A stretch of 64,000 bases of DNA, taken from Streptomyces ruber. GTDB lineage: Bacteria > Actinomycetota > Actinomycetes > Streptomycetales > Streptomycetaceae. Numbering within the stretch: position 1 is the first letter of the stretch; every line of letters begins with the position of its first letter. Below are positions 1 through 64,000 of the stretch, one piece after another. Under the pieces are notes generated by a model. It made no database searches. It was not told where the DNA came from and was given only the letters and a program-made list of their open reading frames with translations. Location: the NCBI RefSeq assembly GCF_014648075.1, contig NZ_BMQK01000012.1, positions 1-64,000 of the forward strand, written 5' to 3'. The translations under genes and the position numbers were made by a program.

Positions 1-218
1 AGAAGAAGGCGGGTCTGCAGTTCTCCGGCACCTCCCCGGACGGCAAGCTGGTCGAGTACGTCGAGTACCCGCGGGACGTCCACCCCTACCTGGTCGCCAC
101 CCAGGCCCACCCGGAACTGCGCTCCCGCCCGACCCGTCCGCACCCGCTCTTCGCCGGACTGGTCAAAGCCGCCGTGGAACGTGTGAGCACTGCCTCCCCG
201 CCCGAAGTCAGTGGCTGA
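1..218 (+). CDS. pyrG: CTP synthase, C-terminal end (partial at window edge)
   Basis: The reading frame is open from the first bases to a TGA at 216-218. The last 71 residues match the end of the glutamine-amidotransferase domain of CTP synthase, which makes CTP from UTP, ATP and glutamine. The stretch [20 protein letters not shown] contains the conserved HPE whose His and Glu belong to the Cys-His-Glu glutaminase triad. The Cys, the synthetase domain and the start lie outside the window. A tail of about 15 poorly conserved residues follows the conserved [11 protein letters not shown]. PyrG is normally a housekeeping enzyme, but second copies occur in accessory regions; this fragment cannot say which applies. 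Confidence 0.93.
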
Positions 219-589
219 GCGGCTCTCGCCCCGCACGACGATACGGATCATCGACGCCGTCGCGCCGCTGCGACTTGCCGTGGTACCAGGGCAGACAGAG
301 TGGTCGCGAGCACATCCGTGGTGCGGTCGTGCGCATGCCGGGGTGCGTGCTTGCAGGCTGCTGCCGGGCAGGTACGCGGAGGCAACCGCGGCATGCCACG
401 CCGACGCAGACAGGGGACGCGGCACAGCCCCTCCCTCGAACCACTGAGGCAGTGTCGAACAGGCTCCGTTGCGGGCGCAGCCGGCAGTCGGTCCGGCCGA
501 GCGGGGCGCGGTGGCACGGGAGGGATGGCGGCCCAGCCGCAGGTCGGCGAAATGATCAGTTCGCTCCTGCGGACAACACCGATGGTGCG
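219..589. other. Intergenic, no gene recognised
   Basis: I see no reading frame with a ribosome site or a recognisable family here. It separates the CTP synthase end from the IS701 relic and may be the decayed 5' part of that element. Confidence 0.4.
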
Positions 590-1130
590 CCCATTGTGGT
601 GAGGCGCCAGCGGTTCGTGAACCAGTCCACTTGGCACTGGCAGCCCGTGCGGCGGCGGATCCGCGAGCGGATGCTGCCGCTGATCCAGCCAGTGGCGGTG
701 GGCGATCGACGATGTGTCGGTGCCCGAGGACGGGACCATGTCCGTCGGCGTGCCCCGGCAGCACTGCGGCGCACTGGGCAGGCGGGCCAACTGCCAGGTC
801 GCGGTCAGCATCCACGCGGTCAGCGCGACGGCGTCGTGTCCGCTGCAGTGGCGGTTGTTCCTGCCCGAGGACTGGGCGGCGGATCCCGTCCGCCGGACCA
901 GGACCGGCGTCCCGCCAGGTCACCCACCGAGAGAAGTGGCGCCTCGCACTGGGCGCTCGACACCCTGGCCGACTGGGGCATGACCCCGCCGGTGATGGTG
1001 GCCGAAGCCGCCTGCGGCACCACTGCACCACTGCACCGCCGCGGCCGGCCCTGGACGAGCGCCGGCTCGCCTATGTGCTGGCCGTCCGCGCGGAGATGAC
1101 CGCCCACCCAGCACGCTCGGCCGCCGCGGC
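590..1130 (+). pseudogene. IS701-family transposase remnant (DDE), frameshifted
   Basis: Three frames must be joined to recover the protein. Frame 2 gives RFVNQSTWHWQPVRRRI and LPLIQP (about 610-690). Frame 3 gives DDVSVPEDGTMSVGV, where the first DDE aspartate lies, followed by GALGRRANCQVAVSIHAVS and a block ending near LFLPEDWAADPVRR (about 700-910). A frame-1 piece reads HREKWRLAL and ends LAYVLAVRAEMTAHP (about 930-1110). These blocks are in the order and spacing seen in Streptomyces IS701-type DDE transposases. At least two frameshifts and a missing C-terminal third show it is dead. No terminal inverted repeats were recognised. Confidence 0.85.
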
Positions 1131-1210
1131 GGCACCTTCCGCTTCAACGGCACGGGCGAGCTCAGCTCCTGCCTCACGGTGTTCCGCGAAATCCTTGAAC
1201 CGCACCGCGA

Positions 1211-1289
1211 GCTCCCGTCCCGACAGCCCTGACTCCCGTCCCGACAGCCCTGACTCGCGTCCCGGCAGCCCTGACTCGCGGCCCGGCAG
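1211..1289. repeat. 21-bp tandem repeat, about 3.8 copies
   Basis: Four near-identical units of the form GACTCSCGTCCCGRCAGCCCT follow one another, the last truncated. The repeat is in frame on the minus strand as a seven-residue unit (SGRESGL), within an open frame of 115 codons (1071-1418) that I cannot assign to a family. It may be slippage in a decaying gene. Confidence 0.8.
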
Positions 1290-1909
1290 ATCCTCTCGAA
1301 CAGCGCTTCGCGCGACTTGCCCACCAGCGGTCTGCCCGACCTGGACCGTGATCGACGAACACCAGCGCGGCGGCCAAACAGCCCAGAGCTCCTGATGACT
1401 ACGGAAGCGGCACGTCACACACCATCAAGGTGACTCCCGCACTCACCGGAGAACCGCTGGCTCTCAAAGCCGCCGGAGTCAAGCCGCCGGAGTCATGGCG
1501 GCGACAGCCCCTTCACCTTACTCGCGTGCCGTCGGTGAGGCACCGCCCGGCGCGGTCCGACCGGCTTCCCCGCGACACCTCGCCGACCACGTCGGCGGGC
1601 GCATGCTCCTCGGTCAGCGCCTCCAGACACTCCTCCAGGCCGACCGGTTGGCTCCCGCGGCAGCCGCTACTTCCTGCCTGACCGACTGCACCCGCGCGCA
1701 GCCAGGACGGCCGACACAGCTCGCCGGAGAAGCTGCGCACTGCCGATGCATGATGAAACTACTGTTACGCAAGGTGCCGGAGTCAGTCACCACCCACATA
1801 CTTTGAGACATCTGGCACCTCTTTCATGCTTCTCGCATGCGCCTTCACCCCAGTGTGAACAGGACGTTGTCAATCACCGCCCACACCTTCCGGTCGGTGA
1901 ATAATTAGT

Positions 1910-1934
1910 TGATGCATGCATGTGACATGCATCA
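1910..1934. promoter_or_regulatory. Inverted repeat upstream of the peptide operon
   Basis: The arms TGATGCATG and CATGCATCA are perfect 9-base complements around the 7-base spacer CATGTGA. The site is just downstream of the A/T-rich AATAATTAG and 140 bases before the first precursor gene. It is a plausible operator for a dimeric regulator, perhaps a LuxR-type one, since a response-regulator remnant lies just downstream of the operon. Confidence 0.5.
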
Positions 1935-2073
1935 CACCTACTGCTGCAATGCGTAGGTAAGGTCCCCTGGGCGTTGGGCGGAATTACTCCGCTCTCGCGC
2001 AGTGCGGGCATTATCCGCGCAAGTACTTGATTGTGCGGTGCCCGATCGGTTCCATTCTACTGAGGAAGGTGCT

Positions 2074-2271
2074 ATGTCGCCCGTAGTCACCAAGGTGAAC
2101 GAGAACGCGCAGATCAACTCCCTTGCAATGCTGAGCAGCCACGCCAAGGAGGGGGAAGTCGTCGTCGGCGCCTGGCCGGCAGCAGTCATGGACGGAGTGA
2201 TGGGAGCGCTCGGGTGCGCCCCTGCCGTCGCTAACGAGGTCGGAAAGGCCGTCTACGCCGCAGTCGGCTGA
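2074..2271 (+). CDS. Candidate precursor peptide 1 of an SdpAB-like peptide system
   Basis: A 65-residue peptide starts at ATG 2074 after a strong GAGGAAGG ribosome site 5 bases away. Its N-terminal part is polar and leader-like (MSPVVTKVNENAQINSL). The C-terminal part is hydrophobic and small-residue rich, contains one Cys in ALGCAPAV, and ends AVYAAVG. The second peptide gene 105 bases downstream has the same layout: MSxxxxxVNExxxIxxL at the start, CxPAV in the core and a final VG. Paralogous leader-plus-core peptides ahead of membrane and hydrolase genes are what a secreted or processed peptide system looks like. I cannot match the peptide to a described RiPP or bacteriocin family, so function is inference. 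The similarity of the two peptides is directly visible. Confidence 0.72.
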   Translation: MSPVVTKVNENAQINSLAMLSSHAKEGEVVVGAWPAAVMDGVMGALGCAPAVANEVGKAVYAAVG

Positions 2272-2376
2272 CAGGCTCCGCCTCTCTAGTTCCGCAGTAC
2301 GTCCCTCCACATATGGAGACGACTGCTCTCGTACAGCGAAATCACTGTTAGCTAGCCAATTAGATGGAGGTGAAAC

Positions 2377-2550
2377 ATGTCTTCGATGCTTTCGGCTGTC
2401 AACGAAGATGAGCGGATCGCAGACCTGAACTTCGAAACCGCTCAGCCCGAGATGCTCGCCGATGAGGCTGTTCCTGTGCTCTGCACACCGGCGGTTCTCG
2501 TTGCGGGCATCAACGCGGCGAACGCGGTGCGCACCGCCCTCGTCGGCTGA
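2377..2550 (+). CDS. Candidate precursor peptide 2 of an SdpAB-like peptide system
   Basis: This 57-residue peptide starts at ATG 2377, six bases after a TGGAGGTG ribosome site. The leader (MSSMLSAVNEDERIADL) aligns without gaps to that of peptide 1. An acidic linker (ETAQPEMLADEA) is followed by a hydrophobic core beginning VPVLCTPAVLVAGIN and ending TALVG. Like peptide 1 it has a single Cys, in the shared CxPAV context. One Cys in each peptide would allow a mixed disulfide or a Cys-based modification; neither is proven. A strong hairpin at 2579-2615 separates it from the enzyme genes. That arrangement usually makes small precursor messages more abundant than downstream ones. Confidence 0.72.
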   Translation: MSSMLSAVNEDERIADLNFETAQPEMLADEAVPVLCTPAVLVAGINAANAVRTALVG

Positions 2551-2578
2551 TCAGCGGTTTTCGCATTGATCAAAGGTA

Positions 2579-2615
2579 CGCGGCCGCCAGGAGATGCGTA
2601 TCTCTGGCGGCCGCG
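2579..2615 (+). terminator. Hairpin between precursor genes and processing genes
   Basis: CGCGGCCGCCAG pairs with TGGCGGCCGCG, and the stem extends inward through GAGAT and ATCTC with one bulge. It lies 28 bases after the second peptide stop and 63 bases before the HTTM gene, with no run of T after it. It is most likely a partial terminator or attenuator that sets precursor-to-enzyme ratio. Confidence 0.65.
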
Positions 2616-2678
2616 TTCTCACGATTTTCGGCCATCAGTAAGGCGCCACGCCACTCTGACCATCGATATGGGTACGTC

Positions 2679-3572
2679 ATGGGAATGAAGCTCTGGATGC
2701 GCTCCGCCGTCAAAGGGATCCTCACACCTCCCCGTATATCTCGGGAGTCAGCGCTTACGCTCACTGAGCAAGGCAGCGCCTTGACACATATGATAAGCAG
2801 CCTAGAAGCCCTGGCGGCGGAAAGAGATCGCCAAGCCGGCGGTCTCAATGACTGGCGTATCACACGTCAGAACTACGCTACTTTGCCTCGTTCCGCTCGT
2901 CAGTTGCTTGATGCGCTGAGTCACCCTAGAAGCGTGCGAGCTATACATGGAGCACGCGTTCTGTGCGCTGCCTCTCTGTTGGTGCCAGGCACACATCGGA
3001 AAGTTAGGGCAACTGCCAATGGGATACTCGCGCTGACATCGGCAGTCGGGTACGTGAACCAGCGGTATGGAACGGATGGGACAGATCAAGTTACGTTTAT
3101 TACGCAGTCTGTCTCAACTATTGCAAGGATTGGCAACCGCAATCCGAGGCTGGTGGATGCCTGCCTGTGGTATATCGCATTGCAAGCCACACTGTCGTAT
3201 GCAATCTCTGGCATCGTCAAACTGCCGAGTGAGGGCTGGCGGTCCGGCGAGGCTCTCCCCGGAGTCCTGAGAACGGAGTCCTACGGCGATCCGACAGTTT
3301 ACAAATTGGCTCGGAAGCACCCAAGGCTGACGAAGACGGTAGCGCACGCTGTGCTTGTACTGGAATGTTCCTTCCCCATCGCCTTCGCTGCGAAGGGAGC
3401 ATTCGCACCATTGATGCTTGCCTGCACGGGATCCTTCCATCTGGTGAATGCCCGGGTGATGGGCCTGGGGAGGTTTGCGCTGGCCTTCCCCTCAATGTAC
3501 CCGGCGATTCTTTACGCCGCGCAGCGACAAGATGCTCGTATTCTTCAGCCAGGCGACAGGGGAATCAAATGA
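2679..3572 (+). CDS. HTTM-domain (SdpB-like) integral membrane protein
   Basis: The protein has 297 residues. The central and C-terminal parts are hydrophobic helices, for example around HAVLVLECSFPIAFAAKG. The best landmark is YAISGIVKLPSEGWRSGEAL (about 182-201). It matches the HTTM motif SGxxKL...WRxGxAL, seen in horizontally transferred transmembrane proteins related to vitamin K-dependent gamma-carboxylase. In Bacillus the HTTM protein SdpB works with SdpA to mature the SDP killing peptide. ATG 2679 is the start; its ribosome site is weak, so the level may depend on read-through from the peptide genes. The stop overlaps the next gene in ATGA. An HTTM-like membrane protein is well supported; the peptide-maturation role is inferred from its neighbours. 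Confidence 0.78.
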   Translation: MGMKLWMRSAVKGILTPPRISRESALTLTEQGSALTHMISSLEALAAERDRQAGGLNDWRITRQNYATLPRSARQLLDALSHPRSVRAIHGARVLCAASLLVPGTHRKVRATANGILALTSAVGYVNQRYGTDGTDQVTFITQSVSTIARIGNRNPRLVDACLWYIALQATLSYAISGIVKLPSEGWRSGEALPGVLRTESYGDPTVYKLARKHPRLTKTVAHAVLVLECSFPIAFAAKGAFAPLMLACTGSFHLVNARVMGLGRFALAFPSMYPAILYAAQRQDARILQPGDRGIK

Positions 3573-4564
3573 CGACACGGCACGACACCCTGCCGAAGGT
3601 CGCAGGTGCGATCCTGCTCAGCGCAGCTACACTTGGGATAACCGCACAGAAACGCCGTCACCGTCGCGTTCTTGAGGGCCGGGGGGACGAACTCTTCTTC
3701 CGCACGACGAGGGGCAGTGTTCTTTCTTACACATTCCGTGAAGCGTCAGCATCAAGGACCGCTCGGCCGACAGTCCTCGTTCTCGAGTCAGGTCTGCTGA
3801 CAACGGATACACACTGGTCCTGGTTCCGGCACCTTCTGGGTGATGACCACCCCATTCTTTCATACGACCGCGCAGGTTACGGACGCAGCGAATACGCCAG
3901 TAATACGCCGTTCGATCTTCGGTCCTCCGTACTGGACCTTGAGGAGCTGGTGCGGCACGTCTGTGGGGATCGTCCAATCGTTCTGGTCGGGCACTCGCTG
4001 GGCGGGTACCTCGCTATGCGGGCAACCGCGTCCATGGCAGATATTGCCCGAGGGCTCATCTTGCTTGATCCCACGCATCCAGGACAACTGCTGCGGTCCT
4101 CGGCTCAAAAGAACGGTGCGAGAAGCACGCATAACATCCTTAGTCTCATGGCTGAATCGGCTCGTCTCGGGCTGGGCCTTTTGCTTGCTGCACCTCCCTG
4201 GAGCACCGAACTTCCGCAAAAGGAAAGCAAACTTTATCTTGACCAGTTCCGAGACTGGAAGATGTGGGCGGCTGCAAAACGCGAATGGTCAGCCGCAGAG
4301 AAGGAATTCCTCGGTTTCGACGGAACCCTTCCGAAGGTGCCTGTCCCCACTCTTCTCATAGCCGCGGGTCACACCCACGCGACAGACAGGATAAGCAGCG
4401 ATCTGCACGAGGAGCTCGTCTCGGTAGCGCCCCTTGGCAGCGTCAAGGTGATCGCGGATGCCAAACACACTGAGCTTCTTGTCAAGCAGAAGACCGCTAC
4501 CCAGGCCGTTTCATATGCTCGCGAATTTCTGCACGAGATGGGAGAGGGTGAGCTGGAACGATGA
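3569..4564 (+). CDS. Membrane-anchored alpha/beta hydrolase of the peptide operon
   Basis: This 331-residue protein starts at ATG 3569, overlapping the HTTM stop, after a GGGGA ribosome site. Residues 10-26 (VAGAILLSAATLGITAQ) form a short hydrophobic segment, which suggests an N-terminal membrane anchor or uncleaved signal. The rest is an alpha/beta hydrolase fold. It has an HW motif after the first strand (THWSWFRHLL), YDRAGYGRSE, the nucleophile elbow GHSLGG (Ser near 145), an acid in the ISSD region and a catalytic His in DAKHTELL near 300. Tight coupling to the HTTM and SdpA-like genes suggests it acts on the same peptide, for example as protease, thioesterase or acyltransferase. Classical SDP operons of Bacillus lack this enzyme. 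Fold and catalytic residues are seen; the substrate is unknown. Confidence 0.8.
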   Translation: MTTRHDTLPKVAGAILLSAATLGITAQKRRHRRVLEGRGDELFFRTTRGSVLSYTFREASASRTARPTVLVLESGLLTTDTHWSWFRHLLGDDHPILSYDRAGYGRSEYASNTPFDLRSSVLDLEELVRHVCGDRPIVLVGHSLGGYLAMRATASMADIARGLILLDPTHPGQLLRSSAQKNGARSTHNILSLMAESARLGLGLLLAAPPWSTELPQKESKLYLDQFRDWKMWAAAKREWSAAEKEFLGFDGTLPKVPVPTLLIAAGHTHATDRISSDLHEELVSVAPLGSVKVIADAKHTELLVKQKTATQAVSYAREFLHEMGEGELER

Positions 4565-5139
4565 GGAAAGTGATCGAGCTGATACGCTCCAAGATGCCAA
4601 GTTCCTCCAGCTTGGCCGCGCCATCAGTGGAAGTAGCGCTGGCTGTGTGGCTGGTCGCTACGGCCCTCAGCCAGCATCCGAACAGATCCTTCGATGGCCT
4701 GCGAAGGTACGACCCGCTGGGCGTCATGATACCGAACTGGAGGTTCTTCGCGCCGACGCCGGCACAGCATGACTATCACCTCCTGTACCGGACGTTGTCT
4801 CATGACGGAGAGCAATCACAATGGGAGGCTGCATCAACGATAACTCCTCGAAGCTGGGCTCAGTCCATATGGTCTCCAGGCCGCCGGCAAGAGAAGGCAG
4901 TGTTCGATCTGTGTAGTGAGCTGGTCTCTATCGACGGGCACGGGAAGAACATAGTGGAAACTACTGCGTACAAATTGTTCAAGGGATTCGTGGCCCATAA
5001 GCTTGCAAATGCCGAGGGCGGCAACAGAGACATCAGAGGGTTCCAGTTCCTGATTGTGCGGTACAGCGGTCATGACGACTCCGAAGAACCTCTGTACTCC
5101 TTTGTTTCCCCTTTCATTCCCGCAGCACAGGTGGGATAG
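4561..5139 (+). CDS. SdpA-like protein of the peptide operon
   Basis: The 192-residue protein overlaps the hydrolase stop in ATGA. After about 20 residues comes a hydrophobic helix (VEVALAVWLVATALS), then a soluble domain with PNWRFFAPTPAQHDYHLLYR near residues 59-78. The P-x-W-x-FF-x-P-x-P motif is shared by SdpA and other partners of HTTM proteins. SdpA of Bacillus subtilis is of similar size and is needed with SdpB for SDP maturation. Overall similarity judged by eye is limited to this motif and to the gene order, so the name is a family hint, not proof. The stop at 5139 ends the coupled operon. Confidence 0.66.
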   Translation: MRKVIELIRSKMPSSSSLAAPSVEVALAVWLVATALSQHPNRSFDGLRRYDPLGVMIPNWRFFAPTPAQHDYHLLYRTLSHDGEQSQWEAASTITPRSWAQSIWSPGRRQEKAVFDLCSELVSIDGHGKNIVETTAYKLFKGFVAHKLANAEGGNRDIRGFQFLIVRYSGHDDSEEPLYSFVSPFIPAAQVG

Positions 5140-5249
5140 GCGTCCACAGGACATCGAAGCACCTGGGAAACGCGTCGGAAGGTATGCCTACATCTTCCCG
5201 CATGCAAGTGACCTGCTCGCGGGTGTGAGGAAGTCCCCGGACACACTGG

Positions 5250-5444
5250 ATGAGCCTGTTCAGGCCGGCCCTCGAAAAATACCTGGCGGCGGGCGCACAT
5301 GGTGTTGTATCGAGAGGTATTTCGGGAGAGCGGGCGGTCCAGGCGATTCACAGCGTTCACTCCGGCAATCGGTACGTTGATGCAGAGTGCTTCAGTGAAG
5401 CAATGAGCCGGGGACGCCTCGCACACCCTAAGAGGAGTGAATAA
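5250..5444 (+). pseudogene. Response-regulator receiver remnant (NarL/FixJ type)
   Basis: The frame gives 64 residues with the second half of a receiver domain: a hydrophobic alpha-4 segment, then YLAAGAHGVVSRGISGERAV and AIHSVHSGNRYVDAE. This matches the alpha4-beta5-alpha5 end of NarL-type regulators (AGAxGxVxK...AIxxVxxGxRYxD), with Arg replacing the usual switch Lys. The phosphorylated Asp half is missing upstream, where an in-frame stop lies before 5229. No LuxR helix-turn-helix follows before the stop. It is probably the relic of a regulator that once controlled the peptide operon. Confidence 0.6.
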
Positions 5445-5864
5445 TTGTCGCTGGTGAGCCGGGACACGGACACTTATTCGGCACTTCCTCCGGCTCGCCA
5501 GTGCTTCGTTGCATGGTCACCGTTCTGAAGATACCCGCCACCGCGGCGTTGTCACCTGCGATATCGCTCGTACTGCGAGCGGGGACCGATATGTGCCATG
5601 CCCACCCCGTGACCGGAAGAGCATCCTGCGTATGTATCATTCACCCCTTCGCAACCCAACCTGTTCCAGCAACACGCTGACCGATCCTCTCAACAAGGCA
5701 GCAGAAGGCGCGCGAAATGTTCCTCAGGGCGCAGCCAACACCGTTTCAGCTCGTCGAGCGCCTCGAAACGATCTTGCGTACACGGTGTCGAACGTCGAGC
5801 TCGCCGTGGACTTGAGGGCCGCCCGTCTACAGCATTCGACGCCCACGCCCGCCGGGACCGCCAT
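5445..5864. other. Intergenic, no confident gene
   Basis: A plus-strand frame from ATG 5514 could encode 55 residues (MVTVLKIPATAALSPAISLV at its start) with three Cys, but it has no convincing ribosome site. A minus-strand frame over 5428-5640 is equally open. I cannot assign either. The A/T-rich character fades here and the composition returns to the high-GC norm. Confidence 0.35.
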
Positions 5865-7313
5865 ATGACCGACGCCGCCATCGTCGGCACCGGCCCCAAC
5901 GGCTTGGCCGCTGCCGTCACACTCGCCCGCGCCGGTCTTACCGTCACCCTGTACGAGAAGGGCAACACCATCGGCGGAGGCCTGCGCACCACCAGCTACT
6001 TCGACACCGACATCGTCCACGACGTCTGCTCAGCCGTGCACCCCATGGCGGCCGCATCCCCCTTCTTCCGCGCCTTCGACCTGGAGGCACGCGGGGTCCG
6101 ACTGCACCAGCCGGACATCCCCTACGCTCACCCGCTGCCGCACGGCCGGACGGCCGCCGTCTGGCGAGACCTCTCCTGCACCGCCGAGCGCCTCGGCGCC
6201 GATGGCCCCCGCTGGACCCGGCTGATGGGCCCGCTGATCGCACACACCCGGGGCGTGGCCGACCTGCTTCTGTCGAATCAGCGTGCACTGCCTCGCGACC
6301 CGGCCGCTGCCTTCCGGTTGGCCCCCCGCGTCCTGGCCCACGCCACCCGCCGCACGCCTTTCACCACCGAGGAGGCCCGCGCCCTGCTCACCGGGGTCGC
6401 CGCGCACAGCGTCGGCAAGCTGCCCTCCCTGGCGGGCACCGGGGTCGGCCTTTTCCTCGCACACACCGCCCACTCCACCGGCTGGCCGCTGCCCGCAGGC
6501 GGCAGCGGCAGTATCGCGGAGGCGATGGCCGACGACATCCGCGCGTACGGCGGCATCTTCCATACCGGCCACCGCGTCACCGACCTCGCCGAACTGGACG
6601 GCGCCCCGATCGTCCTGCTCGACGTGGGGCCCAAGGAGTTCTTGAACATCGCCGGCGACCGGCTCCCCGCTCGCTACCGTCGCGCCCTCGTTCGCTACCG
6701 ATACGGCCCGGGCGCCGCCAAGGCCGACTTCCTGGTCGACGGCCCCATTCCCTGGGCGGACCCGCTGACCGGCCGGGCCGGCACCGTTCATCTCGGCGGC
6801 ACATACGCCGAGATGGTGCGGCAGGAGAACGCCACCGTCGCCGGGCACGCCACCGACCGGCCCTTCGTCCTGGTCGTGGACCCCGCAGTCACCGACCCCG
6901 CGCGGGCCGTGGGCGGCAAGCGCCCGATCTGGGCATATGCGCATGTGCCCAACGGCGACACGCGGGACCCCGTCGAACTGATCACCCGGCGCATCGAGGA
7001 GTACGCCCCTGGATTCACCGACACCATACTCGCCTCCCGGGGCACCACCGCCGTCAATCACGAGGAGTACAACCCGAACTACGTCGGCGGTGACATCTCG
7101 GCGGGCGCCTTGACCCTGCGCCAGGTCCTTGCTCGTCCCACCCTCCGCGCTGATCCGTACACCACGCCCCTCAGCGGGGTTTACCTGTGCTCGGCGGCCA
7201 CTCCGCCCGGCCCGTCGGTGCACGGCATGTGCGGCCACCTGGCCGCCCTGTCGGCCCTCCGTCGGCATCACGGCATCCGCACGTCTCCGACCCTCAGGCC
7301 CGCGCCGGCGTAG
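5865..7313 (+). CDS. FAD-dependent oxidoreductase, phytoene-dehydrogenase-like
   Basis: This is a 482-residue flavoprotein. It opens with a Rossmann dinucleotide-binding motif (AAIVGTGPNGLAAAVTLARA), then an acidic strand end in LYEKG and the GGGLRT flavin motif, all within residues 1-45. The C-terminal end has the second FAD motif (GVYLCSAATPPGPSVHGMCG). This arrangement is typical of CrtI/CrtN-like amine-oxidase-fold enzymes, which oxidise hydrophobic substrates. The internal substrate region gives no specific clue. It has no enzyme partner nearby; two small secreted proteins follow after about 285 bases. Start ATG 5865 is fixed by the Rossmann motif and has no obvious Shine-Dalgarno sequence. 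Confidence 0.9.
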   Translation: MTDAAIVGTGPNGLAAAVTLARAGLTVTLYEKGNTIGGGLRTTSYFDTDIVHDVCSAVHPMAAASPFFRAFDLEARGVRLHQPDIPYAHPLPHGRTAAVWRDLSCTAERLGADGPRWTRLMGPLIAHTRGVADLLLSNQRALPRDPAAAFRLAPRVLAHATRRTPFTTEEARALLTGVAAHSVGKLPSLAGTGVGLFLAHTAHSTGWPLPAGGSGSIAEAMADDIRAYGGIFHTGHRVTDLAELDGAPIVLLDVGPKEFLNIAGDRLPARYRRALVRYRYGPGAAKADFLVDGPIPWADPLTGRAGTVHLGGTYAEMVRQENATVAGHATDRPFVLVVDPAVTDPARAVGGKRPIWAYAHVPNGDTRDPVELITRRIEEYAPGFTDTILASRGTTAVNHEEYNPNYVGGDISAGALTLRQVLARPTLRADPYTTPLSGVYLCSAATPPGPSVHGMCGHLAALSALRRHHGIRTSPTLRPAPA

Positions 7314-7597
7314 ACAGCCCGACACCGCCCCCGCTCCCGCGGCGGTTGTCCGGTACCTCCTGCCACCACGCTCCCGGACGACCGCACCAGGCAGCATCGA
7401 GGACTGCGGCAGGGAGGTTTCCCACCAGCTGACCCGATACGCCACCGGCCGCAGCGGCCGGTCCCCTCCACACGCGCAAGGCCCTGCGCGCCTTGCTGGA
7501 GCTGCGTACGGCGCCGCTCGTCTCGGACGAGCGTACGGGCAACTGCCCCGCCAACACAGCTCATCACGATTCGAGCATCCGAGGAGTGAAGAACACC

Positions 7598-8041
7598 ATG
7601 GCCCGCAAGACGCTTCAGATCCTTCCCCGAGTGGCCGTTCTGGCCTCGTGCGCCACTCTTCTCCTTACCTTCTCCCCCGCTGCGACCGCCGCGGAGGCAA
7701 GCGCAACGGCACAGCAGGCAGAGAATGCCTGGACGATGACGCACGGCACAGCCACAGCAACCGGCACCGCCTCCCGGGTGAACGGCGAGGCCTTGTACAC
7801 CGACCTCGTCGCTCACGGCGAGCTCACCAACACCGGCTCCGAGTGCTACTCGGTGTGGGTGGGCATCAAGCAGGACCTCACCCCTGCGTTCCCCTTCAAG
7901 CGGGCAACCCTGTGCGGCGAGGGAACCGAGTCGGTCAACCTCTCCGTACCGAACCTCATGCCAACCACGACCGTCTACGGCTACCTGTGCCGCGGTGAGC
8001 AGAACACCGAGGACTGCAGCGCCCCGTTGCGTCTGGTGTAA
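7598..8041 (+). CDS. Secreted four-cysteine protein A, unknown function
   Basis: This 147-residue protein starts at ATG 7598 after GAGGAG. Residues 1-31 form a Sec signal peptide: basic start MARKT, hydrophobic core, and AxA-type cleavage near TAAEA. The mature part begins near NAWTMTHGTATATG and has four Cys, in SECYSVWVG, ATLCGEG, YLCRGE and EDCSAP. The next gene encodes a paralogue with the same four Cys contexts and the same (N)xWTxTH opening. Two disulfides and a small extracellular beta-rich domain are likely. I do not recognise the family. Confidence 0.82.
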   Translation: MARKTLQILPRVAVLASCATLLLTFSPAATAAEASATAQQAENAWTMTHGTATATGTASRVNGEALYTDLVAHGELTNTGSECYSVWVGIKQDLTPAFPFKRATLCGEGTESVNLSVPNLMPTTTVYGYLCRGEQNTEDCSAPLRLV

Positions 8042-8119
8042 GAGGTCGTTCACTCCCGTTGTTCCATCCCGTGATGCGCGACATCACGGCACACCAGAGC
8101 AACAGAAAGGTGACGAACA

Positions 8120-8545
8120 GTGATCGCACGTTGGTTGGCAACATCTGCCAGTGCCGTGGTTTTGGCTGCTACGGTCGCCACGAATCCGGCCACTGCACAT
8201 GCGGACACAGCGCCCGTGAACACATGGACGGTCACACATCAAACCGCAGTAGCAGCAGGAGAATCGTGGTGGGAGAATCCCACCCACTCCTCCACCCTCG
8301 CACTTGAGGGAACTCTGTCCAATTCAAGCGACGCTTGCTACTCACTGTGGACAAGAGGCAGCCGAGACTCCCAGCCCTTCCCGCCGAATATCGGCACCAA
8401 GAGGGCCGAAATATGCGGCTCGGGGGACGTGGACGTCAGCATCAGGCAAGCAACCCTGCCCAACACCTGGTGGCAGATCACCGTATGCTCCGGTACGCTG
8501 AATATGGACGATTGCGCGCAATGGAGGGACATCGACCTCAACTGA
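8120..8545 (+). CDS. Secreted four-cysteine protein B, paralogue of A
   Basis: The start is GTG 8120 after a GAAAGGTG-like ribosome site; the product has 141 residues. A signal peptide (about 1-29, ending ATAHADT) precedes a mature domain opening NTWTVTHQTAVAAG. Its four Cys are in DACYSLWTRG, AEICGSG, ITVCSG and DDCAQW, each aligning with protein A. The tandem arrangement 78 bases apart points to gene duplication and probable co-transcription. Function is unknown; pairing of two secreted variants may mean heterodimer formation or divergence of targets. Confidence 0.82.
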   Translation: MIARWLATSASAVVLAATVATNPATAHADTAPVNTWTVTHQTAVAAGESWWENPTHSSTLALEGTLSNSSDACYSLWTRGSRDSQPFPPNIGTKRAEICGSGDVDVSIRQATLPNTWWQITVCSGTLNMDDCAQWRDIDLN

Positions 8546-8877
8546 CCGGGGCGAATGCTGCGCGCGGGAACAGCCGAGTCATAACTCGTCGCCTGTCCCG
8601 ACTATCCTGCCGTGTGGCGAGAGAACCAAGCCTTTGCGGTAGGTTTGGGGTTTCGCACACGGGGAGGTTGACCGTTGTTCACGGCCCCTGTGCGCGGTGA
8701 GGAGCAATGGGGACTGCTGCACCCCGCTCCGTCCAGGCGTGTATCCGGAAGTCCTGCGCGTATCGGAGAGCGACGCCGTGCGGGGAGCCAGGCGTTGACA
8801 TGGGCCTCGCCGGGTGTTCGATCGAAGCGCCAGCATCGTCCGCCCACCCGGCGAGTCTGTGGTCAGTGTGCGCCCGC
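8546..8877. other. Intergenic, no gene recognised
   Basis: No frame with a ribosome site or family signature is visible. The stretch ends where the IS630-like remnant begins. Confidence 0.4.
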
Positions 8878-9085
8878 CCTCCGTATATCCCAATGCCGTC
8901 GGCTGCCGAACGTGAGCGATTACGCAGCCTGTTGCGCGGCCAGGGCCGGACGGTGGTGCGGGCGATGATGGCGCTGCTGTCACTGCATGGCGCGTCACCT
9001 GCACAGATCGCCGTGCTGGTGGAGTACGACCCGGCCACCGTGCGCCGCTGGATCGGCCGCTTCGACGTCGTACCGCGTGCCGCCG
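8878..9085 (+). pseudogene. IS630-family transposase N-terminal remnant
   Basis: About 65 residues are readable: SAAERERLRSLLRGQGRTVV, then ALLSLHGASPAQIAVLVEYD and PATVRRWIGRFD. This is the helix-turn-helix opening of IS630-type transposases (AEIAxxLgyhpsTVRRWixRf). The frame then runs straight into antisense RHS-type sequence, so the catalytic DDE domain is gone. Confidence 0.7.
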
Positions 9086-9400
9086 GTGGTGATGCCGGCG
9101 AGCTGGCTGTGGCCGGTCCAGGTCTCGTTCGTGCGGGCGGTGGTGGTGGTGCGGCCGCCGGCGGTCTCGGTGCCGAGCCTGTCGTACGACCAGGGGGTCG
9201 CCGAGGCGATCCGGCCAGTCAGCTGGCCGGCGTCGTTGCAGGTGAACTCGGCGCTGCCCGTGGCGTCGTTACCCGTCTTGGTGTAGTCGTAGGTGAGGTC
9301 GGTGAGCGTCGTTCCGCCCGACGTCGTCCCGATCGCCTGCGGGCGGCCGTTGTCGTCGATGCGCCGCGGTGTCGAGCCCCTTCGACGTCGACTCGAAGAC
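9086..9400 (-). pseudogene. RHS/YD-repeat protein fragment
   Basis: Read on the minus strand, one open frame without a start gives DDNGRPQAIGTTSGGTTLTD, LTYDYTKTGNDATGSAEFTC and NDAGQLTGRIASA. These resemble YD (RHS) repeats, which build the shell of polymorphic toxins. Both ends are cut and neither a toxin domain nor a secretion signal is present. It is a relic from a larger toxin-type gene. Confidence 0.6.
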
Positions 9401-9496
9401 GATGTTCCCTCACATCAGGGCCCGGAGTACGAGAGGCCAGGTGCCGATCCGGGTGGCCCTGGAGGCTCTTGGGACTCGGCTGTCCACCGGCCTACG

Positions 9497-9928
9497 ATGA
9501 GCGGCATGCCGCCCGATGTCTCCCCGTCCTCCGTCTGGCCGGTCCTGCACTACGACGACACCAGGGCGGCGCTGCGCTTCCTGGTCGACGTGCTGGGCTT
9601 CGAGCAGGCGGTCGCCGCGCCGGACGAGCACGGCGGGATCGGGCATGGGGAGCTTCGGTGGCCCGGCGGTGGGGCGCTGGTGTTCGGTTCGACCCGGCAC
9701 ACGGACAGCGTGCACGGGCGGATGCGGGCGGGCGCCAGCGCGGTCTACGTGGTGAGCGACGACGTGGACGCGGTGCACCGGCGGGTGGTCGACGCCGGCG
9801 GCGAGGTTCTCGAAGCGCCGCATGAGACGCGGTTCGGGTCGGGGGCGGCGGCGTACGTGTGCACGGTGCGCGACCCGGAGGGCAACCTCTGGACCTTCGG
9901 CACCTACCGCGGTCCTTCACCGGAGTAG
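9497..9928 (+). CDS. VOC (glyoxalase/bleomycin-resistance fold) protein
   Basis: The product has 143 residues and a single VOC module: WPVLHYDDTRAALRFLVDVL at the start, a central strand block around GELRWPGGGALVFGS, and TVRDPEGNLWTFGTY at the end. The last motif carries the conserved DPEGN turn and a probable metal-binding position. Proteins of this YCII/VOC subgroup are usually small-molecule binding or resistance proteins of unknown ligand. ATG 9497 is chosen; ATG 9506 is an alternative. A hairpin follows the stop. Confidence 0.82.
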   Translation: MSGMPPDVSPSSVWPVLHYDDTRAALRFLVDVLGFEQAVAAPDEHGGIGHGELRWPGGGALVFGSTRHTDSVHGRMRAGASAVYVVSDDVDAVHRRVVDAGGEVLEAPHETRFGSGAAAYVCTVRDPEGNLWTFGTYRGPSPE

Positions 9929-9946
9929 CGAGCCAGGACGAGACGG

Positions 9947-9977
9947 GAGGACCCCGGCCGGTTGGGCCGGGATCCTC
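9947..9977. terminator. Bidirectional hairpin terminator
   Basis: GAGGACCCCGGCC and GGCCGGGATCCTC pair with one mismatch across a short loop. It lies between the convergent VOC gene and the SulP remnant. Confidence 0.75.
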
Positions 9978-9998
9978 TTGGTGTTGCCGCGCTGGGGG

Positions 9999-10322
9999 TC
10001 AGTGGCTGCCGGCGAGTTCGCCGGTGAGCTCGCCGTGCAGGTCGGCGCCGGGGTCGTTCAGGTCGGTGATCTCCACCGTCTTGCCCCGCTGGGCGTACTC
10101 GGTCTCGATCGCGTCCAGGGCGGCCGCGGAGGAGGCGTCCCAGACGTGTGCGGCGGACAGGTCGATGACGGCCTTCTCCGGATCACCCGCGTAGTCGAAC
10201 TGGCCGACGAGGTCGTTGGAGGAGGCGAAGAACAGCTCGCCGGTGACCCGGTGGACGACGGTCTTGCCGTCGGGGCCGACCACGGCGGTGACCTCGGCGA
10301 GGTGGACGACGCACGTCCGCAC
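9999..10322 (-). pseudogene. SulP transporter, C-terminal STAS domain remnant
   Basis: The readable 107 residues correspond to the cytoplasmic STAS end of a SulP-family anion transporter: VVHRVTGELFFASSNDLV, then VIDLSAAHVWDASSAAALDA and YAQRGKTVEITDLN. The DxSxxxxxDxSxxxAL pattern is the STAS phospho-site region. All membrane helices are missing; upstream the sequence becomes a 21-bp tandem repeat. This is a deletion remnant, not a free anti-anti-sigma factor, because the surrounding residues follow the SulP subgroup. Confidence 0.75.
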
Positions 10323-10414
10323 CGGTCAGTGGCATGGAGCTCGTGCGGTCGCCCACCGAGTCGCTGAGCACCGGCAGACGGACGGTCGCGGCAAGGTCCG
10401 CGACCGCGTCCGAT

Positions 10415-10498
10415 GCGTCTTCGGCTGCGTCCGGCGCGTTCTCGGCTGCGTCCGGCGCGTTCTCGGCCGCGTCCGGCGCGTTCTCGGCCGCGTCCGAC
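10415..10498. repeat. 21-bp tandem repeat, four copies
   Basis: Four copies of a unit of the form GCGTTCTCGGCYGCGTCCGGC run head to tail. On the minus strand they are in frame as DAAENAP repeats. The repeat sits at the break between the STAS fragment and a decayed dioxygenase gene and may mark a rearrangement or slippage site. Confidence 0.85.
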
Positions 10499-10516
10499 GT
10501 CACGATGTGTCCTTCT

Positions 10517-11228
10517 TCAGACGCCGGCAGGGGCGTGGAGCGGGCGCCGCACGCTGTCTCGGTGGTCGTCGGGGCCGAGGGCGGCGCGCTCGGTGCGTCG
10601 GCTGCGTGGTGTGCGGATCTTCAGACGCCTGAAGTGCCTCCCGGTGCTGCCGGCGGCCAGGGAGGTGCGTCCGTGCAGGGTCCGCCTGTTGTCCAGGCGC
10701 AGTAGATCCCCGGGGCCCAGTGGGACGGTGGACACTACTGAGGCGCACCCGAGGGCGTCCGCGAAGGCCCGCAGGGCAGCCCGGTGCGCATCGTCGAGGG
10801 TCTGCGGATGCAGCCGCAGCCCGTCGCGTGGATGGCTGTCGTGGGAGCGGACGGTCAGGTCGTCGTCGCTGCGGTCCAGGACGGGGCCGAAAAGGGGTGG
10901 GCGGTCACCCTTGACGAACGGACAGCAGCCGTCCTGGAGCAGCGCCGTCGCGCCGGGGGCACTCTCGTCGAGCCGTGCCACCACGTCGCGGACCCGAACA
11001 ACCAGTGACCGTCCTTCGCCGTCAGGTGCCGCCCGGACGCATGCCGGACCCACATACGAGTGCGGATCGCGGTCGAACACCGTGTCGGTGTGGGGGGATC
11101 GGTGCCGTGTCCGGTCTCGCCGCGTCGTACGCGGCGATCCAGGCCAGGCCGTTCGCGCGCAGTCGTTCCCGGTGGGGCCGCCGCAGTCGCGTCCACATCC
11201 GTTCGAAAGTTTCGAACGTCGCGCACAT
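10517..11228 (-). pseudogene. TauD/TfdA-type Fe(II)/2-oxoglutarate dioxygenase, frameshifted
   Basis: The N-terminal piece (MCATFETFERMW, then ANGLAWIAAYDAA) is in one frame. After a shift near 11090 a second frame gives DRDPHSYVGP, VVRVRDVVARLD, FALVKGDRPP-like sequence, then ALRAFADALGC and LRLDNRRTLHGRT. LDNRRxxHGR is the conserved end of the TauD fold, with the second iron-binding His and the 2-oxoglutarate-binding Arg. The first iron motif (HxD) is not intact. Frameshift and missing motif suggest an inactive gene. Clavaminate-synthase-like hydroxylases of amino acids are the nearest relatives I recognise. Confidence 0.65.
11201..11217. promoter_or_regulatory. CGAAA-N-TTTCG palindrome upstream of the xylanase
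   Basis: GTTCGAAA and TTTCGAAC flank a single G in perfect symmetry. Similar CGAA-type sequences recur at 11341-11391 (CCGAAAG, GTCGAAAG, and the palindrome TTTTCGAAAA at 11382-11391) directly before the xylanase gene. CGAA...TTCG elements are known operator-like repeats ahead of Streptomyces xylanase genes, so xylan-dependent control of the next gene is plausible. Confidence 0.5.
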
Positions 11229-11556
11229 GCTTGCGTTACGTTCCTCCCATACCTCATTCCATCCCTCACGACGGTTCGCGTGACAGGTAGTTTGACCAGC
11301 GCTGCTGTACTCGCCAAGACCTCATCCGGTGAAGGGAATATTTCCGAAAGACTGTCGAAAGTGTTGACAGGCTCATGGCGCTTTTCGAAAACTGTGGCCA
11401 CCGAACGACAGGAGACCGTTGTTCCCCTTGCGTCATGTGACCGGGGATGGCGGCCGGTCGTTGCGGCACGACGACGGGCGACCCCCGCCGTGTTCCATGC
11501 AAGGCCGCGGGCAGCACAAGCCGCCCGACCCCCACCAGCCTTCATCGGGAGGACGC

Positions 11557-12282
11557 ATGCAGCAGGACGGCACGCAGCAGGACCAGATCCAGCAGAACCC
11601 CGCTCCCTTCAGCGGCTTGAGCCGACGAGGCTTCCTCGGCGGCGCCGGCACCGTCGCGCTCGCCACCGCGTCCGGACTGCTGCTGCCCGGCACCGCCCAC
11701 GCCGCCACCACCATCACCACCAACCAGACCGGCTACGACGGCATGTACTACTCGTTCTGGACCGACGGCGGCGGCTCCGTCTCCATGACACTCAACGGCG
11801 GCGGCAGTTACAGCACCCGGTGGACCAACTGCGGCAACTTCGTCGCCGGCAAGGGCTGGAACACCGGCGGGCGCAGGACGGTCCGCTACACCGGCTACTT
11901 CAACCCGTCGGGCAACGGCTACGGCTGCCTCTACGGCTGGACGTCGAACCCGCTGGTGGAGTACTACATCGTCGACAACTGGGGCAGCTACCGGCCCACC
12001 GGCGAGCACAGGGGCACCGTCTACAGCGACGGCGGCACGTACGACATCTACAAGACGACGCGGTACAACGCCCCCTCCGTCGAGGGCACCCGCACCTTCG
12101 ACCAGTACTGGAGCGTCCGGCAGTCGAAGGTGACCAGCGGCTCCGGCACCATCACCACAGGCAACCACTTCGACGCCTGGGCGCGCGCGGGCATGAACCT
12201 GGGCCAGTTCAGGTACTACATGATCATGGCCACCGAGGGTTACCAGAGCAGCGGAAGCTCGAACATCACGGTCAGCGGCTGA
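11557..12282 (+). CDS. Secreted GH11 endo-1,4-beta-xylanase
   Basis: The enzyme hydrolyses xylan outside the cell. The 241-residue product starts at ATG 11557 after GGGAGG. It carries a twin-arginine signal peptide (SRRGFLGG, then a hydrophobic core ending GTAHA near residue 48). The remaining roughly 190 residues are one GH11 jelly-roll: [37 protein letters not shown] and [19 protein letters not shown], where the Glu of VEYYIVD is the nucleophile. [13 protein letters not shown] holds the acid/base Glu. Length and motifs are complete, with no carbohydrate-binding module. The nearby CGAAA palindromes suggest regulated expression. Function is secure. Confidence 0.97.
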
Positions 12283-12302
12283 CCTCTGTCCGGCGAACAA
12301 CC

Positions 12303-12339
12303 GGCTGCGGGGTCCGTCCTCGTGGCGGGTCCCGCAGCC
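12303..12339 (+). terminator. Xylanase terminator hairpin
   Basis: GGCTGCGGG pairs with CCCGCAGCC 20 bases after the xylanase stop. An 18-bp direct repeat (CGTGGCGGGTCCCGCAGC, twice) overlaps the right arm at about 12321-12357, so alternative stems are possible. Confidence 0.6.
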
Positions 12340-12808
12340 GTGGCGGGTCCCGCAGCCGTGGCGAACTCCCCACCATGGCGACCTCGCCACCATGGTGGGG
12401 CACCCACGGCCTAAGGCTGGGAAAGGGTCGACCGGCCCGACAACCAGCACCTGCACACAGCGATCGGCGACATCCCACCCCACGAGCACGGGACCGACCA
12501 CCGCGCTCAACACCAGTCCCCGACCGGCAGCTGGAGTCAATGCACAGAGGGGTATGCCCTCTCCACGGGAACACCGGATGCACCACGGCCGCAGCAGTGG
12601 TGACGCTGACGAAGACGACACTCCCGGCACTCCGTGGACGGCGACCTCCGACTCCACAGCCGGACTCCACTTCGTACCTGGCCGACGGGCGGGTCAGGTC
12701 GGTCCACCGTCAGTCGTCGGGACGGGCCGGTCATCGCATGCGAAGGCCGGGGTCAGGTATGCGATTCACGGCTCGCCCGGCCCTGAGCGTGTGCCGGGGG
12801 CCACAGAC
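12340..12808. other. Intergenic, no gene recognised
   Basis: Open frames on both strands lack ribosome sites and family motifs. I see only the end of the 18-bp repeat. Confidence 0.4.
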
Positions 12809-13537
12809 CTACAGCTGCTCGAAGTGGAAGGAGCGGATGAAGCAGTCCCGTGGTTGGCCGATCGCGAAAAGGACACAGTCGAGGACGGATTGGGCGGTCA
12901 GTGGGTCGTCCGCGGTCCGGGAGGCTTGGTCCCAGGTGGAGTGGAGCGGATCGCCGTCCGAGAAGTCCGGTGGGTAGAGCGAGATGACTCGGATGCCCTC
13001 GGGACGGAGCCGATGAGAGAGGACGTCGGCGAAGCCGGCCTGGGCGGCCTTGGCCGCGTAGAACGCGGGATGCGCTGAAGAGCGGTGGTTCCGGGCTTCC
13101 GCGGCTGAGGAGATCAGGTTGACCACGTCTGCGCCCTCGGAAGCGCGCAGCAGGGGCAGGAAGTGCTTGACGGTCAGCAGGGTGCCGGTGGCTCCGGAAG
13201 CGACGGTGTCGGTGATCGACTCGTCGTCGGCGTCCCACAGGTCCGGGCCTTCCAGGTAGCGGGCGCCATTGTTGATCAGCACATCCACCTTGTCGGCGTG
13301 AGCGGCGACCCCCTCCGCGAAGCCCCGTACGGTGGCTGGGGCAGCCAGATCACAGGCGAACGCATCCACTCGCGCCCCGCTGTCGGCCGCCACCTCGTCG
13401 GCCACCTTTTGAGCGGCAGCCAGAGTGCGAGCGGATACGAACACGCGCGCACCCATCCGGCCCGCGTGCAACGCCAACGCCCTCCCGAACCCACGCCCGG
13501 CCCCGGTGACCACCACTGTCTTCCTGACGAGATCCAT
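12809..13537 (-). CDS. Short-chain dehydrogenase/reductase
   Basis: This is a 242-residue classical SDR. The cofactor motif VVVTGAGRGFGRALALHAGR is at residues 8-27 (TGxxxGxG), INNGARY stands for the NNAG position, a catalytic Ser is in NLISSAAE, and Tyr-Lys are in FYAAKAAQAG (YxxxK). Start ATG 13537 follows a good AAGGAGGTG ribosome site, although the frame stays open further upstream. The substrate is unknown. It stands alone, facing the xylanase, with no partner suggesting a pathway. Confidence 0.92.
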   Translation of the reverse strand: MDLVRKTVVVTGAGRGFGRALALHAGRMGARVFVSARTLAAAQKVADEVAADSGARVDAFACDLAAPATVRGFAEGVAAHADKVDVLINNGARYLEGPDLWDADDESITDTVASGATGTLLTVKHFLPLLRASEGADVVNLISSAAEARNHRSSAHPAFYAAKAAQAGFADVLSHRLRPEGIRVISLYPPDFSDGDPLHSTWDQASRTADDPLTAQSVLDCVLFAIGQPRDCFIRSFHFEQL

Positions 13538-14052
13538 ACGCGCACCTCCTTCGACCTTCTCGTATTGCTCGCGGTGAGCGTAACTGTGGCGTTGAACGCG
13601 GCGTGGCTCGGCCAGCCGGCCCAGTGCCCACTGACGAGTGGCCGAGGCGGAACGGTCGGCGTGGCTCGCGCACGGTGGTTCCCGCAGGCGGGCGATTCGA
13701 GCGCCCGAGCGCCCGAAGTACCACTTCCACGGCTTCTCGCTCCTCGCTTCTCGCCGATGAGGAGGCAGTGCGGTACCCGTCATCCGAGTCAGCCCACTTC
13801 CGTCCGCTTGCGTGCCTCTTGGCCATCCGTTCCCGGTCTGCTGGGACAGTCGGCCAGCAGCGCGGTGCCGTCGGTGTGGCGGGCGAAGAGCTGTGGCACC
13901 CAGGAGCGCACCGGCCCGCGATGGTTGCGCCGCACCGGCCGCCCGGCCGCGGCTCGGCGCTCGGCTTCCGCGATCTCACCAGCTACATCGCCCGAGCACT
14001 TCCCGAGGCTGGCGGGATCAGATCCCAACTACACCCTTGACCACACCCTTGA
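13538..14052. other. Intergenic, probable gene debris
   Basis: A minus-strand piece near 13850-14000 (AGEIAEAERRAAAGRPVRRN and VRSWVPQLFARH) looks protein-like and may be part of a decayed transposase or regulator. I cannot place it in a family. Confidence 0.3.
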
Positions 14053-14430
14053 TTACTGAGAGCCCTGTATGTCGAGGCGCACGACCGCGCCGATCTCGAC
14101 CAGTTGGTCCGGCAGTGCGAGATCGGAGACCCCCATGACGGTACTGGTGGGGCGGTGCTTCCCGAAATAGTCGGAGTGGAGGCGCGCGGTCGCGTCGAAG
14201 TGTTCTCGCAAGTCCCTGACCAGCACTGTAGTCTCCACGATCTGGTTTCGCTTGGCCCCGAAATGCACCAGCACCAAGTCCAGGTCGGCCAGCGTCGTCT
14301 TGACCTGGAGTTCGAAGTCGCCGGCACCTACGAAATTGCCGTCCTCGTCGTGGGACAGCTGCCCGGAGATGTACGCCGTATCGTGGACCCGAAGTGCCTG
14401 GCTGTATCCGTAGAAAGATTCCCACGGCAT
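14053..14430 (-). CDS. RidA (YjgF/UK114) family protein
   Basis: The 125-residue product has the RidA hallmarks: YGYSQALRVHDTAYISGQLS near the start, a central QVKTTLADLDLVLVHFGAK block, and VVRLDIQG at the end. RidA proteins hydrolyse reactive enamines and imines from amino-acid metabolism. This divergent member lacks a clear IExEAIA/RSCV-type end, so the catalytic Arg is uncertain. The start is doubtful: ATG 14430 has no ribosome site. The frame continues upstream with the RidA-like NLRAEAFGFG to an AGGAGG at about 14468, which has no in-frame start codon after it. The original start may be mutated. Confidence 0.75.
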   Translation of the reverse strand: MPWESFYGYSQALRVHDTAYISGQLSHDEDGNFVGAGDFELQVKTTLADLDLVLVHFGAKRNQIVETTVLVRDLREHFDATARLHSDYFGKHRPTSTVMGVSDLALPDQLVEIGAVVRLDIQGSQ

Positions 14431-14639
14431 ACCGAACCCGAATGCTTCCGCCCGAAGGTTCTTGAATTGCCTCCTGCGTCCGATTCTGCTGGTGGTTTTC
14501 CATGCGCGCCGACCACATGATGAGCCGTCCCGGGCAGAAGCAGCCGCGACTCCGGCCTTTTCCTGCCGGGCCTGTGCTCAAACAGTGTCCCTCCTGGGCC
14601 GACGCCCATTCATAATCTATTCGCGCCCAGAAGAGTGGC

Positions 14640-14940
14640 TTGTCGAGGAGTGAACAAGAAGTTATCCGTGAATACCATCGGACGTGCCCGCACCGCGGAG
14701 CCGCCGAAGGCGGACCATGTGCTGACGCTGCGGTCGGAGACGAGGGCGGCGATTGCGCGGTAGGTGTCGGGCAGCCGGTCGCGTCGGTGCATCCAGCGAA
14801 TGAGCTGTTCCCAGCGTTCGTGGTCGGCCAGGGCGTGCTCGACGGTGACGCGGTCGGACGAGTGGCCGTGTCGGTCGCGTTCCCACTGCGGGACCCTGCC
14901 CGGCAGGGCTCCGGGGCGCGGCTTTCTCGGCCTTGGGAGG
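14640..14940 (-). pseudogene. Transposase C-terminal remnant
   Basis: Minus-strand residues RVTVEHALADHERWEQLIRW, then HRRDRLPDTYRAIAALVSDR match the last helices of the IS5-like DDE transposases with a helix-turn-helix front that are common in Streptomyces. Only about 60 residues are readable; the catalytic core is absent and no ends were found. Confidence 0.6.
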
Positions 14941-15025
14941 GCCTGACCGGGGCGGTCACGGCCCACGTCCAGGCAGCCGTCGCCGAGGAGGACCTCGCCC
15001 TGGTGGAAGTGGCCGAAGCAGCCGG

Positions 15026-15508
15026 TCACGCCTGCCGCGCGAGCGGCGGTGGTCTCGGGCAGTGGCCTTCATCGTGTTCTGTGTCTTCTTGCCCGACACC
15101 AACGCCCGCCTGCCCCAGCGTAAGGAACAAGCTGAGGGCGGGACCCTGCGGCAGGTCCGTGCCGGCCTGCCAGTGCGTGACCCGCCCCTCGGTGGAGCGG
15201 ACCGGGTACACATACCGCAGGGCTCCCGCCGACGCCTCGGTGGTGTGCATCGCGTCCAGCGGCGTCCCGGCCACCACCTCGCCGCGGTCCGTCGCGCACA
15301 CGGCGGCCTATTGCCACGCGCCCTTGCCGTCGTCCTCAGTGGGCGACGTGGTGCGCACCAGGAGGCGCTGGGTGGGGTCCTGGGCCCACCCTGCCGCCGG
15401 GCGCGGTTTCGGCGGTCGGCTCCAGCCGGACGGCGACGATACGGTCGGTCCGCACCACTGCTCGTCCACCCGGACTCGGAGCTCGGTGAAGTGCGCTGAC
15501 ACGCCGTA
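15026..15508 (-). pseudogene. Possible broken gene, family not recognised
   Basis: From 15508 downwards the minus strand reads VSAHFTELRVRVDEQWCGPT and AQDPTQRLLVRTTSPTEDDG, then meets a single TAG near 15312. The same frame goes on with CATDRGEVVAGTPLDAMHTT and ALRYVYPVRSTEGRVTHWQA. Both halves look like parts of one soluble protein. I do not recognise it; the stop could be a genuine mutation. Confidence 0.35.
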
Positions 15509-15614
15509 TCTCCCTGGTGAGCGAACGGCGCCGGGCGGGCCCTTGGCGGACCCGCCCGGCAGCGGTGTGTTCTCAGTGTTGCGGAGCTGACGCGTGGACG
15601 TCAGGGGTTCTTGA

Positions 15615-15968
15615 TCAGCCGTGGCACGAGGCGTCCTCGGGGATGCAGGTGCCGACGTCTTCGGCGGCGGTGTGGACCAGGTCATTCCGGAGCCAGCCCG
15701 TCTTGCCCTTGGCGTTGCCGGTGGTCATCTTGACCTTCGTCCAGCCATAGCTGCCGGACCAGTTCCAGTCCTTCTCCGAGCACTTGTTGCCCTTGTACGC
15801 GACACCCACCACCGTGGAGCTGGTGGACGGCTTGGAGCGGAGGTTGGCCGCGGACGCCGTGACGTAGCAGCCCTTCGCGGCGGCCTCTGCCGTACCGGCG
15901 GCGGCCAGACCGGACCCCGCCAGGGCGGCGGTCATGGTCAGCGCAGTGACGGCTCTACGGATCTGCAT
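15615..15968 (-). CDS. Small secreted SH3-type domain protein
   Basis: The product has 117 residues, starting at ATG 15968 after GGGGGAG. A Sec signal peptide covers about residues 1-32 (hydrophobic TALTMTAALAGSGLAAAG, cleavage near AEAAA). The mature part opens with CYVTASAANLRSKPSTSSTV, the start of a bacterial SH3 domain (NLRSxPsTsSxVVG), and has an LRNDLV end. Three Cys are spread through the mature part. Such proteins usually bind peptidoglycan peptides or act as small inhibitors at the cell surface. It is divergent from the IclR gene across the five-site array at 16073-16256, so it may share that regulation. Confidence 0.85.
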   Translation of the reverse strand: MQIRRAVTALTMTAALAGSGLAAAGTAEAAAKGCYVTASAANLRSKPSTSSTVVGVAYKGNKCSEKDWNWSGSYGWTKVKMTTGNAKGKTGWLRNDLVHTAAEDVGTCIPEDASCHG

Positions 15969-16072
15969 GTACTCCCCCGTACCTTCTCGTACTTCTCGAG
16001 GCACTCTCACGAATGCCTTTGCTGGTGAAACCGAAATGCATTCAAGGAGCATCGAGACAACCTGTCAAATAT

Positions 16073-16256
16073 TTTCGCACCGCGCAACATGTGCCATTGT
16101 GCGAGTTTTTCGCATCGCGAAACGACGCCGAACGGAGGATTGCCCATACGGCGCTTTTCGCGTGGCGCCTCGGTTCCATTTCGCGTAGCGCAATCGATGC
16201 CCCTTTTGTCCGGAATCGAGCGATTTGAAACCGTGATGCCGTTCCGCATCGCGCAT
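16073..16256. promoter_or_regulatory. Array of five 15-bp operator-like sites (TTTCGCAYCGCGMAA)
   Basis: Five imperfect palindromes occur in about 180 bases: TTTCGCACCGCGCAA (16073-16087), TTTCGCATCGCGAAA (16108-16122, perfect), TTTCGCGTGGCGCCT (16156-16170), TTTCGCGTAGCGCAA (16179-16193) and TTCCGCATCGCGCAT (16242-16256). They fill the gap between the divergent secreted SH3 gene and the IclR regulator. Dyad length and position fit binding by the IclR dimer/tetramer, giving autoregulation and control of the divergent gene. Confidence 0.7.
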
Positions 16257-16424
16257 GTAGAGTTGCGATCAGTAGTTCGATCTGTGATCAGCGGGGGTGA
16301 GGAAGAACTCAGGGGGCAGGGCCGCGCTCGACCGGCGACATCACACGGACAGACGGCTCGCAGAGAGGGCCGCCCGCTTCCTTGTCCATGGGGAGGGAGG
16401 GCGGCATGCACGACAAGGAACAGC

Positions 16425-17282
16425 ATGCTCAGCCGCACCACGCTGAAGGAAAAGAACACAGCCGAATCGCAGCCGGAAAGCGAACGCGCGGGCGGAACCG
16501 TTCACGCCCGCCGGGTCATGCTCGTCGTCCAGGCATTCACCCTGCTGCCCGGCGCGGATCACGGTCCCAGTGAACTGGCCGCCGCCACGGGCCTGCACAT
16601 CACCGTCGTCTACCGGATACTGCAATCCGGGATCGCCACCTCGATCTTCCTGCGAGTACCGCCGGGCCGGTACCGGCTCGGGCCCGGAGCCGCCCAGGTC
16701 GGTATGCAGGCCATGGCCGCCACGCTCGACGCCGGCGTCGCCCGCCCCGCCCTGGAGCACCTGAGCCGGACCGTGGACGGCTTCGCGCTGCTGTGGGTGC
16801 TCTCGCCCTACGGCGGCCCGCGCAAGGCCTACGGCACCAGCGCGCCGGGCCGCTACGACTTCGAGTCGCTCGGGCTGAGCGTCACCGACCTGATCGAGGT
16901 CAGCCACTCCCTGCGCGTCGGAGCCTCCGGGCGGGCGATCGCCGCCCATCTGCCCCCGTTCCTGCTCTCCAGCATCCTGGAGCAGCCGCTTCCCGCCGGC
17001 GCCGGGCCGGGGACGGCCCGCACCCCTGCGGAGTTCGCCGCGTCCCTGGACGAGATCCGCGAGGCGGGCTACGCCGTCGCCCGCGAGGAGGTCCCCGGAT
17101 GGAGCGCGGTGGCCGCCCCCGTCATGTGGGGTGACTCCGTCTACGGGGCCGTTTCCGTCCTCAAGCCGTCCTCGCTGATGTCCGGCGACCTCGCGCTGCC
17201 CGTCGCCGCGACCGTCGCGACCGCCGAACGGCTCAACCTGCTCGCCTCGGGCGGGACGGACCCCCGCTCCTTGGCCGGATAG
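16425..17282 (+). CDS. IclR-family transcriptional regulator
   Basis: Starting at ATG 16425, the product has 285 residues. A winged helix-turn-helix is at about 20-80 (GPSELAAATGLHITVVYRIL). It is followed by the IclR effector domain with ALEHLSRTVDGFALLWV, GASGRAIAAHLPP and EEVPGWSAVAAPVMWGDSVY. The effector-domain landmarks GxxGRAxxA and the closing VAAPV are intact. Other in-frame ATGs lie upstream; 16425 is preferred because IclR proteins have only a short tail before the winged helix. An alternate start would place part of the operator array inside the gene. Ligand unknown. Confidence 0.88.
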   Translation: MLSRTTLKEKNTAESQPESERAGGTVHARRVMLVVQAFTLLPGADHGPSELAAATGLHITVVYRILQSGIATSIFLRVPPGRYRLGPGAAQVGMQAMAATLDAGVARPALEHLSRTVDGFALLWVLSPYGGPRKAYGTSAPGRYDFESLGLSVTDLIEVSHSLRVGASGRAIAAHLPPFLLSSILEQPLPAGAGPGTARTPAEFAASLDEIREAGYAVAREEVPGWSAVAAPVMWGDSVYGAVSVLKPSSLMSGDLALPVAATVATAERLNLLASGGTDPRSLAG

Positions 17283-17291
17283 CCCCGGACG

Positions 17292-17336
17292 CACGACAGG
17301 GCCGCCTCCGCGTACCGGACGCGGCCCTCGGTCGTG
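17292..17336. terminator. Hairpin terminator after the IclR gene
   Basis: CACGAC pairs with GTCGTG and, inside it, AGGGCCGC with GCGGCCCT. It lies between the convergent IclR and GNAT genes. Confidence 0.65.
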
Positions 17337-17410
17337 TCGGGGCGCGGTGCCGCGGGGTCCTGATGGAACCGCCCAGGCCACAGGGAGCCGCCTGGCCTGG
17401 CACCCGCAGC

Positions 17411-17959
17411 TCAACCGCTCGACGTGGGCGAGGACCACATGCCGAACCACTGCTCGGCGCCGTACTCCTCGAACCGCTTCACCTCGGTGAACCCCAGCTT
17501 CGCCGCGAGACGCAGCGAGCGGTCGTTGGCGGTCTGGGTGCAGAGCACCACCGGCTCGCCGGGCAGCGCGTCGGCGAACCAGCCGAGTGCTGCCGCGCAC
17601 GCCTCGGTGGCGTACCCGTGTCCCCACGCCTCGGGCAGGAACATGTAGCCGAGCTCGGCCTCCCCGGCTTCCGGGCGGAGGTGTCCCGGACGCTCCGCGT
17701 CGCGCCGCCCGAGCGTGACCGTGCCGATCATCGCTCCGTGGAGATCGATCACGAACAGCCCAGGGCGCCGCCCGGGTACCGCCGGCACCGCGCGTTCGAG
17801 CTCGTCACGCGGTCGAGGGCCACCGAGGTAGGTGCGCACCTCCGGCGAGGCGAACAGTTCGACGAACGCCGCACGGTCCTGGGCCTCGGACTCGCGGAGC
17901 ACGAGCCGTTGGGTCCGTATCGGGGCAGGTGGCCAGGCGACGGGTCCGAGTCCGGTCAT
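17411..17959 (-). CDS. GNAT N-acetyltransferase (RimJ/RimL type)
   Basis: This 182-residue protein opens with IRTQRLVLRESEAQDRAAFV, the typical start of RimJ/RimL-like acetyltransferases. A middle strand (AELGYMFLPEAWGHGYATEA) contains the acetyl-CoA-binding Q/RxxGxG/A equivalent (WGHGYA), and NDRSLRLAAKLGF with FEEY closes the fold. These enzymes acetylate N-termini or small amines. ATG 17959 is the start. Substrate unknown; no partner genes. Confidence 0.88.
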   Translation of the reverse strand: MTGLGPVAWPPAPIRTQRLVLRESEAQDRAAFVELFASPEVRTYLGGPRPRDELERAVPAVPGRRPGLFVIDLHGAMIGTVTLGRRDAERPGHLRPEAGEAELGYMFLPEAWGHGYATEACAAALGWFADALPGEPVVLCTQTANDRSLRLAAKLGFTEVKRFEEYGAEQWFGMWSSPTSSG

Positions 17960-17984
17960 GGCGGGCAACCTAACGCACGCCCGA

Positions 17985-18451
17985 CGTCTGTTGCATGCGG
18001 GTCCGAACCAGCACTGCAGCAAGGCCCGCAACTGAGCGGTAGACGATCGCGAGCTTGTCGAACCCCATGGCCAGGCCCCGCCACTGCTTGGGCAGAGCGC
18101 GCACCGTTCCACAACGTTGCGGTTCTCGTGTACCGCCGGGTCGAACTTCGGTGGGCGGCCGCCCCCGGACCACGACGGTGACGATGTTTTCGCTGGTCCT
18201 TGCGTTCTTTGAGGACCGCGGTGATCCCGCGCACCTTCAGCGTCAGGCGGATCGCGCGGGAGGAGTACGCCTTGCCCCGCTGCTCGGCTCGGGAGGTCCC
18301 GCCAAGGGATACCGGTGCGGTACCGGCAGACGATCGCCTCCACGATCCTGCGGTGGTCGGCCCAAGGTCCGCCATGGCGACCGACGCTGGTGGGCAGTAG
18401 GGGTTGGATGCAGTCCCACTGCTGGTCGGTCGGCCGGGCGTGACGGGGCAT
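17985..18451 (-). pseudogene. IS5-family transposase remnant
   Basis: The N-terminal part reads MPRHARPTDQQWDCIQPLLP, then IVEAIVCRYRTGIPWRDLP, the standard start of IS5 (DUF4096) transposases. After an internal deletion the C-terminal pieces GRPPKFDPAVHENRNVVER and KQWRGLAMGFDKLAIVYRSV appear in two frames. The catalytic middle is missing. It lies between the GNAT and acetyltransferase genes. Confidence 0.85.
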
Positions 18452-18532
18452 GGAGATCAGACCGCAGACCTCGCCTCCGGCGTCCTCGTCCGGGCCGTTC
18501 GAGGATGCCGGAGACCGGTGGCCCGGCCGGGT

Positions 18533-19129
18533 TCAGTCGATCGTCCTGATCACCCGGGCGGGGACTCCCGCGACCAGGGTGCGGGCAGGAACATCGCCGG
18601 TCACCACCGCGCCGGCGGCGACCACGGCACCGGCACCGATGGTCACTCCCTGCAGGATCACGGCAGACGCCCCGATCCAGACGTCGTCTTCGACGACGAT
18701 CGGGGCGAAGGAGAGATACTCGCGACGCTCGGCGAGGGGCAGAGGGTGCCCCCCGGTGATGAGGCTCACCTTCGGGGCGATCATGACACCGTTGCCGATG
18801 CGGATCCCGCCCTTGTCCATGAACGTGCATCCCTGGTTGACGAAGACGTTCTCTCCGAACGTCGTGTTCAGCCCGAACTCGGTGAAGAACGGCGGGTAGA
18901 TCGTCACCGACTCCGGGAGCGGGCCACCGAACACAACAGAAAGTAGTTCAGCACGGCCTTCACTGTCACTGAACGGCAGCACGTTCAGGCGAGAGGTCGC
19001 GTCAGTCACTTCCACGATTCGCTCCGCATGGCGCGCGAACTCGGGCGACTGAACGTAGAGGACCTGGTCTGTGCGGGTGGGCATGTGGCGATCCCACCAC
19101 CCGTAGAACGCACGATCAAACAACCTCAC
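18533..19129 (-). CDS. Sugar O-acetyltransferase (maltose/galactoside type, left-handed beta helix)
   Basis: The 198-residue product has the hexapeptide-repeat fold of the maltose and galactoside O-acetyltransferases. YPPFFTEFGLNTTFGENVFV and NQGCTFMDKGGIRIGNGVMI lead to the catalytic His region (SLITGGHPLPLAERR), then VEDDVWIGASAVILQGVTIG. The usual GHPL motif carries the catalytic His. It would acetylate a free sugar or glycoside using acetyl-CoA in the cytosol. The gene diverges from a LysR gene across 43 bases containing a near-perfect inverted repeat, so it is probably the regulator's target. Confidence 0.92.
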   Translation of the reverse strand: MRLFDRAFYGWWDRHMPTRTDQVLYVQSPEFARHAERIVEVTDATSRLNVLPFSDSEGRAELLSVVFGGPLPESVTIYPPFFTEFGLNTTFGENVFVNQGCTFMDKGGIRIGNGVMIAPKVSLITGGHPLPLAERREYLSFAPIVVEDDVWIGASAVILQGVTIGAGAVVAAGAVVTGDVPARTLVAGVPARVIRTID

Positions 19130-19131
19130 GA

Positions 19132-19164
19132 CCTACCGACACAACCTGTCGTTGTGTCGATAGG
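19132..19164. promoter_or_regulatory. Operator palindrome between acetyltransferase and LysR gene
   Basis: CCTACCGACACAAC and GTTGTGTCGATAGG are complementary except at one position and flank the spacer CTGTC. It occupies most of the 43-base gap between the divergent starts, fitting a LysR binding site that controls both genes. Confidence 0.75.
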
Positions 19165-19172
19165 CTGAAGGT

Positions 19173-20102
19173 GTGGATGTTGAGGCGCTGCGGACGTTCG
19201 TGGCCGTAGCCGAGGCCGGCCAGTTCCAGGCAGCGGCGGACGAGCTCGGGATCAGTCAGCAGGCGGTCTCCAAGCGGATCGCAGCCCTGGAGAGACACCT
19301 CGAAGTCACGCTCCTGGTGCGAACCTCACGAGGCTCCCGGCTGAGCCTCGACGGGCAGGTCTTCCTGCCGCACGCCAAGAAGGTCCTCGCAGCCCTCGAG
19401 CAGGCCGAGCAGGCCGTGCGCCCCGGCAGCCGGCCTTTGCGCGTCGACATCCTCAACCGGCGCATCGCTCCGGCCCAGGCCGTCTACCGGTTCTACCGCT
19501 GCCACCCCGAGATGGACCTGGACGCGGTCACACTGAGCAACGAGAACGCCGCCCAGGCCGCCCAGGCGGTGCTCGAAGGAACCGTCGACGCATCCTTCCG
19601 CGCCCTGCCGGTAGACCAGGTCCCAGCCGGAATCAGCACCGAACGACTCCTGGACGCACCCCTGGAACTCCTGGTCGGACCCGGCCATCCCTTGGCGAAC
19701 GCACCCTGGGTCAGGCCTGCGGACCTGGCCGGCCACCGCATCTGGATCCCCGGGATCAGGCCAGGCACGGAGTGGGCGGCGTTCTACCAGGCGCTGTCCG
19801 AGGCCTTCGGCCTGAGCATCGACGCGCTCGGCCCCAACTTCGGTGACGAGGCCCTGATGGACGCGCTGGCCGACTCGGCCTCGCTGGCCACCCTCGTCGG
19901 CAGTGGGGACCGGTACCTGTGGCCCCAGACCCACGACCTGCGGCGCGTCCCGTTGCACGAACCGACCCCGGTCTACCCGCACGTGCTGTTGTCCCGCACC
20001 GGAGACCAGCACCCCGTGCTGACCGCGTTGCGTGACCATCTGCGCACGTCAGGGCCTCGAACCCCGGACGACGTATGGGCGCCGGACTGGGTAAGCCGCT
20101 GA
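19173..20102 (+). CDS. LysR-family transcriptional regulator
   Basis: Starting with GTG 19173, the 309-residue protein has a LysR winged helix-turn-helix at residues 1-60 (LRTFVAVAEAGQFQAAADEL, GISQQAVSKRIAALERHLEV). A periplasmic-binding-like effector domain follows, including RLLDAPLELLVGPGHPLAN. The domain structure is complete. A near-perfect palindrome lies just before its start and the divergent sugar acetyltransferase is its likely target. Confidence 0.93.
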   Translation: MDVEALRTFVAVAEAGQFQAAADELGISQQAVSKRIAALERHLEVTLLVRTSRGSRLSLDGQVFLPHAKKVLAALEQAEQAVRPGSRPLRVDILNRRIAPAQAVYRFYRCHPEMDLDAVTLSNENAAQAAQAVLEGTVDASFRALPVDQVPAGISTERLLDAPLELLVGPGHPLANAPWVRPADLAGHRIWIPGIRPGTEWAAFYQALSEAFGLSIDALGPNFGDEALMDALADSASLATLVGSGDRYLWPQTHDLRRVPLHEPTPVYPHVLLSRTGDQHPVLTALRDHLRTSGPRTPDDVWAPDWVSR

Positions 20103-20239
20103 CCTGAGGACAGCTGCGACGGACACGCCCTCGTTGTGCTGTTCGGGCACGTCGGTGACGGCATGCGGTCTTGCATGGGTGAGGGCCTTCTGGATTCGGT
20201 GGGGGTTGCGACACCTTCCGCCGGTCCGAGGAGGCTCTC

Positions 20240-20360
20240 ATGTGCCACGGTGACGCCCCGCTGATGCCGACCGGGAGGCTGCGTCTGGCCTGGTGCGTGG
20301 TCGGGGACGGCCGGCCGCTGCGCCGGGCGGCCGAACGGTTCCAGGTAGGCCACCGCCGAA
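20240..20360 (+). pseudogene. IS481-type integrase N-terminal remnant
   Basis: The readable residues APLMPTGRLRLAWCVVGDG and PLRRAAERFQV match the leading helix-turn-helix of IS481-like integrases (HxNAxLTPxGRLxLA...). The frame then degenerates, and no DDE core follows. Confidence 0.6.
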
Positions 20361-20441
20361 CGACGGGCCGGCCGCTACCGGCCGCCCGCTCGCCGTCACG
20401 CTCACCGACGGAACCGCCATGACGCCACCCGACTCCTGCCC

Positions 20442-20770
20442 TTGTCGGACGCGGTCCCACCGTTCCGCAGACGCTCCAGGCCCAGCGCGAGGTCGTCCCC
20501 GAAGCAAGCCGCGGCGCTCAAGGCCGACCGCGGCCACGACTTCGACAAGTACCGCCGTCTGCGGTGGAAACGCGGCGTCGAGCCGACGATCGCCCGCCGC
20601 GGTGTCGCGCACGGCTCCGGACTCGGCACGGTGCGTTGGGTGGTCGAGGGTACCTTCGCCTGGCTGCACCAGTTCAAGCGCCTGCGCATCCGCCACGAGT
20701 GCCGAGCCGAGCCTCGCCAGGGCCCGCTCGAGCTCGTCTGCAGCACCATCTGCCTCCGACGCCTCCGTAG
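20442..20770 (+). pseudogene. IS5-family transposase C-terminal remnant
   Basis: ADRGHDFDKYRRLRWKRGVE, then PTIARRGVAHGSGLGTVRWV and VEGTFAWLHQFKRLRIRHE match the end of an IS5/IS427-type transposase, including the last DDE Glu region in RWVVExTxAWLxxxxRLxxRxE. Only the last third is present. Its end abuts a truncated DUF917 gene on the other strand, suggesting the element inserted there. Confidence 0.85.
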
Positions 20771-20771
20771 A

Positions 20772-20996
20772 TCACTCCGAAACGATCAGTGTGCCTCCTG
20801 ACACGACCTCGCCGTCCCGGGTGGCGACCAGGTTCTCGTTCTGGAAGGACAGCTCCAGCGTCGCCCCGGTGTCGCCGGACAGTCCGGCGAGCCGGGCCGT
20901 GCCCCGGGCGAAGCCGCCTTGGGTTCTGCGCAGCACGTCGCCGATCTTGCCGGTGAACATCAGCCGTCCGCCGAGGACACCGGCGGCCGCCGCCAC
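20772..20996 (-). pseudogene. DUF917-family protein fragment
   Basis: The roughly 74 readable residues (LMFTGKIGDVLRRTQGGFAR, LELSFQNENLVATRDGEVVS) match the C-terminal swivelling part of DUF917 proteins, relatives of hydantoinase/oxoprolinase subunits. The gene is cut at both ends; the downstream end meets the IS5 remnant. Not expected to be functional. Confidence 0.65.
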
Positions 20997-21192
20997 GTGT
21001 TCCCAGCGGCTCCGGTAGAGTCGTGCTCATGTCTGGTGCTTGCTGCGCGGCCGCCTGCGCCGCGGTGACGAGGACGCTCCGCTAGCGGCGGGCGTTCGTC
21101 TCACATCTGCTGAACGTTCCGTCGCTTCCGGTCGGTCCGGAGCGGCTCCTTGAGCTGCCCGGAAACATCTTCCGAGCAACGGAGCATTACCA

Positions 21193-22596
21193 GTGTTTCC
21201 AGGCATTCTCTCTGCGCGCCGGGACGTGTCGTCCCCCGTGCGTGCGTGGCTGGTGCTGTGCTGCATGGCCATGCTGCAGTTCCTCATCGCGGTCGACGTG
21301 ACCGTGGTCAACGTTGCCCTGCCGTCGATCGGAGCCGACTTCGGCGCGGACGGCGGTCAGCTGACCTGGGTGGTCGTCGGATACACGATCACCGGCGGCG
21401 GTCTGCTGATGCTCGGCGGCCGGCTCGGCGACGTGCTCGGCAGGCGCCGCGTCCTGCTGGCCGGGACGGCGGTCTTCGGCGCCGCGTCCCTGCTGGCCGG
21501 GCTTGCACCGTCCTTCCCCTTGCTCGTGGGAGCGAGGCTGCTCCAGGGGGCCGGTGAGGCCCTCGCCCTGCCGGCGGCGATGGCGGTGATCGTGCTCATG
21601 TTCCCGGAGGGACCGCGCCGGTCCCGGGCGCTGAGCGTCTGGGCGGCGGTGGCCAGCTGCGGTCTGGTGCTCGGCTTCGTGCTCTCCGGGATCATCACGG
21701 AACTGCTCGGATGGCGGTGGGTCTTCCTGGTGGCCGTGCCGTTCATCCTGGCCGCGCTCGCCGCGGTGCTCCTCCTCGTGCCCGCCGATCCGCCGGCCGA
21801 GCGCACCGCGCTGGACCTGCCCGGATCACTTCTGCTGACCGCGGCTCCGCTGCTGTTCGCCTACGGCGTCGTGGAAACAGGAGAAGGAGACAGCGCACAG
21901 CCATGGCTGCCGCCCCTGGCCCTGGCCGGTGCCGCGCTCGCCGCGATCCTGTTCGTCTCCGTCGAACGCCGCGCGGCGAACCCACTCGTCCCCCTCAGGT
22001 TCTTCCGCAACCGCTCACGGGTCCTGGCCAACCTCGCGACCGCGCTCCTGAGCGCGGCACTGTCCACCTCGTTCCTGCTGTTCACCTACTACCTGCAGAA
22101 CCAGCTGGGCCTGAGTCCCCTGGAGGCAGGCTTGACGCTCCTGCCCCTGGCCGTGTCCCTCATCGCCGCCTCCATCGTCGTCCCGCAGTTGCTCGGACGC
22201 TTCGGCGCCCGCGTCTGCGCCCTTGCCGGAGTCGGTTTCACCGCACTGGCCATGGCCGCCATCGCCCTCACCACCCACCTCGGCGCGAACGCCGCCGCGA
22301 TGATGCCGGCGATGATCCTCATCGCGGCCGGCATGGGCTTCGGCATCGTCGGACTGCAGTACGCCGCGGTGAGCGGAGTCACCGAGCATGACGCCGGCAT
22401 CGCCTCCGGTGTCCAGCGAGCCGCCGACCAGCTCGGAGGATCCACCGGCGTCACCCTCTACGTCGGCATCGGCTTCGCCCCCGTGCTGAACGGCACCGAT
22501 CCGTTCCTCACCAGCAGCCTTCTCGCCATCGCAGGGCTGACGGCCTCCGGGGCCATCGCCTGGCGCATCGCCATGCCGGCCACCCCGCCCGAGTAA
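21193..22596 (+). CDS. MFS drug-efflux transporter, DHA2 (14-helix) type
   Basis: A 467-residue membrane protein starts with GTG 21193. The first helix carries FLIAVDVTVVNVALPSIG, the DHA2 motif D1 equivalent. GGRLGDVLGRRRVLLAG is the MFS motif A loop, and LLQGAGEALALPAAMAVI follows. About 14 hydrophobic helices are visible. Such pumps export drugs or antibiotics using the proton gradient, and the family includes EmrB/QacA-like proteins. No regulator is adjacent. A strong hairpin follows the stop. The start is supported by the first helix beginning shortly after. Confidence 0.9.
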   Translation: MFPGILSARRDVSSPVRAWLVLCCMAMLQFLIAVDVTVVNVALPSIGADFGADGGQLTWVVVGYTITGGGLLMLGGRLGDVLGRRRVLLAGTAVFGAASLLAGLAPSFPLLVGARLLQGAGEALALPAAMAVIVLMFPEGPRRSRALSVWAAVASCGLVLGFVLSGIITELLGWRWVFLVAVPFILAALAAVLLLVPADPPAERTALDLPGSLLLTAAPLLFAYGVVETGEGDSAQPWLPPLALAGAALAAILFVSVERRAANPLVPLRFFRNRSRVLANLATALLSAALSTSFLLFTYYLQNQLGLSPLEAGLTLLPLAVSLIAASIVVPQLLGRFGARVCALAGVGFTALAMAAIALTTHLGANAAAMMPAMILIAAGMGFGIVGLQYAAVSGVTEHDAGIASGVQRAADQLGGSTGVTLYVGIGFAPVLNGTDPFLTSSLLAIAGLTASGAIAWRIAMPATPPE

Positions 22597-22609
22597 CGGC
22601 CGAACAATC

Positions 22610-22662
22610 GCCTGACGGGGACACGCCGCCCCGGTCTTCCGGCCGATGTGCCCCCGTCAGGC
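22610..22662 (+). terminator. Hairpin terminator after the MFS gene
   Basis: GCCTGACGGGGACAC and GTGCCCCCGTCAGGC pair with one mismatch around a 23-base loop, 14 bases after the stop. Confidence 0.75.
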
Positions 22663-22817
22663 AGCGACTCAAGTCGCGAACTGCAGACACGCGAGCTCAC
22701 CCATTCCTCCCGCTCACCTTCGCACTCGCCCATCGTGACTGCCTGGTGGGCGGTACTGTCCCGCGGCCACATACGGTCACCGGTCAAGGCATATGACCCG
22801 GCTACTCATCTTGTCGT

Positions 22818-23150
22818 TCAACCTCGGTCAGCGGATCCTTCGAGGAGATCGATGAGCGGGGCCAGGACCCGGGGCAGATCGTTCTCCGAGGTGATCACCT
22901 GCTCGTCCTGCCAGGTGTACTCGGTGCGGGAGTCGATGAAAAGCAGTGAAGCGCTTCCCTGTTCCCATACGAACAGCTTCCCCAGACGCTCGTCCGACTC
23001 CAGAGCGAGGCTCACGGCCGTTGCCTTCGGGCGCCCTCTGGTGGCTGTGCCAGGGGCCGGCTGCTGCACCGTGAGGCTGATCCCGCGAGAGCGGAGTTCT
23101 TGTTCATGTGCGGCGTGCCAGTCCACAAGCCACTGCATGATCGCCGGCAT
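22818..23150 (-). CDS. Immunity protein, TriTu-like
   Basis: This 110-residue protein starts with ATG 23150 after a GAGGGA ribosome site. It reads IMQWLVDWHAAHEQELRSRG, ISLTVQQPAPG, AVSLALESDERLGKLFVWEQ and EQVITSENDLPRVLAPLID. The pattern of an N-terminal helix with WxxxH, a Leu-Glu-Ser strand, a VWxxGxA strand and an ITSExxL turn resembles the TriTu immunity family, which protects against polymorphic toxins. No toxin gene lies beside it; an RHS fragment 13 kb away is the only related debris. The frame is open upstream into a transposase fragment, so a read-through fusion is possible. The family call is by eye. Confidence 0.6.
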   Translation of the reverse strand: MPAIMQWLVDWHAAHEQELRSRGISLTVQQPAPGTATRGRPKATAVSLALESDERLGKLFVWEQGSASLLFIDSRTEYTWQDEQVITSENDLPRVLAPLIDLLEGSADRG

Positions 23151-23204
23151 TACGTCCCTCGCTGTCACAGTCGAACGAGTCGTCGAACCTGATCGTACGG
23201 ATGG

Positions 23205-23310
23205 CGTTTTCGACCAGGCGACGAGGTCGCCGCCGTAGGCGGAGTCCGCCCAGGCGACCGTCACCTCCGGATGTGCGAGCCGAAGGCGGAAGAGCCGGGC
23301 GGGCCGCCCC
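23205..23310 (-). pseudogene. DDE transposase fragment
   Basis: FRLRLAHPEVTVAWADSAYG and LVAWSKT match the second DDE aspartate region of Streptomyces IS5-like transposases (VWADSAYxGxLxxWAK). It is about 35 residues, in frame upstream of the immunity gene. Confidence 0.6.
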
Positions 23311-23337
23311 TGCTCGAAGCGGGCGGCAGCGCCGCCC

Positions 23338-23517
23338 TCAGGCAGGGACTGCGCCATCCGCGACCATCGTGGCGCGCTGCTCGCGCGCGACCCGGGACTC
23401 CAGGTACGCCCTCAGGCACGTCTCAACGATGCTTCGAGCGTGGCGCACCGCGTAGAACAGCAGGAGGAGAGCGGGGAGAGATACCCCGCCCGCCGCCAGC
23501 CAGTACGACCAAGTCAT
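23338..23517 (-). CDS. Small single-helix membrane protein
   Basis: The 59-residue product starts at ATG 23517 after GGGGAGG. It has one hydrophobic segment (YWLAAGGVSLPALLLLFYAV, about 5-24), followed by a positive cytoplasmic tail. It is plausible as a real short gene because of its ribosome site, but no family is recognised. Its 3' end overlaps the transposase debris. Confidence 0.45.
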   Translation of the reverse strand: MTWSYWLAAGGVSLPALLLLFYAVRHARSIVETCLRAYLESRVAREQRATMVADGAVPA

Positions 23518-23762
23518 CGACCAGGCCTCCCCGTTGTGACGACTCGTTGACGAGAACTCATCGCCCTCACCGTCTGCACGCGCCACGTGGCCCGAATCCG
23601 GATACCAGCTGCTGACTTTTCCCTCCTACGCCTCCTCCGCGTCGAGCGCCACACTGTTCACGCACGTCACGCAAGTTTTCGGCCGCCGACGAGCCGTCGG
23701 AATAGTTCCCACACGACACGACAGGCACCGACCGTCTTCCGAGCGCAGCAAGTAATGCCCTC

Positions 23763-23966
23763 GTGCTCTTCAGCACGAGGTACATGGACGCCGCGGTGAA
23801 CCAGCTGCGCGCGGACGGCTTCGACGTCCGCGACGAGGACGTGGCCCGCCTCTCCCCGTTCGTACGGCATCACATCAACATGCACGGCCGGTGCTCCTTC
23901 CAGCTTCCCGACCTGCCCGGCGGCCTGCGCCCGCTGCGCGACAAGGACGCCACCGACGAGGAATGA
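23763..23966 (+). pseudogene. Tn3-family transposase, C-terminal remnant
   Basis: STRYMDAAVNQLRADGFDVR, then DEDVARLSPFVRHHINMHGR and FQLPDLPGGLRPLRD reproduce the last 65 residues of actinobacterial Tn3 transposases, with the normal stop. The other more than 900 residues are missing. Downstream there is no clear 38-bp terminal repeat that I can recognise. Confidence 0.88.
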
Positions 23967-24700
23967 CCGGCGCTGGCCCGCACGGCCGGACGGGAGACCT
24001 CTGGAGGTACGGCCAGGAGGAACGTCCGGCGGTGCAGCCAGCGCGTCATCGAGCTGTCTGATGGCAGCAGGCGGTCGCGACGGTACTGCGGATCGGCCTG
24101 CCGTACTCGGCCTGCCGTACTCGGCCCGCCGTACGAGGCCGTGTGATCCTGACCGATGTCCTGGTCCGCGTGACTCGTCCGGGCCGGGCCACGAAACCAC
24201 GCAACAGCAGAACGCGCTGGCGGGCGTGCCGGTGTGCCCGGCCCGCGCGATAACGCCCGCGGGTGTGCGGGCGTCGCCGGCCGATACGGGCACCATCCGT
24301 CGGACACGTTCCTAGGTGGTGCCGGACTCGTTTCTGCGCAGCAGACCCTCGTCCACGAGGGCAAGAATCCTGCAGTGCCCAAAGGCCGGACTCGTACGCG
24401 AGGTCAACATCTACGGACGCCCAGGGACGGGTTCCGGCAGGGATGGATCGAGGAGAACCGAAAGCCCGGTGAACTCGCTCTCACGGGTGGGTACGGGCGG
24501 TGTGATCGGCCCGGGTCGGCTGATCTCAGTGACCCACTGTCACGGAACCCGGCAACCGCTGCAGGACGACCTCCCTGCAAGCATTCAGCCGCACAGAACG
24601 TTAGGAGGATCTGGCTCACCCTCATGGCCTTCGTCGTGGTCACGTGTGTCCTTGGTCGGAGCACATGAGCGGACGAAGGCCGCCTTGGCTTCGTCCTCTT
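23967..24700. other. Long stretch without a recognisable gene
   Basis: It holds a short tandem duplication near 24100-24133 (GCCTGCCGTACTCGGCC-like), but neither strand shows a family signature or a start with a good ribosome site. It is probably decayed insertion-element or resolvase flanking DNA. Confidence 0.4.
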
Positions 24701-25590
24701 TTAGCAGCAGCGTTTGTTCGCCAGTGCGAACAGCAGATGGAGGTCGACGGGCTCGGGCAAGTCCACGAGAGATGACGTCGCCTCAGTGGCTGGGTCGATC
24801 GACGTCCGGACGGTCACCGAGACGACAGCCCCGCGGGCGGCCTCCTCGATGGGCCGTGTCGGCGGGCGGCCTCGGCGCCACGGGCCCGCTCGGCACGGGC
24901 GTACAGGGCCGCGTGCTGGTCGGCCGAGTTCACGTCGGGCATCCCACCGTGCAGGGTCTCGATCGCCTGACTGGCGGCGGCCACCCAGTGCAGGAAAGGA
25001 GTTCCGGGAAACGCCCCTGGACATCCTCCCTGCGAACATCCGGCCGATGGGTCGGATCCGACAGTGCTCCAGGTGTGCCGCGGCCAGTTCGGCCAGCGCC
25101 GGGCCGGTCTCGTAGGCAAGGGGAGCCAGCTCCGGCGGAGGGATGTAACCATCGGGCATCGCCGCATACGCGCGGTCCATCAGACGGGTGTAGGCCTCGG
25201 TCAGGGCGCCGGGCCAGGTGCCGGTCAACGGCGGTCGCATCCGCGCCTCTGCCGCCAGCGCCGCGTGGTGGGCTGCTGCTTCGGCGACTGCCTCGTGCAG
25301 GGACCAGTCGGTGATCAGGTCCCGGCACGGAGCGAACGCGGCCAGCGGACCCGGCAAGGGAGCGCAGGTCCCGCCGGGGGCCAGAAGGGCTCGCGCCAAG
25401 GCGGTGGCGATCAGCGGGGAGGTGTGCAGTCCGTCGCGGTGCGTGCCCGAGACGGCCCACAGGCCCTGTCTGGGGGTGGGGCCGATCACGGGATGGCCGT
25501 CCAGGCCGACGGGCCGGTTGCCGTGGTGGATGCGCAGCAGGCCGGCGGTGGCCAGCTGGTGGTCGAGCTGGCCGACCGCGTCACACCCCC
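24701..25590 (-). pseudogene. FAD-dependent amino-acid-oxidase-like gene, 5'-truncated
   Basis: The minus strand is open from about 25590 with LLRIHHGNRPVGLDGHPVIG, then GLWAVSGTHRDGLHTSPLIA and TALARALLAP. DGxPxIGxTP...GLxxxsGxxRDGxxxxP is the second FAD-binding region of DAO-fold oxidases (glycine/D-amino-acid oxidases). The N-terminal Rossmann half is missing. Near 25050 the matching frame gives way to FLHWVAAASQAIETLHGGMP in another frame. A last piece (VSVTVRTSIDPATEATSSLV, near 24780) may be from a different gene. The locus is not functional as it stands. Confidence 0.6.
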
Positions 25591-25829
25591 CTGACCCGCA
25601 CCGGCGTACGGCGCACCGTGCTCAACTTCGCCTGCACACTCCCCACGGCCACCCCACGGGCCACTCCTTCGGCGCACGAGCTGTACGCATAGCCGACCCG
25701 GGCAGGCCGGCCGTGTCCGGGTCCGTCACACCCCGGCCGGGCGGCAGAGCACCGAGGTTTCCCTCGGGCGGGCGTGGAGGACACCGGCCGCGTCAGCCAC
25801 GTGCGCGGCCGGACCGCTGTGACAGCACT

Positions 25830-25955
25830 TCACGAGCCTCGCTGTCCAGCCAGGCCGTTCCAGGCCGCCAGGGCGGGCGCGGCGCCGAAGACGTCCTCGA
25901 AGGTGTGGGCCCGGTGGGTGGTGGCCTTGACCCAGGCGGTGTGCGTGCTCGGCAT
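25830..25955 (-). CDS. Short open frame, possible gene fragment
   Basis: ATG 25955 to 25830 gives 41 residues (MPSTHTAWVKATTHRAHTFE, then DVFGAAPALAAWNGLAGQRG). Composition and third-position G/C look coding, but the frame has no ribosome site and no family. It may be the end of a lost gene. Confidence 0.25.
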   Translation of the reverse strand: MPSTHTAWVKATTHRAHTFEDVFGAAPALAAWNGLAGQRGS

Positions 25956-26346
25956 GCAGCTCGTGGGCGATGCGTTGTTCGTGGGCGTCGCCGACTCCTG
26001 CCCGGTTCTGACATGACGTCAGAGTGCCCACCGCTCCCCCATTTCGCTGCGCCGAGATGCTGTGGGTCGAGCTCCCTGGATCCGCCGGCAACGGTGTGTA
26101 CGAGCACCGACTCCGGCGTCGCCTCCCTGCCGGCCGTCATGCGGTGCACCGTCAAGACCGTGCGCGAGCGCGCCGCCGACCTGTGCCCCGAGGCCCTGAC
26201 ACGGATGCGGACCGCCCGGGAGACCGAGCAACGGTTTCGCACCGGGCGGCGGCTTCCAGGACACGTAGCCCGCGCCCGGCTCGCGACCCGGGCCGGAGTC
26301 ATGCTGCCGCGTCACCTGGCCGGATGATGTACCGACACCCGTAGTG
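25956..26346. other. Intergenic, no gene recognised
   Basis: A plus-strand piece near 26110-26230 (VASLPAVMRCTVKTVRERAA) is open but unassignable. No promoter or terminator stands out. Confidence 0.35.
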
Positions 26347-29169
26347 TCAGCCGGGGACGACGTCGGCGGGGCTGTCCCGGGTGAGGCGTTCGAGTCTGTC
26401 GCGCAGTTCCTTGGCGGACGGATGGCTGATGTCCTCGGCGGTCTCCGCGGCCTGTGTCCAGGCACGACGGGCTGCGTCGGTGTCGCCGGCGGCGAGGTGG
26501 GCGTTGCCGAGGTGCTCCAGGATCTCGGTCTCCCCGTGCTGGTCACCGGAGGCCCGGTCCAGGGCGAGCGCCCGCTCGTAGCAGTCGATGGCGTCGGTGT
26601 ATTCGGCGAGGTGGTGGTGTGCGTAGCCGAGGCTGTCCCACGCTCCCGCTTCGGCGTGCCGGTCACCGATCTCCTGGTTGAGCTCCACTGCTCGGGCACA
26701 GTGGTCCAGTGCCTGCCGGTGGTTGCCGAGCATGATGTGCAGCCATCCGATGTTGTTCAGTGCCTTGGCCTGTCCGGTCCGGTGGCCGGTCTGCCGGTAG
26801 AGGGCGAGGGCCCGGTTGTTGTGGTCGAGCGCCTCGCGACGGTGCCCCTGTCGGTCACACGCCCAGCCCAGGCCACGGTAGGTGTGGGCCTGGCGCACCC
26901 GATCGCCCAGAGCACTGTAGAGATCGAGGGCGTGCTGGAAGTGGGTGCGTCCGTCGTCCAGCAGGCCCATCTGGGTGTGGACGGCGCCCAGGCTGCGATG
27001 TGCCCCGGCCTGCCAGGACCGGTCGCCGAGCCGCCGGGCCGCGTCGAGTGCGGTCCGCTGGCCGGCCAGCCAGTCGTGCCAGTGACCGCAGTAGTCGAAG
27101 AACGTCTCGAGGGCCCAGGCGAGTTGCCACACCTGTACGTCACAGCCGGCGCTCACCGCGAGCTCCATTGCGCCGAGCAGAACGGGATGTTCTGCGGTGA
27201 ACCAGGCCAGGGCAGCGCCGTGGTCGGTCAGTTCCTGTGGCGTCACCCCCGGCCGGGGAACGGGCAGGGAGATCCGGTCCCGGTGCGGGTCCAGCCGCCC
27301 AGCGGCGCTGTGGGCCGTGTGCAGGTGGAAGTCGATGAACCGCAGCAGCGCCTCGTCATTGTCGTCGGCGGGCTCCTGCCGCGCCTCCTCCGCTGCGTGG
27401 AGACGGACGAGGTCGTGCATGCGGTAGCGGCCCGGTGTGTGTTCCTGAACCAGGTGGACCGCCTGGAGCCTGCGCAACAGGACGCGTACCCGCGGCAGGG
27501 GAACAGCGGTGAGGGCGGCGACGGCGGACAGACTGACATCGGGGCCGGGTGTCAGCCCGAGCAGCCGGAAGACGCGGGCGGCGTCCCGGTCGAGCGCGCG
27601 GTAGGAGGAGGCGAACACCGCTCGCAGGTCGGCGGTGACGTCACCCGTCTCCAGAGCGTCGAGCCGGGTGCGTGTCTCGCGGAGTTCCTCGGCCAGTTCG
27701 GCGAGGGAGATCTCGGGGCTGATGCCCGCGCGGGCGCACAGGATACCGATGGCCAGCGGCAGGCCGGAACAGTGGTTCAGCAGGGCAGCGGCCGCGTCGG
27801 GTTCGGCGGCCGCACGATCGGCACCGAGGTGGCGGACGAGCAGGTGACGCGACTCGTCGTCGGTGAGCACGTCCAGAGTGAGAAGGCGAGCGCCGTGGGC
27901 AGTGGTCAGGCCGGTGAGCCGGTCCCGGCTGGTGATGAGGACGGTGCACGCCGGGCTGCCGGGCAGCAGGGGAACGACCTGGGCACTGTCACGGGCGTTG
28001 TCCAGGACGATGAGCATGCGTCTGTCGGCGGTGAGACTCCGATACAGCGCGGCCTGGGCCTCCGGATCCGCGGGGACGGCCGCCGGGTCGCAGCCGAGAG
28101 CGTCCAGGAAACCGCGCAGTGCCGTCTGCGGCGGGAGCGGACTGCTGGAGGGATCGAAACCGCGCAGGTTGACGTACAGCTGCCCGTCGGGATAGCGCTC
28201 CAGGTTCCTGTGGGCCCAGTGGAGGGCCAGCCAGGTCTTGCCGACGCCTCCCACGCCGCCGATCGTCGACACCGTCAGCACCTCGTGCCCGCCGCCGGAC
28301 GAGCGCAACTGGTCGTCCAGGGCGGTGAGTTCGCGGGTCCGGCCGGTGAACAGCGGTGGCGGCGCGGGTAACTGGCGCGGCACCGTCGTGGGCGGCGGTG
28401 CGGACCGGGGGGCGGGGGCGTCGAGGGCGGGGTCGGCGGCGAGTACCTGATGATGGAGCTGTCTCAGCGCCGGTCCGGGATCGGTGCCCAGTTCCTCGGA
28501 CAGCCGCCGCCGGAGGACGTCGTACCGGTGCAGGGCCTCGGCGGCCCGTCCGCTGCGGTACAGGGCGGTCATGAGTTGTCCGGCCACCCGCTCGTCCAGC
28601 GGATGCTGCGCCACCCGGGCGGACAACTCGGGCAGGAGCGTGGCGTGCCGGCCGATGAGCAGGCGGGCATCGGCCAGATCCAGCTCGGCCGCGAGGCGTT
28701 CCTGATGGAGTGTGCTGCGCAGGGCGTTGAACCAGGGGGTGTCGAAGCCGGCAAAGGCCTCCCCGTTCCACAGGCCGAGAGCCTGCTCCAGCAGAGACGG
28801 CACGCGTTCGTCGTTCACGTCGTCGCCACCGGCCTGGGCGACCAGGTGGCGGAAGCGGTGCAGGTCCACCGCCGAGGTGTCGACGGTGAGGAGGTAACCT
28901 CCGGACTGCCTGGTGATGCGCACCTCCTCGGCCGCGGGCGCCAGGGCGCGGCGCAGACGGGAGATACAGCTGTACAGCGTGCTGTGAGCTCGCTGCGACG
29001 CGTGATCGGCCCACACGCGGTCGATCAGCTGCTCGGTCGGGACCACGCGGTTGGCGTCGACCAGCAAGGCCGCCAGGACGCTCCGTTGACGGGCGTGGCC
29101 CAGGTCCTCGACGAGCACCCCGTCGATCCGCGCCTGAACGGTGCCGAGCAAGCAGAAGTTGACGTTCAC
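26347..29169 (-). CDS. SARP/NB-ARC/TPR regulator of the lanthipeptide locus (AfsR-like)
   Basis: The start GTG 29169 follows GAGGGG and gives 940 residues. An OmpR-type winged helix comes first (VNVNFCLLGTVQARIDGVLV, residues 1-95), then a bacterial transcriptional activation (BTAD) domain to about 250. The NB-ARC ATPase starts near 290, with Walker A GGVGGVGKTWLALH at about 305-318 and kinase-2 RRMLIVLDNARD. At least five TPR units fill about 690-930, for example RQALDHCARAVELNQEIGDR. This is the full AfsR layout. SARP proteins activate antibiotic clusters by binding direct repeats. Three 11-bp repeats lie 106-138 bases upstream of its start. It sits last in the lanthipeptide gene row and is the likely pathway activator. 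Confidence 0.9.
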   Translation of the reverse strand: MNVNFCLLGTVQARIDGVLVEDLGHARQRSVLAALLVDANRVVPTEQLIDRVWADHASQRAHSTLYSCISRLRRALAPAAEEVRITRQSGGYLLTVDTSAVDLHRFRHLVAQAGGDDVNDERVPSLLEQALGLWNGEAFAGFDTPWFNALRSTLHQERLAAELDLADARLLIGRHATLLPELSARVAQHPLDERVAGQLMTALYRSGRAAEALHRYDVLRRRLSEELGTDPGPALRQLHHQVLAADPALDAPAPRSAPPPTTVPRQLPAPPPLFTGRTRELTALDDQLRSSGGGHEVLTVSTIGGVGGVGKTWLALHWAHRNLERYPDGQLYVNLRGFDPSSSPLPPQTALRGFLDALGCDPAAVPADPEAQAALYRSLTADRRMLIVLDNARDSAQVVPLLPGSPACTVLITSRDRLTGLTTAHGARLLTLDVLTDDESRHLLVRHLGADRAAAEPDAAAALLNHCSGLPLAIGILCARAGISPEISLAELAEELRETRTRLDALETGDVTADLRAVFASSYRALDRDAARVFRLLGLTPGPDVSLSAVAALTAVPLPRVRVLLRRLQAVHLVQEHTPGRYRMHDLVRLHAAEEARQEPADDNDEALLRFIDFHLHTAHSAAGRLDPHRDRISLPVPRPGVTPQELTDHGAALAWFTAEHPVLLGAMELAVSAGCDVQVWQLAWALETFFDYCGHWHDWLAGQRTALDAARRLGDRSWQAGAHRSLGAVHTQMGLLDDGRTHFQHALDLYSALGDRVRQAHTYRGLGWACDRQGHRREALDHNNRALALYRQTGHRTGQAKALNNIGWLHIMLGNHRQALDHCARAVELNQEIGDRHAEAGAWDSLGYAHHHLAEYTDAIDCYERALALDRASGDQHGETEILEHLGNAHLAAGDTDAARRAWTQAAETAEDISHPSAKELRDRLERLTRDSPADVVPG

Positions 29170-29274
29170 GCGATCCCCCCTCGCATCCCCCTGCTCTTCC
29201 ATACCCGCTCTGATCCGCCGTGACAAGGTTCGCGACGGCACCCGGACGGGATCGGGTGCCGCAGGCCGATGTCC

Positions 29275-29307
29275 GGGGCAAGGACGGGGCAAGGACGGGG
29301 CAAGGAC
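29275..29307. repeat. Three 11-bp direct repeats, possible SARP binding site
   Basis: GGGGCAAGGAC occurs three times in tandem (minus strand GTCCTTGCCCC). SARP regulators bind heptamers repeated every 11 bases, which is the spacing here. The repeats lie between the exporter and regulator genes, upstream of the SARP start. Confidence 0.55.
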
Positions 29308-29394
29308 TGCCGAGGGGAGCCGAGTACCGGTGTGCGGCCGGCCCCGGGGGGTGGAGGAAGGGTCTGAGCAGGGGTGCCGGGGCACCCGGTGAGG

Positions 29395-31188
29395 TCAGGA
29401 CCTCTGCCGTGCGTGCTGCAGTGTGTCCACGAGCCGCAGCTCGACGGGGGTGCCCTGGTTCGTCACTCGGCCGTGCTCCATGACCAGTACGCGATCGGCC
29501 CGGTGGACGGTGGAGAGACGGTGAGTGATGATCAGGCAGGTGCGCCGGGCGAGGAAGGGCTGAAGGGCTTCCATGACCGCTCGCTCCGTGGACGCGTCCA
29601 GGTGCGAGGTGGCCTCGTCGAGAACGACGACCTCGGGCGCCTTGAGAAGCAGGCGCGCGATCGCCAGCCGTTGGCGTTCGCCGCCCGACAGCCGCACCCC
29701 CCGGTCGCCGAGCACGGTGTCGAGGCCGTTCGGCAGCCGTTCGACCACATCCCATATCCGGGCGGTCCGGCAGGCGTCGGCGATCTCCTCGTCACCGGCG
29801 TGCGGCCGGGCCAGCAGCAGGTTCTCGCGCACCGTGGTGTGGAACAGGAAGGTGTCCTGGGCCACCACCCCCACGGTGCGCCGCAGTGACGCCAGATCCG
29901 CCCGGCGCACGTCCAGCCCGCCCACCTCGACCTTTCCGGCGTCGACGTCCCAGCATCTGGTGAGCAGGCGTGCGAGGGTCGACTTGCCGGCCCCGGACGT
30001 ACCGACGATGCCGAGGGTCGTTCCCGCCGGTACCTCGAAGGTCACCGCCTCAAGGGCCCGGCGCGACGTCCGCCTCGGCCGGGTGGGGTCATGGCCCGCT
30101 TCTCCCGGCTGCGGGCCGAGGGAGGCCGGTCCCGCGGCGTGGTCCTGCGGATAGCTGAAGGCGACTTCGGTGAAGGCCACCGACGTGCCGGGTACGGGCT
30201 GCGCGTCCTCGGGCTGCCGGACACCGGGCGAGGCGCACATCACCTCTCGGACCCGCTCGAAGCTGACGGTGCCCGCCACCAGTTCCATCCTGCAGGCGGG
30301 CAGGGCCGCGAGCGGACCGTAGACACGGGTGATCAGGGCCACCGAGGCGACCATGGTGCCGAGCGACAGCGCGTCCCCCGCGACCAGCAGGGCCGCGACC
30401 ACGTAGACGCCCGAGGTGGCCAGGGAGAGCAGTACGGTCAGACAGGCGCCGAGCCGGGCGTCGAGGAACGCACCGCGTACCGCGGCGTCACGTACGCGAC
30501 GCACACGCCGGCGGAACTCGTCCGTCTCCCGGTCGGCGGCGCCGTGGAGACGGATCGCTTCCGCGCCGCCCTGGCTCAACCGCTCCGCGGCCATCGAGTC
30601 CAGGTCGGCGACGGCGTCCAGCCGGCGCTGGGTGAGTTCGCGCAGCGCGGCGCCGAAGCGCGTCGTGATCACGTACAGCACCGGGGTCAGGCACAGGAGC
30701 GCGGCGGCGATGCGCCAGTCCAGTACGAGGACCGCTGTCCCCGCCACGACGAGGGTGACCAGTGCGGAAGTCGCGGTCACCAGGGTGCGCGCGATCAGGT
30801 CGCGCACCCCCTGTACGTCTCCGTGCAGACGGGAGACGATGGCTCCGGTCCGGGACGCGGCGAAGAACGCGGCCGACTGGCTCTGCAGATGCTCGAAGAC
30901 GTCCACCCTCATCCGGGCGGTCACGTCTTCGGCCAGCCCGGCGGTCGCCCAGCGTTCGGCCAGCGTCGAACAGGCCGCCACCACCCCCACCGTCAGCAGG
31001 GCCCCGCCGAGAAACCAGACGCGCCGGGTGTCGCCCGGTACGGCGCCCTCGTCGATGAGCCGCTGTGTGAGGAACGCCGGCCCGACGGCCAGTCCCGCGT
31101 TGACCGTGATCAGCACGATCACGCCGGCGATGCGCCGGCGGAAGGCGAAGAGGAAGGTGCTGAGTCGGGCGTAGTCGCCACGTGGCAT
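29395..31188 (-). CDS. ABC transporter (fused permease-ATPase), lanthipeptide exporter
   Basis: This 597-residue half-transporter starts at ATG 31188. A six-helix type-1 exporter domain covers about 1-310 and an ATPase follows. Walker A is GTSGAGKST (near 400), the Q-loop VAQDTFLF, the signature LSGGERQRL (near 500), Walker B VVVLDEATSHLD and the switch His in ITHRLSTV. There is no N-terminal C39 peptidase, so leader removal must be done by another protease, as is usual for class III lanthipeptides. It follows the precursor gene by 115 bases, across a strong hairpin that probably lowers its expression relative to the precursor. Export of the modified peptide is the likely job. Confidence 0.9.
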   Translation of the reverse strand: MPRGDYARLSTFLFAFRRRIAGVIVLITVNAGLAVGPAFLTQRLIDEGAVPGDTRRVWFLGGALLTVGVVAACSTLAERWATAGLAEDVTARMRVDVFEHLQSQSAAFFAASRTGAIVSRLHGDVQGVRDLIARTLVTATSALVTLVVAGTAVLVLDWRIAAALLCLTPVLYVITTRFGAALRELTQRRLDAVADLDSMAAERLSQGGAEAIRLHGAADRETDEFRRRVRRVRDAAVRGAFLDARLGACLTVLLSLATSGVYVVAALLVAGDALSLGTMVASVALITRVYGPLAALPACRMELVAGTVSFERVREVMCASPGVRQPEDAQPVPGTSVAFTEVAFSYPQDHAAGPASLGPQPGEAGHDPTRPRRTSRRALEAVTFEVPAGTTLGIVGTSGAGKSTLARLLTRCWDVDAGKVEVGGLDVRRADLASLRRTVGVVAQDTFLFHTTVRENLLLARPHAGDEEIADACRTARIWDVVERLPNGLDTVLGDRGVRLSGGERQRLAIARLLLKAPEVVVLDEATSHLDASTERAVMEALQPFLARRTCLIITHRLSTVHRADRVLVMEHGRVTNQGTPVELRLVDTLQHARQRS

Positions 31189-31228
31189 GAGCCGTCCCTG
31201 TCGTGGAGTACGGGTGTGTCCGCCGGAG

Positions 31229-31262
31229 GGCGGGTGGCCCGGGTACGTCCGGGCCACCCGCC
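31229..31262 (-). terminator. Attenuator hairpin between precursor and exporter genes
   Basis: A perfect 14-base stem (GGCGGGTGGCCCGG with CCGGGCCACCCGCC) closes a 6-base loop. It lies downstream of the precursor on the minus strand and has no T-tract. Such partial terminators commonly raise precursor message over transporter message. Confidence 0.8.
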
Positions 31263-31303
31263 TTTCCCGTCCGTCATCGGACGGGGCCGGTGCCGGGCGA
31301 GGT

Positions 31304-31432
31304 TCAGCCGCAGGCGAAGAGCGAGATGTCGGACGGCCGGTTGTTGCCGCACGACCACCAGCTGACTTCACTCGCCATGGTGGTGGCCGGCTCGTCGTGT
31401 GCTTCCATGCCCTGCAGGTCGTACATGCTCAT
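31304..31432 (-). CDS. Class III lanthipeptide precursor, labyrinthopeptin-like
   Basis: ATG 31432, after AAGGAGAG, gives a 42-residue peptide. The leader has the class III recognition motif in MSMYDLQGMEAHDEP (LxLQ-like YDLQ). The core contains two Ser-x2-Ser-x3-Cys units, SEVSWWSC and SDISLFAC, separated by GNNRP and followed by one Gly. Each unit can form a labionin or lanthionine ring as in SapB and labyrinthopeptins. SDISLFAC resembles the second ring of labyrinthopeptin A2, but the adjacent Cys used there for a disulfide is replaced by Gly. No disulfide is therefore possible between ring ends. It lies 100 bases after the LanKC gene. Assignment is strong; ring type is inference. Confidence 0.93.
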   Translation of the reverse strand: MSMYDLQGMEAHDEPATTMASEVSWWSCGNNRPSDISLFACG

Positions 31433-31532
31433 CCGTTCTCTCCTTGTCTCGCCTCCCCGCAGCCGGGGAGGGCAACCTGTCCGGAGCCGGACGGCTCCGG
31501 ACGCCAGTGGGGCGCTCATCGCGCCGAGGGGG

Positions 31533-34124
31533 TCACCGCAGGAACGGCAGGCCGAGCTGTGCTCCGTCGTGCGGAACGCCGTGCGCCGCGGCCAGCGCCA
31601 GCAGGACCCCCGCGCTGCCGGTCGCCAGGTCCGTCGACAGACGCAGCAGCTGGTTGCCGGGAAAGGCGAGTCCGCCGGCCCGGTCCAGAGCGTGCCAGCG
31701 CAGGCCCCGCACCTGACGGGCCACGCTGTCGTGATCGAGCGGCCGTGTTCCGCCCTGCCGGACGGAGTTGAACAGGACCATCCCCGCACGGCCGTCGAAC
31801 AGTCCGGAGAAGACGTAGAAGTCGGAGTCCGCCGCCAGGTCCACGGCACGGAGCCGGTCGTGCAGCGACTCGTCGGGCGCGTTGCCGAGGTAGCGGTGCA
31901 GGGCGAGTCCCACTCCCACGCTGCCCTTGCCGAGGTAGGGGACGGTGCGCCATCCCTCGTCGACCCGCAGGGCACCGGCCTCGTCCGGCACGCATGCGCT
32001 CAGGTCCCGCTCCAGGGCCGTCCGCGCGGCGTCGAGCAGGGGAAGCCGGCCGGTCGCCTCGTACATGGCCGTGAGGAAGAGGGCGGCTCCGGAGGACCCG
32101 CGCAGCAGGCCCGCGACGGGCCGCCCCGCTCCCCCGCTGATCTGCGGGCCCTCCCCTGCCGTCGGCACACGGCTTCGGACGGCGTCGGCCAGGTGCTCCG
32201 CCTGCTTCCGGTAGGCGTCCTCACCGGTCCACCCGGCGAACGCCAGGCAGGTGAGACCGATGCCGGAGAGCCCGGAGAACAGACTGCTGTCCAGCGTGTC
32301 GGAGTCGACACGCGCCGTGGCCAGCAGCGCGACGGCCTCGTCGTGGTATCCGAGTTCCCACAGGGCGTAGGCGATGCCGTGCCGCCCGTTGTAGAAGCCG
32401 TTCGGGAGCCTCTCCGCCATGGCCCGGGCCCGTCGGACCAGCCACAGCTCACCCCGGCGGTAGCGGTCGGCGCCGACGGCGCGCAGGGCCCAGAGCACCC
32501 CTGCGGCACCGTAGGCCATGGACAGTCCCCCGCCTTCCCCGTCGAACTGCCCGACGTCCCCGGGGAAGAGCCGGTCCTGCCGGTCCGGGGAGGCGTCCGC
32601 CAGGATCACGGTCGCGAGCGCGTCCCGCACCTCGGACCAGCGCGAGGAGGCCATGTCGACTCGCGGCCCGGCGCTCTTCCTCCGTGGGGCGCCCCCGGCC
32701 CGGAGCGGGGTGGTCAGTTGGCGGACGGCGTCGTCCAGGGAGCCGGGTTCCGTTCCGAAAGCCTCGGTGATCAGCGTGGCGAGGTGATGCGCCTTCCCGC
32801 GGTCCAGCCGTACAAGGGTGGTGAGCGGCACGTGGAGGCCGATGCGCAAGGCGGCCAGGGAGTACTCGTCGGCGGCGAAGCCCTCACGGTCGGGCGGGGC
32901 CCCGAAACCGGGATGCTCCAGAGTGGGCCGCCGCTTCTCCCGCACCGGCCGGCTGACCTCGAAGTCCACCAGTACGGCGCGGAGACCGGCTCCGTCCTCC
33001 TTGATCAATACGTTGAACAGGTGCAGGTCTCCGTAGACGACACCGCGTCGGTGAACCGCCCGCAGCGCGTCCTCCACGGAATCGCACACCCGCCGCACCC
33101 ATGCGCCGTACTCCACGAAGCGGTCCCGGCGGCCGGCCGGGGCTCCCACAAGCGGGTTGCGCTCGGCGAACAGGCGATTGAGCGGTACGGCGTCGACGAA
33201 TTCCTCCACCAAGTACTCGTTCTCCCCCGACAGGCGGTAGTCGATCAGCTCGGGGACACAGCGCAGGCCGCGCAGACGCTCCAGCACGTCCCGCTCGTTG
33301 CGGAGACGAGTGACGGCATCCTGGCCCGCGGCGTCGAGCCCTGCGTGGGGACGGGCCTCCTTGATGACGAGCCGCTGCCCTGACCGGCGATGTCTCCCCT
33401 CGTAGACACCGCCGCCGTTCGAGAAGTGCAGCGCCCGTACGACCTCGTAGGGGAAGGAGTCGACCGTCAGCCGATTCCTCCGGTCCAGCTCCGGCTGCAG
33501 GAAACGGGGTATCGGCACCCACGCCGGTGTCGTGAACACCGGCCCGCGCGGATCGGGCACCAGCTTGCCGTGCGGGTCCTCGATGCCCGAGCGGACCGTT
33601 CCCGAATCGTCGAGACAGGGACGGTGCAGGAAAGAGCCGTACCTCACGTACAGCGGTCCTTCTCCCCAGCGCAGATCGCTGAGGATGTAGGGGCCGGGTT
33701 GGCCGGCGAGCAGCTCGCCGAGCTCCTCCAGCACGCGCTGCAGACCGCTCTCGTCCGCAGGGTAGAGAGTGGCCAGTTTGCCGCTTCCGCTCCGGTCGGC
33801 GTACTTGGAGTTCTTCATCACGAACTCCTGCGTCGTCGTCACGATCTTGAAGGGCAGCCGCCGCTCGACGCAGTACTCCCAGACCGTCTTCGCCACTTCT
33901 CCCGCGTTCGCGGGGGTGGCGGACACATGCACCTTCCAGCCCTGGGAGGGTACGTCCGCGTCCGGAGGCACGTAGGACCGCCACCCCTTCAGACCGACCC
34001 GCCGCCAGCCCCGCGGCAGCACGCGACGGTGCACGTCGTACCGGTGCTCGCCCGCGCGGGCAGCGCCCAGCGCCTCGTAGAACACCGGATCGGCAAGACA
34101 GAACTCCTCATACCGCGGATCCAT
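31533..34124 (-). CDS. Class III lanthipeptide synthetase LanKC
   Basis: The 863-residue enzyme has three parts. An N-terminal lyase-like region opens MDPRYEEFCLADPVFYEALG and contains KVHVSATPANAGEVA. A Ser/Thr kinase domain has a Gly-rich loop (GGGVYEG), the ATP lysine in VIKEA (near 254), catalytic YGDLHLFNVL (near 366) and the metal-binding VLVDFEVS. A C-terminal LanC-like toroid has repeated GxxG helices such as NGRHGIAYALWELG. The zinc-binding Cys and CHG motif of LanC cyclases are absent, as expected for class III. It phosphorylates Ser residues of the precursor, eliminates phosphate and cyclises onto Cys. It is the first gene of the minus-strand row LanKC-precursor-exporter-regulator. 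Confidence 0.95.
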   Translation of the reverse strand: MDPRYEEFCLADPVFYEALGAARAGEHRYDVHRRVLPRGWRRVGLKGWRSYVPPDADVPSQGWKVHVSATPANAGEVAKTVWEYCVERRLPFKIVTTTQEFVMKNSKYADRSGSGKLATLYPADESGLQRVLEELGELLAGQPGPYILSDLRWGEGPLYVRYGSFLHRPCLDDSGTVRSGIEDPHGKLVPDPRGPVFTTPAWVPIPRFLQPELDRRNRLTVDSFPYEVVRALHFSNGGGVYEGRHRRSGQRLVIKEARPHAGLDAAGQDAVTRLRNERDVLERLRGLRCVPELIDYRLSGENEYLVEEFVDAVPLNRLFAERNPLVGAPAGRRDRFVEYGAWVRRVCDSVEDALRAVHRRGVVYGDLHLFNVLIKEDGAGLRAVLVDFEVSRPVREKRRPTLEHPGFGAPPDREGFAADEYSLAALRIGLHVPLTTLVRLDRGKAHHLATLITEAFGTEPGSLDDAVRQLTTPLRAGGAPRRKSAGPRVDMASSRWSEVRDALATVILADASPDRQDRLFPGDVGQFDGEGGGLSMAYGAAGVLWALRAVGADRYRRGELWLVRRARAMAERLPNGFYNGRHGIAYALWELGYHDEAVALLATARVDSDTLDSSLFSGLSGIGLTCLAFAGWTGEDAYRKQAEHLADAVRSRVPTAGEGPQISGGAGRPVAGLLRGSSGAALFLTAMYEATGRLPLLDAARTALERDLSACVPDEAGALRVDEGWRTVPYLGKGSVGVGLALHRYLGNAPDESLHDRLRAVDLAADSDFYVFSGLFDGRAGMVLFNSVRQGGTRPLDHDSVARQVRGLRWHALDRAGGLAFPGNQLLRLSTDLATGSAGVLLALAAAHGVPHDGAQLGLPFLR

Positions 34125-34672
34125 CAGTCCCCCCCTGTGTCCTCGGCGGCTGCCGCATCGGCAGGGTGCGGATCACCCCGCCGCATGACGCCGGACCACA
34201 GCCCGGTCGGCGGCCTCACTGACAACAGTGGCCAGCCGGCCTTGCACAAACCTTGGAGAAACCCGCCGGTGCCTGACCGAGGTGCACTGCACGCCTGGTC
34301 AGGGGGTCCCTCGGCGTCGACCGGGCATGTGTACGCGGCTCTGCCGGGCAGCGGGCCGCTGTCAGGTCCGCTGTTCCAGCCCCTCCCACAGGGCCTGCTC
34401 GCGGTCGCGCGGTCGGTGTCGTGGGACCCGGCGGATGCGCGCAGGGTCCCGGTGCGGTGGACGCACGATCCGGTCGGCGCGCTCGTGCACCCGAGGACGA
34501 CGTCGGCGCGCTCGTGCACCCGAGGACGACGTCGGCGAGTTCGCGGCCGGCTGTGGCGGCCGGCGGTCGGCGGTCGGCGGGGGGTCGACGGCCGACGGTC
34601 AGGCCCGGCAGGTCCGGCAGGTCCGGCAGGTCCGGCTGACCCCGCGTCACCTCCGCGCTGGCCGGCTGGGCG
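34125..34672. other. Intergenic with tandem repeats, no gene
   Basis: This holds the upstream region of the lanthipeptide row plus repetitive DNA: a 29-bp tandem repeat at 34473-34537 and short GGTCCGGCA units near 34605-34637. No convincing gene is visible on either strand. Confidence 0.45.
34473..34537. repeat. 29-bp tandem repeat, two full copies and part of a third
   Basis: Two identical 29-base units beginning GTCGGCGCGCTCGTGCACCC stand head to tail, followed by GTCGGCG of a third. Identity suggests a recent duplication. It is about 350 bases upstream of the LanKC start; a role is not evident. Confidence 0.85.
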
Positions 34673-34965
34673 TCAGCAGGCATCCACCGCTCCGGCCGCC
34701 AGGCGTTGGCGCGCCGTGACCGGCGGTGTGCCGACGGGAGTGAGTTGGGCGAGCAGCACCGGGCGCGCCGAGACGCAGGCGCGGCCGTCGACGCGCAGCG
34801 TGGTCGGGCGGCCAGGGACGAGGAGGAGCAGTCCGACGCGTCCGGTCTGCAGCACGTTGTGCATGGTGTCGAGCCGCTCGTTCCCGGTCGCGCCGGGGAT
34901 CGCCACCGGTCCGCCCGTCCAGCACCGGGACGAACCCGGCCGGGCCGCCGCGCGGCGTCACGTCC
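34673..34965 (-). pseudogene. Pyridoxamine 5'-phosphate oxidase-family (FMN-binding) fragment
   Basis: Minus-strand VTPRGGPAGFVPVLDGRT shifts frame into AIPGATGNERLDTMHNVLQT, then GRVGLLLLVPGRPTTLRVDG and RACVSARPVL. This is the FMN-binding core of PPOX-like proteins of about 200 residues (DRxGNxRLDTxxNxxxxPxxGLLFLxPG...LRVNGxAxV). Both ends and the frame are lost. Confidence 0.7.
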
Positions 34966-35294
34966 GCCCCGGGTCAGCGCTGTCTCACCCGCCTTCGCAT
35001 GTCACCGAGTACGCCTTCCCATACGGCGTTCAGCGGACGCCACCCTGCTCGCGCGCTCGTTAACGGCCGGCGCGGAGACCGCCCTTCTGCGTGGGCGAGG
35101 CGGCACCCGCTTGCGGCAGCTTCCCTTCCCGCCGTGCCGGGAGGCGCTGCCCTGGCGACGGCACCGCAAGCCGTCGAAACGGACGGCGCTGCCTGAGGTT
35201 TTCGTTCCACCGCAAACGATGGAACGGGCACGCAACGTCGCCTACACAGGAAGGAACGGACGCGGCCACCGAGTAAGCAGAGGCGGGGGAAACC
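34966..35294. other. Intergenic, no gene recognised
   Basis: No family or promoter signature is visible. The ribosome site GGGGGA of the next gene lies at its right end. Confidence 0.4.
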
Positions 35295-36188
35295 ATGGAC
35301 AACCGAGCGGCACAGCACAGTCAACCCCAACCTGCCCCCGCACCCCGTCCAGCGGTGCAGCGGATACCGCCGCCCCCGACGTATCCGCCGTTCGTTCCTC
35401 CACCGTCCGGCCCACGCGGATGGTGGCAGCGCCAATCGACCACTGCCAAGGGTGCGGTCCTGGCAGTGATCGGTGGCTTGATCGTGACCGGTCTGAGCAA
35501 CCCACTGGGACCGGCGCTCACGGACCTGGGACAGCTGCTCAACCCCTTCGCCGGCACCGCGAACGAACTGAAGGTCGTGGCCCTCGGCCCCGACACCGAC
35601 ATCACCGACGGCTACATCGTCCCGGACAAGACCTTCGACGACGTCACCCCGCTCCCCGGCCCGGACAGTACGGACGGCTACCTGTACGCGTCACCGGCCG
35701 AGTGGAAGCAGTGGAAGAACCGGGTCGGTGCCGTCTCCGCAGGCAGACACCTACTCAAGCTCAGCCTGCAGGGCGGATCGTCCAAGGCCGTCACCATCCA
35801 CGGCATGGACGTGACGGCCGACTGCCACGACCCCGTCCCCGGCGTGCATCTCGTCTATCCCGGGGCCGGAGGCCTCCCCTCCCGCCACTTCCGCATCATC
35901 CTGGACGAGCCGGGCGGCCCGACCGTCACGCCCTACGGCAAGACCGGCGAGGAACGACCGGACCCCGAACCGGCCCAGTTCCCCTTCTACGTCTCCGAGA
36001 GCGAACTCGAGTACTTCGTGCTCGACGTCCAGGTCCGCTCCCGCTCCTGCACCTGGCGGGCCACCCTGCACTGGAACGTCGACGGACGCCAGGGAACCAC
36101 CGAGATCGGCGACGACAGCACCGCCTTCCGCGTCACGGCCCCCACCGCGGCAACCTCGCGTCACCACCTGAACGGCACCCGTCTGTAG
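35295..36188 (+). CDS. Membrane-anchored protein with extracytoplasmic domain, unknown
   Basis: This 297-residue protein starts at ATG 35295 after GGGGGA. A Pro-rich cytoplasmic tail (1-42, rich in PPP) is followed by GWWQRQSTTAKGAVLAVIGG, which enters a hydrophobic helix (about 52-70), and then a roughly 220-residue outer domain. That domain has two Cys (in TADCHDPV and SRSCTW) that could form a disulfide. Similar proteins with proline-rich tails and a single helix are common in actinomycetes, but no named family is recognised. It stands alone, with a gap of more than 150 bases before the MarR gene. Confidence 0.75.
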   Translation: MDNRAAQHSQPQPAPAPRPAVQRIPPPPTYPPFVPPPSGPRGWWQRQSTTAKGAVLAVIGGLIVTGLSNPLGPALTDLGQLLNPFAGTANELKVVALGPDTDITDGYIVPDKTFDDVTPLPGPDSTDGYLYASPAEWKQWKNRVGAVSAGRHLLKLSLQGGSSKAVTIHGMDVTADCHDPVPGVHLVYPGAGGLPSRHFRIILDEPGGPTVTPYGKTGEERPDPEPAQFPFYVSESELEYFVLDVQVRSRSCTWRATLHWNVDGRQGTTEIGDDSTAFRVTAPTAATSRHHLNGTRL

Positions 36189-36333
36189 CAGCCGCACAAC
36201 CAGGCGGTCGTCGACCAGGCGAAGCGAGAACCTTTCCGCACCTCACCGTCCGCATGTGATCCACTCACGTCAATCGATACGAAGCTTAATCTTCGTAGAG
36301 ATCCCTTATTACGCGGCTGTTCGGCGGTTGTAG

Positions 36334-36369
36334 CTCACAGGTACCAAGCTGTAGCTTGGTACCTGTGAG
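36334..36369. promoter_or_regulatory. Perfect 17-bp inverted repeat over the MarR start codon
   Basis: CTCACAGGTACCAAGCT and AGCTTGGTACCTGTGAG are exact complements around GT. The right arm covers the GTG start at 36365. A bound MarR dimer here would block both transcription and translation start, giving tight autorepression of the MarR-efflux pair. Confidence 0.85.
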
Positions 36370-36889
36370 TGATGTCGCAGATGATCAGGCTCAGCACGAC
36401 CTGGCCCTGGCCGAGTCGTTGCGCTGGGCGGTGTCCCGGCTCGCGTCCCGGCTGCGGGCCGAGCAACCGGGCCGGAGCCGGCCGCTGTCGCGGCTGGCCG
36501 CATCGGTCCTGGCGAACCTCCGCCACAGCGGAGCGCTGACCCCGTCCGACCTGGCGGCCATCGAGGGACTGCAGGCACAGTCACTGACCCGGGTGCTCAA
36601 CGAGCTGGAGGAGCAGGGCCGCATCCGCCGTTCCCGCAGCGAGGTGGACGCCCGACGCCAGAACATCGTGATCACCGAGGCAGGGCGGGAGGCCCTGCGC
36701 GAACACGTCCGCGACGGCAACGCCTGGCTGGCCGCGGCGCTCACACAGACGCTGTCCCCGGCCGAGCGCGGCGTACTGCAGATCGCCGCCGGGCTGCTCG
36801 AGCAGGTGGCGGCCGCCGAGGTGCCCCACGGCCACCGCGGGCCCGAAACGGCGTCCGGACAGACGCAAGGGGCGGCTCCCGCGCTATGA
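36365..36889 (+). CDS. MarR-family transcriptional repressor
   Basis: The 174-residue product starts with GTG 36365. The winged helix includes LSRLAASVLANLRHSGALTP, SDLAAIEGLQAQSLTRVLNE and the wing GRIRRSRSEVDARRQNIVIT, whose RxxxxxDxR is the MarR wing signature. C-terminal helices would dimerise. The next gene, a Bcr/CflA pump, overlaps in ATGA, so the two are co-transcribed. Together with the palindrome over its start, this is a ligand-induced efflux switch. TTG 36356 is a possible alternative start. Confidence 0.93.
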   Translation: MSDVADDQAQHDLALAESLRWAVSRLASRLRAEQPGRSRPLSRLAASVLANLRHSGALTPSDLAAIEGLQAQSLTRVLNELEEQGRIRRSRSEVDARRQNIVITEAGREALREHVRDGNAWLAAALTQTLSPAERGVLQIAAGLLEQVAAAEVPHGHRGPETASGQTQGAAPAL

Positions 36890-38148
36890 CCACGTCCTCC
36901 CCCGGCAAGACCTCCCGTGGTCCGCGCAGCCCCCGGACCGTCGCTGCCCGGCGCGCCCGATCACTGCTGGTCCTGGCAGGGCTGAGCGCTGCCAGCCCGC
37001 TGGCCACCGACATGTATGTGCCCGCTCTGCCGGACCTGGCGCGGTCGTTGGGCACCGACGCCGCCGGCGCACAGATGTCGCTGACCGGATTCCTGGTGGG
37101 CATCATCATCGGCCAGCTGCTGCTGGGCCCGCTCAGCGACGCCACCGGCCGTCGCCCGGTTCTCATCGCCGGATCGCTGCTGTTCGCCGCCTTCTCCACC
37201 GTGTGCGCGCTGGCGCCGACCGTGGAAGTGCTCAACGCGGCCCGAGTCGGGCAGGGCATCACCGGAGCGGCCGGAATCGTCGTCTCCCGCGCCGTCGTCG
37301 CCGACCTCTTCGACGACCGGGAACTGCCCTCCGTCTTCTCCCGGCTCGCTGCGATCACCGCTACGGCCCCGGTCCTGGCCCCCCTGCTCGGCGGCGCCCT
37401 GCTGCTGGCGGTCTCCTGGCGCCACGTCTTCGCCGCCCTCGCCGTCACCGGCCTGCTCCTGGCCGCGGGCGTGCTGCGCTGGATCCCCGAATCCCACCCG
37501 CCTCAGGCGCGTCCGACCGGCGGACCGTCCTCCAGCCTGCGCGCCATCGGCCGCGCCGCCGGCCGGCGCGCCGTCGTCATGCCCGTCCTGGCCCTCGCCT
37601 TCGGCGGAGCCGCCGTCTTCGCCTACATCGCCGGAACGACCTTCGTCTTCCAGGACATCTACCGCCTCTCCCCATCCCTGGCCGGCCTCGTCTACGGCGT
37701 GAACGCCCTCGGCAACATGACCGGCAGCCTGGCCTACGGCCGACTGGCCAGGCGCAGGTCCCCCGAGACCCTGCTCATCGCCAGCGGCACCGTGGCCACG
37801 GCAGGAACAGGCGTCCTCCTCCTCGTCCAGACGACCACCGGCAGCACCATGCCGCTGACCTGGCTGTGCCTGCTGACCGCCATCACCGCATTCGGCGTTT
37901 TCTTCCCCGCCGTGATCACCATCGCGCAGAGCCACGGCCGCGCTGCCCCCGGAGCCACCTCCGCCCTGCTGGGCGGCGGCCAGTTCCTCCTCGGCGCGGC
38001 AGCCTCACCCCTCGTCGGACAGTTCGGCACCCAGAGCCCCGCACCGATGGCAGCCGTCATGACCAGCTGCCTCGCCGCGGCCACCCTCGCCGCGATCCTC
38101 ACCAGGACAGCGACTTCCGAACCGCCCCGGCAGGCCGAGCACGGATAG
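36886..38148 (+). CDS. MFS efflux transporter, Bcr/CflA type
   Basis: A 420-residue, roughly 12-helix transporter. The first helix and loop read LSAASPLATDMYVPALPDLA, with the Bcr/CflA DxYLPALP-type motif. LLGPLSDATGRRPVLIAG is MFS motif A and RVGQGITGAAGIVVSRAVVA follows. The family exports bicyclomycin, chloramphenicol, sulfonamides and other small drugs with protons. It is translated from the ATGA overlap with the MarR gene, so expression should follow release of that repressor. The specific drug is unknown. Confidence 0.93.
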   Translation: MTTSSPGKTSRGPRSPRTVAARRARSLLVLAGLSAASPLATDMYVPALPDLARSLGTDAAGAQMSLTGFLVGIIIGQLLLGPLSDATGRRPVLIAGSLLFAAFSTVCALAPTVEVLNAARVGQGITGAAGIVVSRAVVADLFDDRELPSVFSRLAAITATAPVLAPLLGGALLLAVSWRHVFAALAVTGLLLAAGVLRWIPESHPPQARPTGGPSSSLRAIGRAAGRRAVVMPVLALAFGGAAVFAYIAGTTFVFQDIYRLSPSLAGLVYGVNALGNMTGSLAYGRLARRRSPETLLIASGTVATAGTGVLLLVQTTTGSTMPLTWLCLLTAITAFGVFFPAVITIAQSHGRAAPGATSALLGGGQFLLGAAASPLVGQFGTQSPAPMAAVMTSCLAAATLAAILTRTATSEPPRQAEHG

Positions 38149-38247
38149 CGAACGGGACTGGCCGGAGTCGGTGAAGGCCGCCGCTGAGGGGTCCGGTCGT
38201 CTCGATGTCGCTCCCGGTTGTCAGTGCGGGGTGGAACACTGCCCGGC

Positions 38248-38844
38248 ATGATCGAACCGAACCCGAAAGCGGACCTTCTCCGATATCTGCAAGAAGGGCG
38301 TGATGCCCTCATATGGAAGCTCGACGGACTCTCGGAATACGACATCCGCCGCCCGCTGACTCCCACCGGCACGAACCTGCTGGGGCTGGTCAAACACGTC
38401 GCCAGCGTCGAGCTGGGGTACTTCGGCGACACGTTCGGGCGGCCGTTCTTCGGCGAGAAGCCGCCACCCTGGTGGTATACGGAGGACCCGGAGCTCAACT
38501 CGGACATGTGGGCCACGGCAGACGAGTCCCGCGAGGACATCGTCGGGCTGTACCGCCGGGCGTGGGAGCATTCCGACAGCACGATCGCGACGCTCGCGCT
38601 GGACGCGGTCGGCCATGTCCCGTGGTGGCCGGAGGAACGTCGGGAAGTGACGCTGCACCACATCCTGGTGCGCGTGATCTCCGATACTCAGCGACACGCC
38701 GGCCATGCGGACATCGTGCGAGAGCTCATCGACGGAGCCGTCGGATATTCGCAGGACAAGGACAACATGCCACCGGGTGACCAGGCATGGTGGGAGGACT
38801 ACCGGAGTCGGCTGGAGCGCGTGGCGCAGGATGCCAACGGCTGA
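38248..38844 (+). CDS. DinB-family (DUF664) putative metal-dependent protein
   Basis: Starting at ATG 38248, the 198-residue protein forms a DinB four-helix bundle. LLRYLQEGRDALIWKLDGLS, TGTNLLGLVKHVASVELGYF and DTQRHAGHADIVRELIDGAV supply the three expected metal-ligand His positions (KHVAS, and the His pair in QRHAGH). The DUF664 subgroup includes thiol-dependent S-transferases such as mycothiol transferases. Actual activity is unknown. Confidence 0.9.
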   Translation: MIEPNPKADLLRYLQEGRDALIWKLDGLSEYDIRRPLTPTGTNLLGLVKHVASVELGYFGDTFGRPFFGEKPPPWWYTEDPELNSDMWATADESREDIVGLYRRAWEHSDSTIATLALDAVGHVPWWPEERREVTLHHILVRVISDTQRHAGHADIVRELIDGAVGYSQDKDNMPPGDQAWWEDYRSRLERVAQDANG

Positions 38845-39176
38845 TCTCGCCCGGCCGGCCGACCCCGTCGGCTCCGGGTCGGCCATGCGGCCGGATGACG
38901 GCTTGCGGGGGCCGAGTCCCGCGGCACGGCGGGGTGTCGGACAGCGGCGGCGCAGCGGGGGCCTGGTCTACGGCTGGTGAGCAGTGTGTGCGTCGGCCGA
39001 TGTCGGCGCCGCGCTGGTCGCCCCGGCGATGGTCTGCGCCGGTGCCGTCACCGCCTCGGCCCTCCGTTCGTTACTCAGCCGCGCGTCCGCGAGTAGCCGT
39101 TCGGCGGCGGGATGGTGGGAGAGCTCCAGCGGTTGATCGAAGTACGCCTTGAGGTGACTCCGCCCACGCCGGGGAC
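38845..39176. other. Intergenic, no gene recognised
   Basis: No frame with a ribosome site is visible. The right end leads into a short VOC-like fragment. Confidence 0.4.
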
Positions 39177-39240
39177 GGCGCGGTGCTGCTGGCCGGCCCC
39201 GACGGAAACGAGTTCCGCGTGCTCAGGTTCCCCGTCACCG
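39177..39240 (+). pseudogene. VOC-fold protein fragment
   Basis: GAVLLAGPDGNEFRVLRFP has the end motif of VOC proteins (V-L-x-DPxGNEFCVL). Only about 20 residues are readable in this frame. Confidence 0.4.
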
Positions 39241-39663
39241 CACCGACCACTCAACGCGTCCCACGAGGAGAGCCACACCCATCGGCTCCCTCGGCCGTCA
39301 ACGCCCCATGCCTACGCCGCACCTGAGGATGGCTGCCGTCATGACGCCCGAGTTCGCATGACCAGCGGATCGCATCGGACACGTGATCACAGGCTCCGAG
39401 GCCGAGGAGGCGGCCGAATTCCCCCTGGGTCGGCCCTCAAGCGGGCGGTATGTTCTGTAATGCACCAAATGGAGCCCTGTGGGGTGACCTCGTGAGCGTT
39501 CGAGCGATGAAGCGATGAAGCGCAGGACACGGCTCCTTCGAAGAAGCGCACGGCAGCGCCTCGAAGGGATCGCTCGCTGCTCTCGGTCGAGCATCACGCC
39601 GGCCCTGCAAGGACACCGGCTCCCGGCACCTGGACCGCACTCCCGAGACGGAAGGGGCATGGC
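39241..39663. other. Intergenic, no gene recognised
   Basis: No family on either strand. A GGAAGGGG ribosome site for the next gene is at the right end. Confidence 0.4.
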
Positions 39664-40083
39664 ATGCCTGTCAGTATTCCGGTCGACGTGACCGGCTACC
39701 TGGTGCTGGCCACCGACTCCAGCCGCGGTGCCACGTTCGCGGTGAACAACAGCTGGGACTGGGCCATGCTCAGCGATCCGGGCAAGAGCAAGACGATCCA
39801 GAAGCCGAGCCCGTTGACGCTCCGCAAGAGTGGCGAGGGATACATCGTCGACTCCAGTGCGGACTGGCCCGACTATCGATGGTGGTGCGGAGGCAACAAC
39901 GGCATCAAGTTCGACGTCAAGGACAAGGCCACGGTCTTCGCGGCGGAAGCGTCCGGGGACGGCTTCCTGCTCAAGGTGGGCACCAAGCCCGTCTCCGTCC
40001 GCACCTACGACGCGCCTTACCTCTACGTGTACTCCGGCTCCGGATTCGACCCCATAACCTGGAAGTTCGTCAGCAAGACGTGA
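39664..40083 (+). CDS. Small protein, possible beta-trefoil, unknown function
   Basis: The 139-residue product starts at ATG 39664 after GGAAGGGG. It has no signal peptide or membrane helix. The sequence alternates aromatic and polar residues in short strands (VTGYLVLATDSSRGATFAVN, ADWPDYRWWCGGNNGIKFDV, TYDAPYLYVYSGSGF), which suggests an all-beta fold such as a trefoil or lectin. One Cys. No family is recognised. The gene is isolated. Confidence 0.65.
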   Translation: MPVSIPVDVTGYLVLATDSSRGATFAVNNSWDWAMLSDPGKSKTIQKPSPLTLRKSGEGYIVDSSADWPDYRWWCGGNNGIKFDVKDKATVFAAEASGDGFLLKVGTKPVSVRTYDAPYLYVYSGSGFDPITWKFVSKT

Positions 40084-40152
40084 CCCCCCTCCCGTCAGGT
40101 GCTACTGCGCGTCGGCAGGCCGGTTCCGGCGTCGTGAGGGAACGTGACGGGG

Positions 40153-40335
40153 TCAGCTCGTCGCAGCCTTCTTGCCGGCGCGGATGATGCCCGTGAGGAC
40201 GGGGCGCACATCGTGCAGTTCGGCGATCTGGTCGTCGATGCGCCGGCGTTCTCGGTCCAGCTCGGCGACGAGGTCCTCGCATCCGGGAGCGAGGTACTCG
40301 CCGTCGTCGATCATGCAGGGCAGCATCTCTCTTGG
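40153..40335 (-). pseudogene. MerR-family regulator, C-terminal remnant
   Basis: REMLPCMIDDGEYLAPGCED, then LVAELDRERRRIDDQIAELH and VRPVLTGIIRAG match the coiled-coil dimerisation end of MerR-type regulators (iREmLPCm...CpdLvaxLxxErxrIdxqIaxLxxxrxxLdxvI). The DNA-binding head is scrambled: pieces such as SLSEYVRRCRERR appear out of frame upstream. Confidence 0.6.
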
Positions 40336-40738
40336 TACCGGCCCGACTTCGGACCTGTGTCGACGCTGCCGATCCGGCCGTGTGCCTGGTTGCCGTGGCG
40401 GGAGTCGCCCTCCTGGGGTTCGGGCCGTGCGGCGACGAGGTGCCGGTAGTGCAGAGGCAACAACACCCGGGCGTCGACGCTCCCTGCAGCGCCTGACGTA
40501 TTCGCTCAGGCTCCGTAGCCGACGCCTTGGCGAACACGCCAACCGGGCGCATAATGGTCCCTACCTCGCCGAACGGCATGAAATTAAGCGAATCGGTCGA
40601 TTCCACCTTAAGTCCGGATGCACGCCTCGACGGCGAGGCAGAACGATAAGAGGCGCGACCCGCTCCGTAACACGGTGCTGGTTCCACTGCTCTCAGCAGA
40701 GGTCCGGTACGGGGGATGTCACCGAAAGGAGCGATCTC
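40336..40738. other. MerR debris and promoter region of the small peptide gene
   Basis: The left half holds out-of-frame MerR debris. From about 40550 to 40620 the composition becomes A/T-richer (GAAATTAAGCGAATCGG) and probably contains the promoter of the next gene. Confidence 0.4.
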
Positions 40739-40945
40739 ATGCACGAGCCGATCCAGGAACAGGAAGCCGTTTCCCGGAAGTCAGAACTTCACCCGCCGGC
40801 ACCGTCGAAGAGGTGGCACTTCGCCAACTTCGCCACGGTCAACGCGGCGCTGACGTTCGTCAACGCGTCGCCCCCGCAGGTCGCCGGCGAGATCAGCGCG
40901 ACCGCACGGAACGACGGCACGGTCGGGATGTTCTACTTCCTCTGA
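40739..40945 (+). CDS. 68-residue peptide, candidate secreted or modified peptide precursor
   Basis: ATG 40739 follows AAGGAG by 8 bases. The N-terminal half is polar and charged (MHEPIQEQEAVSRKSELHPP). The second half (HFANFATVNAALTFVNASPP, QVAGEISATARNDG) ends with the aromatic, hydrophobic TVGMFYFL. There is no Cys. A polar leader with an aromatic C-terminal core is how several RiPP precursors look, including those cross-linked at aromatic residues. However, no radical SAM, P450 or other modifying gene is nearby. Two strong hairpins directly follow, so the message is monocistronic. It is certainly a good translation unit; the precursor idea is inference. Confidence 0.6.
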   Translation: MHEPIQEQEAVSRKSELHPPAPSKRWHFANFATVNAALTFVNASPPQVAGEISATARNDGTVGMFYFL

Positions 40946-40952
40946 CACCACC

Positions 40953-41029
40953 GGCCTTCCGCTCACCACACACAGCGGGAAGCGGAAGGCCACACCGGGC
41001 GACGGACCGGACAGGTCCGTCGCCCGGTG
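40953..41029 (+). terminator. Double hairpin terminator after the small peptide gene
   Basis: GGCCTTCCGCT pairs with AGCGGAAGGCC (40953-40991). A second perfect 16-base stem joins CACCGGGCGACGGACC to GGTCCGTCGCCCGGTG (40993-41029). Confidence 0.85.
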
Positions 41030-41392
41030 GACGAGCGGCTCGCCTCCACCACGCCGCTCGGCCAACCCCTTGACAGCTCCGGATCTGCCCGCGGCGGCTG
41101 CTCCAGCATGGCCGGCCCACGGCAGAACACTGCACTCGCGGGCCCTCCGCTATTACGGCGTAATAGCGGAGGGCGCGCGCATGGACGTCACATGGGCCGC
41201 GATCGATCACCCCAAAGCACTCTTCTCCGTCATACCTGCTGAAATGCGACCGCCGGAACGGCACCTCTCGCGGCCGAACGCGACCATCCCGGTGTGACAC
41301 GGCCTTCGGCGTCGAGATAGGCCGCGAGAGAGCCGCTCAGCCGATTTCACCTGACCCGCTGGGTGGCTTTCGGGTTGTCGGAGGCTCCGCCG
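41030..41392. other. Intergenic containing centromere-like site 1
   Basis: No gene is recognised. The stretch contains the first TATTACG-N-CGTAATA palindrome (listed separately). Confidence 0.45.
41144..41172. promoter_or_regulatory. parS-like palindrome 1
   Basis: The 15-base core TATTACGGCGTAATA is extended on both sides by CCTCCGC and GCGGAGG, giving a perfect 29-base palindrome. It is the most extended of five copies around the parAB genes and differs from the chromosomal Streptomyces parS (GTTTCACGTGAAAC). Confidence 0.8.
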
Positions 41393-42110
41393 TCACCGTC
41401 CCCACACTGCTGCTGCGGAGAGCCGACACTGGCAGCCGATGCCGGAAACCCTCGACCGGCTCGCGACCGTACTGCCCCACGCTGGCCGGGCAATGTCGTG
41501 AGCGTGACACCAGCGCTCCATGTCCGCCGTGTCGGCGACCATCGATGCGAGGGCGCGGCACCAGCCGGGTGCGTCGTCGGGCTCACTGCCGGCCGGCTCG
41601 CCCGCGTCCATGAGGTCCAGCAGCGCGGCCGGGACACGGGCCATCTTCTCCGCCAACAGCCGGTCGTCCCGGCGCCGGTCACCGCGCGCGGTCAGCTCCC
41701 CGAACCCGGTCAACACCGGCGCCAGTTCCTGGCCCGCCGCATACAGCGGAGGCTTCCACAGCACCAGCGAACGAAGCGGCAGTCCGGCTGCCGCGGCGCG
41801 CAGGGCGACGGTGGCGCCGTAGGACATACCGACCAGGTGTACAGGGCGGCCGATCCTGCCGATCAGCGCTCTGAGATCCTCCACCTCGTCGGTGGAGCGC
41901 TTCGCCGCCCGGCCCGGTCCGCTCGGGACGTTTCCGCGCCGGCCGGTGTCCACAGCTCGAATCGGTCGGCGAGCCGTTCGGCCACCGGCTGCCAGGAACG
42001 CAGGCCACTGCCGGACTCGCGGACCATCACCACCGGCGGCCCGGAACCCCTGTGTCGACAAGGTGGCGCGCCCCTCCCCCAGGTGCGGTCTCGCATCGCA
42101 CCGCAGATGA
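41393..42110 (-). pseudogene. Alpha/beta hydrolase, frameshifted
   Basis: The N-terminal part GSGPPVVMVRESGSGLRSWQ, then PVAERLADRFELWTP lies in one frame. After a shift near 41940 the frame DEVEDLRALIGRIGRPVHLV, GMSYGATVALRAAAAGLPLR (nucleophile elbow GMSYGA) follows. The HGxG oxyanion motif is changed to VRESGSG and the C-terminal His region degenerates. It is probably inactive. Confidence 0.65.
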
Positions 42111-42136
42111 AGGATGATGGCCCCGTGTCACTCGAC

Positions 42137-42159
42137 CCTCTATTACGTCGTAATAGAGG
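42137..42159. promoter_or_regulatory. parS-like palindrome 2
   Basis: The core TATTACGTCGTAATA (42141-42155) is flanked by CCTC and GAGG, a perfect 23-base palindrome, 133 bases downstream of the parB stop. Confidence 0.8.
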
Positions 42160-42291
42160 ATGGCCACTCGATGGCGTGCCTGGGGTCTTAACGCGGAAGT
42201 CCCCCGCCATAGTGTGGCGGAGGACTTCCCGCAACTTCCTGCGACTTCCTGCGACTTCCTGCGACTTCCTTCGGCTCCCTGCGGCGAGCTC

Positions 42292-43386
42292 TCAGGCGTC
42301 AGCAGCGCTGGTCGTCGCCCGCTTGTTCTGGTGTTCGTTGAGGATGAGGAGCATCTTGTCGAACTCCGTGTCGCTCATCTTCCTGATCAGGTGCATGGCC
42401 AGGAAGGCGCCGTCGTCGTAGGGAAGCTTCGACAGCGCACGTGGACCGGGCTCGCCGGAGCCCGTGTCGCTATGAGTGCGGCCGCTGGTGCGCGGTTCCG
42501 GCACAGTCTCCGTGGGTCCGGCGTGTGCCTCTTCCACTTCGGCATCAACGGGTTCAGCCGAGGCGGACGCGCTGCCGTTCTCTATTACGCCGTAATACTC
42601 GCTGTCGGCAACGTCCGCCTCTCCCCCGCGCTCCACGGGAACCCGCGGCTTCTTGCTCCTGCTCTCCTGCTTCGCCGCCTCCTTACGCGACCGGTCGGCC
42701 TTCAGACCCTCAAGGGCCGTCTGTTGCTGCTCGGCCGGCTTGTTGGCGACCGCGCGGAGCAAGTCGATCGGCTCTTGGCCGATGCGTTCCTGGAGGTCCG
42801 AGGTGAGGTTGAGCAGGGCGAGGCGCTGTGAGACCCAGCCTTGGGACTTGTGCAGGCGTTTGGCCAGCTTGGTCTGCGTGCCGTGGATGGCGAGCAGTCG
42901 CTGCAGGGCGCGGGCCTCGTCGAGCGGCTCCAGGTCCTGGCGGTGCACGTTGGCGACGAGCGCGGACTCCAGGATCGCCTCCCCGTCGGCGCCTTGGTCG
43001 TCATCGACCATGACGTTGATGTGGGGGAGTCCGGCCTCCCGTGCGGCCGCCAGGCGGCTGCTGCCGTCGACCACGACATGGGTGGTGTCGGGCTCCAGTT
43101 CCGGTTCGCGCTCGGGGTTGGCTGTGAGGTAGGCGTCACGGTTCATGACCGTGATGGCCTGCTTCTGTCCGTGCTCCTTGAGGCTCCCCGCCAGTTCGGT
43201 GAGGTCTCCCAGGCTGGTGCGGGGGTTGTCGGGGTTGAGACTGATGCGGTGCACCGGGAGCCGTGTGGGCGGGGCGACGCCCTCGGTGGGCACGCCGGTG
43301 GCGGCACCGATCGCCGCGCGTCGCGCACTGACGGGCCTCGCGGCTGCGCCGAAACGCCCGGCTCCGAGTCGGTCGGCCTTGCTCAT
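42292..43386 (-). CDS. parB: ParB-type partition protein
   Basis: The 364-residue protein overlaps the parA stop in ATGA. The N-terminal ParB/sulfiredoxin domain (about 40-140) shows LPVHRISLNPDNPRTSLGDL, VVVDGSSRLAAAREAGLPHI (box equivalent to GERRxRA) and ANVHRQDLEPLDEARALQRL (the nucleotide-contact motif NxHRxDL). A KorB-like helix-turn-helix follows (TKLAKRLHKSQGWVSQRLAL, about 175-200). A variable acidic linker and a C-terminal dimer region close it. It should bind the TATTACG-N-CGTAATA sites and load with ParA for plasmid segregation. One such site lies within its own coding sequence, where it encodes YYGVI. Confidence 0.93.
   Translation of the reverse strand: MSKADRLGAGRFGAAARPVSARRAAIGAATGVPTEGVAPPTRLPVHRISLNPDNPRTSLGDLTELAGSLKEHGQKQAITVMNRDAYLTANPEREPELEPDTTHVVVDGSSRLAAAREAGLPHINVMVDDDQGADGEAILESALVANVHRQDLEPLDEARALQRLLAIHGTQTKLAKRLHKSQGWVSQRLALLNLTSDLQERIGQEPIDLLRAVANKPAEQQQTALEGLKADRSRKEAAKQESRSKKPRVPVERGGEADVADSEYYGVIENGSASASAEPVDAEVEEAHAGPTETVPEPRTSGRTHSDTGSGEPGPRALSKLPYDDGAFLAMHLIRKMSDTEFDKMLLILNEHQNKRATTSAADA
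42583..42597. promoter_or_regulatory. parS-like palindrome 3, inside parB
   Basis: TATTACGCCGTAATA lies in the linker part of the parB reading frame and is read in frame on the minus strand as Tyr-Tyr-Gly-Val-Ile. Confidence 0.75.
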
Positions 43387-44648
43387 GAGATCTCCCGCGC
43401 GAGTGCGCGCATGCTGATGGCCTGCTGTGAAGTGGGAGCGTAGGACAGAAGGGGCTGCTTCATCCGGACGGCCTCCTTCTGCTCCTTGAGGTCGCTGACG
43501 AGTCCGACGACCCGGGGATCCTTTATGTCGACCCAGCCCTGGAGGGAGGAGGTGGCGATGTAGCCGCGGCGGCCGTCGTAGAGGTTGACGACGATGCCCA
43601 GGTAGTCGAGGTCGAGAGCGAGGTCGTTGCGGAGGTCCTCGATCTGGTGGGTGAGCAGGTCGTAGGCGTCGGCGGAGCTGTCCTCGGCCTGGACGACGAT
43701 GAGGGCTCCCGACTGGCCGGGCCGTTCACCGTCGCGGCGGCGGCCGTAGTAGGCGGCGGCGTCCATGCTCAGCCCCAGGCTGGGTGGGCAGTCGACGATG
43801 ATGACGTCGTAGTCGCTCTCCAGGGGTGTCAGGGCGCGTTCGAGGGCGGCCTCCCGGGCCCGCACGGCGGACAGGCGCACGTCGAGCAGGAACGCGTCGT
43901 GGCAGGCGGGCAGCAGGTGCAGGCGTCCGTCGAAGGTGTCGTCGTCGACGGACACGATGAGGTCGCGCAGGTCGCCCTTGGGATCACCGGCCATGTGGTT
44001 GGTGAGGCTGTCGCCGTCCATCGGCAGGGGAGTGCCACCGAGCTGGTTGGTGAGGTGGCACTGCGGGTCGAAGTCGACGAGGAGCACACGGAGTCCGGGA
44101 CCGGGCAGGCTCTCGATCTCGAGGGGGTTCTGGTCCGGTCCCTCCTCCGATGTGTGCGTGGCACTGGCGCGGAGGGCGGCGGTGAGTGCCTTGGCCACGC
44201 GCACGGGGTGCAGGGTGTTGGAGTCCTCCGCGAGGGCCTCGCCGAGGCCGGCGGTGATGGCGGTCTTGCCGACGCCGCCCTTTTGGTTGCAGACGACGAT
44301 GCGACGTGTGATGGTCGGCCGCTCGATGTCCGGGGCGGGGGTGGTGTCGAGCCACAACTGGACGGACTGGGCGAGACCCTGGATGAGGGAGACGCGACGG
44401 TCCGAGGCGACGGCGCGGAAGGTCTCCCACTGGCCTTCGGGAAGGAAGGTGGCGAAGGAGTCGGCACCGGCGGTGTCGATCGGTTCGCGTGCCGAGGCCA
44501 GGTCGATCCAGGCGCTGATGCCCTGTTCGACGGCGGTTTGGATCTCGATGCCGTGCTGTGCGGCTCTGACTTTGAGGTTCTGCCGGAGCCATCCCGGCAG
44601 TTTGGAGACGACCTTCTCGCGGTCGCCGGTGGCGGCAGGTGATGTCAT
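43383..44648 (-). CDS. parA: ParA partition ATPase with N-terminal ribbon-helix-helix-like repeats
   Basis: With ATG 44648 as start (AAGGTG ribosome site), the product has 421 residues. The ATPase has a deviant Walker A KGGVGKTAITAGLGEAL (from 123), A' box VLLVDFDPQ, Walker B VIIVDCPPSLG and a C-terminal ParA end. Ahead of it lie two similar 34-residue segments: one begins LPGWLRQNLKVRAAQHG (17-50), the other LPEGQWETFRAVASDRR (69-102), and both end in a Trp-Leu/Ile-Asp helix. Each resembles a ribbon-helix-helix unit, which in type Ib plasmids is the separate ParG-like protein. It is therefore probably both ATPase and autorepressor. ATG 44672 and 44693 are alternative starts. Confidence 0.9.
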   Translation of the reverse strand: MTSPAATGDREKVVSKLPGWLRQNLKVRAAQHGIEIQTAVEQGISAWIDLASAREPIDTAGADSFATFLPEGQWETFRAVASDRRVSLIQGLAQSVQLWLDTTPAPDIERPTITRRIVVCNQKGGVGKTAITAGLGEALAEDSNTLHPVRVAKALTAALRASATHTSEEGPDQNPLEIESLPGPGLRVLLVDFDPQCHLTNQLGGTPLPMDGDSLTNHMAGDPKGDLRDLIVSVDDDTFDGRLHLLPACHDAFLLDVRLSAVRAREAALERALTPLESDYDVIIVDCPPSLGLSMDAAAYYGRRRDGERPGQSGALIVVQAEDSSADAYDLLTHQIEDLRNDLALDLDYLGIVVNLYDGRRGYIATSSLQGWVDIKDPRVVGLVSDLKEQKEAVRMKQPLLSYAPTSQQAISMRALAREIS

Positions 44649-44660
44649 GGGGGACACCTT

Positions 44661-44699
44661 ACTAACGTTCATGATCGACGGAGTCACCGACACGTTAGT
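44661..44699. promoter_or_regulatory. Inverted repeat in the parA promoter
   Basis: ACTAACG (44661-44667) and CGTTAGT (44693-44699) form a 7-base inverted repeat just upstream of parA. It is a plausible operator for the ParA N-terminal domain or ParB. Confidence 0.5.
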
Positions 44700-44737
44700 T
44701 AGCCATGCAGTGCTGGTTCATCGAGGGCCGCCGTCCC

Positions 44738-44752
44738 CATTACGGCGTAATA
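44738..44752. promoter_or_regulatory. parS-like palindrome 4
   Basis: CATTACGGCGTAATA, one mismatch at the first base, lies 90 bases upstream of parA. Confidence 0.75.
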
Positions 44753-44783
44753 GCGCGCGCCCGCGAGCTGCCCGGCAGCCAGC

Positions 44784-44798
44784 TATTACGCCGTAATA
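44784..44798. promoter_or_regulatory. parS-like palindrome 5
   Basis: TATTACGCCGTAATA, a full match, is 46 bases from site 4. The pair upstream of parA could both nucleate partition complexes and regulate parAB. Confidence 0.78.
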
Positions 44799-44859
44799 AT
44801 CGACAGCCGCAGGAGCATCCCGGGCGTCGCCCCCAAGCGCGCCCGATTCGATGGTTCGC

Positions 44860-45215
44860 TGCCGGATGTGCGTGTCCCGGACACTTCGGTGGAGGACTGG
44901 CAGGCGGTGCTCGATCTGGTGCGGTCGCAGGGGTGGTCGTATGGGTACTTCGAGGACGGCGTCGCAGTCCGGCTGCCACGTGCCGCGGACCTGCCGGTCC
45001 GCAGCGAAACGCCGATGCCCTGTGTCGTCTGCTGCGGGCGATCGGGCGACGGTTGGGGAAGCCGGTACTGATGACCCCAGAGACGGATCCGCTGCACCCC
45101 GTTCTCGGCTTCGACGTCGCGGCCGGCCGAGCGGTGTTACTGGCCGAACCGGGGCTCGGACGAGGGGGACTGGTCCCCACTCGTCATAGGCGCCGTGCCG
45201 TCGCGGAGCATCGCG
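44860..45215 (+). pseudogene. Broken hypothetical gene
   Basis: The first frame reads LPDVRVPDTSVEDWQAVLDL, then VRSQGWSYGYFEDGVAVRLP. After a shift near 45010 the second reads DALCRLLRAIGRRLGKPVLM, then LHPVLGFDVAAGRAVLLAEP. Joined, they look like one soluble protein of about 110 residues, typical of small unknown actinobacterial proteins. I do not recognise the family. A single sequencing error could also explain the shift. Confidence 0.45.
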
Positions 45216-45507
45216 GAGGCAACGCCTGCTCGTCTGTGGGCGAGGCGGAGGAGAACCGGGTGTGGTGCTTGCTCCGGCCGGATCTGCTGGTCGTAGTAGG
45301 TGGGGGAGGAGGGGCAGCATTCCCCCGGATGCAGTGGTCAGCCACGGTCAACGAGGGTGCCCCCACGGTCGGGGGGGTCGGCTCCTCACCGGGTGCCGAA
45401 GCGCCAGCGCCTCGATCGTCCAGCCTCTCTCCCGAATGCCTGCCCTCTGCTCCGCTCAGGTCGAGGGCGTGGATCGTTCGGGGGACCGAGTGGGGCACCT
45501 GTAGTCC

Positions 45508-45948
45508 ATGACCAACGATGCAAGCCGCATCCGGCTGGTGCAGACCGTGCTCGACAGCACCGACGCCCGCAGACTCGCCGGGTTCTACCGGTTACTGCTG
45601 GGGCTCGACTACGCGAAGGGGGACGAGCCGCCTCCGGCCGGTCAGCCGGACGAGCACGGCAGGGACCGGCTGGTCCTACGTCATCCCGACGGCGGACCGC
45701 AGCTTGCCTTCCAGCAGGTGGAGCGCCTGCGCGAACCGGACTGGCCCGACGGCCCGGTGCCCCAGCAGATGCGCCTCGACCTGCGCGTCGCCTCGTTGGA
45801 GGAACTGCGGAACCAGCACGAGCGCGTGCTCGCCCTCGGCGGCGATCTGCTCAGCAACCGGGACCGGCCGGACCCCGACGACGAGGAGCGCTTCCGTGTC
45901 TACCGGGACCCCGAGGGCCACCCGTTCTGCATCTTCGTCGCGGAGTGA
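45508..45948 (+). CDS. VOC-fold (glyoxalase-like) protein
   Basis: This is a 146-residue protein from ATG 45508. It opens RLVQTVLDSTDARRLAGFYR, has a central strand DRLVLRHPDGGPQLAFQQVE, a second half-module MRLDLRVASLEELRNQHERV, and closes FRVYRDPEGHPFCIFVAE. DPxGHPFCxF is the C-terminal metal-binding turn of the glyoxalase/dioxygenase superfamily subgroup common in actinomycetes. The ligand is unknown. Confidence 0.9.
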   Translation: MTNDASRIRLVQTVLDSTDARRLAGFYRLLLGLDYAKGDEPPPAGQPDEHGRDRLVLRHPDGGPQLAFQQVERLREPDWPDGPVPQQMRLDLRVASLEELRNQHERVLALGGDLLSNRDRPDPDDEERFRVYRDPEGHPFCIFVAE

Positions 45949-46422
45949 GCGGAGCGGGACGAGTAGCCCGCGGGGGCACCGTAGATGACGGCGGGCGGCC
46001 CCTTGCGGGCGGAAGCCGACAGGCGGCCGCCGTCGAGGACTCGCCCGGCGGCGGACGGAAGTCCGTCCGGTGCCCATGTCGATGGAGCACCTGCTCGTGA
46101 TCACGCCTGGCGGCCGCGAACACCGCGAGTACCTGCTGCAGTCGATCAGCCGGGACTTCCGCGCCCCCCTGGTGCCGCCCCCGCCACCGCCGTAGCCCAG
46201 CATCATGCTGCCGACACCCGCTTCAACAGTTCGAACCCAACCCGTCCGAAGGCCGTCGTCAACGGGTGCGACAGCCGGTGAAGGCCGCCGAGCGGTTCGC
46301 TCGATCCAGGTTGCTCGCTCCAGCAGATGACGCCGTCCGGCGCGCAGCACAGCTGGCAGCTTGTGCGGCAGCCGGCCGTCGGTGACGCGTTCGTCAGCGG
46401 CACCCCCTTCTTGGCCGCGTGG
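45949..46422. other. Stretch with one short frame, otherwise no gene
   Basis: Apart from the 39-codon frame at 46076-46195, nothing is recognisable. A minus-strand piece near 46220-46280 (LHRLSHPLTTAFGRVGFELL) looks protein-like without a family. Confidence 0.35.
46076..46195 (+). CDS. Short frame, possible N-terminal fragment
   Basis: ATG 46076 gives 39 residues: MSMEHLLVITPGGREHREYL, then LQSISRDFRAPLVPPPPPP. The opening resembles the first strand of an ATP-grasp-type enzyme, cut off after 30 residues. No ribosome site is visible. Confidence 0.3.
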   Translation: MSMEHLLVITPGGREHREYLLQSISRDFRAPLVPPPPPP

Positions 46423-47580
46423 TCAGATCGGCAGAGTCGCCGCCAGCGGTGCACCGATCTGGATATCGAGGTAGGCCACGAGACCTCCGTCGAAAGCGTT
46501 CGAACGCGCGTCGATGATCACGACCGTTCCGGCCACGATGCCGATGAAGCTGGTACCGGTTCGTCGGGACTGTTCGATGCGCTCCGTGACGGGACGGCGG
46601 ACCGCCTCGGTGAGGAAGGTAAGGCCGTGCGGGAACTCCTCACCGAGCGGGTGCTGTTGCCGCCCGGACTCGATCAGGCTGCCGATGCCGAACCGGGCCG
46701 AGACGATCTGGTCGCCACGGAGGGTGACACCGAAGTAGCCGTTCGACTGGACACGGTCGCAGCTCTGCTGGGGTGGATAGAAGCAGTCGTAACCACCGGA
46801 GCGAAGATCATCGACGGCGGAGCTCATCGAGGTCGCGTAGTGCTCGGAGCCGAACGGCCAGCGCCGTACGGAGGCGTCCCGGGCGGTGACGACCAGTCCG
46901 TTGTGCGGGTCGTACCTGTACACCGCGTACGCGTCCCGCCACCCCGTCCGGGACACACCGCCGTCGCGCCCCCACGTGTCAGTGCGGTACTCGCCATTGA
47001 AGTCATCGATCTCCTCCCGCACACGATCACCAGCACCGGGCCAGATCGCGGTCAGCGTCGAGGCCGCCGCCACGGCAACCTCCTGGTCCTCATGGTTCTC
47101 AGGGTCCACCTCGGTGGACGGAAACCATGCCCAGACAAGCCGGTCGTCGCGGTCGAGCAAGTACTGCGCCACCTGCGCATGGACCGTGTCCGCCTCGTCG
47201 CGACGAGCGATACGGCACCACAGGGCGCGGCCGTCCGCATTGGCTCGGACCTGCGCACAGAACCAACCGGCCTCCCTCAACGGTCCAGTGAGAGCCCCTG
47301 CCACGCCGTCGGTCGGAATCGGCTCGGCCTGTGAGTTCTCAGCCGCTGCACCGTGCTCGTACACGCCGGCGGGCGGAAGGGACAGCGGCTCGTCCCAGCG
47401 GGCGCAGCCGGCCATCACGAGCAAGCCGAGCAGAGCGACCTTCAACGCCGTACGAGTCGTTCGTGGGACCGGTCTGCGTCGGACCGGTCCACGTGGGACC
47501 GGTCTACGTGGGACCGGTCCACGTGGGACCGGTCCGTATCGGCGTACGGGTATGGAGAAGAGGCGGGACACGGGACTCAT
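46423..47580 (-). CDS. Lipoprotein of unknown function with repeated Arg/Pro N-terminus
   Basis: ATG 47580 gives 385 residues. Residues 1-40 are an unusual Arg/Pro/Val repeat (PVPRGPVPRRPVPRG), encoded by 15-bp tandem DNA repeats. A hydrophobic helix follows and ends in a lipobox (ALLGLLVMAGC, Cys near 59). The outer domain is about 325 residues and includes EAGWFCAQVRANADGRALWC and a second hydrophobic stretch near the C-terminus (GIVAGTVVIIDARSN). It could be a surface lipoprotein made with a long cytosolic extension, or the true start may lie closer to the helix. No family is recognised. It diverges from tap. Confidence 0.7.
   Translation of the reverse strand: MSPVSRLFSIPVRRYGPVPRGPVPRRPVPRGPVRRRPVPRTTRTALKVALLGLLVMAGCARWDEPLSLPPAGVYEHGAAAENSQAEPIPTDGVAGALTGPLREAGWFCAQVRANADGRALWCRIARRDEADTVHAQVAQYLLDRDDRLVWAWFPSTEVDPENHEDQEVAVAAASTLTAIWPGAGDRVREEIDDFNGEYRTDTWGRDGGVSRTGWRDAYAVYRYDPHNGLVVTARDASVRRWPFGSEHYATSMSSAVDDLRSGGYDCFYPPQQSCDRVQSNGYFGVTLRGDQIVSARFGIGSLIESGRQQHPLGEEFPHGLTFLTEAVRRPVTERIEQSRRTGTSFIGIVAGTVVIIDARSNAFDGGLVAYLDIQIGAPLAATLPI
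47463..47537. repeat. 15-bp tandem repeat, five copies, inside the lipoprotein gene
   Basis: Five units of the form GTGGGACCGGTCYAC run head to tail and encode the Arg-Pro-Val repeat near the lipoprotein N-terminus. Copy number may vary among strains. Confidence 0.85.
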
Positions 47581-47805
47581 CGAAGCTCCTGGAACACGAG
47601 TTCGGCAACTTCGGTCGTCCGCTGCCGGGTTGCACCACTCGTCGGGACATCCGATCCGGCGCATCGCATCGTCGAACACGCTGCTCCGCCCACGTGGCCC
47701 CTGGCCGCACGTGGCGACCGCTCGTACCTCCCCCTGGAGGCATCTCCTGACGCGCTGGTCGTCGCCCTGGGCAATGCGGCTCGACCAGCCGGCAAACGCC
47801 TTCCG

Positions 47806-47852
47806 TACGCAATTAGTCCGCAATTCGTACGCTATAAGTGCGTCAGACGCAC
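47806..47852 (+). promoter_or_regulatory. Promoter/operator region of tap-tpg
   Basis: CGCAATT occurs twice near TACGC (47812-47832), TATAAG (47833-47838) is a possible -10, and GTGCGT-CAG-ACGCAC (47838-47852) is a perfect inverted repeat between it and the tap ribosome site. Confidence 0.45.
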
Positions 47853-47888
47853 GGTGTCCGCGATAGGGTGCCGGTCAGGAGGTACTGC

Positions 47889-50147
47889 ATGTCCGAGTTG
47901 TTCGATGCGGTCGACGCACTGGTCGCGTCTCGCGCTCCGTTGCCGCCGGCGCAGGAGCGCAAGCGGCTGCGCCAGGCCCACGGTCTGACCCTGGACGACG
48001 TGGCCGGCGCGCTGAGGGTGCGCCGGGCGACGGTGTCCGGCTGGGAGTCGGTCAAGAAGCCGACCGAGCCACGCGGCCCGGAACGTGAGGCCTACGCGCG
48101 GCTGCTGAACAGACTCGCGGAGCTGTACCCCACGCCTGCCGCCCCCACCGCGGTACCGGCCACACGCAACGAGCAGCCGGCCCTCGCGGAGCAGGTCCTG
48201 CCCACGGTCGTGGCCCCGGATGCCGTGGCCACGACCGCACACGTGAACTCCTCCCGAACCGCCCCAGCCGTCACCGCCACCACCCCAGCCGCGCCTGCCC
48301 CCGCCGAGCAGGCCGCACCGCGCCCGGCGCGCACAGCCAGGAGCACGGCGGCGTCACGCCGCCCGGGCGGGCGGAAGGCGGCCCCTGCCACCGCCCCGGC
48401 ACGCGACACCGACCCGCGGTTCGAGAACGGTCCACTGGCGGTCGTCGACGTCGACGTCGACGGGCAGGTGCTGGCGTACTGCACCGGGGGCCTGGTCCTG
48501 GACGTGCCCGCCAAGTCCCTCCCGTCCCTGGTGGACTGGACGCTCAAGGAGGCGAGGCTCGGGCAGCCGAAGCTGTCCGGCCCGGGCAAGGACGCCGACC
48601 CGCTGCTCGTGCTCACCGAGGCCGCACTGAAGCGCTACGGCCTGCCGGTCACCCTCACCGAGGAGGAGCGGCTCGCCGGGCGGATCCCGGAGGGGCACAA
48701 GGTCGTCAGGCAACTGGCGCGCGCCGACTGGAAGCTCACCAAGCGCGGGTTCGGGCCGTGGGCGCGGATCTACCGTCCGGCGCAGGGTTCGGAGCGGGCC
48801 TGCGTCCAGCTGTGCATCCCGTCCTGGCACGCACTCGACTCCCGCCACTGGGGCCCGGCCGCTCAGCTGCCGCCGGCGGAACTCGCCCGGCTCCTGGGCG
48901 TGTACGCGTCCCGGGTGATGACGCCCCGCGGCTCCACCGCCGTCACCGGCCTGGAGCTGATGACCGCGCTGCACCCGCCGACCTACGCCGTGCGCGACGA
49001 GGCCACCGGCGCCTTCCGCAAGGCCGACGGCAAGGCCCCGGGCTCGCTGGGCGAGCACCCGGTGGACTGCGCGCCGTGCGAGGCCCCGGACGGCCACCCG
49101 CTCCTGAAGGACCTGCCACGATTCCACGTGCGCGGCCCCGCGGAGAAGCTGTTCGAGGAGGCGTACGACTGGGCGCGGCCGATGACGGACGCCGAATGCA
49201 CGCTGCGGTACCTGGTCGGCATCGACGTCAACCTCGCGTTCGGCGCCGGCGCCAACGGCCTGATCGTCGGCCTCGGCGCGCCCACGCACGTCAAGAACCC
49301 GGTGTTCGACCCGAAGCTGCCCGGCTCGTGGCTGGTGGACCTCTCCCACGTCGACCTGTCGCACGTGCAGGTCGGCAGGGAACGGGTGGAGCTGGACGGC
49401 TCGCTGCTGCCCAGCCCGTTCACGCCGAAGGGCGAGCGGCCCGAGGGTCCGGCCTGGTACGCCACGCCCACCGTCGCCTACGCGGTGGAGCTCGGCTACG
49501 AGGTGCGGCCGGTCGAAGCGTGGGTCCGTCACGAGAACGGCCGCTACCTGGACGACTGGTACCAACGGCTCCGCGACGCCTACCTCGCCACGATGGCCGA
49601 CCTCGGTGTGCGCGCGGACATGACGCCGACGGACTTCCTGGCCGCGATGGACGGCTACAAGGAACGCGATCCGGAGCTGGCCGTCGTCGTCTCGGCGATC
49701 AAGGCGACGGTCAAGGGCGGCCTGGGCAAGCTGCGTGAACGCCCGCGGGGCGAGGGGTGGCGGCCGGGCGAACCGTGGCGGGCCCTGTCCCGCCCGACCT
49801 GGCGGCCGGACATCCGCGCCGCGGTCATCTCCCGCACGCGCATCAACCTGCATCGCAAGATCGTCAAGCATGCGGCGTTCACCGGGCAGTATCCGATCGC
49901 GGTCCTGTCCGACTGCGTCGTGTACGCGGCCGGCGGCCCGTCGCCGCTGGACTTCCTGCCGTACCGGGACGGCAAGCCGCTGCCCGGCGGTTTCAAGCTC
50001 GGCGTCAACCCCGGCCTGGTCAAGCACGAGGGCACCCAGACCGTGCTGTGGGGCGAGGAGGTCCGCGAGCGGTTCGACGCTCCGGAGCTGAACCTCGCCC
50101 GGTACATCAAGGACGGCACCGTCACCGACGTCGACAACGGGGAGTAG
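47889..50147 (+). CDS. tap: Telomere-associated protein Tap
   Basis: ATG 47889 follows AGGAGG and gives 752 residues. An N-terminal XRE-like helix-turn-helix (QERKRLRQAHGLTLDDVAGA to VSGWE, about 17-48) precedes an Ala/Pro-rich linker (about 80-170). The long conserved Tap body follows, with FENGPLAVVDVDVDGQVLAY, MTDAECTLRYLVGIDVNLAF and RINLHRKIVKHAAFTGQYPI. Tap of Streptomyces binds the 3' overhang of linear replicon ends and brings in Tpg. Size, motifs and the tpg gene 6 bases downstream make the assignment firm. It indicates that this DNA is, or was, carried on a linear replicon. Confidence 0.95.
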   Translation: MSELFDAVDALVASRAPLPPAQERKRLRQAHGLTLDDVAGALRVRRATVSGWESVKKPTEPRGPEREAYARLLNRLAELYPTPAAPTAVPATRNEQPALAEQVLPTVVAPDAVATTAHVNSSRTAPAVTATTPAAPAPAEQAAPRPARTARSTAASRRPGGRKAAPATAPARDTDPRFENGPLAVVDVDVDGQVLAYCTGGLVLDVPAKSLPSLVDWTLKEARLGQPKLSGPGKDADPLLVLTEAALKRYGLPVTLTEEERLAGRIPEGHKVVRQLARADWKLTKRGFGPWARIYRPAQGSERACVQLCIPSWHALDSRHWGPAAQLPPAELARLLGVYASRVMTPRGSTAVTGLELMTALHPPTYAVRDEATGAFRKADGKAPGSLGEHPVDCAPCEAPDGHPLLKDLPRFHVRGPAEKLFEEAYDWARPMTDAECTLRYLVGIDVNLAFGAGANGLIVGLGAPTHVKNPVFDPKLPGSWLVDLSHVDLSHVQVGRERVELDGSLLPSPFTPKGERPEGPAWYATPTVAYAVELGYEVRPVEAWVRHENGRYLDDWYQRLRDAYLATMADLGVRADMTPTDFLAAMDGYKERDPELAVVVSAIKATVKGGLGKLRERPRGEGWRPGEPWRALSRPTWRPDIRAAVISRTRINLHRKIVKHAAFTGQYPIAVLSDCVVYAAGGPSPLDFLPYRDGKPLPGGFKLGVNPGLVKHEGTQTVLWGEEVRERFDAPELNLARYIKDGTVTDVDNGE

Positions 50148-50153
50148 ACCGCG

Positions 50154-50711
50154 ATGAGTCTGTTCGGCGACGGCCTGGACGCCGCGGTGCAGAAGGCGTT
50201 CACCCGCCCGGCGCCCAAGAGCGCGGGCGCGCAGATGCGGTACCTGGTGAGGCAGCTCAAGGGCACCCGGGCGGTCGCCCAGCTGCTGCAGATCTCCCAG
50301 CGCACCGTCGAACGGTACGTGAAGGACCAGATCAAGAAGCCCCGCCCCGAGCTCGCCGCGCGTCTGGAGCGCGAGGTGAAGCAGCGGTGGCAGCCGCAGG
50401 TGCGGGCCAGGGCCCGGCAGAAGGCGGCGACGACCGACGGCATCGTCATCGACACCCGGGCCCGGATCGGCTACACCGCACCGGTCGGCTCGACCGACGA
50501 CGCCCGCATCCGGCACCTGACCGTCGCGCTGCCGCCGCATTACGCCGCCCGCCTCTTCGACGCCCGGCAAGCCGGCGCCGGTGACCAGCAGCTGCAGCAG
50601 ATCGCCGCCGAAGGCCTCAAGGAGGTGTACTTCCAGGACGGCGGCCGCCGCGCGGGTTCTCTGGAGGAGGTCCGCTTCACCGACATCGAGCACGTGGACT
50701 TCGATCTCTGA
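50154..50711 (+). CDS. tpg: Telomere terminal protein Tpg
   Basis: The 185-residue protein starts at ATG 50154, coupled to tap. GAQMRYLVRQLKGTRAVAQL and ISQRTVERYVKDQIKKPRPE form the helix-turn-helix region (25-66). GYTAPVGSTDDARIRHLTVA contains Thr at position 114, the position reported as the deoxynucleotidylated residue in characterised Tpg. Tpg primes end-patching of linear chromosomes and plasmids and stays covalently bound at the 5' ends. All key features are intact, so it should be functional. Confidence 0.96.
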   Translation: MSLFGDGLDAAVQKAFTRPAPKSAGAQMRYLVRQLKGTRAVAQLLQISQRTVERYVKDQIKKPRPELAARLEREVKQRWQPQVRARARQKAATTDGIVIDTRARIGYTAPVGSTDDARIRHLTVALPPHYAARLFDARQAGAGDQQLQQIAAEGLKEVYFQDGGRRAGSLEEVRFTDIEHVDFDL

Positions 50712-51438
50712 TCTCTGATCGCTGATCTCCGCTCCCCGTGCCTGCACCTGCACCTGCACGATGATTGCCACGATGGTCGTCGTCAGACCGTCTCGGTGGG
50801 TTTCTGCTTCGCCGCGCCGCGCCAGGAGGTGGACCGGTCCTCCCCGCGCTCCACAGGCTGTCACCGCCGGTCCGGCAGCCTCGGGGACGTCGACCGCCGT
50901 GTAGCTGTCCCGGTCGAGAACGGCCCCGCAGGCTCCACATGCCCCTACGCGGATGCGCAGGGGTTCGGGGCCGCTCTCGACGCGGTCTTCGGCCGCTTGC
51001 CCCGTCGCCTTCGGCACGGGCGGAAAATCCGCTCTCCACGCCTACGGGCCGGTACATCCTCGGCCCCGGGGGGCCTCCGGTGCACCGACGGGGCATGCGG
51101 GTGATCGGGCGGCTGCGGTGAGTTCGGGGGTGTCATGGGACAGCGTGGCTGAGACCGGCGTGGGCTGATGGAGACACACGTGACGGGTGCTTCGTCAGGT
51201 GCGGACGCGTCGTAGCTGGCTTTCGCAGGCTGAGGTCGGGGGAGTGGAGGGCGAGTTCTGTCGACCGGTGGGGGAGTGGCGCGGTCCTGAACGCTCCGCA
51301 GGGAAGAGCGCGGCCGTGCCTCGCGCGACTGCTTCCTGGGACATGGGGCGTGGGCCAGGAGCCCCCGGTCACGGCCTGTCCCACTGCTAAAGAGAGCGCG
51401 GTCGGCAGATCCGTCCTGACCTGCGTAAACACCGTTCT
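50712..51438. other. Intergenic after tpg, no gene recognised
   Basis: I see no gene on either strand. It starts with short repeats (CTGATCTCTGATCGCTGATCTC, then CCTGCACCTGCACCTGCAC near 50735-50760). The stretch leads into repeat-rich DNA ahead of the winged-helix genes. Confidence 0.45.
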
Positions 51439-51501
51439 GCACCCAGATCCTACGATCTGGCACCCAGTTCTCAGCATCGTGCACCCGGTTCCTGTGAGCG
51501 G
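51439..51501. repeat. Three 21-bp direct repeats (iteron-like)
   Basis: Three consecutive 21-base units begin GCACCCAGATCC, GCACCCAGTTCT and GCACCCGGTTCC. The two-helical-turn spacing places all units on one face of DNA, as in replication iterons or repressor arrays. They are about 260 bases upstream of the first winged-helix gene. Confidence 0.65.
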
Positions 51502-51572
51502 GGCAGGCAGTTCCTGGAGCCGTAGTGCCCATGTCCTGAGAACCGTGAGCACTGTTCCAGGAACCGACCAGA

Positions 51573-51687
51573 TTGACGTCACGTTCATGAGCAGCCCCCT
51601 TTTCGCGCGGGGCGAGGGAGTGTGGGAGATCGATGCAGGGTGGAGCGACACGCCCTGGGAGCGGAGTACATGTACTTCACGTTCATG
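51573..51687. promoter_or_regulatory. Two ACNTCACGTTCATG sites upstream of the winged-helix genes
   Basis: TTGACGTCACGTTCATGA (51573-51590) and ACTTCACGTTCATG (51674-51687, within GTACATGTACTTCACGTTCA) share the core TCACGTTCATG. Two further copies in inverted orientation follow the genes at 52545-52608. They are likely binding sites of the encoded winged-helix proteins. Confidence 0.6.
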
Positions 51688-51763
51688 TACGTTAGGTTCA
51701 TCTGGTCGGCCTGAGGGCCGAGGCTCGTACACGTTGAGGCAATGCCCGGCCTTGGAGGGCCTG

Positions 51764-52216
51764 TTGGGAGCAGTACGCAGACTGGTCGACGCCGACACAG
51801 GCGAGGCCATCCCCTATGCCCCCTACGCCTTCTCCGGCGAGCACATTCAGGTCGACAAGGCCAGAGTCGCAGCGATCACCGAGAGCAGGGACTTCACCCC
51901 GAGCCAGAAATACCTGGTGCTGTGGTGGATCGGAGTCTCTCCTCAGGGCATGGCACCCTTGAGGGCGACCGGCGCGGACATCGCCAAGAAGGTCGGGATG
52001 ACCGCCGATGCCGTCGGCAAGATCAACCGCAAACTGCTCAAGCGGCGCATCCTGATCGAACGCGGACGCATCGGCAACTACAGGCTCTACCGCATCAGCC
52101 CGTACATCGCCTTTCACGGGACCGGGGTCGAACAGCGGGAAGCGATCAAGACATGCAACCCGCCGGACATCCCCGGCTTCGACAACACAACCCCTTCGCA
52201 GTGGGAGGCCCAGTGA
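51764..52216 (+). CDS. Winged-helix replication-type protein 1 (RepL-like)
   Basis: The frame encodes DADTGEAIPYAPYAFSGEHI, QVDKARVAAITESRDFTPSQ, LRATGADIAKKVGMTADAVG and KINRKLLKRRILIERGRIGN. The last three segments form a winged helix-turn-helix as in RepL or MarR-like plasmid proteins. I prefer TTG 51764, four bases after GGAGGG, giving 150 residues. An in-frame ATG at 51587 would add 59 poorly structured residues and lies inside a repeat site. The stop overlaps the next gene in GTGA. Role in plasmid replication or its control is inferred from domain type and neighbours. Confidence 0.65.
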   Translation: MGAVRRLVDADTGEAIPYAPYAFSGEHIQVDKARVAAITESRDFTPSQKYLVLWWIGVSPQGMAPLRATGADIAKKVGMTADAVGKINRKLLKRRILIERGRIGNYRLYRISPYIAFHGTGVEQREAIKTCNPPDIPGFDNTTPSQWEAQ

Positions 52217-52524
52217 ACAACGACGACAAACGGAAGCTGCTGGACGTCCTCCACCGCACCGCCGGCATGACCGCCAACCAGCGCCTGATCATCATGCTCT
52301 ACGCGATGCACCCCACCGACCGCGCCGGCGCCGTCATCGACACCGGCGCCAACCTCGCCCAGCTCGTCGGCATGTCCCCGACCGTGTTCTCCCGCACCCG
52401 GCGCCAGGTCGTGGAAGCCGGCTGGCTCGAGGAGTCCGAGCGGCTCGCTCACATCAGCTACTACCGGCTCAGCGCGAAGAGCACGGGCGAGGACGTCGTC
52501 GTCCCCCTGCGCCGCGCGACCTGA
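52213..52524 (+). CDS. Winged-helix replication-type protein 2 (RepL-like)
   Basis: GTG 52213 overlaps the previous stop; the product has 103 residues. KRKLLDVLHRTAGMTANQRL, VIDTGANLAQLVGMSPTVFS and RRQVVEAGWLEESERLAHIS make a compact winged helix, like the previous protein but without its N-terminal extension. A coupled pair of such proteins suggests a heterodimer. They are followed by a long inverted repeat at 52545-52608 that carries the same site motif seen upstream. Confidence 0.7.
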   Translation: MNNDDKRKLLDVLHRTAGMTANQRLIIMLYAMHPTDRAGAVIDTGANLAQLVGMSPTVFSRTRRQVVEAGWLEESERLAHISYYRLSAKSTGEDVVVPLRRAT

Positions 52525-52544
52525 GCGACTCCGACGTGCGGACC

Positions 52545-52608
52545 TCATGTACGTGAGGTCAATGAGAACCGCTTCGGCGATCGCTGCTCATTGACTTCAC
52601 GTACATGA
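52545..52608. promoter_or_regulatory. Paired inverted TTGACYTCACGTACATGA sites
   Basis: TCATGTACGTGAGGTCAA (52545-52562) and TTGACTTCACGTACATGA (52591-52608) are inverted copies with one mismatch, and the match continues inward through TGAG/CTCA. They can form a hairpin acting as terminator, but the sequence recurs upstream of the genes, which favours protein binding. Confidence 0.65.
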
Positions 52609-53088
52609 CAGCCCCGTGTCCCGGACGCCGGACCCCGGATCACGGACACGGTCGGGACCGACCGCCGGATGACTCCGGGCCCCTGACCGACGACAGGCCC
52701 TGACCGACGACAAGGAGCCGTGCCGTCGCTCCGACCGCACCGACAGCGGCAGCCCGGCCCTGAGCACACCGGCCGGTCCAGGGTGCCCCCGAGCTCGTCC
52801 AGGGAGCCGATGCGCAGCCCGGGGGCGCCCCGTGCCCGGAGCCCGCCTCAGCCGCATGGCCGGCCAAGCCACGTGCGGGCCACGACTGCACGACCGCATC
52901 ACAGTTGTGGGGCGGAGCGTGCGGGCGCGCTGCCACGCCGGTGATTGGCTGGAACTGCATGCAACAGGCCGGCTGTTCACCTGTCTAACGGAGCGACGCG
53001 GGCGGTTTGCAGAGACTCCGTGGTGTCCCGGTGGCTCGGCAGGCGCGCTCCGTGCACGTCGTCGTCACCGAACGGGAGCCGAGCCACC
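52609..53088. other. Intergenic, no gene recognised
   Basis: No family is visible on either strand. Direct repeats CCCTGACCGACGACA occur near 52680-52710. Confidence 0.4.
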
Positions 53089-53721
53089 ATGACCCCACGC
53101 GCGACCACCTTTGCCCTGGCCGTGTCCGCTCTGCTGAGCACCTCCGTGTTGAGCACGCCCGCGAGCGCCGCCAGGTCGGAGCCCAGCCCCGCCGACGGAT
53201 GGCGGCGGGTGGACAACGTCAAGTTCTCGCAGTCGTTCCCCTGGACCCCCTTTCCCGCCGACGCCGAGGAGTACCCCGTCGCACTGGACTCCTTGGCCAA
53301 CCGCAAGTTCATCACCACGGAGGTGAACCGCCCCGAGCCCGGCACGGGGCTGCTGCGCGCCCGCTCGCAGACACACGCGGGCTGGGAGACGCTCGTCCTC
53401 GACTACGACAAGGCCACGCAAAGCTGGTCGCTGAGATCGGCGGCCAACGGCAAGTACGTGGCGGTCGAGAAGAACTTCACCGGCGCCTCGCAGTACGCGC
53501 TGCGGGCCCGGTCCGACGAGGTGGCCGGCTGGGAGCGCTTCCACCTGTGGGTCAACCTCTACGACCACCGCCTGGCGTTCCAGTCCCAGCTGAACGACCG
53601 CTTCGTCACCATGGAGAAGAACTACACCGGGACCTCGGAGTTCATGCTGCGGGCCCGGTCCACCGACGTGAACGGCTCGTGGGAGACGTTCAGCATCTAC
53701 GACCTCCTGGACGACCAGTGA
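53089..53721 (+). CDS. Secreted fascin-like beta-trefoil protein
   Basis: The 210-residue protein starts with ATG 53089. A Sec signal peptide (1-28: TTFALAVSALLSTSVLSTPA, cleavage near ASAAR) precedes three similar modules: ALDSLANRKFITTEVNRPEP, SAANGKYVAVEKNFTGASQY and SQLNDRFVTMEKNYTGTSEF, each followed by LRARS and a WExF/L element. This (N)xx(F/Y)VxxE...LxARs...gWExF pattern is typical of fascin-like trefoil folds. A carbohydrate- or surface-binding role is plausible. It lies inside the replication region but seems to be a passenger gene. Confidence 0.82.
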   Translation: MTPRATTFALAVSALLSTSVLSTPASAARSEPSPADGWRRVDNVKFSQSFPWTPFPADAEEYPVALDSLANRKFITTEVNRPEPGTGLLRARSQTHAGWETLVLDYDKATQSWSLRSAANGKYVAVEKNFTGASQYALRARSDEVAGWERFHLWVNLYDHRLAFQSQLNDRFVTMEKNYTGTSEFMLRARSTDVNGSWETFSIYDLLDDQ

Positions 53722-53756
53722 GGTCTCGCGCCGGTCGGGGAGGCACCGAGCGGTCG

Positions 53757-54203
53757 GTCGCTTCGGTCGCTCGGGTCGCTGCCGCGGATAGGGGGCAGCG
53801 ACTGAAGAATCAGCGACTCAGCGGCCGTTCAGTCGCTGTCAGTCGCTCCTCGGTTCCCTGTTAAGGCGCAGGTCAGCGCGTTGCCACGAGCTACGCAGCG
53901 ACTGAAGCGACCGAAGGGTCGGGTATATGAAGACATTCGCGTGCGCGTGTGTGCGTGATATATAGAAGCCTTCAGTCGCTTCAGTCGCTGTTTCGGTAAC
54001 TGGACCAGCTCTCACCTGCTATTTCTTCCTGCCCTCCGAGGAGCGACTGAAGGAGCTCGGTCGCTGCGCCTCCGGCTACGGTCGCTGATGGCTTCCGGCT
54101 CGTCACATCCTCGGCACAGGCGCGAGGCGTAACCGCGAGTACTCCATGACCTCGCCGGTCACGTTCGCTAGTCTGTGTCAGTCGTTGAGTCGCTTCGGTC
54201 GCT
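53757..54203. other. Probable replication origin: about 18 GTCGCT iterons
   Basis: GTCGCT or its complement occurs about 18 times. Many copies extend to the 10-base TTCAGTCGCT (53828-53837, 53971-53980, 53980-53989, and inverted at 53897-53906 and 54042-54051). Some stand 9-10 bases apart. An A/T-rich patch with TATATGAAGACATTC and GATATATAGAAG (53925-53967) lies among them. The array directly precedes the primase-helicase operon and reaches into its first codons (near 54276). Iterons plus a melting region beside rep genes is the usual plasmid origin layout. Confidence 0.75.
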
Positions 54204-54217
54204 GGTGAGGGGTGCAG

Positions 54218-55339
54218 ATGCCTGCTGAGCTGCGTTTTCCTCGCAGCGACCCATGGCCGTCCACCCCGGAGTCCTCAGTCGCTGACCGGCGGTCGCTGGC
54301 CACTGCACGCTGGTGCGCGCGCCACGGATGGCCCGTACATCCCCTTGCCCCCGGTCGCAAGGTCCCGGCGGCGAACTGCGCCGCCTGCCGTTCCCGGACG
54401 CACCACGCTGCGGACTGTCCGTGCCTCCCCGCGGGACGGTGGTGCCACGGCTTCCACGCCGCGACCCTGGATCAGAGCCGCATCGAGCGATGGTGGGGTG
54501 CCCACCCGGAGTTCGGCGTCGGCATCGCCTGCGGTCCGGCCGGCCTGGTCGTCATCGACATCGACGCCCACCCTGCCCAGCCCCCCGACCGGGACCGCAT
54601 CCTGCCCGGCATCCCCATCGCCGACCACATCGACCTCACCGGCCTGGCCAACGGCTTCCACACGCTCGCCGTCCTGGCCGCGCTGCGCGACCGGCCCAGC
54701 CCCGCCGACGACACCGCCACCCTGCGCGTGCGCACCCCCTCCGGCGGGCTCCACGTCTGGTACCGGGTCGCGGACTCCCGCCGCTGGCAGTGCTCGAGCG
54801 GCTCCAGCCAGGGCCGCGCCCTGGCCTGGCAGGTCGACGTCCGCGCCCACGGCGGCTACATCATCGCTCCCGGCACCACCACCCGCCACGGCACCTATAC
54901 GCCCGTCGGTGACACCCGCACGCCGGCGGTGCTGCCCCTCTGGCTCGCCCAGGAACTGCAGCGCACCGGCCACCTGCCCGCGGACCACATCCCGGCCCCG
55001 CGCCCGGTCCCGCCCCGCGCCCGGCAGGCCGTCCTGGCCGCCGGCGACGGCCGCGACCGCATCCACCGCACCCTCGCCATGGTGCTGGCCCCCGTGGCCG
55101 CCTGCGGCCAGGTTCCCGAAGGCGCGGGCTTCTCCGACGCTCTCAACCGAGCCGCCTTCACCCTCGGCGGCCTCGTGGCCGCCGGACGACTGCCCTACAA
55201 GGAGGCCCAGCGGCACCTGCACGACACCGCCAGCGCGGCCCGCCCCGGCCAGGAACGCCGCATCCGGCAGATCATCCGCAGCGGCATGGCCGCCGGCCTC
55301 AAGCGTCCCCTCCACCCGGCCCAGGAGCGGCGCCCGTGA
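54218..55339 (+). CDS. Primase-polymerase (bifunctional DNA primase/polymerase N-terminal type)
   Basis: ATG 54218 follows GAGGGG; 373 residues (GTG 54212 is an alternative). The Prim-Pol domain starts DRRSLATARWCARHGWPVHP and has a Cys/His-rich insert (CAACRSRTHHAADCPC). The catalytic strand LVVIDIDAHP (DxD near 115-117), SGGLHVWYR (the sGGxHxxf motif) and GGYIIAPGTTTRHGTY are all present. A C-terminal helical segment follows. It would synthesise primers at the iteron origin. It is the first gene of a three-gene operon (GTGA overlap with the helicase), typical of actinobacterial plasmids and integrative elements. Confidence 0.92.
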   Translation: MPAELRFPRSDPWPSTPESSVADRRSLATARWCARHGWPVHPLAPGRKVPAANCAACRSRTHHAADCPCLPAGRWCHGFHAATLDQSRIERWWGAHPEFGVGIACGPAGLVVIDIDAHPAQPPDRDRILPGIPIADHIDLTGLANGFHTLAVLAALRDRPSPADDTATLRVRTPSGGLHVWYRVADSRRWQCSSGSSQGRALAWQVDVRAHGGYIIAPGTTTRHGTYTPVGDTRTPAVLPLWLAQELQRTGHLPADHIPAPRPVPPRARQAVLAAGDGRDRIHRTLAMVLAPVAACGQVPEGAGFSDALNRAAFTLGGLVAAGRLPYKEAQRHLHDTASAARPGQERRIRQIIRSGMAAGLKRPLHPAQERRP

Positions 55340-56859
55340 CCACACACCGCAACGACACCGAGACCCTCTTCGACTTCAACCCCGAAGCCGTCGCCGCCCA
55401 GATCCGCAGCCAGGCCCCCACCGTGCCCGCACAGGCCGACGCCGCCCCCGCCAGGGACGGACACGCCACCGCCGCCGGACTGCTCCCCGACACCCTCACC
55501 GACCGCGGCAACGCCAAACTCTTCGTCAAGCTCTACGCCAACGACTACCGGCACGTCCCCGGCATCGGCTGGTACCGCTGGGACACCACGCGCTGGCAGA
55601 TCGACGAGGACGACACCGTCCTCTGGGCCGCCGGAGACCTCGCCGAGAACATCGCCACCCACGACCCCCGCGGCCTGTTCACCACCAGCGCCCTGCACAA
55701 ACACCGCCGCCGCGCCCTGTCCACCACCGGCATCAACGCCATGCTCACCCAGGCCAAATCAGCTCCCGGCATGGTCCTGAACGCCGCCCGCCTGGACGCC
55801 GACCCCTATGCCCTGTGCACTCCCGACGGCATCGTCGACCTGCGCACCGGCCTGGTGAGAACCCCGGACCCCGACAAGGACTTCCACTCCCGCTCCACCA
55901 CCATCGGCCCCCGGCACAGGCCCACCCCGCGCTGGCAGCGATTCCTCACCGACACCTTCGGCGACGACGCCGAGGGCCACGAGATGATCGCGTACCTGCA
56001 GCTGCTGCTCGGCTACTCCGTCACCGGCGACGTCGGCGGCCAGGTCCTCCCCTTCCTGTTCGGCTCCGGCAAGAACGGCAAGTCCGTCCTGCTGGACGTG
56101 CTGATGAAGCTCCTCGGCGACTACGCCGACGCCGCCCCGCCCGGCTTCCTCATGGCCCGCCCGTACGAGGGCCACCCCACCGACCTCGCCGAACTCCACG
56201 GCCGACGTGTCATCGTCTGCTCCGAGGTCAAGCACGGCGACAAGTTCGACGAAGCCCGCGTCAAGCTCCTCACCGGCGGCGACCGCATCAAGGCCCGCCG
56301 CATGCGCCAGGACTTCTTCAGCTTCCAGCCCACCCACAAACTCTGGCTGCTCGGCAACCACCGTCCCGAGGTCGGCACCGGAGGCTTCGCCTTCTGGCGC
56401 CGTATGCGCCTGATCCCCTTCGAACGCGTCGTCCCCGACCACCGCAAGATCGACAACCTCGCCGACATCCTCGTCATCGAGGAGGGCCCCGGCATCCTGG
56501 GCTGGCTCATCGACGGCGCCCGCCGCTACCTCGCCGGCGACCGCGACCTCACCGGCCCCGAACGGGTCCGCATCGCCACCACGGCCTACGCCGAAACCGA
56601 GGACCACACCGGCCGCTTCTACGACGAACGCTGCGTCCTGGGCCCGGACCTGCGCGCCGAGCAGACCGCCCTCTACGCCGCCTACAGGACCTGGTGCCAC
56701 AATGAGGGCGCCCCGGCCATGACCTCGCGCGCGTTCGCCGCCCGCACCCGCGAACTGGTCGGACTGGCCTCACCCAAGGAAATGATCCTGTCCAATCAGC
56801 GCAAGCACTACCCGGGCATCGGACTGCTCACCGACGAGGAAAGGGCCGCCGACGCATGA
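55336..56859 (+). CDS. Phage/plasmid primase-type SF3 helicase (D5/P4 family)
   Basis: GTG 55336 overlaps the primase stop; 507 residues. A D5_N domain comes first (GWYRWDTTRWQIDEDDTVLW, about 76-95). The SF3 helicase core has Walker A FGSGKNGKSVLLDVL (near 240), Walker B ELHGRRVIVCSEVK and motif C KLWLLGNHRPEV. A C-terminal helix-turn-helix (AFAARTRELVGLASPKEMIL) probably contacts DNA. It unwinds the origin and works with the Prim-Pol encoded just upstream. All SF3 motifs are intact. Confidence 0.95.
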   Translation: MTTHRNDTETLFDFNPEAVAAQIRSQAPTVPAQADAAPARDGHATAAGLLPDTLTDRGNAKLFVKLYANDYRHVPGIGWYRWDTTRWQIDEDDTVLWAAGDLAENIATHDPRGLFTTSALHKHRRRALSTTGINAMLTQAKSAPGMVLNAARLDADPYALCTPDGIVDLRTGLVRTPDPDKDFHSRSTTIGPRHRPTPRWQRFLTDTFGDDAEGHEMIAYLQLLLGYSVTGDVGGQVLPFLFGSGKNGKSVLLDVLMKLLGDYADAAPPGFLMARPYEGHPTDLAELHGRRVIVCSEVKHGDKFDEARVKLLTGGDRIKARRMRQDFFSFQPTHKLWLLGNHRPEVGTGGFAFWRRMRLIPFERVVPDHRKIDNLADILVIEEGPGILGWLIDGARRYLAGDRDLTGPERVRIATTAYAETEDHTGRFYDERCVLGPDLRAEQTALYAAYRTWCHNEGAPAMTSRAFAARTRELVGLASPKEMILSNQRKHYPGIGLLTDEERAADA

Positions 56860-57257
56860 GCTCCCTCATCACCGAAGACGAGATCAATCACGAGACCGAC
56901 CTCGTCTGGCTGGAAGACATCACCGACCTGGACTACGTCCGACAGAGCCTGGACCGCTTGCCCACCCGCAAGGGCAAACCCGCCTACCACCGTGACGGCC
57001 GCATGGTCGGCTACGCCCACCTCGGCCCCACCGCCAAGGCCTCCCGCGCCTCCGGCACCTTCCGCCGCCGCGTGTTCTGGCTGCTGCCCCACGACCGCGA
57101 CAGCCAGCCCGAGGGCCTGTACGCCAGGAGCGCCCCCGCCGAGGCGATCGACCCGCGCACGCTCGCCCCGCGCGTCAAGGGCTACAAGACCGAACGCTCC
57201 GAAGGCGGCCCGCCTTCCAGCGCCATGCGAGAACTGGGCATAACGCTTCCGCTGTGA
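56856..57257 (+). CDS. Small protein of the replication operon, unknown
   Basis: The ATGA overlap couples this 133-residue protein to the helicase. It reads INHETDLVWLEDITDLDYVR, TRKGKPAYHRDGRMVGYAHL and FRRRVFWLLPHDRDSQPEGL and is rich in Arg/Lys in the middle. No family is recognised. Conserved coupling suggests a DNA-binding or loader accessory to the primase-helicase. Confidence 0.72.
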   Translation: MSSLITEDEINHETDLVWLEDITDLDYVRQSLDRLPTRKGKPAYHRDGRMVGYAHLGPTAKASRASGTFRRRVFWLLPHDRDSQPEGLYARSAPAEAIDPRTLAPRVKGYKTERSEGGPPSSAMRELGITLPL

Positions 57258-57491
57258 CCCCCGGCGGCTGTCGCGGGCCCGCGAGCGCGCGGACCGGTAC
57301 CGGCGAAGCCCGAGGCACCGGCAGCGGCGTAGCGCGTGCTCCGCAGATGCTGTGCCGCTGCCTAGGACAGGGGCCGGTCAGGTGTGCCGGGGCGCCGCGG
57401 ACATCCGGGGCCGGTCTCCCGAGTTGCGGTGGGGTCGTCTCGGGCCGTCACGTCCGGCGGCCGCCACGGCGGTGTCCTGCGGAGTGAGTCG

Positions 57492-57532
57492 GGCGCGCGC
57501 TGCCCCCTACCCCCGTGGGGGCAGTGCGCGCC
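57492..57532. terminator. Strong bidirectional terminator
   Basis: GGCGCGCGCTGCCCCC and GGGGGCAGTGCGCGCC pair with one mismatch. It lies between the convergent replication operon and amidase operon. The 57258-57491 gap holds nothing else recognisable. Confidence 0.85.
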
Positions 57533-57548
57533 CGGGTCTGTGGCTGTC

Positions 57549-59117
57549 TCACGCGGTCAGGGCGGGTGCCTCCGGCGCGGTGGGCAGCAGGGACGCGAGG
57601 AGCTTCGCGACGTGGACGAGCGTGCGTTCCGACAGGTACGGACCGATGATCTGGACGGACAGCGGCAGCCCGTCCGCGGTGGCGCCCGCGGGCACGACGA
57701 TGGAGGGCAGCCCGGCCGGGACGGCGAGATTGAGCCAGCTCGTCTGGTCGAAGAAGCTGCGCTTCTCCCCGTCGACGGTGATGTGCCGCTGCGGAAGGGC
57801 GACGGAGGTCTGGTCGGGGACGGCCGCGGTGGGCGTGGCCGGGGTGATCAGGATGTCGTGGGTGGTGAAGTAGTCGGCCCAGGCGGCGCGGAGCTTCTGC
57901 CGGTCCTCGTCGGCGCGCGCCCAGTTCCGGTGCCGCATGGTGCGGGACTTCAGGTACAGGGCGGAGGGGTCGTCGTCGGCGAGGGCGTCGGCCGCCGCCA
58001 CCTCGCCGGCGAACGCGTCGTCGGCGGCGCTCGCCGAGCTCGTGGCGTACATCAGGCGCAGCAGCAGATCGTTGCTCGCGGCGAAGTCGACGGGCCGGGC
58101 GGAGTCGTCGATGCTCGCGCCGGCGTTGCGGACGGCGGCGGCGACCCGGCCCATGAGGGTGCGCATGTCGCCGTCGACTCGGCAGAAGTCGTCGTCGGCC
58201 CACAGACCCACGCGGTACTGGCCGAGCCGGTGCCTGGCCGGCTCGGGGAGACGGATGCTCCAGGCCGGGGCGTCGGCCGGGCTCGGTGCGGCGATGACGT
58301 CCAGGAGCAGGCCGAGGTCGGCGGGCGTACGCGCGATCGGGCCGAGGGTGAGCATGTCCGAGCTGGTGAGCCAGCCCGGCGGGCGGGGGATGTGGCCGCG
58401 GGTGGGGACGACGGGGGAGGCACCGCGGGAGGTGCGCAGGGCGTAGACGCCGCAGTACGCGGCCGGGAGGCGCAGTGATCCGGCGAGGTCGGAGCCGACC
58501 TCGAGGGAGGTGAGGCCGGTGGCGACGGCCGCGGCCGGGCCGCCGGAGGAGCCGCCGGCGGTGCGCTCGGCGTCGAAGGGGTTGTTCGTCTTCCCGAAGA
58601 TGGGGTTGCTGGTCTGGATGTCCTGGCACATCGTCGGCACGTTCGTCTTGCCGACGATGACGGCGCCCGCTGCACGGAGCAGGGCGACGACGTCGGCGTC
58701 GGTGTCGGGGACGTGGTCGGCGAGGTCGGTGGAGCCGCAGGTGGTGCGCATGCCCGCGGTTTCCAGGGCGTCCTTCACCGTCATGGGCAGACCGTGCAGG
58801 GGGCCGAGGGTCCGGCCGGTCCGGGCGAGGTACCGGTCCGCCTCGTCGGCGGCGGCGCGTGCGGCATCGGTGTCCAGGGTGACGACGGCGTTCAGCGCGG
58901 GGTTGATCCGGTCGTGGTGTTCCAGGAGCTGGTCGAGCAGGGCGCGGCTGGATGTGCGGCCGTTGTGGAGGGCCGCGGCCTGCTTGTGCGCGGGAGCGAG
59001 GTGCAGCGCACGGGTGCCGCTCGTGGTGGTCCTGCCGTCGGCGGCGGCTGTCGGGCGGGGCAGTCCGAGAGATCCGGCAACGGCCGCGGACGCGGCGAGA
59101 AGGGGGCGACGGGACAT
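57549..59117 (-). CDS. Tat/Sec-exported amidase (amidase-signature family)
   Basis: ATG 59117 gives 522 residues. The N-terminus (MSRRPLLAASAAVAGSLG, cleavage near TAAAD) is a twin-Arg-like signal peptide. The catalytic Lys is in LPMTVKDALETAG (near 112). GGSSGGPAAAVATGLTSLEV contains the cis-Ser loop, and GSDLAGSLRLPAAYCG the nucleophile Ser. The Ser-Ser-Lys triad of amidases is complete. It hydrolyses an amide outside the cytoplasm; substrates may be small amides or peptidoglycan-type bonds. Translation couples to the preceding gene (TGATG). It is last in the XRE-ImmA-membrane protein-amidase operon. Confidence 0.9.
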   Translation of the reverse strand: MSRRPLLAASAAVAGSLGLPRPTAAADGRTTTSGTRALHLAPAHKQAAALHNGRTSSRALLDQLLEHHDRINPALNAVVTLDTDAARAAADEADRYLARTGRTLGPLHGLPMTVKDALETAGMRTTCGSTDLADHVPDTDADVVALLRAAGAVIVGKTNVPTMCQDIQTSNPIFGKTNNPFDAERTAGGSSGGPAAAVATGLTSLEVGSDLAGSLRLPAAYCGVYALRTSRGASPVVPTRGHIPRPPGWLTSSDMLTLGPIARTPADLGLLLDVIAAPSPADAPAWSIRLPEPARHRLGQYRVGLWADDDFCRVDGDMRTLMGRVAAAVRNAGASIDDSARPVDFAASNDLLLRLMYATSSASAADDAFAGEVAAADALADDDPSALYLKSRTMRHRNWARADEDRQKLRAAWADYFTTHDILITPATPTAAVPDQTSVALPQRHITVDGEKRSFFDQTSWLNLAVPAGLPSIVVPAGATADGLPLSVQIIGPYLSERTLVHVAKLLASLLPTAPEAPALTA

Positions 59118-60340
59118 CACGTACGAACTCCGTGTGTAGGGCTGGAGGTGGAGGACCGAGGAGGGATCTCCAGCCGCGGCGGTGAGAAATAGCGGGCGAC
59201 ACGCAGGAGATGCTGTTGCTCGGCCTGCGGGGTGTCGAGGAGGAGGGCGGTGTCGGCGTACTCGACGGGCTCGGCGACGGGCTGGTCCCGGTGGTGCAGG
59301 ACGATCGCGTGCCGCAACTGGTCGGCGGTCACCGCGGCGGCCAGCCTGTCGCCCTTCAGTCCCTCCCGGGTGCGGCGCGTTTCGGCTTCGGCGCGTGCGG
59401 CGGGGGAGAGGTAGGGCCGCAGCGCGACCAAGCCGTCGCGGATCTCCATACGGCGGCGGATCAGCGGGTAGTGGATGCTCTCACGCTTGCGGAGGTAGTC
59501 GCGCTGGGGAGCGAAGTCGGTGAGGACGACGCTGGGGTCCGCGTGCACGACGGCGGTCCACAGTCTGCCGAGCCGGGCGTAGACGTAGTGCTCGTAGGAC
59601 GCGGCGTACAGGGTCCCGGCACGGGCGGCGATGACGGGCAGGAAGTATCCGATCTGCGTGAGGGTGGCGCCGATGTCGCCGCAGGCCCACGCGAGTTCGT
59701 TGAGGTGGCCGACGCCGAACCCGGCCTCGGCGCCGATGGCGGCCGCCAGGCGCTGCCCGCTGTAGAGGAGGGTGATGACGGCGCCGACGGTGACCAGGCG
59801 CAGCCCGATCGCGATGGACCGGGTGGCCGCGGCCCGGGCGTACTTCCAGCACGACCGGGCGAGGTAGATCTCCGCCAGGGAGTACGTGCCGAAGTAGAGC
59901 AGTACGTACGCCTGGTAGTAGGGGTCGTGCGCGTAGTACATCGCGAAATCGACGGGCCGCTGGGTGGCCGGTGTCAGCAGCGTGAAGAGCACGCCCATGC
60001 CGGTGATGACCCCGATGCCCGCGATCAGGAGCAGCCGCGCGCGGCGACGGGCCCCGTCCGGCGGTTTCGACCAGTACGCCAGGACGGTGCTCTGGAGCGT
60101 CAGGACCAGGATCACGAAGCCCTGGGCGATGGGCACGACGATGTTGGGCACGCCGAAGAACGCATCGACGTGCACCCACACCCACGTGATGGACACGGCG
60201 TAGCTGAGGGCCGAGGCCAGGAACGACATCGCGAGGGCGACCAGGGCCCGGTCCCGGCGGTCGCGGGCGACGTCGCGGAGCATGACGAGGAACCCGGTAC
60301 CGGCGATGAGCAGACATAAGGGGTGGAGGAGGTCTTTCAA
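59117..60340 (-). CDS. MAB_1171c-like membrane protein
   Basis: TTG 60340 overlaps the preceding stop (TTGA) and gives 407 residues. Seven helices are visible, from LLHPLCLLIAGTGFLVML to YFLPVIAARAGTLYA. A cytoplasmic tail follows: LGRLWTAVVHADPSVVLTDF, YPLIRRRMEIRDGLVALRPY, then an amphipathic end. These are hallmarks of the family annotated in actinobacteria as MAB_1171c putative transporter, whose function is unknown. The family is commonly found with XRE and ImmA/IrrE genes, as here. It may be the sensor or target of that pair. Confidence 0.8.
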   Translation of the reverse strand: MKDLLHPLCLLIAGTGFLVMLRDVARDRRDRALVALAMSFLASALSYAVSITWVWVHVDAFFGVPNIVVPIAQGFVILVLTLQSTVLAYWSKPPDGARRRARLLLIAGIGVITGMGVLFTLLTPATQRPVDFAMYYAHDPYYQAYVLLYFGTYSLAEIYLARSCWKYARAAATRSIAIGLRLVTVGAVITLLYSGQRLAAAIGAEAGFGVGHLNELAWACGDIGATLTQIGYFLPVIAARAGTLYAASYEHYVYARLGRLWTAVVHADPSVVLTDFAPQRDYLRKRESIHYPLIRRRMEIRDGLVALRPYLSPAARAEAETRRTREGLKGDRLAAAVTADQLRHAIVLHHRDQPVAEPVEYADTALLLDTPQAEQQHLLRVARYFSPPRLEIPPRSSTSSPTHGVRT

Positions 60341-60948
60341 CGGTGCCTTCGCAGGAGGGTTCGGGATATCGGATCGTCTCGGTCCGGAACGGCCGTACGG
60401 CTGGAGTGGACGTGTTCCAGGAGGAGGGAGCCGAACGTCTCCGCGTCGGCCTCGTCGGGTTCGGCGTAGCGGGTACGGCCGAGGAGCATGCGGATCAGGC
60501 CCGGGGTCATGTCCGGCAGCAGTCCGCCGAGGGTGCCGACGCCGGCGAGCAGGTCGTCGTCCACGGTGTGGTGGCGCAGCAGGATGTGGCCCAGCTCGTG
60601 GGCGATGATGCCGTCTGCGTGCGCCTGGCTGGTGGTCCCGTCGTAGAAGATGAAGTCCGAGGTGTCCGTGGCGAGCCAGAGCCCGCACGGAGTGGCCGCG
60701 TCGAGCGATGCGGGCAGCGACTCCGCGTCGGTGACCGGCATGAGCTGGATACGGCGGCCCGTGTGCCTCTCGGTGAACGGCAGCAGGTCCCGGACGCTGT
60801 CGGCCGGCGGGAGCCGGAGTTCGTCGATGAAGCCGCGGACGCGCTGGTGGTTCCGCGTCTGGGTGTGTCGGAGGGCGTCGGGGTCGTCCGCTGTCACGGG
60901 CATGTCGGCCTTGGCCGCCGTCCGCTTGCCGCGAAGCTGCTTCCACAT
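60337..60948 (-). CDS. ImmA/IrrE-type metalloprotease
   Basis: The 203-residue protein has a zinc HExxH motif in DGIIAHELGHILLRHH (near 113-128), with further acidic residues at EPDEADAETFGSLLLEH as a possible third ligand. ImmA/IrrE proteases cleave or inactivate XRE/CI-like repressors, and one lies directly upstream. Together with the next gene (TTGA overlap) this makes a regulator-protease-membrane protein module. The start is ATG 60948, 46 bases after the XRE gene ends. Confidence 0.87.
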   Translation of the reverse strand: MWKQLRGKRTAAKADMPVTADDPDALRHTQTRNHQRVRGFIDELRLPPADSVRDLLPFTERHTGRRIQLMPVTDAESLPASLDAATPCGLWLATDTSDFIFYDGTTSQAHADGIIAHELGHILLRHHTVDDDLLAGVGTLGGLLPDMTPGLIRMLLGRTRYAEPDEADAETFGSLLLEHVHSSRTAVPDRDDPISRTLLRRHR

Positions 60949-60994
60949 GACGGCTCCTTCCGCAGCCGGTGGGGGGAAAGCGGGTGCATCGGTG

Positions 60995-61507
60995 TTACGG
61001 GGTTTCGTCGGGGTCGTCGGTGGCGGGGGGCAGGCCTTCGGCGGCCCGGACCGCGTCGACCATCTTGAGCAGGGCGTCCTTGCTGGCGGGGGACAGTCCG
61101 GCGGCGCGCATGGCGATCTGCTTCACGCCTTGGTCGCGCAGCTGCTGCACGAGCTGGAACTGGCCCACGATCGACTGGGTGACCTCGTCCTCGACGAAGT
61201 AGCCGGCCGGGACCTCGAAGAAGCGGGCCAGGAGGCGGACGATACGGATCGTGGGGTTCTCACCTGCCGGACTGCGCAGCTTCCCGATGTACGCCGCGGT
61301 GATCGTGCCGTCGCCCCACCCGGAGATGGTGTCGGCCACGTACGCGTTGGAGAACTCCCCGGTACGGGTGTTGATCTTGCTGCGGTCACCGTCGCGTGGC
61401 CGCAGTGCGTCGAACAGGTAGTTGAGTCTCTGGTCGAAGCCGGCGCCGGGACCGGGGGCGGGCACCGGCGGCCGGTGCTCGGCGTCCTGCGGTTGACGGT
61501 TGGGCAT
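60995..61507 (-). CDS. XRE-family transcriptional regulator
   Basis: The 170-residue product from ATG 61507 has a short flexible N-terminus, then a helix-turn-helix in FSNAYVADTISGWGDGTITA, AYIGKLRSPAGENPTIRIVR and LLARFFEVPAGYFVEDE. The last segment is the classical end of XRE domains. C-terminal helices (QLRDQGVKQIAMRAAGLSPA) may mediate dimerisation. It heads the operon with ImmA/IrrE, the presumed protease for it. A TATAAT hexamer lies upstream at 61542-61547. Confidence 0.88.
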   Translation of the reverse strand: MPNRQPQDAEHRPPVPAPGPGAGFDQRLNYLFDALRPRDGDRSKINTRTGEFSNAYVADTISGWGDGTITAAYIGKLRSPAGENPTIRIVRLLARFFEVPAGYFVEDEVTQSIVGQFQLVQQLRDQGVKQIAMRAAGLSPASKDALLKMVDAVRAAEGLPPATDDPDETP

Positions 61508-61541
61508 GGATGGGCTGCTCTCGTTTCGTCGGAGTACCTAA

Positions 61542-61547
61542 ATTATA
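61542..61547 (-). promoter_or_regulatory. Likely -10 element of the XRE operon
   Basis: TATAAT on the minus strand is an exact consensus -10, 35 bases before the XRE start. A matching -35 is not clear. Confidence 0.5.
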
Positions 61548-61698
61548 GTTGACTCTGTAACCGGAAGTCCCCTACGTTCTCTTGCGCGACGGGAATTATT
61601 GTTTATGGAGCGTGATGAGGGCCCCTCGTGGTTCACGTACGCGAACCACCCGTGCCACAGCTTCAGCACAGCGCCAGTCGACGGGACGGGAGCAGCAG

Positions 61699-62119
61699 TG
61701 ACCACTGAACCGGAGCGATGGACTCCACGCCGCCCCGAGCGGAACACCACTCCGGCACCGTCGGCCTTTCTCACGCTGACTACCGGGCACTGTTCCCGCT
61801 CGCGGCCACCCGTCGCAGCCGGTTCCTCGGCTCCGCCGCCGACATCACGTCCGTGTGGGCCCGCACCATCGCCCGACCCGTGCTCCGCCCGGTACCGGGC
61901 GCCGATGGGCACGCCGTACGCCTCGGCCGTCGTGTCGGGACCTGTGCCTCCGAGCCGGTCGCCATCGCCTGCACCGTCACCATCGGAGAGGACCTGCTGC
62001 GCACGAACTGGATCGACCCCGTGACCGGGAACTGCCCACGACAGCCGGCCCCGGCCGGTCCGCAGGCGAACGGCTCGGCGCACGCGAGTGCGCACCGTCA
62101 TCGCGAACAGGGCGTATAG
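61699..62119 (+). pseudogene. Possible broken gene, family not recognised
   Basis: GTG 61699 has a GGGAG ribosome site, but its frame turns unlikely after about 25 codons. Another frame then gives VGLSHADYRALFPLAATRRS, RFLGSAADITSVWARTIARP and CTVTIGEDLLRTNWIDPVTG. A frameshift near 61760 would join them. The protein is soluble and unknown. Confidence 0.35.
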
Positions 62120-62453
62120 CCGCTGCGGTGCAACGGTGTCCCCGCCGTGCGCATCCGGGGCGTCACCGCACACCCCGATCCCGCCTGGGCCACCAGCAGA
62201 CCCGCCAACCCGTTCCGGCACCACGGGACCCGCGCAGCCGACGACTCGGCGACAGCCGAGCCCCGGTGACGGGACGCCCTCGACCTGTCGTCCGGCGCGC
62301 CCGACGGCCGCTGTTCCGCTCCGGCTGGGGCGCATACCACTTATGCCGCCATGAGCACACGACTACTCGTTCAGCACGCCAACTTGTCCGTTCTCTGTTG
62401 ACTTGGCACGTGTAGGGCCTTCGCTCAATTCCTGCCATTCTTGAAGGACTTCG
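62120..62453. other. Intergenic, no gene recognised
   Basis: No family is visible. The last 80 bases are A/T-richer (TTGACTTGGCACGTG near 62399) and probably hold the promoter of the response-regulator gene. Confidence 0.4.
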
Positions 62454-63185
62454 ATGATCGCAACCCGGTCCGCGTCGCTACGGAAGCCCAGGACCTCCCC
62501 GAAGGCAGCGTTCCGCGACGGCGCAGATGAGGCGTCAACCGTCAGACGAACACGTGTGGTGATCGCCGACCACCACACGATCTATCGCGAGGCACTGAGT
62601 GGTCTGCTCGACGGGCACGACGAAGTCGTGGTGGTGGGACATGCCGCGACACCCGCCGAGGCCGTACAGGCGGCGGCCACGCTCAACCCGGACGTGGTGC
62701 TGCTCAACCTGCCCGTACCGGACCAGCAGGGCCCCGGCACCGTGCGTCAGATCCTGCGGGTCTCTCCCGGCACCCGCGTCTACGTGCTGACCGGTGACGC
62801 CGCCCCGGCCTGGACCGATGAGCTGACCGCGGCGGGCGCCGGCGGCTGCCTGCACAAGGAAGTCGACCGGGGCGCGCTGGTGCGCCTCCTCGCCGGCACC
62901 GCTGCGGACCGAGCGGCGCCCGCGATACCGCTTCCGCCTGCGGAGGCGACGGCCAGGATCATCTTCTCGCAGCGGGAGGACCAGATACTCAACTGCGTCG
63001 CTTCGGCCATGAGTAACCGTCAGATCGCCGCTGCCCTCGGCATCACCGAGGGCAGCGTCAAACGGCACCTCCATAACGTCTTCCAGAAACTCGGCGCGGT
63101 GTCCCGGCTCGACGCCGTGAACAAGGCGGTCGCGGCCTCACTGATCCCGCCGCCTGCCGGGGCTGTCGGCAACAAGACGCCGTAG
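62454..63185 (+). CDS. LuxR/NarL-type response regulator with Asn at the phosphorylation site
   Basis: Starting at ATG 62454, the product has 243 residues. After about 32 extra residues the receiver domain runs RVVIADHHTIYREALSGLL, NPDVVLLNLPVPDQQG and GGCLHKEVDRGALVRLL. The expected phospho-accepting Asp after VVLL is Asn85, and the acidic pocket is reduced to ADHH. The switch Lys (LHKE) remains. The LuxR helix-turn-helix is complete: SQREDQILNCVASAMSNRQI, AAALGITEGSVKRHLHNVFQ. It is probably a phosphorylation-independent regulator. No histidine kinase is adjacent. Confidence 0.88.
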   Translation: MIATRSASLRKPRTSPKAAFRDGADEASTVRRTRVVIADHHTIYREALSGLLDGHDEVVVVGHAATPAEAVQAAATLNPDVVLLNLPVPDQQGPGTVRQILRVSPGTRVYVLTGDAAPAWTDELTAAGAGGCLHKEVDRGALVRLLAGTAADRAAPAIPLPPAEATARIIFSQREDQILNCVASAMSNRQIAAALGITEGSVKRHLHNVFQKLGAVSRLDAVNKAVAASLIPPPAGAVGNKTP

Positions 63186-63353
63186 CCCCCGCCGCAGGGC
63201 CGCGCCTTCCGGTCAGGCCGCCGTCCGCGGGCGTCCGGTCGGGGTACGGCAGGCTGCCTGCCCGCACAGCCGTGTTCGGTGCCCCGACCCCCGGACCGGC
63301 CGCGCCCAGGACTCCGTGACCGGTGATGCGCACCGGGGCAGGGGCGCCGGTCG

Positions 63354-63900
63354 TCACAGTCGCTCACGCCTACCCAGGATGACGAGGGCGTTGTTCCCAC
63401 CGAACGCGAACCCGTGGTCCTGCACGATCCGCGGCCGGGCGGCACGGGAGCGTCCGGCGACGCAGTCCAGGCGGGGCCGAGCGCCGGGTCCGCCGACCGC
63501 ACCGTCGCGGTCGGCGGCAGGAACTCCTCCTACAGGGCCGCGCAGCAGGCCAGCGCCCCGAAGCCACTGGCGGCCCCCATGGTGTGCCCCAGCGTGGAGC
63601 TGATGGAAGAGGCACTCGGCGGTGCCGTCGTGGTCCGGCCGGGTGGGATGCTTGGCGTCGCGGGTGAGAGCGTAGCCCCGTACCTCCGCAGAGATACGGG
63701 CACCGCGTCCCGTCGCGCTGTCCCGGGACTGTGTTCGGTGATGTCGGTGACCCGCAGTTGGTCCCGGGCGGACCGGGTGAAGCTGCGTTCCACCAGGTCG
63801 GCGACGGACGGCGTGACATGGGCGGAGCGGCGGGTGCGACAGCCGGGCATTCCGTGCCGGCCGGTCCGCTGCATGCCAACACACCGGCCTGGTTGTCGCC
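63354..63900 (-). pseudogene. Beta-ketoacyl synthase (FabF-like) C-terminal remnant
   Basis: Fragments in three frames are recognisable. One is SSTLGHTMGAASGFGALACC, where LGHTMGAA holds the second catalytic His. Another is the end VQDHGFAFGGNNALVILGRR, a typical KAS close. HVTPSVADLVERSFTRSARD is less certain. At least two frameshifts separate them. The gene would have made a polyketide or fatty-acid ketosynthase; nothing else of a pathway is in the window. Confidence 0.7.
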
Positions 63901-64000
63901 GGTCATGAGATTGGTGATGCCGCCCGTTGAGGTTGACCTTCGAGTTGGTCGAAGCCCGATGATGGCGAGGTGCCGAAATCCGAGCTGATGCCGATCGGGA

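What the first reader, a model, noticed from the sequence alone, without database searches (positions are those of the whole stretch)
2074..5139. Undescribed SdpAB-like peptide operon with twin precursors and a hydrolase
Two paralogous short peptides, each with a strong ribosome site, precede an HTTM (SdpB-like) membrane protein, a membrane-anchored alpha/beta hydrolase and an SdpA-like protein; the last three overlap by ATGA. In Bacillus, SdpA and SdpB mature the SDP killing peptide, but there is no hydrolase in that operon and only one precursor. No SdpI/SdpR immunity pair is visible here. The A/T-richer composition than the flanking DNA suggests transfer. Seen: gene order, motifs, overlaps. 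Inferred: peptide maturation and secretion.
Basis: partly seen in the sequence, partly recalled or inferred. Interest (0 to 1): 0.88.

Follow-up and report, generated by a model that had tools for sequence, protein, structure and literature searches.

The report
Linaridin peptide gene cluster in Streptomyces
These genes are a member of an already known family of small modified bacterial peptides (the linaridins), and their membrane enzyme resembles both the maturation protein of a Bacillus killing peptide and the human vitamin K carboxylase, which suggests a testable chemistry for the whole family.

Summary
In detail: two short ORFs, an HTTM membrane protein, an α/β hydrolase and a small single-helix protein lie in one operon-like run, with ATGA overlaps and low GC. 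The identification changes: this is a linaridin-type RiPP cluster (LinA1, LinA2, LinG, LinE, LinL). LinL homologues occur in 59 of 392 genus genomes, the own one included. In 35 of 61 loci G and E share one ORF. 43 of 51 loci with the hydrolase have a PxxxTP precursor, against 0 of 10 without. LinA2 has the motif (PVLCTP); LinA1 does not. Kinship to SdpB is real for the HTTM protein (hhalign 97.7%, E 1.6e-12) but not shown for the 'SdpA-like' protein. The window copy lacks the methyltransferase and transporter of most relatives and may be reduced or decaying. Its two cores hold one Thr and no Ser, so epimerisation seems likelier than dehydration (inference). The LinG model matches vitamin K-dependent γ-carboxylase (Z 15.1), and its invariant Lys181 falls, by way of SdpB, on that enzyme's base Lys218. 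This suggests quinol-driven Cα deprotonation for linaridins and SDP alike: bold and untested.

The parts
2074..2271 (+). LinA1, candidate precursor, 65 aa; no PxxxTP motif; no Ser/Thr after residue 22
   Evidence: (clade profile E 0.013); position and ribosome site
2377..2550 (+). LinA2, precursor, 57 aa; motif PVLCTP at 2473-2490; predicted 19-residue core at 2491-2547
   Evidence: profile E 7.2e-9
2578..2616 (+). strong hairpin (17 bp) between the precursors and the enzyme genes; possible attenuator (inference)
   Evidence: 2551-2678 has z-score -3.14, 1 of 200 shuffles folds as well
2679..3572 (+). LinG: HTTM membrane protein, GGCX-like fold, invariant Lys181
3569..4564 (+). LinE: alpha/beta hydrolase with Ser143 (GHSLGG) and His300; one ORF with LinG in 35 of 61 loci
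4561..5139 (+). LinL: N-terminal helix (residues 19-37) plus alpha/beta domain, DUF5819-related
5262..5414 (+). remnant similar to part of a response regulator, in the place where relatives have methyltransferase and transporter genes
   Evidence: tblastn E 9.6e-10 to an L039 gene; no Pfam hit for 5250-5441
5865..7313 (+). LinO (my name): NAD(P)/FAD-dependent oxidoreductase, found near LinL in 36 of 61 loci
7493..8041 (+). small protein S1, secreted by the look of its N-terminus (probable true start about 7598)
   Evidence: no Pfam family
8120..8545 (+). small protein S2, same family as S1 by similarity to the same relatives
   Evidence: no Pfam family
714..980 (+). transposase remnant (DDE_5) upstream of the cluster
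   Evidence: E 5.2e-23
8707..9825 (+). probable transposase remnant with a helix-turn-helix start, downstream of the cluster
   Evidence: HTH_29 E 9.4e-6, below the curated cut-off

Best explanation
This is a linaridin-type RiPP cluster. LinA2, and probably LinA1, are precursors whose leader is read by a membrane complex of LinG, LinE and LinL. The complex modifies the hydrophobic core; the leader is removed at PVLCTP, possibly by the serine hydrolase LinE; and an ABC transporter encoded elsewhere would export the peptide. Because the two cores hold almost no Ser or Thr (one Thr in LinA2, none after residue 22 in LinA1), the main modification is more likely L-to-D epimerisation at C-alpha than dehydration. 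The copy here appears horizontally acquired and reduced: methyltransferase and transporter genes are absent beside it, so a finished product is uncertain. Shown: gene content, homology, motif, constraint on precursors in relatives. Inferred: complex formation, cleavage by LinE, epimerisation, export, transfer.
For: LinL homologues in 59 of 392 genus genomes, own one included. Of 61 loci (60 fetched and the window), 61 have the HTTM gene (two of them fragments), 51 the hydrolase (35 in one ORF with HTTM), 37 a methyltransferase, 44 an ABC transporter, 36 the oxidoreductase. 43 of 51 hydrolase-bearing loci carry a PxxxTP precursor by one uniform rule, 23 of them two or more, and 0 of 10 loci without hydrolase do (Fisher p 5e-7, but most of those ten form related branches). 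L086, L087 and L089 carry precursors ending STICLVC or STICLIC, which I recognise from memory as cypemycin/grisemycin type. PMC9927463 (passages) describes LinL, PxxxTP, HTTM and hydrolase genes in linaridin clusters. PMC10373908 (passages) reports several D-residues in type A linaridins and grmL as a potential epimerase gene. Pooled cores of 51 distinct precursors are 29% Ala, 16% Gly, 15% Val, 6% Thr.
Against: LinA1 lacks PxxxTP and matches relatives only weakly. Methyltransferase and transporter genes are missing beside the operon and transposase remnants lie near, so the copy may be decaying. Eight of 51 hydrolase loci had no PxxxTP precursor by the uniform rule, among them L034, the window's neighbour in the tree. 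Against epimerisation as the main step: the known linaridin corynaridin has all seven Thr and its Ser dehydrated, related cores average 2.8 Ser+Thr and only 2 of 51 have none, so dehydration may be the common reaction. No product of this clade is known to me.
Confidence: 0.8

Rival explanations
1. A member of the SDP (sporulation-delaying protein) kind: SdpA/SdpB-like proteins mature an otherwise unmodified or disulfide-bonded killing peptide.
For: LinG and SdpB are homologous; SdpA-SdpB genes exist in Streptomyces and other actinobacteria, and the SdpC cores found beside many of them are also rich in Ala, Val and Gly.
Against: None of 43 LinL relatives matches an SdpA model and the profile match is not significant. 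SdpC-like ORFs found by similarity were 171-316 aa (24 of 30 loci), unlike these 57-65 aa peptides. PxxxTP and the hydrolase are linaridin traits.
Confidence: 0.08
2. A decayed linaridin cluster with no product.
For: No methyltransferase or transporter beside it, a response-regulator-like remnant in the gap, a transposase remnant upstream and a probable one downstream, no PxxxTP in LinA1.
Against: All five ORFs are intact with ATGA overlaps and ribosome sites. Columns invariant in the LinG, LinE and LinL alignments include the window copy. One other locus, L032, has A-A-G-E-L with no M, T or O gene in its 12 kb, in a genome that holds a fuller cluster at L033.
Confidence: 0.3

Closest known systems
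Linaridins (cypemycin, grisemycin, legonaridin, corynaridin)
   Same: PxxxTP precursor, HTTM protein (LinG), alpha/beta hydrolase (LinE) or both in one ORF (LinH arrangement, name recalled), LinL; in most relatives also methyltransferase and ABC transporter
   Different: Ser/Thr-poor window cores; two or more precursors in 23 of 51 hydrolase loci; FAD oxidoreductase in 36 of 61 loci; the window copy lacks methyltransferase and transporter. I did not check whether published linaridin surveys already list this clade
SDP system (SdpABC-SdpIR)
   Same: HTTM protein homologous to SdpB; adjacent small partner protein; hydrophobic small-residue core
   Different: No SdpC-type precursor by NCBIfam, partner not demonstrably SdpA, extra hydrolase. 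SdpI was not searched for by profile; none is apparent by eye beside the operon
Vitamin K-dependent gamma-carboxylase (GGCX)
   Same: Fold of the membrane domain (Z 15.1 over 248 residues); Lys218 position kept by way of SdpB
   Different: Only the membrane-domain part aligns (GGCX residues 32-356); substrate cores are poor in Glu (2%); a sequence search with the LinG profile did not reach GGCX

Membership tests
Linaridin | LinL (CypL) homologue | tested here: met
   Same family by profile as the LinL of loci L086, L087, L089; that those loci are cypemycin/grisemycin type is my recall of the precursor sequences
Linaridin | HTTM protein and alpha/beta hydrolase, separate or fused | tested here: met
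   gene roles from PMC9927463 passages. HTTM in the window protein alone is below the Pfam cut-off
Linaridin | precursor with PxxxTP before the core | tested here: met
   LinA2: PVLCTP; not met for LinA1
Linaridin | dehydrated Thr (Dhb) in the product | not testable with these tools
   One Thr in the LinA2 core, none in that of LinA1; needs mass spectrometry
Linaridin | accessory genes: methyltransferase and ABC transporter | tested here: not met
   Best methyltransferase hit in the 64 kb window E 0.71; best transporter hit lies beside a RamC-like gene; no remnant in 5101-5900. Corynaridin also lacks the methyltransferase, so these are not strictly required
Linaridin | decarboxylase (type A) or short-chain oxidoreductase (type B) | not tested
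   not searched by profile
SDP system | SdpB-family protein | tested here: inconclusive
   Window protein no hit at E up to 1; 11 of 41 relatives hit TIGR04033, best 1.8e-6; hhalign 97.7%: homologous, but the own-genome search found nothing over the cut-off
SDP system | SdpA-family protein | tested here: not met
   profile comparison E 0.061
SDP system | SdpC-type precursor | tested here: not met
   No NCBIfam hit for the two peptides at E up to 1; 57 and 65 aa against 171-316 aa for the SdpC-like ORFs found
GGCX-type enzyme | fold of the membrane domain | tested here: met
   Top 9 Foldseek rows (best E 1.4e-3; none under 0.001) and top 14 VIA-align rows are GGCX
GGCX-type enzyme | catalytic Lys218 | tested here: met
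   Lys181 kept in 60 of 60 LinG with a residue there, 1 gap; aligned to SdpB Lys179, which HMMER aligns to the second Lys of GGCX VKKL. Indirect: LinG itself was not aligned to GGCX residue by residue
GGCX-type enzyme | quinol-dependent carboxylation | not testable with these tools
   needs enzymology

The most novel reading that the evidence does not exclude
LinG of linaridins and SdpB of SDP systems are quinol-dependent carbanion-forming membrane enzymes related to the vitamin K carboxylase: oxidation of menaquinol makes a strong base that removes the C-alpha proton of peptide residues, giving D-residues on reprotonation or Dhb by loss of the Thr hydroxyl. It would explain both linaridin modifications with one chemistry, and predicts mass-silent D-residues in the Bacillus SDP peptide and D-residue-rich, Dhb-poor peptides from this Streptomyces clade. 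Against it: a review (PMC10880069, passage) counts cypemycin among RiPPs dehydrated by kinase and lyase enzymes. I lowered the probability from 0.22 to 0.2 when adding that.
Probability: 0.2. Interest if true: 0.88.

Novelty: new member of a known kind. Interest (0 to 1): 0.5.

Why it matters
As a locus it adds one member, possibly reduced, to a RiPP class with 561 reported clusters (PMC9927463 citing an earlier survey). Its wider value is that it ties three things together: linaridin maturation, SDP maturation and the GGCX fold. PMC9927463 says that the exact mechanism of the linaridin HTTM and hydrolase proteins remains unclear; if LinG works by quinol-driven Cα deprotonation, that chemistry becomes directly testable, and the chirality of the well-studied SDP toxin should be examined.

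Tried and rejected
The search for related loci with the HTTM protein found no relatives; the genome search did. A paper search for SdpA, SdpB, HTTM and hydrolase returned 8 papers, half of them on unrelated Caulobacter or division proteins. That LinL is SdpA was tested and not supported. The LinL model (pLDDT 82.7, pTM 0.65) found no solved fold with E of 0.001 or better. The LinG profile found no convincing PDB sequence (7 matches, best E 0.91), so the GGCX link rests on fold and on the SdpB profile. A mosaic origin was considered: the oxidoreductase is 74% identical to that of the S. globosus cluster while G, E and L are 32-44%. But among the further loci printed with a match (second table, 8 loci) the oxidoreductase is at 60% or more in 7, so this is not decisive. 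Methyltransferase or transporter remnants in 5101-5900: only chance-level matches. The T-like hit at 29422-30354 lies in an ABC gene beside a RamC-like lanthipeptide synthetase and is not counted. LinE in 100 relatives: own genome plus 4 at 35-37% identity.

Literature limits: two key linaridin papers (Georgiou 2020, Xue 2023) are not held; I saw only their titles in reference lists. In the held library one paper contains both HTTM and RiPP, the corynaridin paper. The searches showed me no paper proposing a GGCX-like mechanism for linaridins or D-residues in SDP; I saw listings (30 of 35), and most subscription papers are not held.

Rows dropped: of 66 non-own LinL places the four weakest were not fetched; 62 places lie in 60 regions. 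Alignments A1, A2 and A3 hold 43, 41 and 40 sequences against 63, 63 and 56 family hits; near-identical copies and the ten loci without hydrolase were left out (LinG residues of all 61 loci were checked). One search kept 53 of 69 precursor candidates after hand-written filters and removal of near-copies; two of the 53 have no motif (LinA1, and one false ORF from L053). A first precursor count (42 of 51) used a position rule unsuited to the ten loci without hydrolase and missed L073; one search repeats it with one rule for all loci.
Full report
What is there. The window is G000:C12:1-64000 of a 7.9 Mb genome. The genus is Streptomyces: the 'same genus' hit G311:C2:2524098 coincides in contig length and position with plasmid NZ_CP081497.1 of Streptomyces sp. 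BHT-5-2. All five ORFs of the finding are open frames, with ATGA overlaps at 3569 and 4561 and purine-rich ribosome sites. Pfam: weak HTTM (21.5 bits, cut-off 27.7), clear α/β hydrolase (E 7.8e-21), weak DUF5819 (20 bits, cut-off 27.1); no family for the peptides and no Sdp model. GC of the enzyme genes is 57.5% against 69.3% in the flanks, lower than in any of the other 60 loci (64-76%).

Relatives. The LinL-like protein has matches in 59 of 392 genus genomes, own one included, and as an alignment in 39 of 394 genomes of the class, 17 of them strong (E below 1e-20) and 22 weak. Sixty regions were fetched. With the window that makes 61 loci: HTTM in 61 (two fragments), hydrolase in 51, both in a single ORF in 35, methyltransferase in 37, ABC transporter in 44, FAD oxidoreductase in 36, small secreted-looking protein S in 7. 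The usual order is A-A-(G-E)-L-M-T-O, with variants. The Streptomyces globosus plasmid NZ_CP030864 shows a complete cluster with three precursors and S, several genes overlapping. By one uniform rule, PxxxTP precursors lie in 43 of 51 loci with hydrolase (23 with two or more) and in 0 of 10 without. That pattern would fit LinE acting at PxxxTP, but it is confounded by kinship of the ten loci.

Identity. PxxxTP is the cleavage motif of linaridins, and the corynaridin cluster has LinL, an HTTM protein and an α/β hydrolase (PMC9927463, passages read). Loci L086, L087 and L089 of this same family carry precursors that I recognise from memory as cypemycin/grisemycin type; L072, L073, L075 and L077 have the split order E-L-A-G that I take, from memory, to be legonaridin-like. 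The LinL tree puts the window beside L034 (support 87/84) in a weakly supported group (80/51) with L032, L033 and L035. LinA2 fits the precursor profile at E 7.2e-9; LinA1 fits only the clade profile, at 0.013. In relatives, precursor pairs show pN/pS below 1 in 66 of 69 comparisons, 2 above, 1 undefined (uncorrected, non-independent).

State of the window copy. Methyltransferase and transporter are missing next to the operon. The gap holds a response-regulator-like remnant; a transposase remnant lies upstream and a probable one downstream. The oxidoreductase (5865-7313) and two S proteins remain. A strong hairpin lies between LinA2 and LinG. I read this as an acquired, reduced cluster; whether it still makes a product is open.

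What the enzymes may do. Of 51 distinct cores with the motif, 2 have no Ser or Thr and 9 have one; the mean is 2.8, and pooled composition is 29% Ala, 16% Gly, 15% Val, 6% Thr. The LinA2 core has one Thr; LinA1 has no Ser or Thr after residue 22. Type A linaridins contain several D-residues, and grmL is needed for grisemycin, potentially as an epimerase gene (PMC10373908, passages read). Epimerisation therefore fits the window's cores better than dehydration. On the other side, corynaridin has all its seven Thr and one Ser dehydrated, one paper says dehydration is thought to be catalysed by LinH or LinL (PMC7794033, passage), and a review lists cypemycin among RiPPs dehydrated by kinases and lyases (PMC10880069, passage).

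The GGCX link. LinG was modelled well (pLDDT 90.9, pTM 0.86). Its best solved matches are GGCX: Foldseek top 9 rows, prob 1.00, best E 1.4e-3 (none below 0.001), TM up to 0.61; VIA-align Z 15.1, rmsd 5.3, 248 aligned, top 14 rows. The tool warns that helical models without a clear match typically reach Z 14; the first non-GGCX row here has Z 11.0. LinG and SdpB profiles align at 97.7%, E 1.6e-12, placing LinG Lys181 on SdpB Lys179. The SdpB profile finds GGCX at E 1.1e-5, all 8 sequences listed being GGCX, and aligns that Lys to the second Lys of VKKL, residue 218 by the offset between constructs. [quoted passage not shown] Lys181 is kept in 60 of 60 LinG sequences with a residue there. From this I infer, but have not shown, a quinol-dependent Cα deprotonation.

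Against the Sdp reading of LinL. Of 43 LinL relatives scanned, none hit an SdpA model and 37 hit DUF5819 at E up to 1. All 24 true SdpA proteins scanned hit the SdpA family and none hit DUF5819. The profile comparison is not significant, although its alignment holds a shared W-x-F-F stretch. In the window's own genome a DUF5819 gene overlaps an HTTM gene, so HTTM plus a small partner may be a recurrent pair, of which SdpB-SdpA and LinG-LinL would be two instances (inference).

Verdict. The GGCX-like mechanism is the most novel reading that the evidence does not exclude.

Noticed in passing
window 29395-34124 (minus strand): RamC/AmfT-like class III lanthipeptide synthetase (RamC_N E 8.7e-75) next to an ABC transporter gene; the end of the ORF 31304-31975 (minus) looks, from memory, like a SapB/AmfS precursor.
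   Followed up: partly
L074, L078, L082, L083, L088, L091: LinL-HTTM pairs without hydrolase and without PxxxTP precursors; upstream short ORFs end in stretches like E-L-x-x-A-R-R-x-x-L, perhaps a second precursor class recognised at its C-terminus.
   Followed up: no
L127 (G000:C22:36000-46000), 3044-4162 and 4120-5427: DUF5819 and HTTM genes overlap in the window's own genome, near genes that look like phenylacetate degradation: another HTTM plus partner pair with no precursor noticed.
   Followed up: partly
L111, L112 and L128-L156: SdpA genes in Streptomyces, Nonomuraea, Micromonospora, Plantactinospora, Rothia, Curtobacterium and Microbacterium; SdpB follows in 29 of 30 loci tested and an SdpC-like ORF was found in 24 of 30, many with Ala/Val/Gly-rich cores.
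   Followed up: partly
window 7493-8041 and 8120-8545: Two tandem secreted-looking proteins of a family found near LinL in 7 of 61 loci; function unknown, possibly immunity.
   Followed up: no
L095 (Tsukamurella plasmid) 7562-11637: Genes annotated alcohol dehydrogenase family, proline racemase family and SDR follow the linaridin-like genes.
   Followed up: no
window 12809-13783 (minus strand): ORF that looks by eye like a short-chain dehydrogenase, about 7.7 kb downstream of linL on the other strand; not tested as part of the cluster.
   Followed up: no
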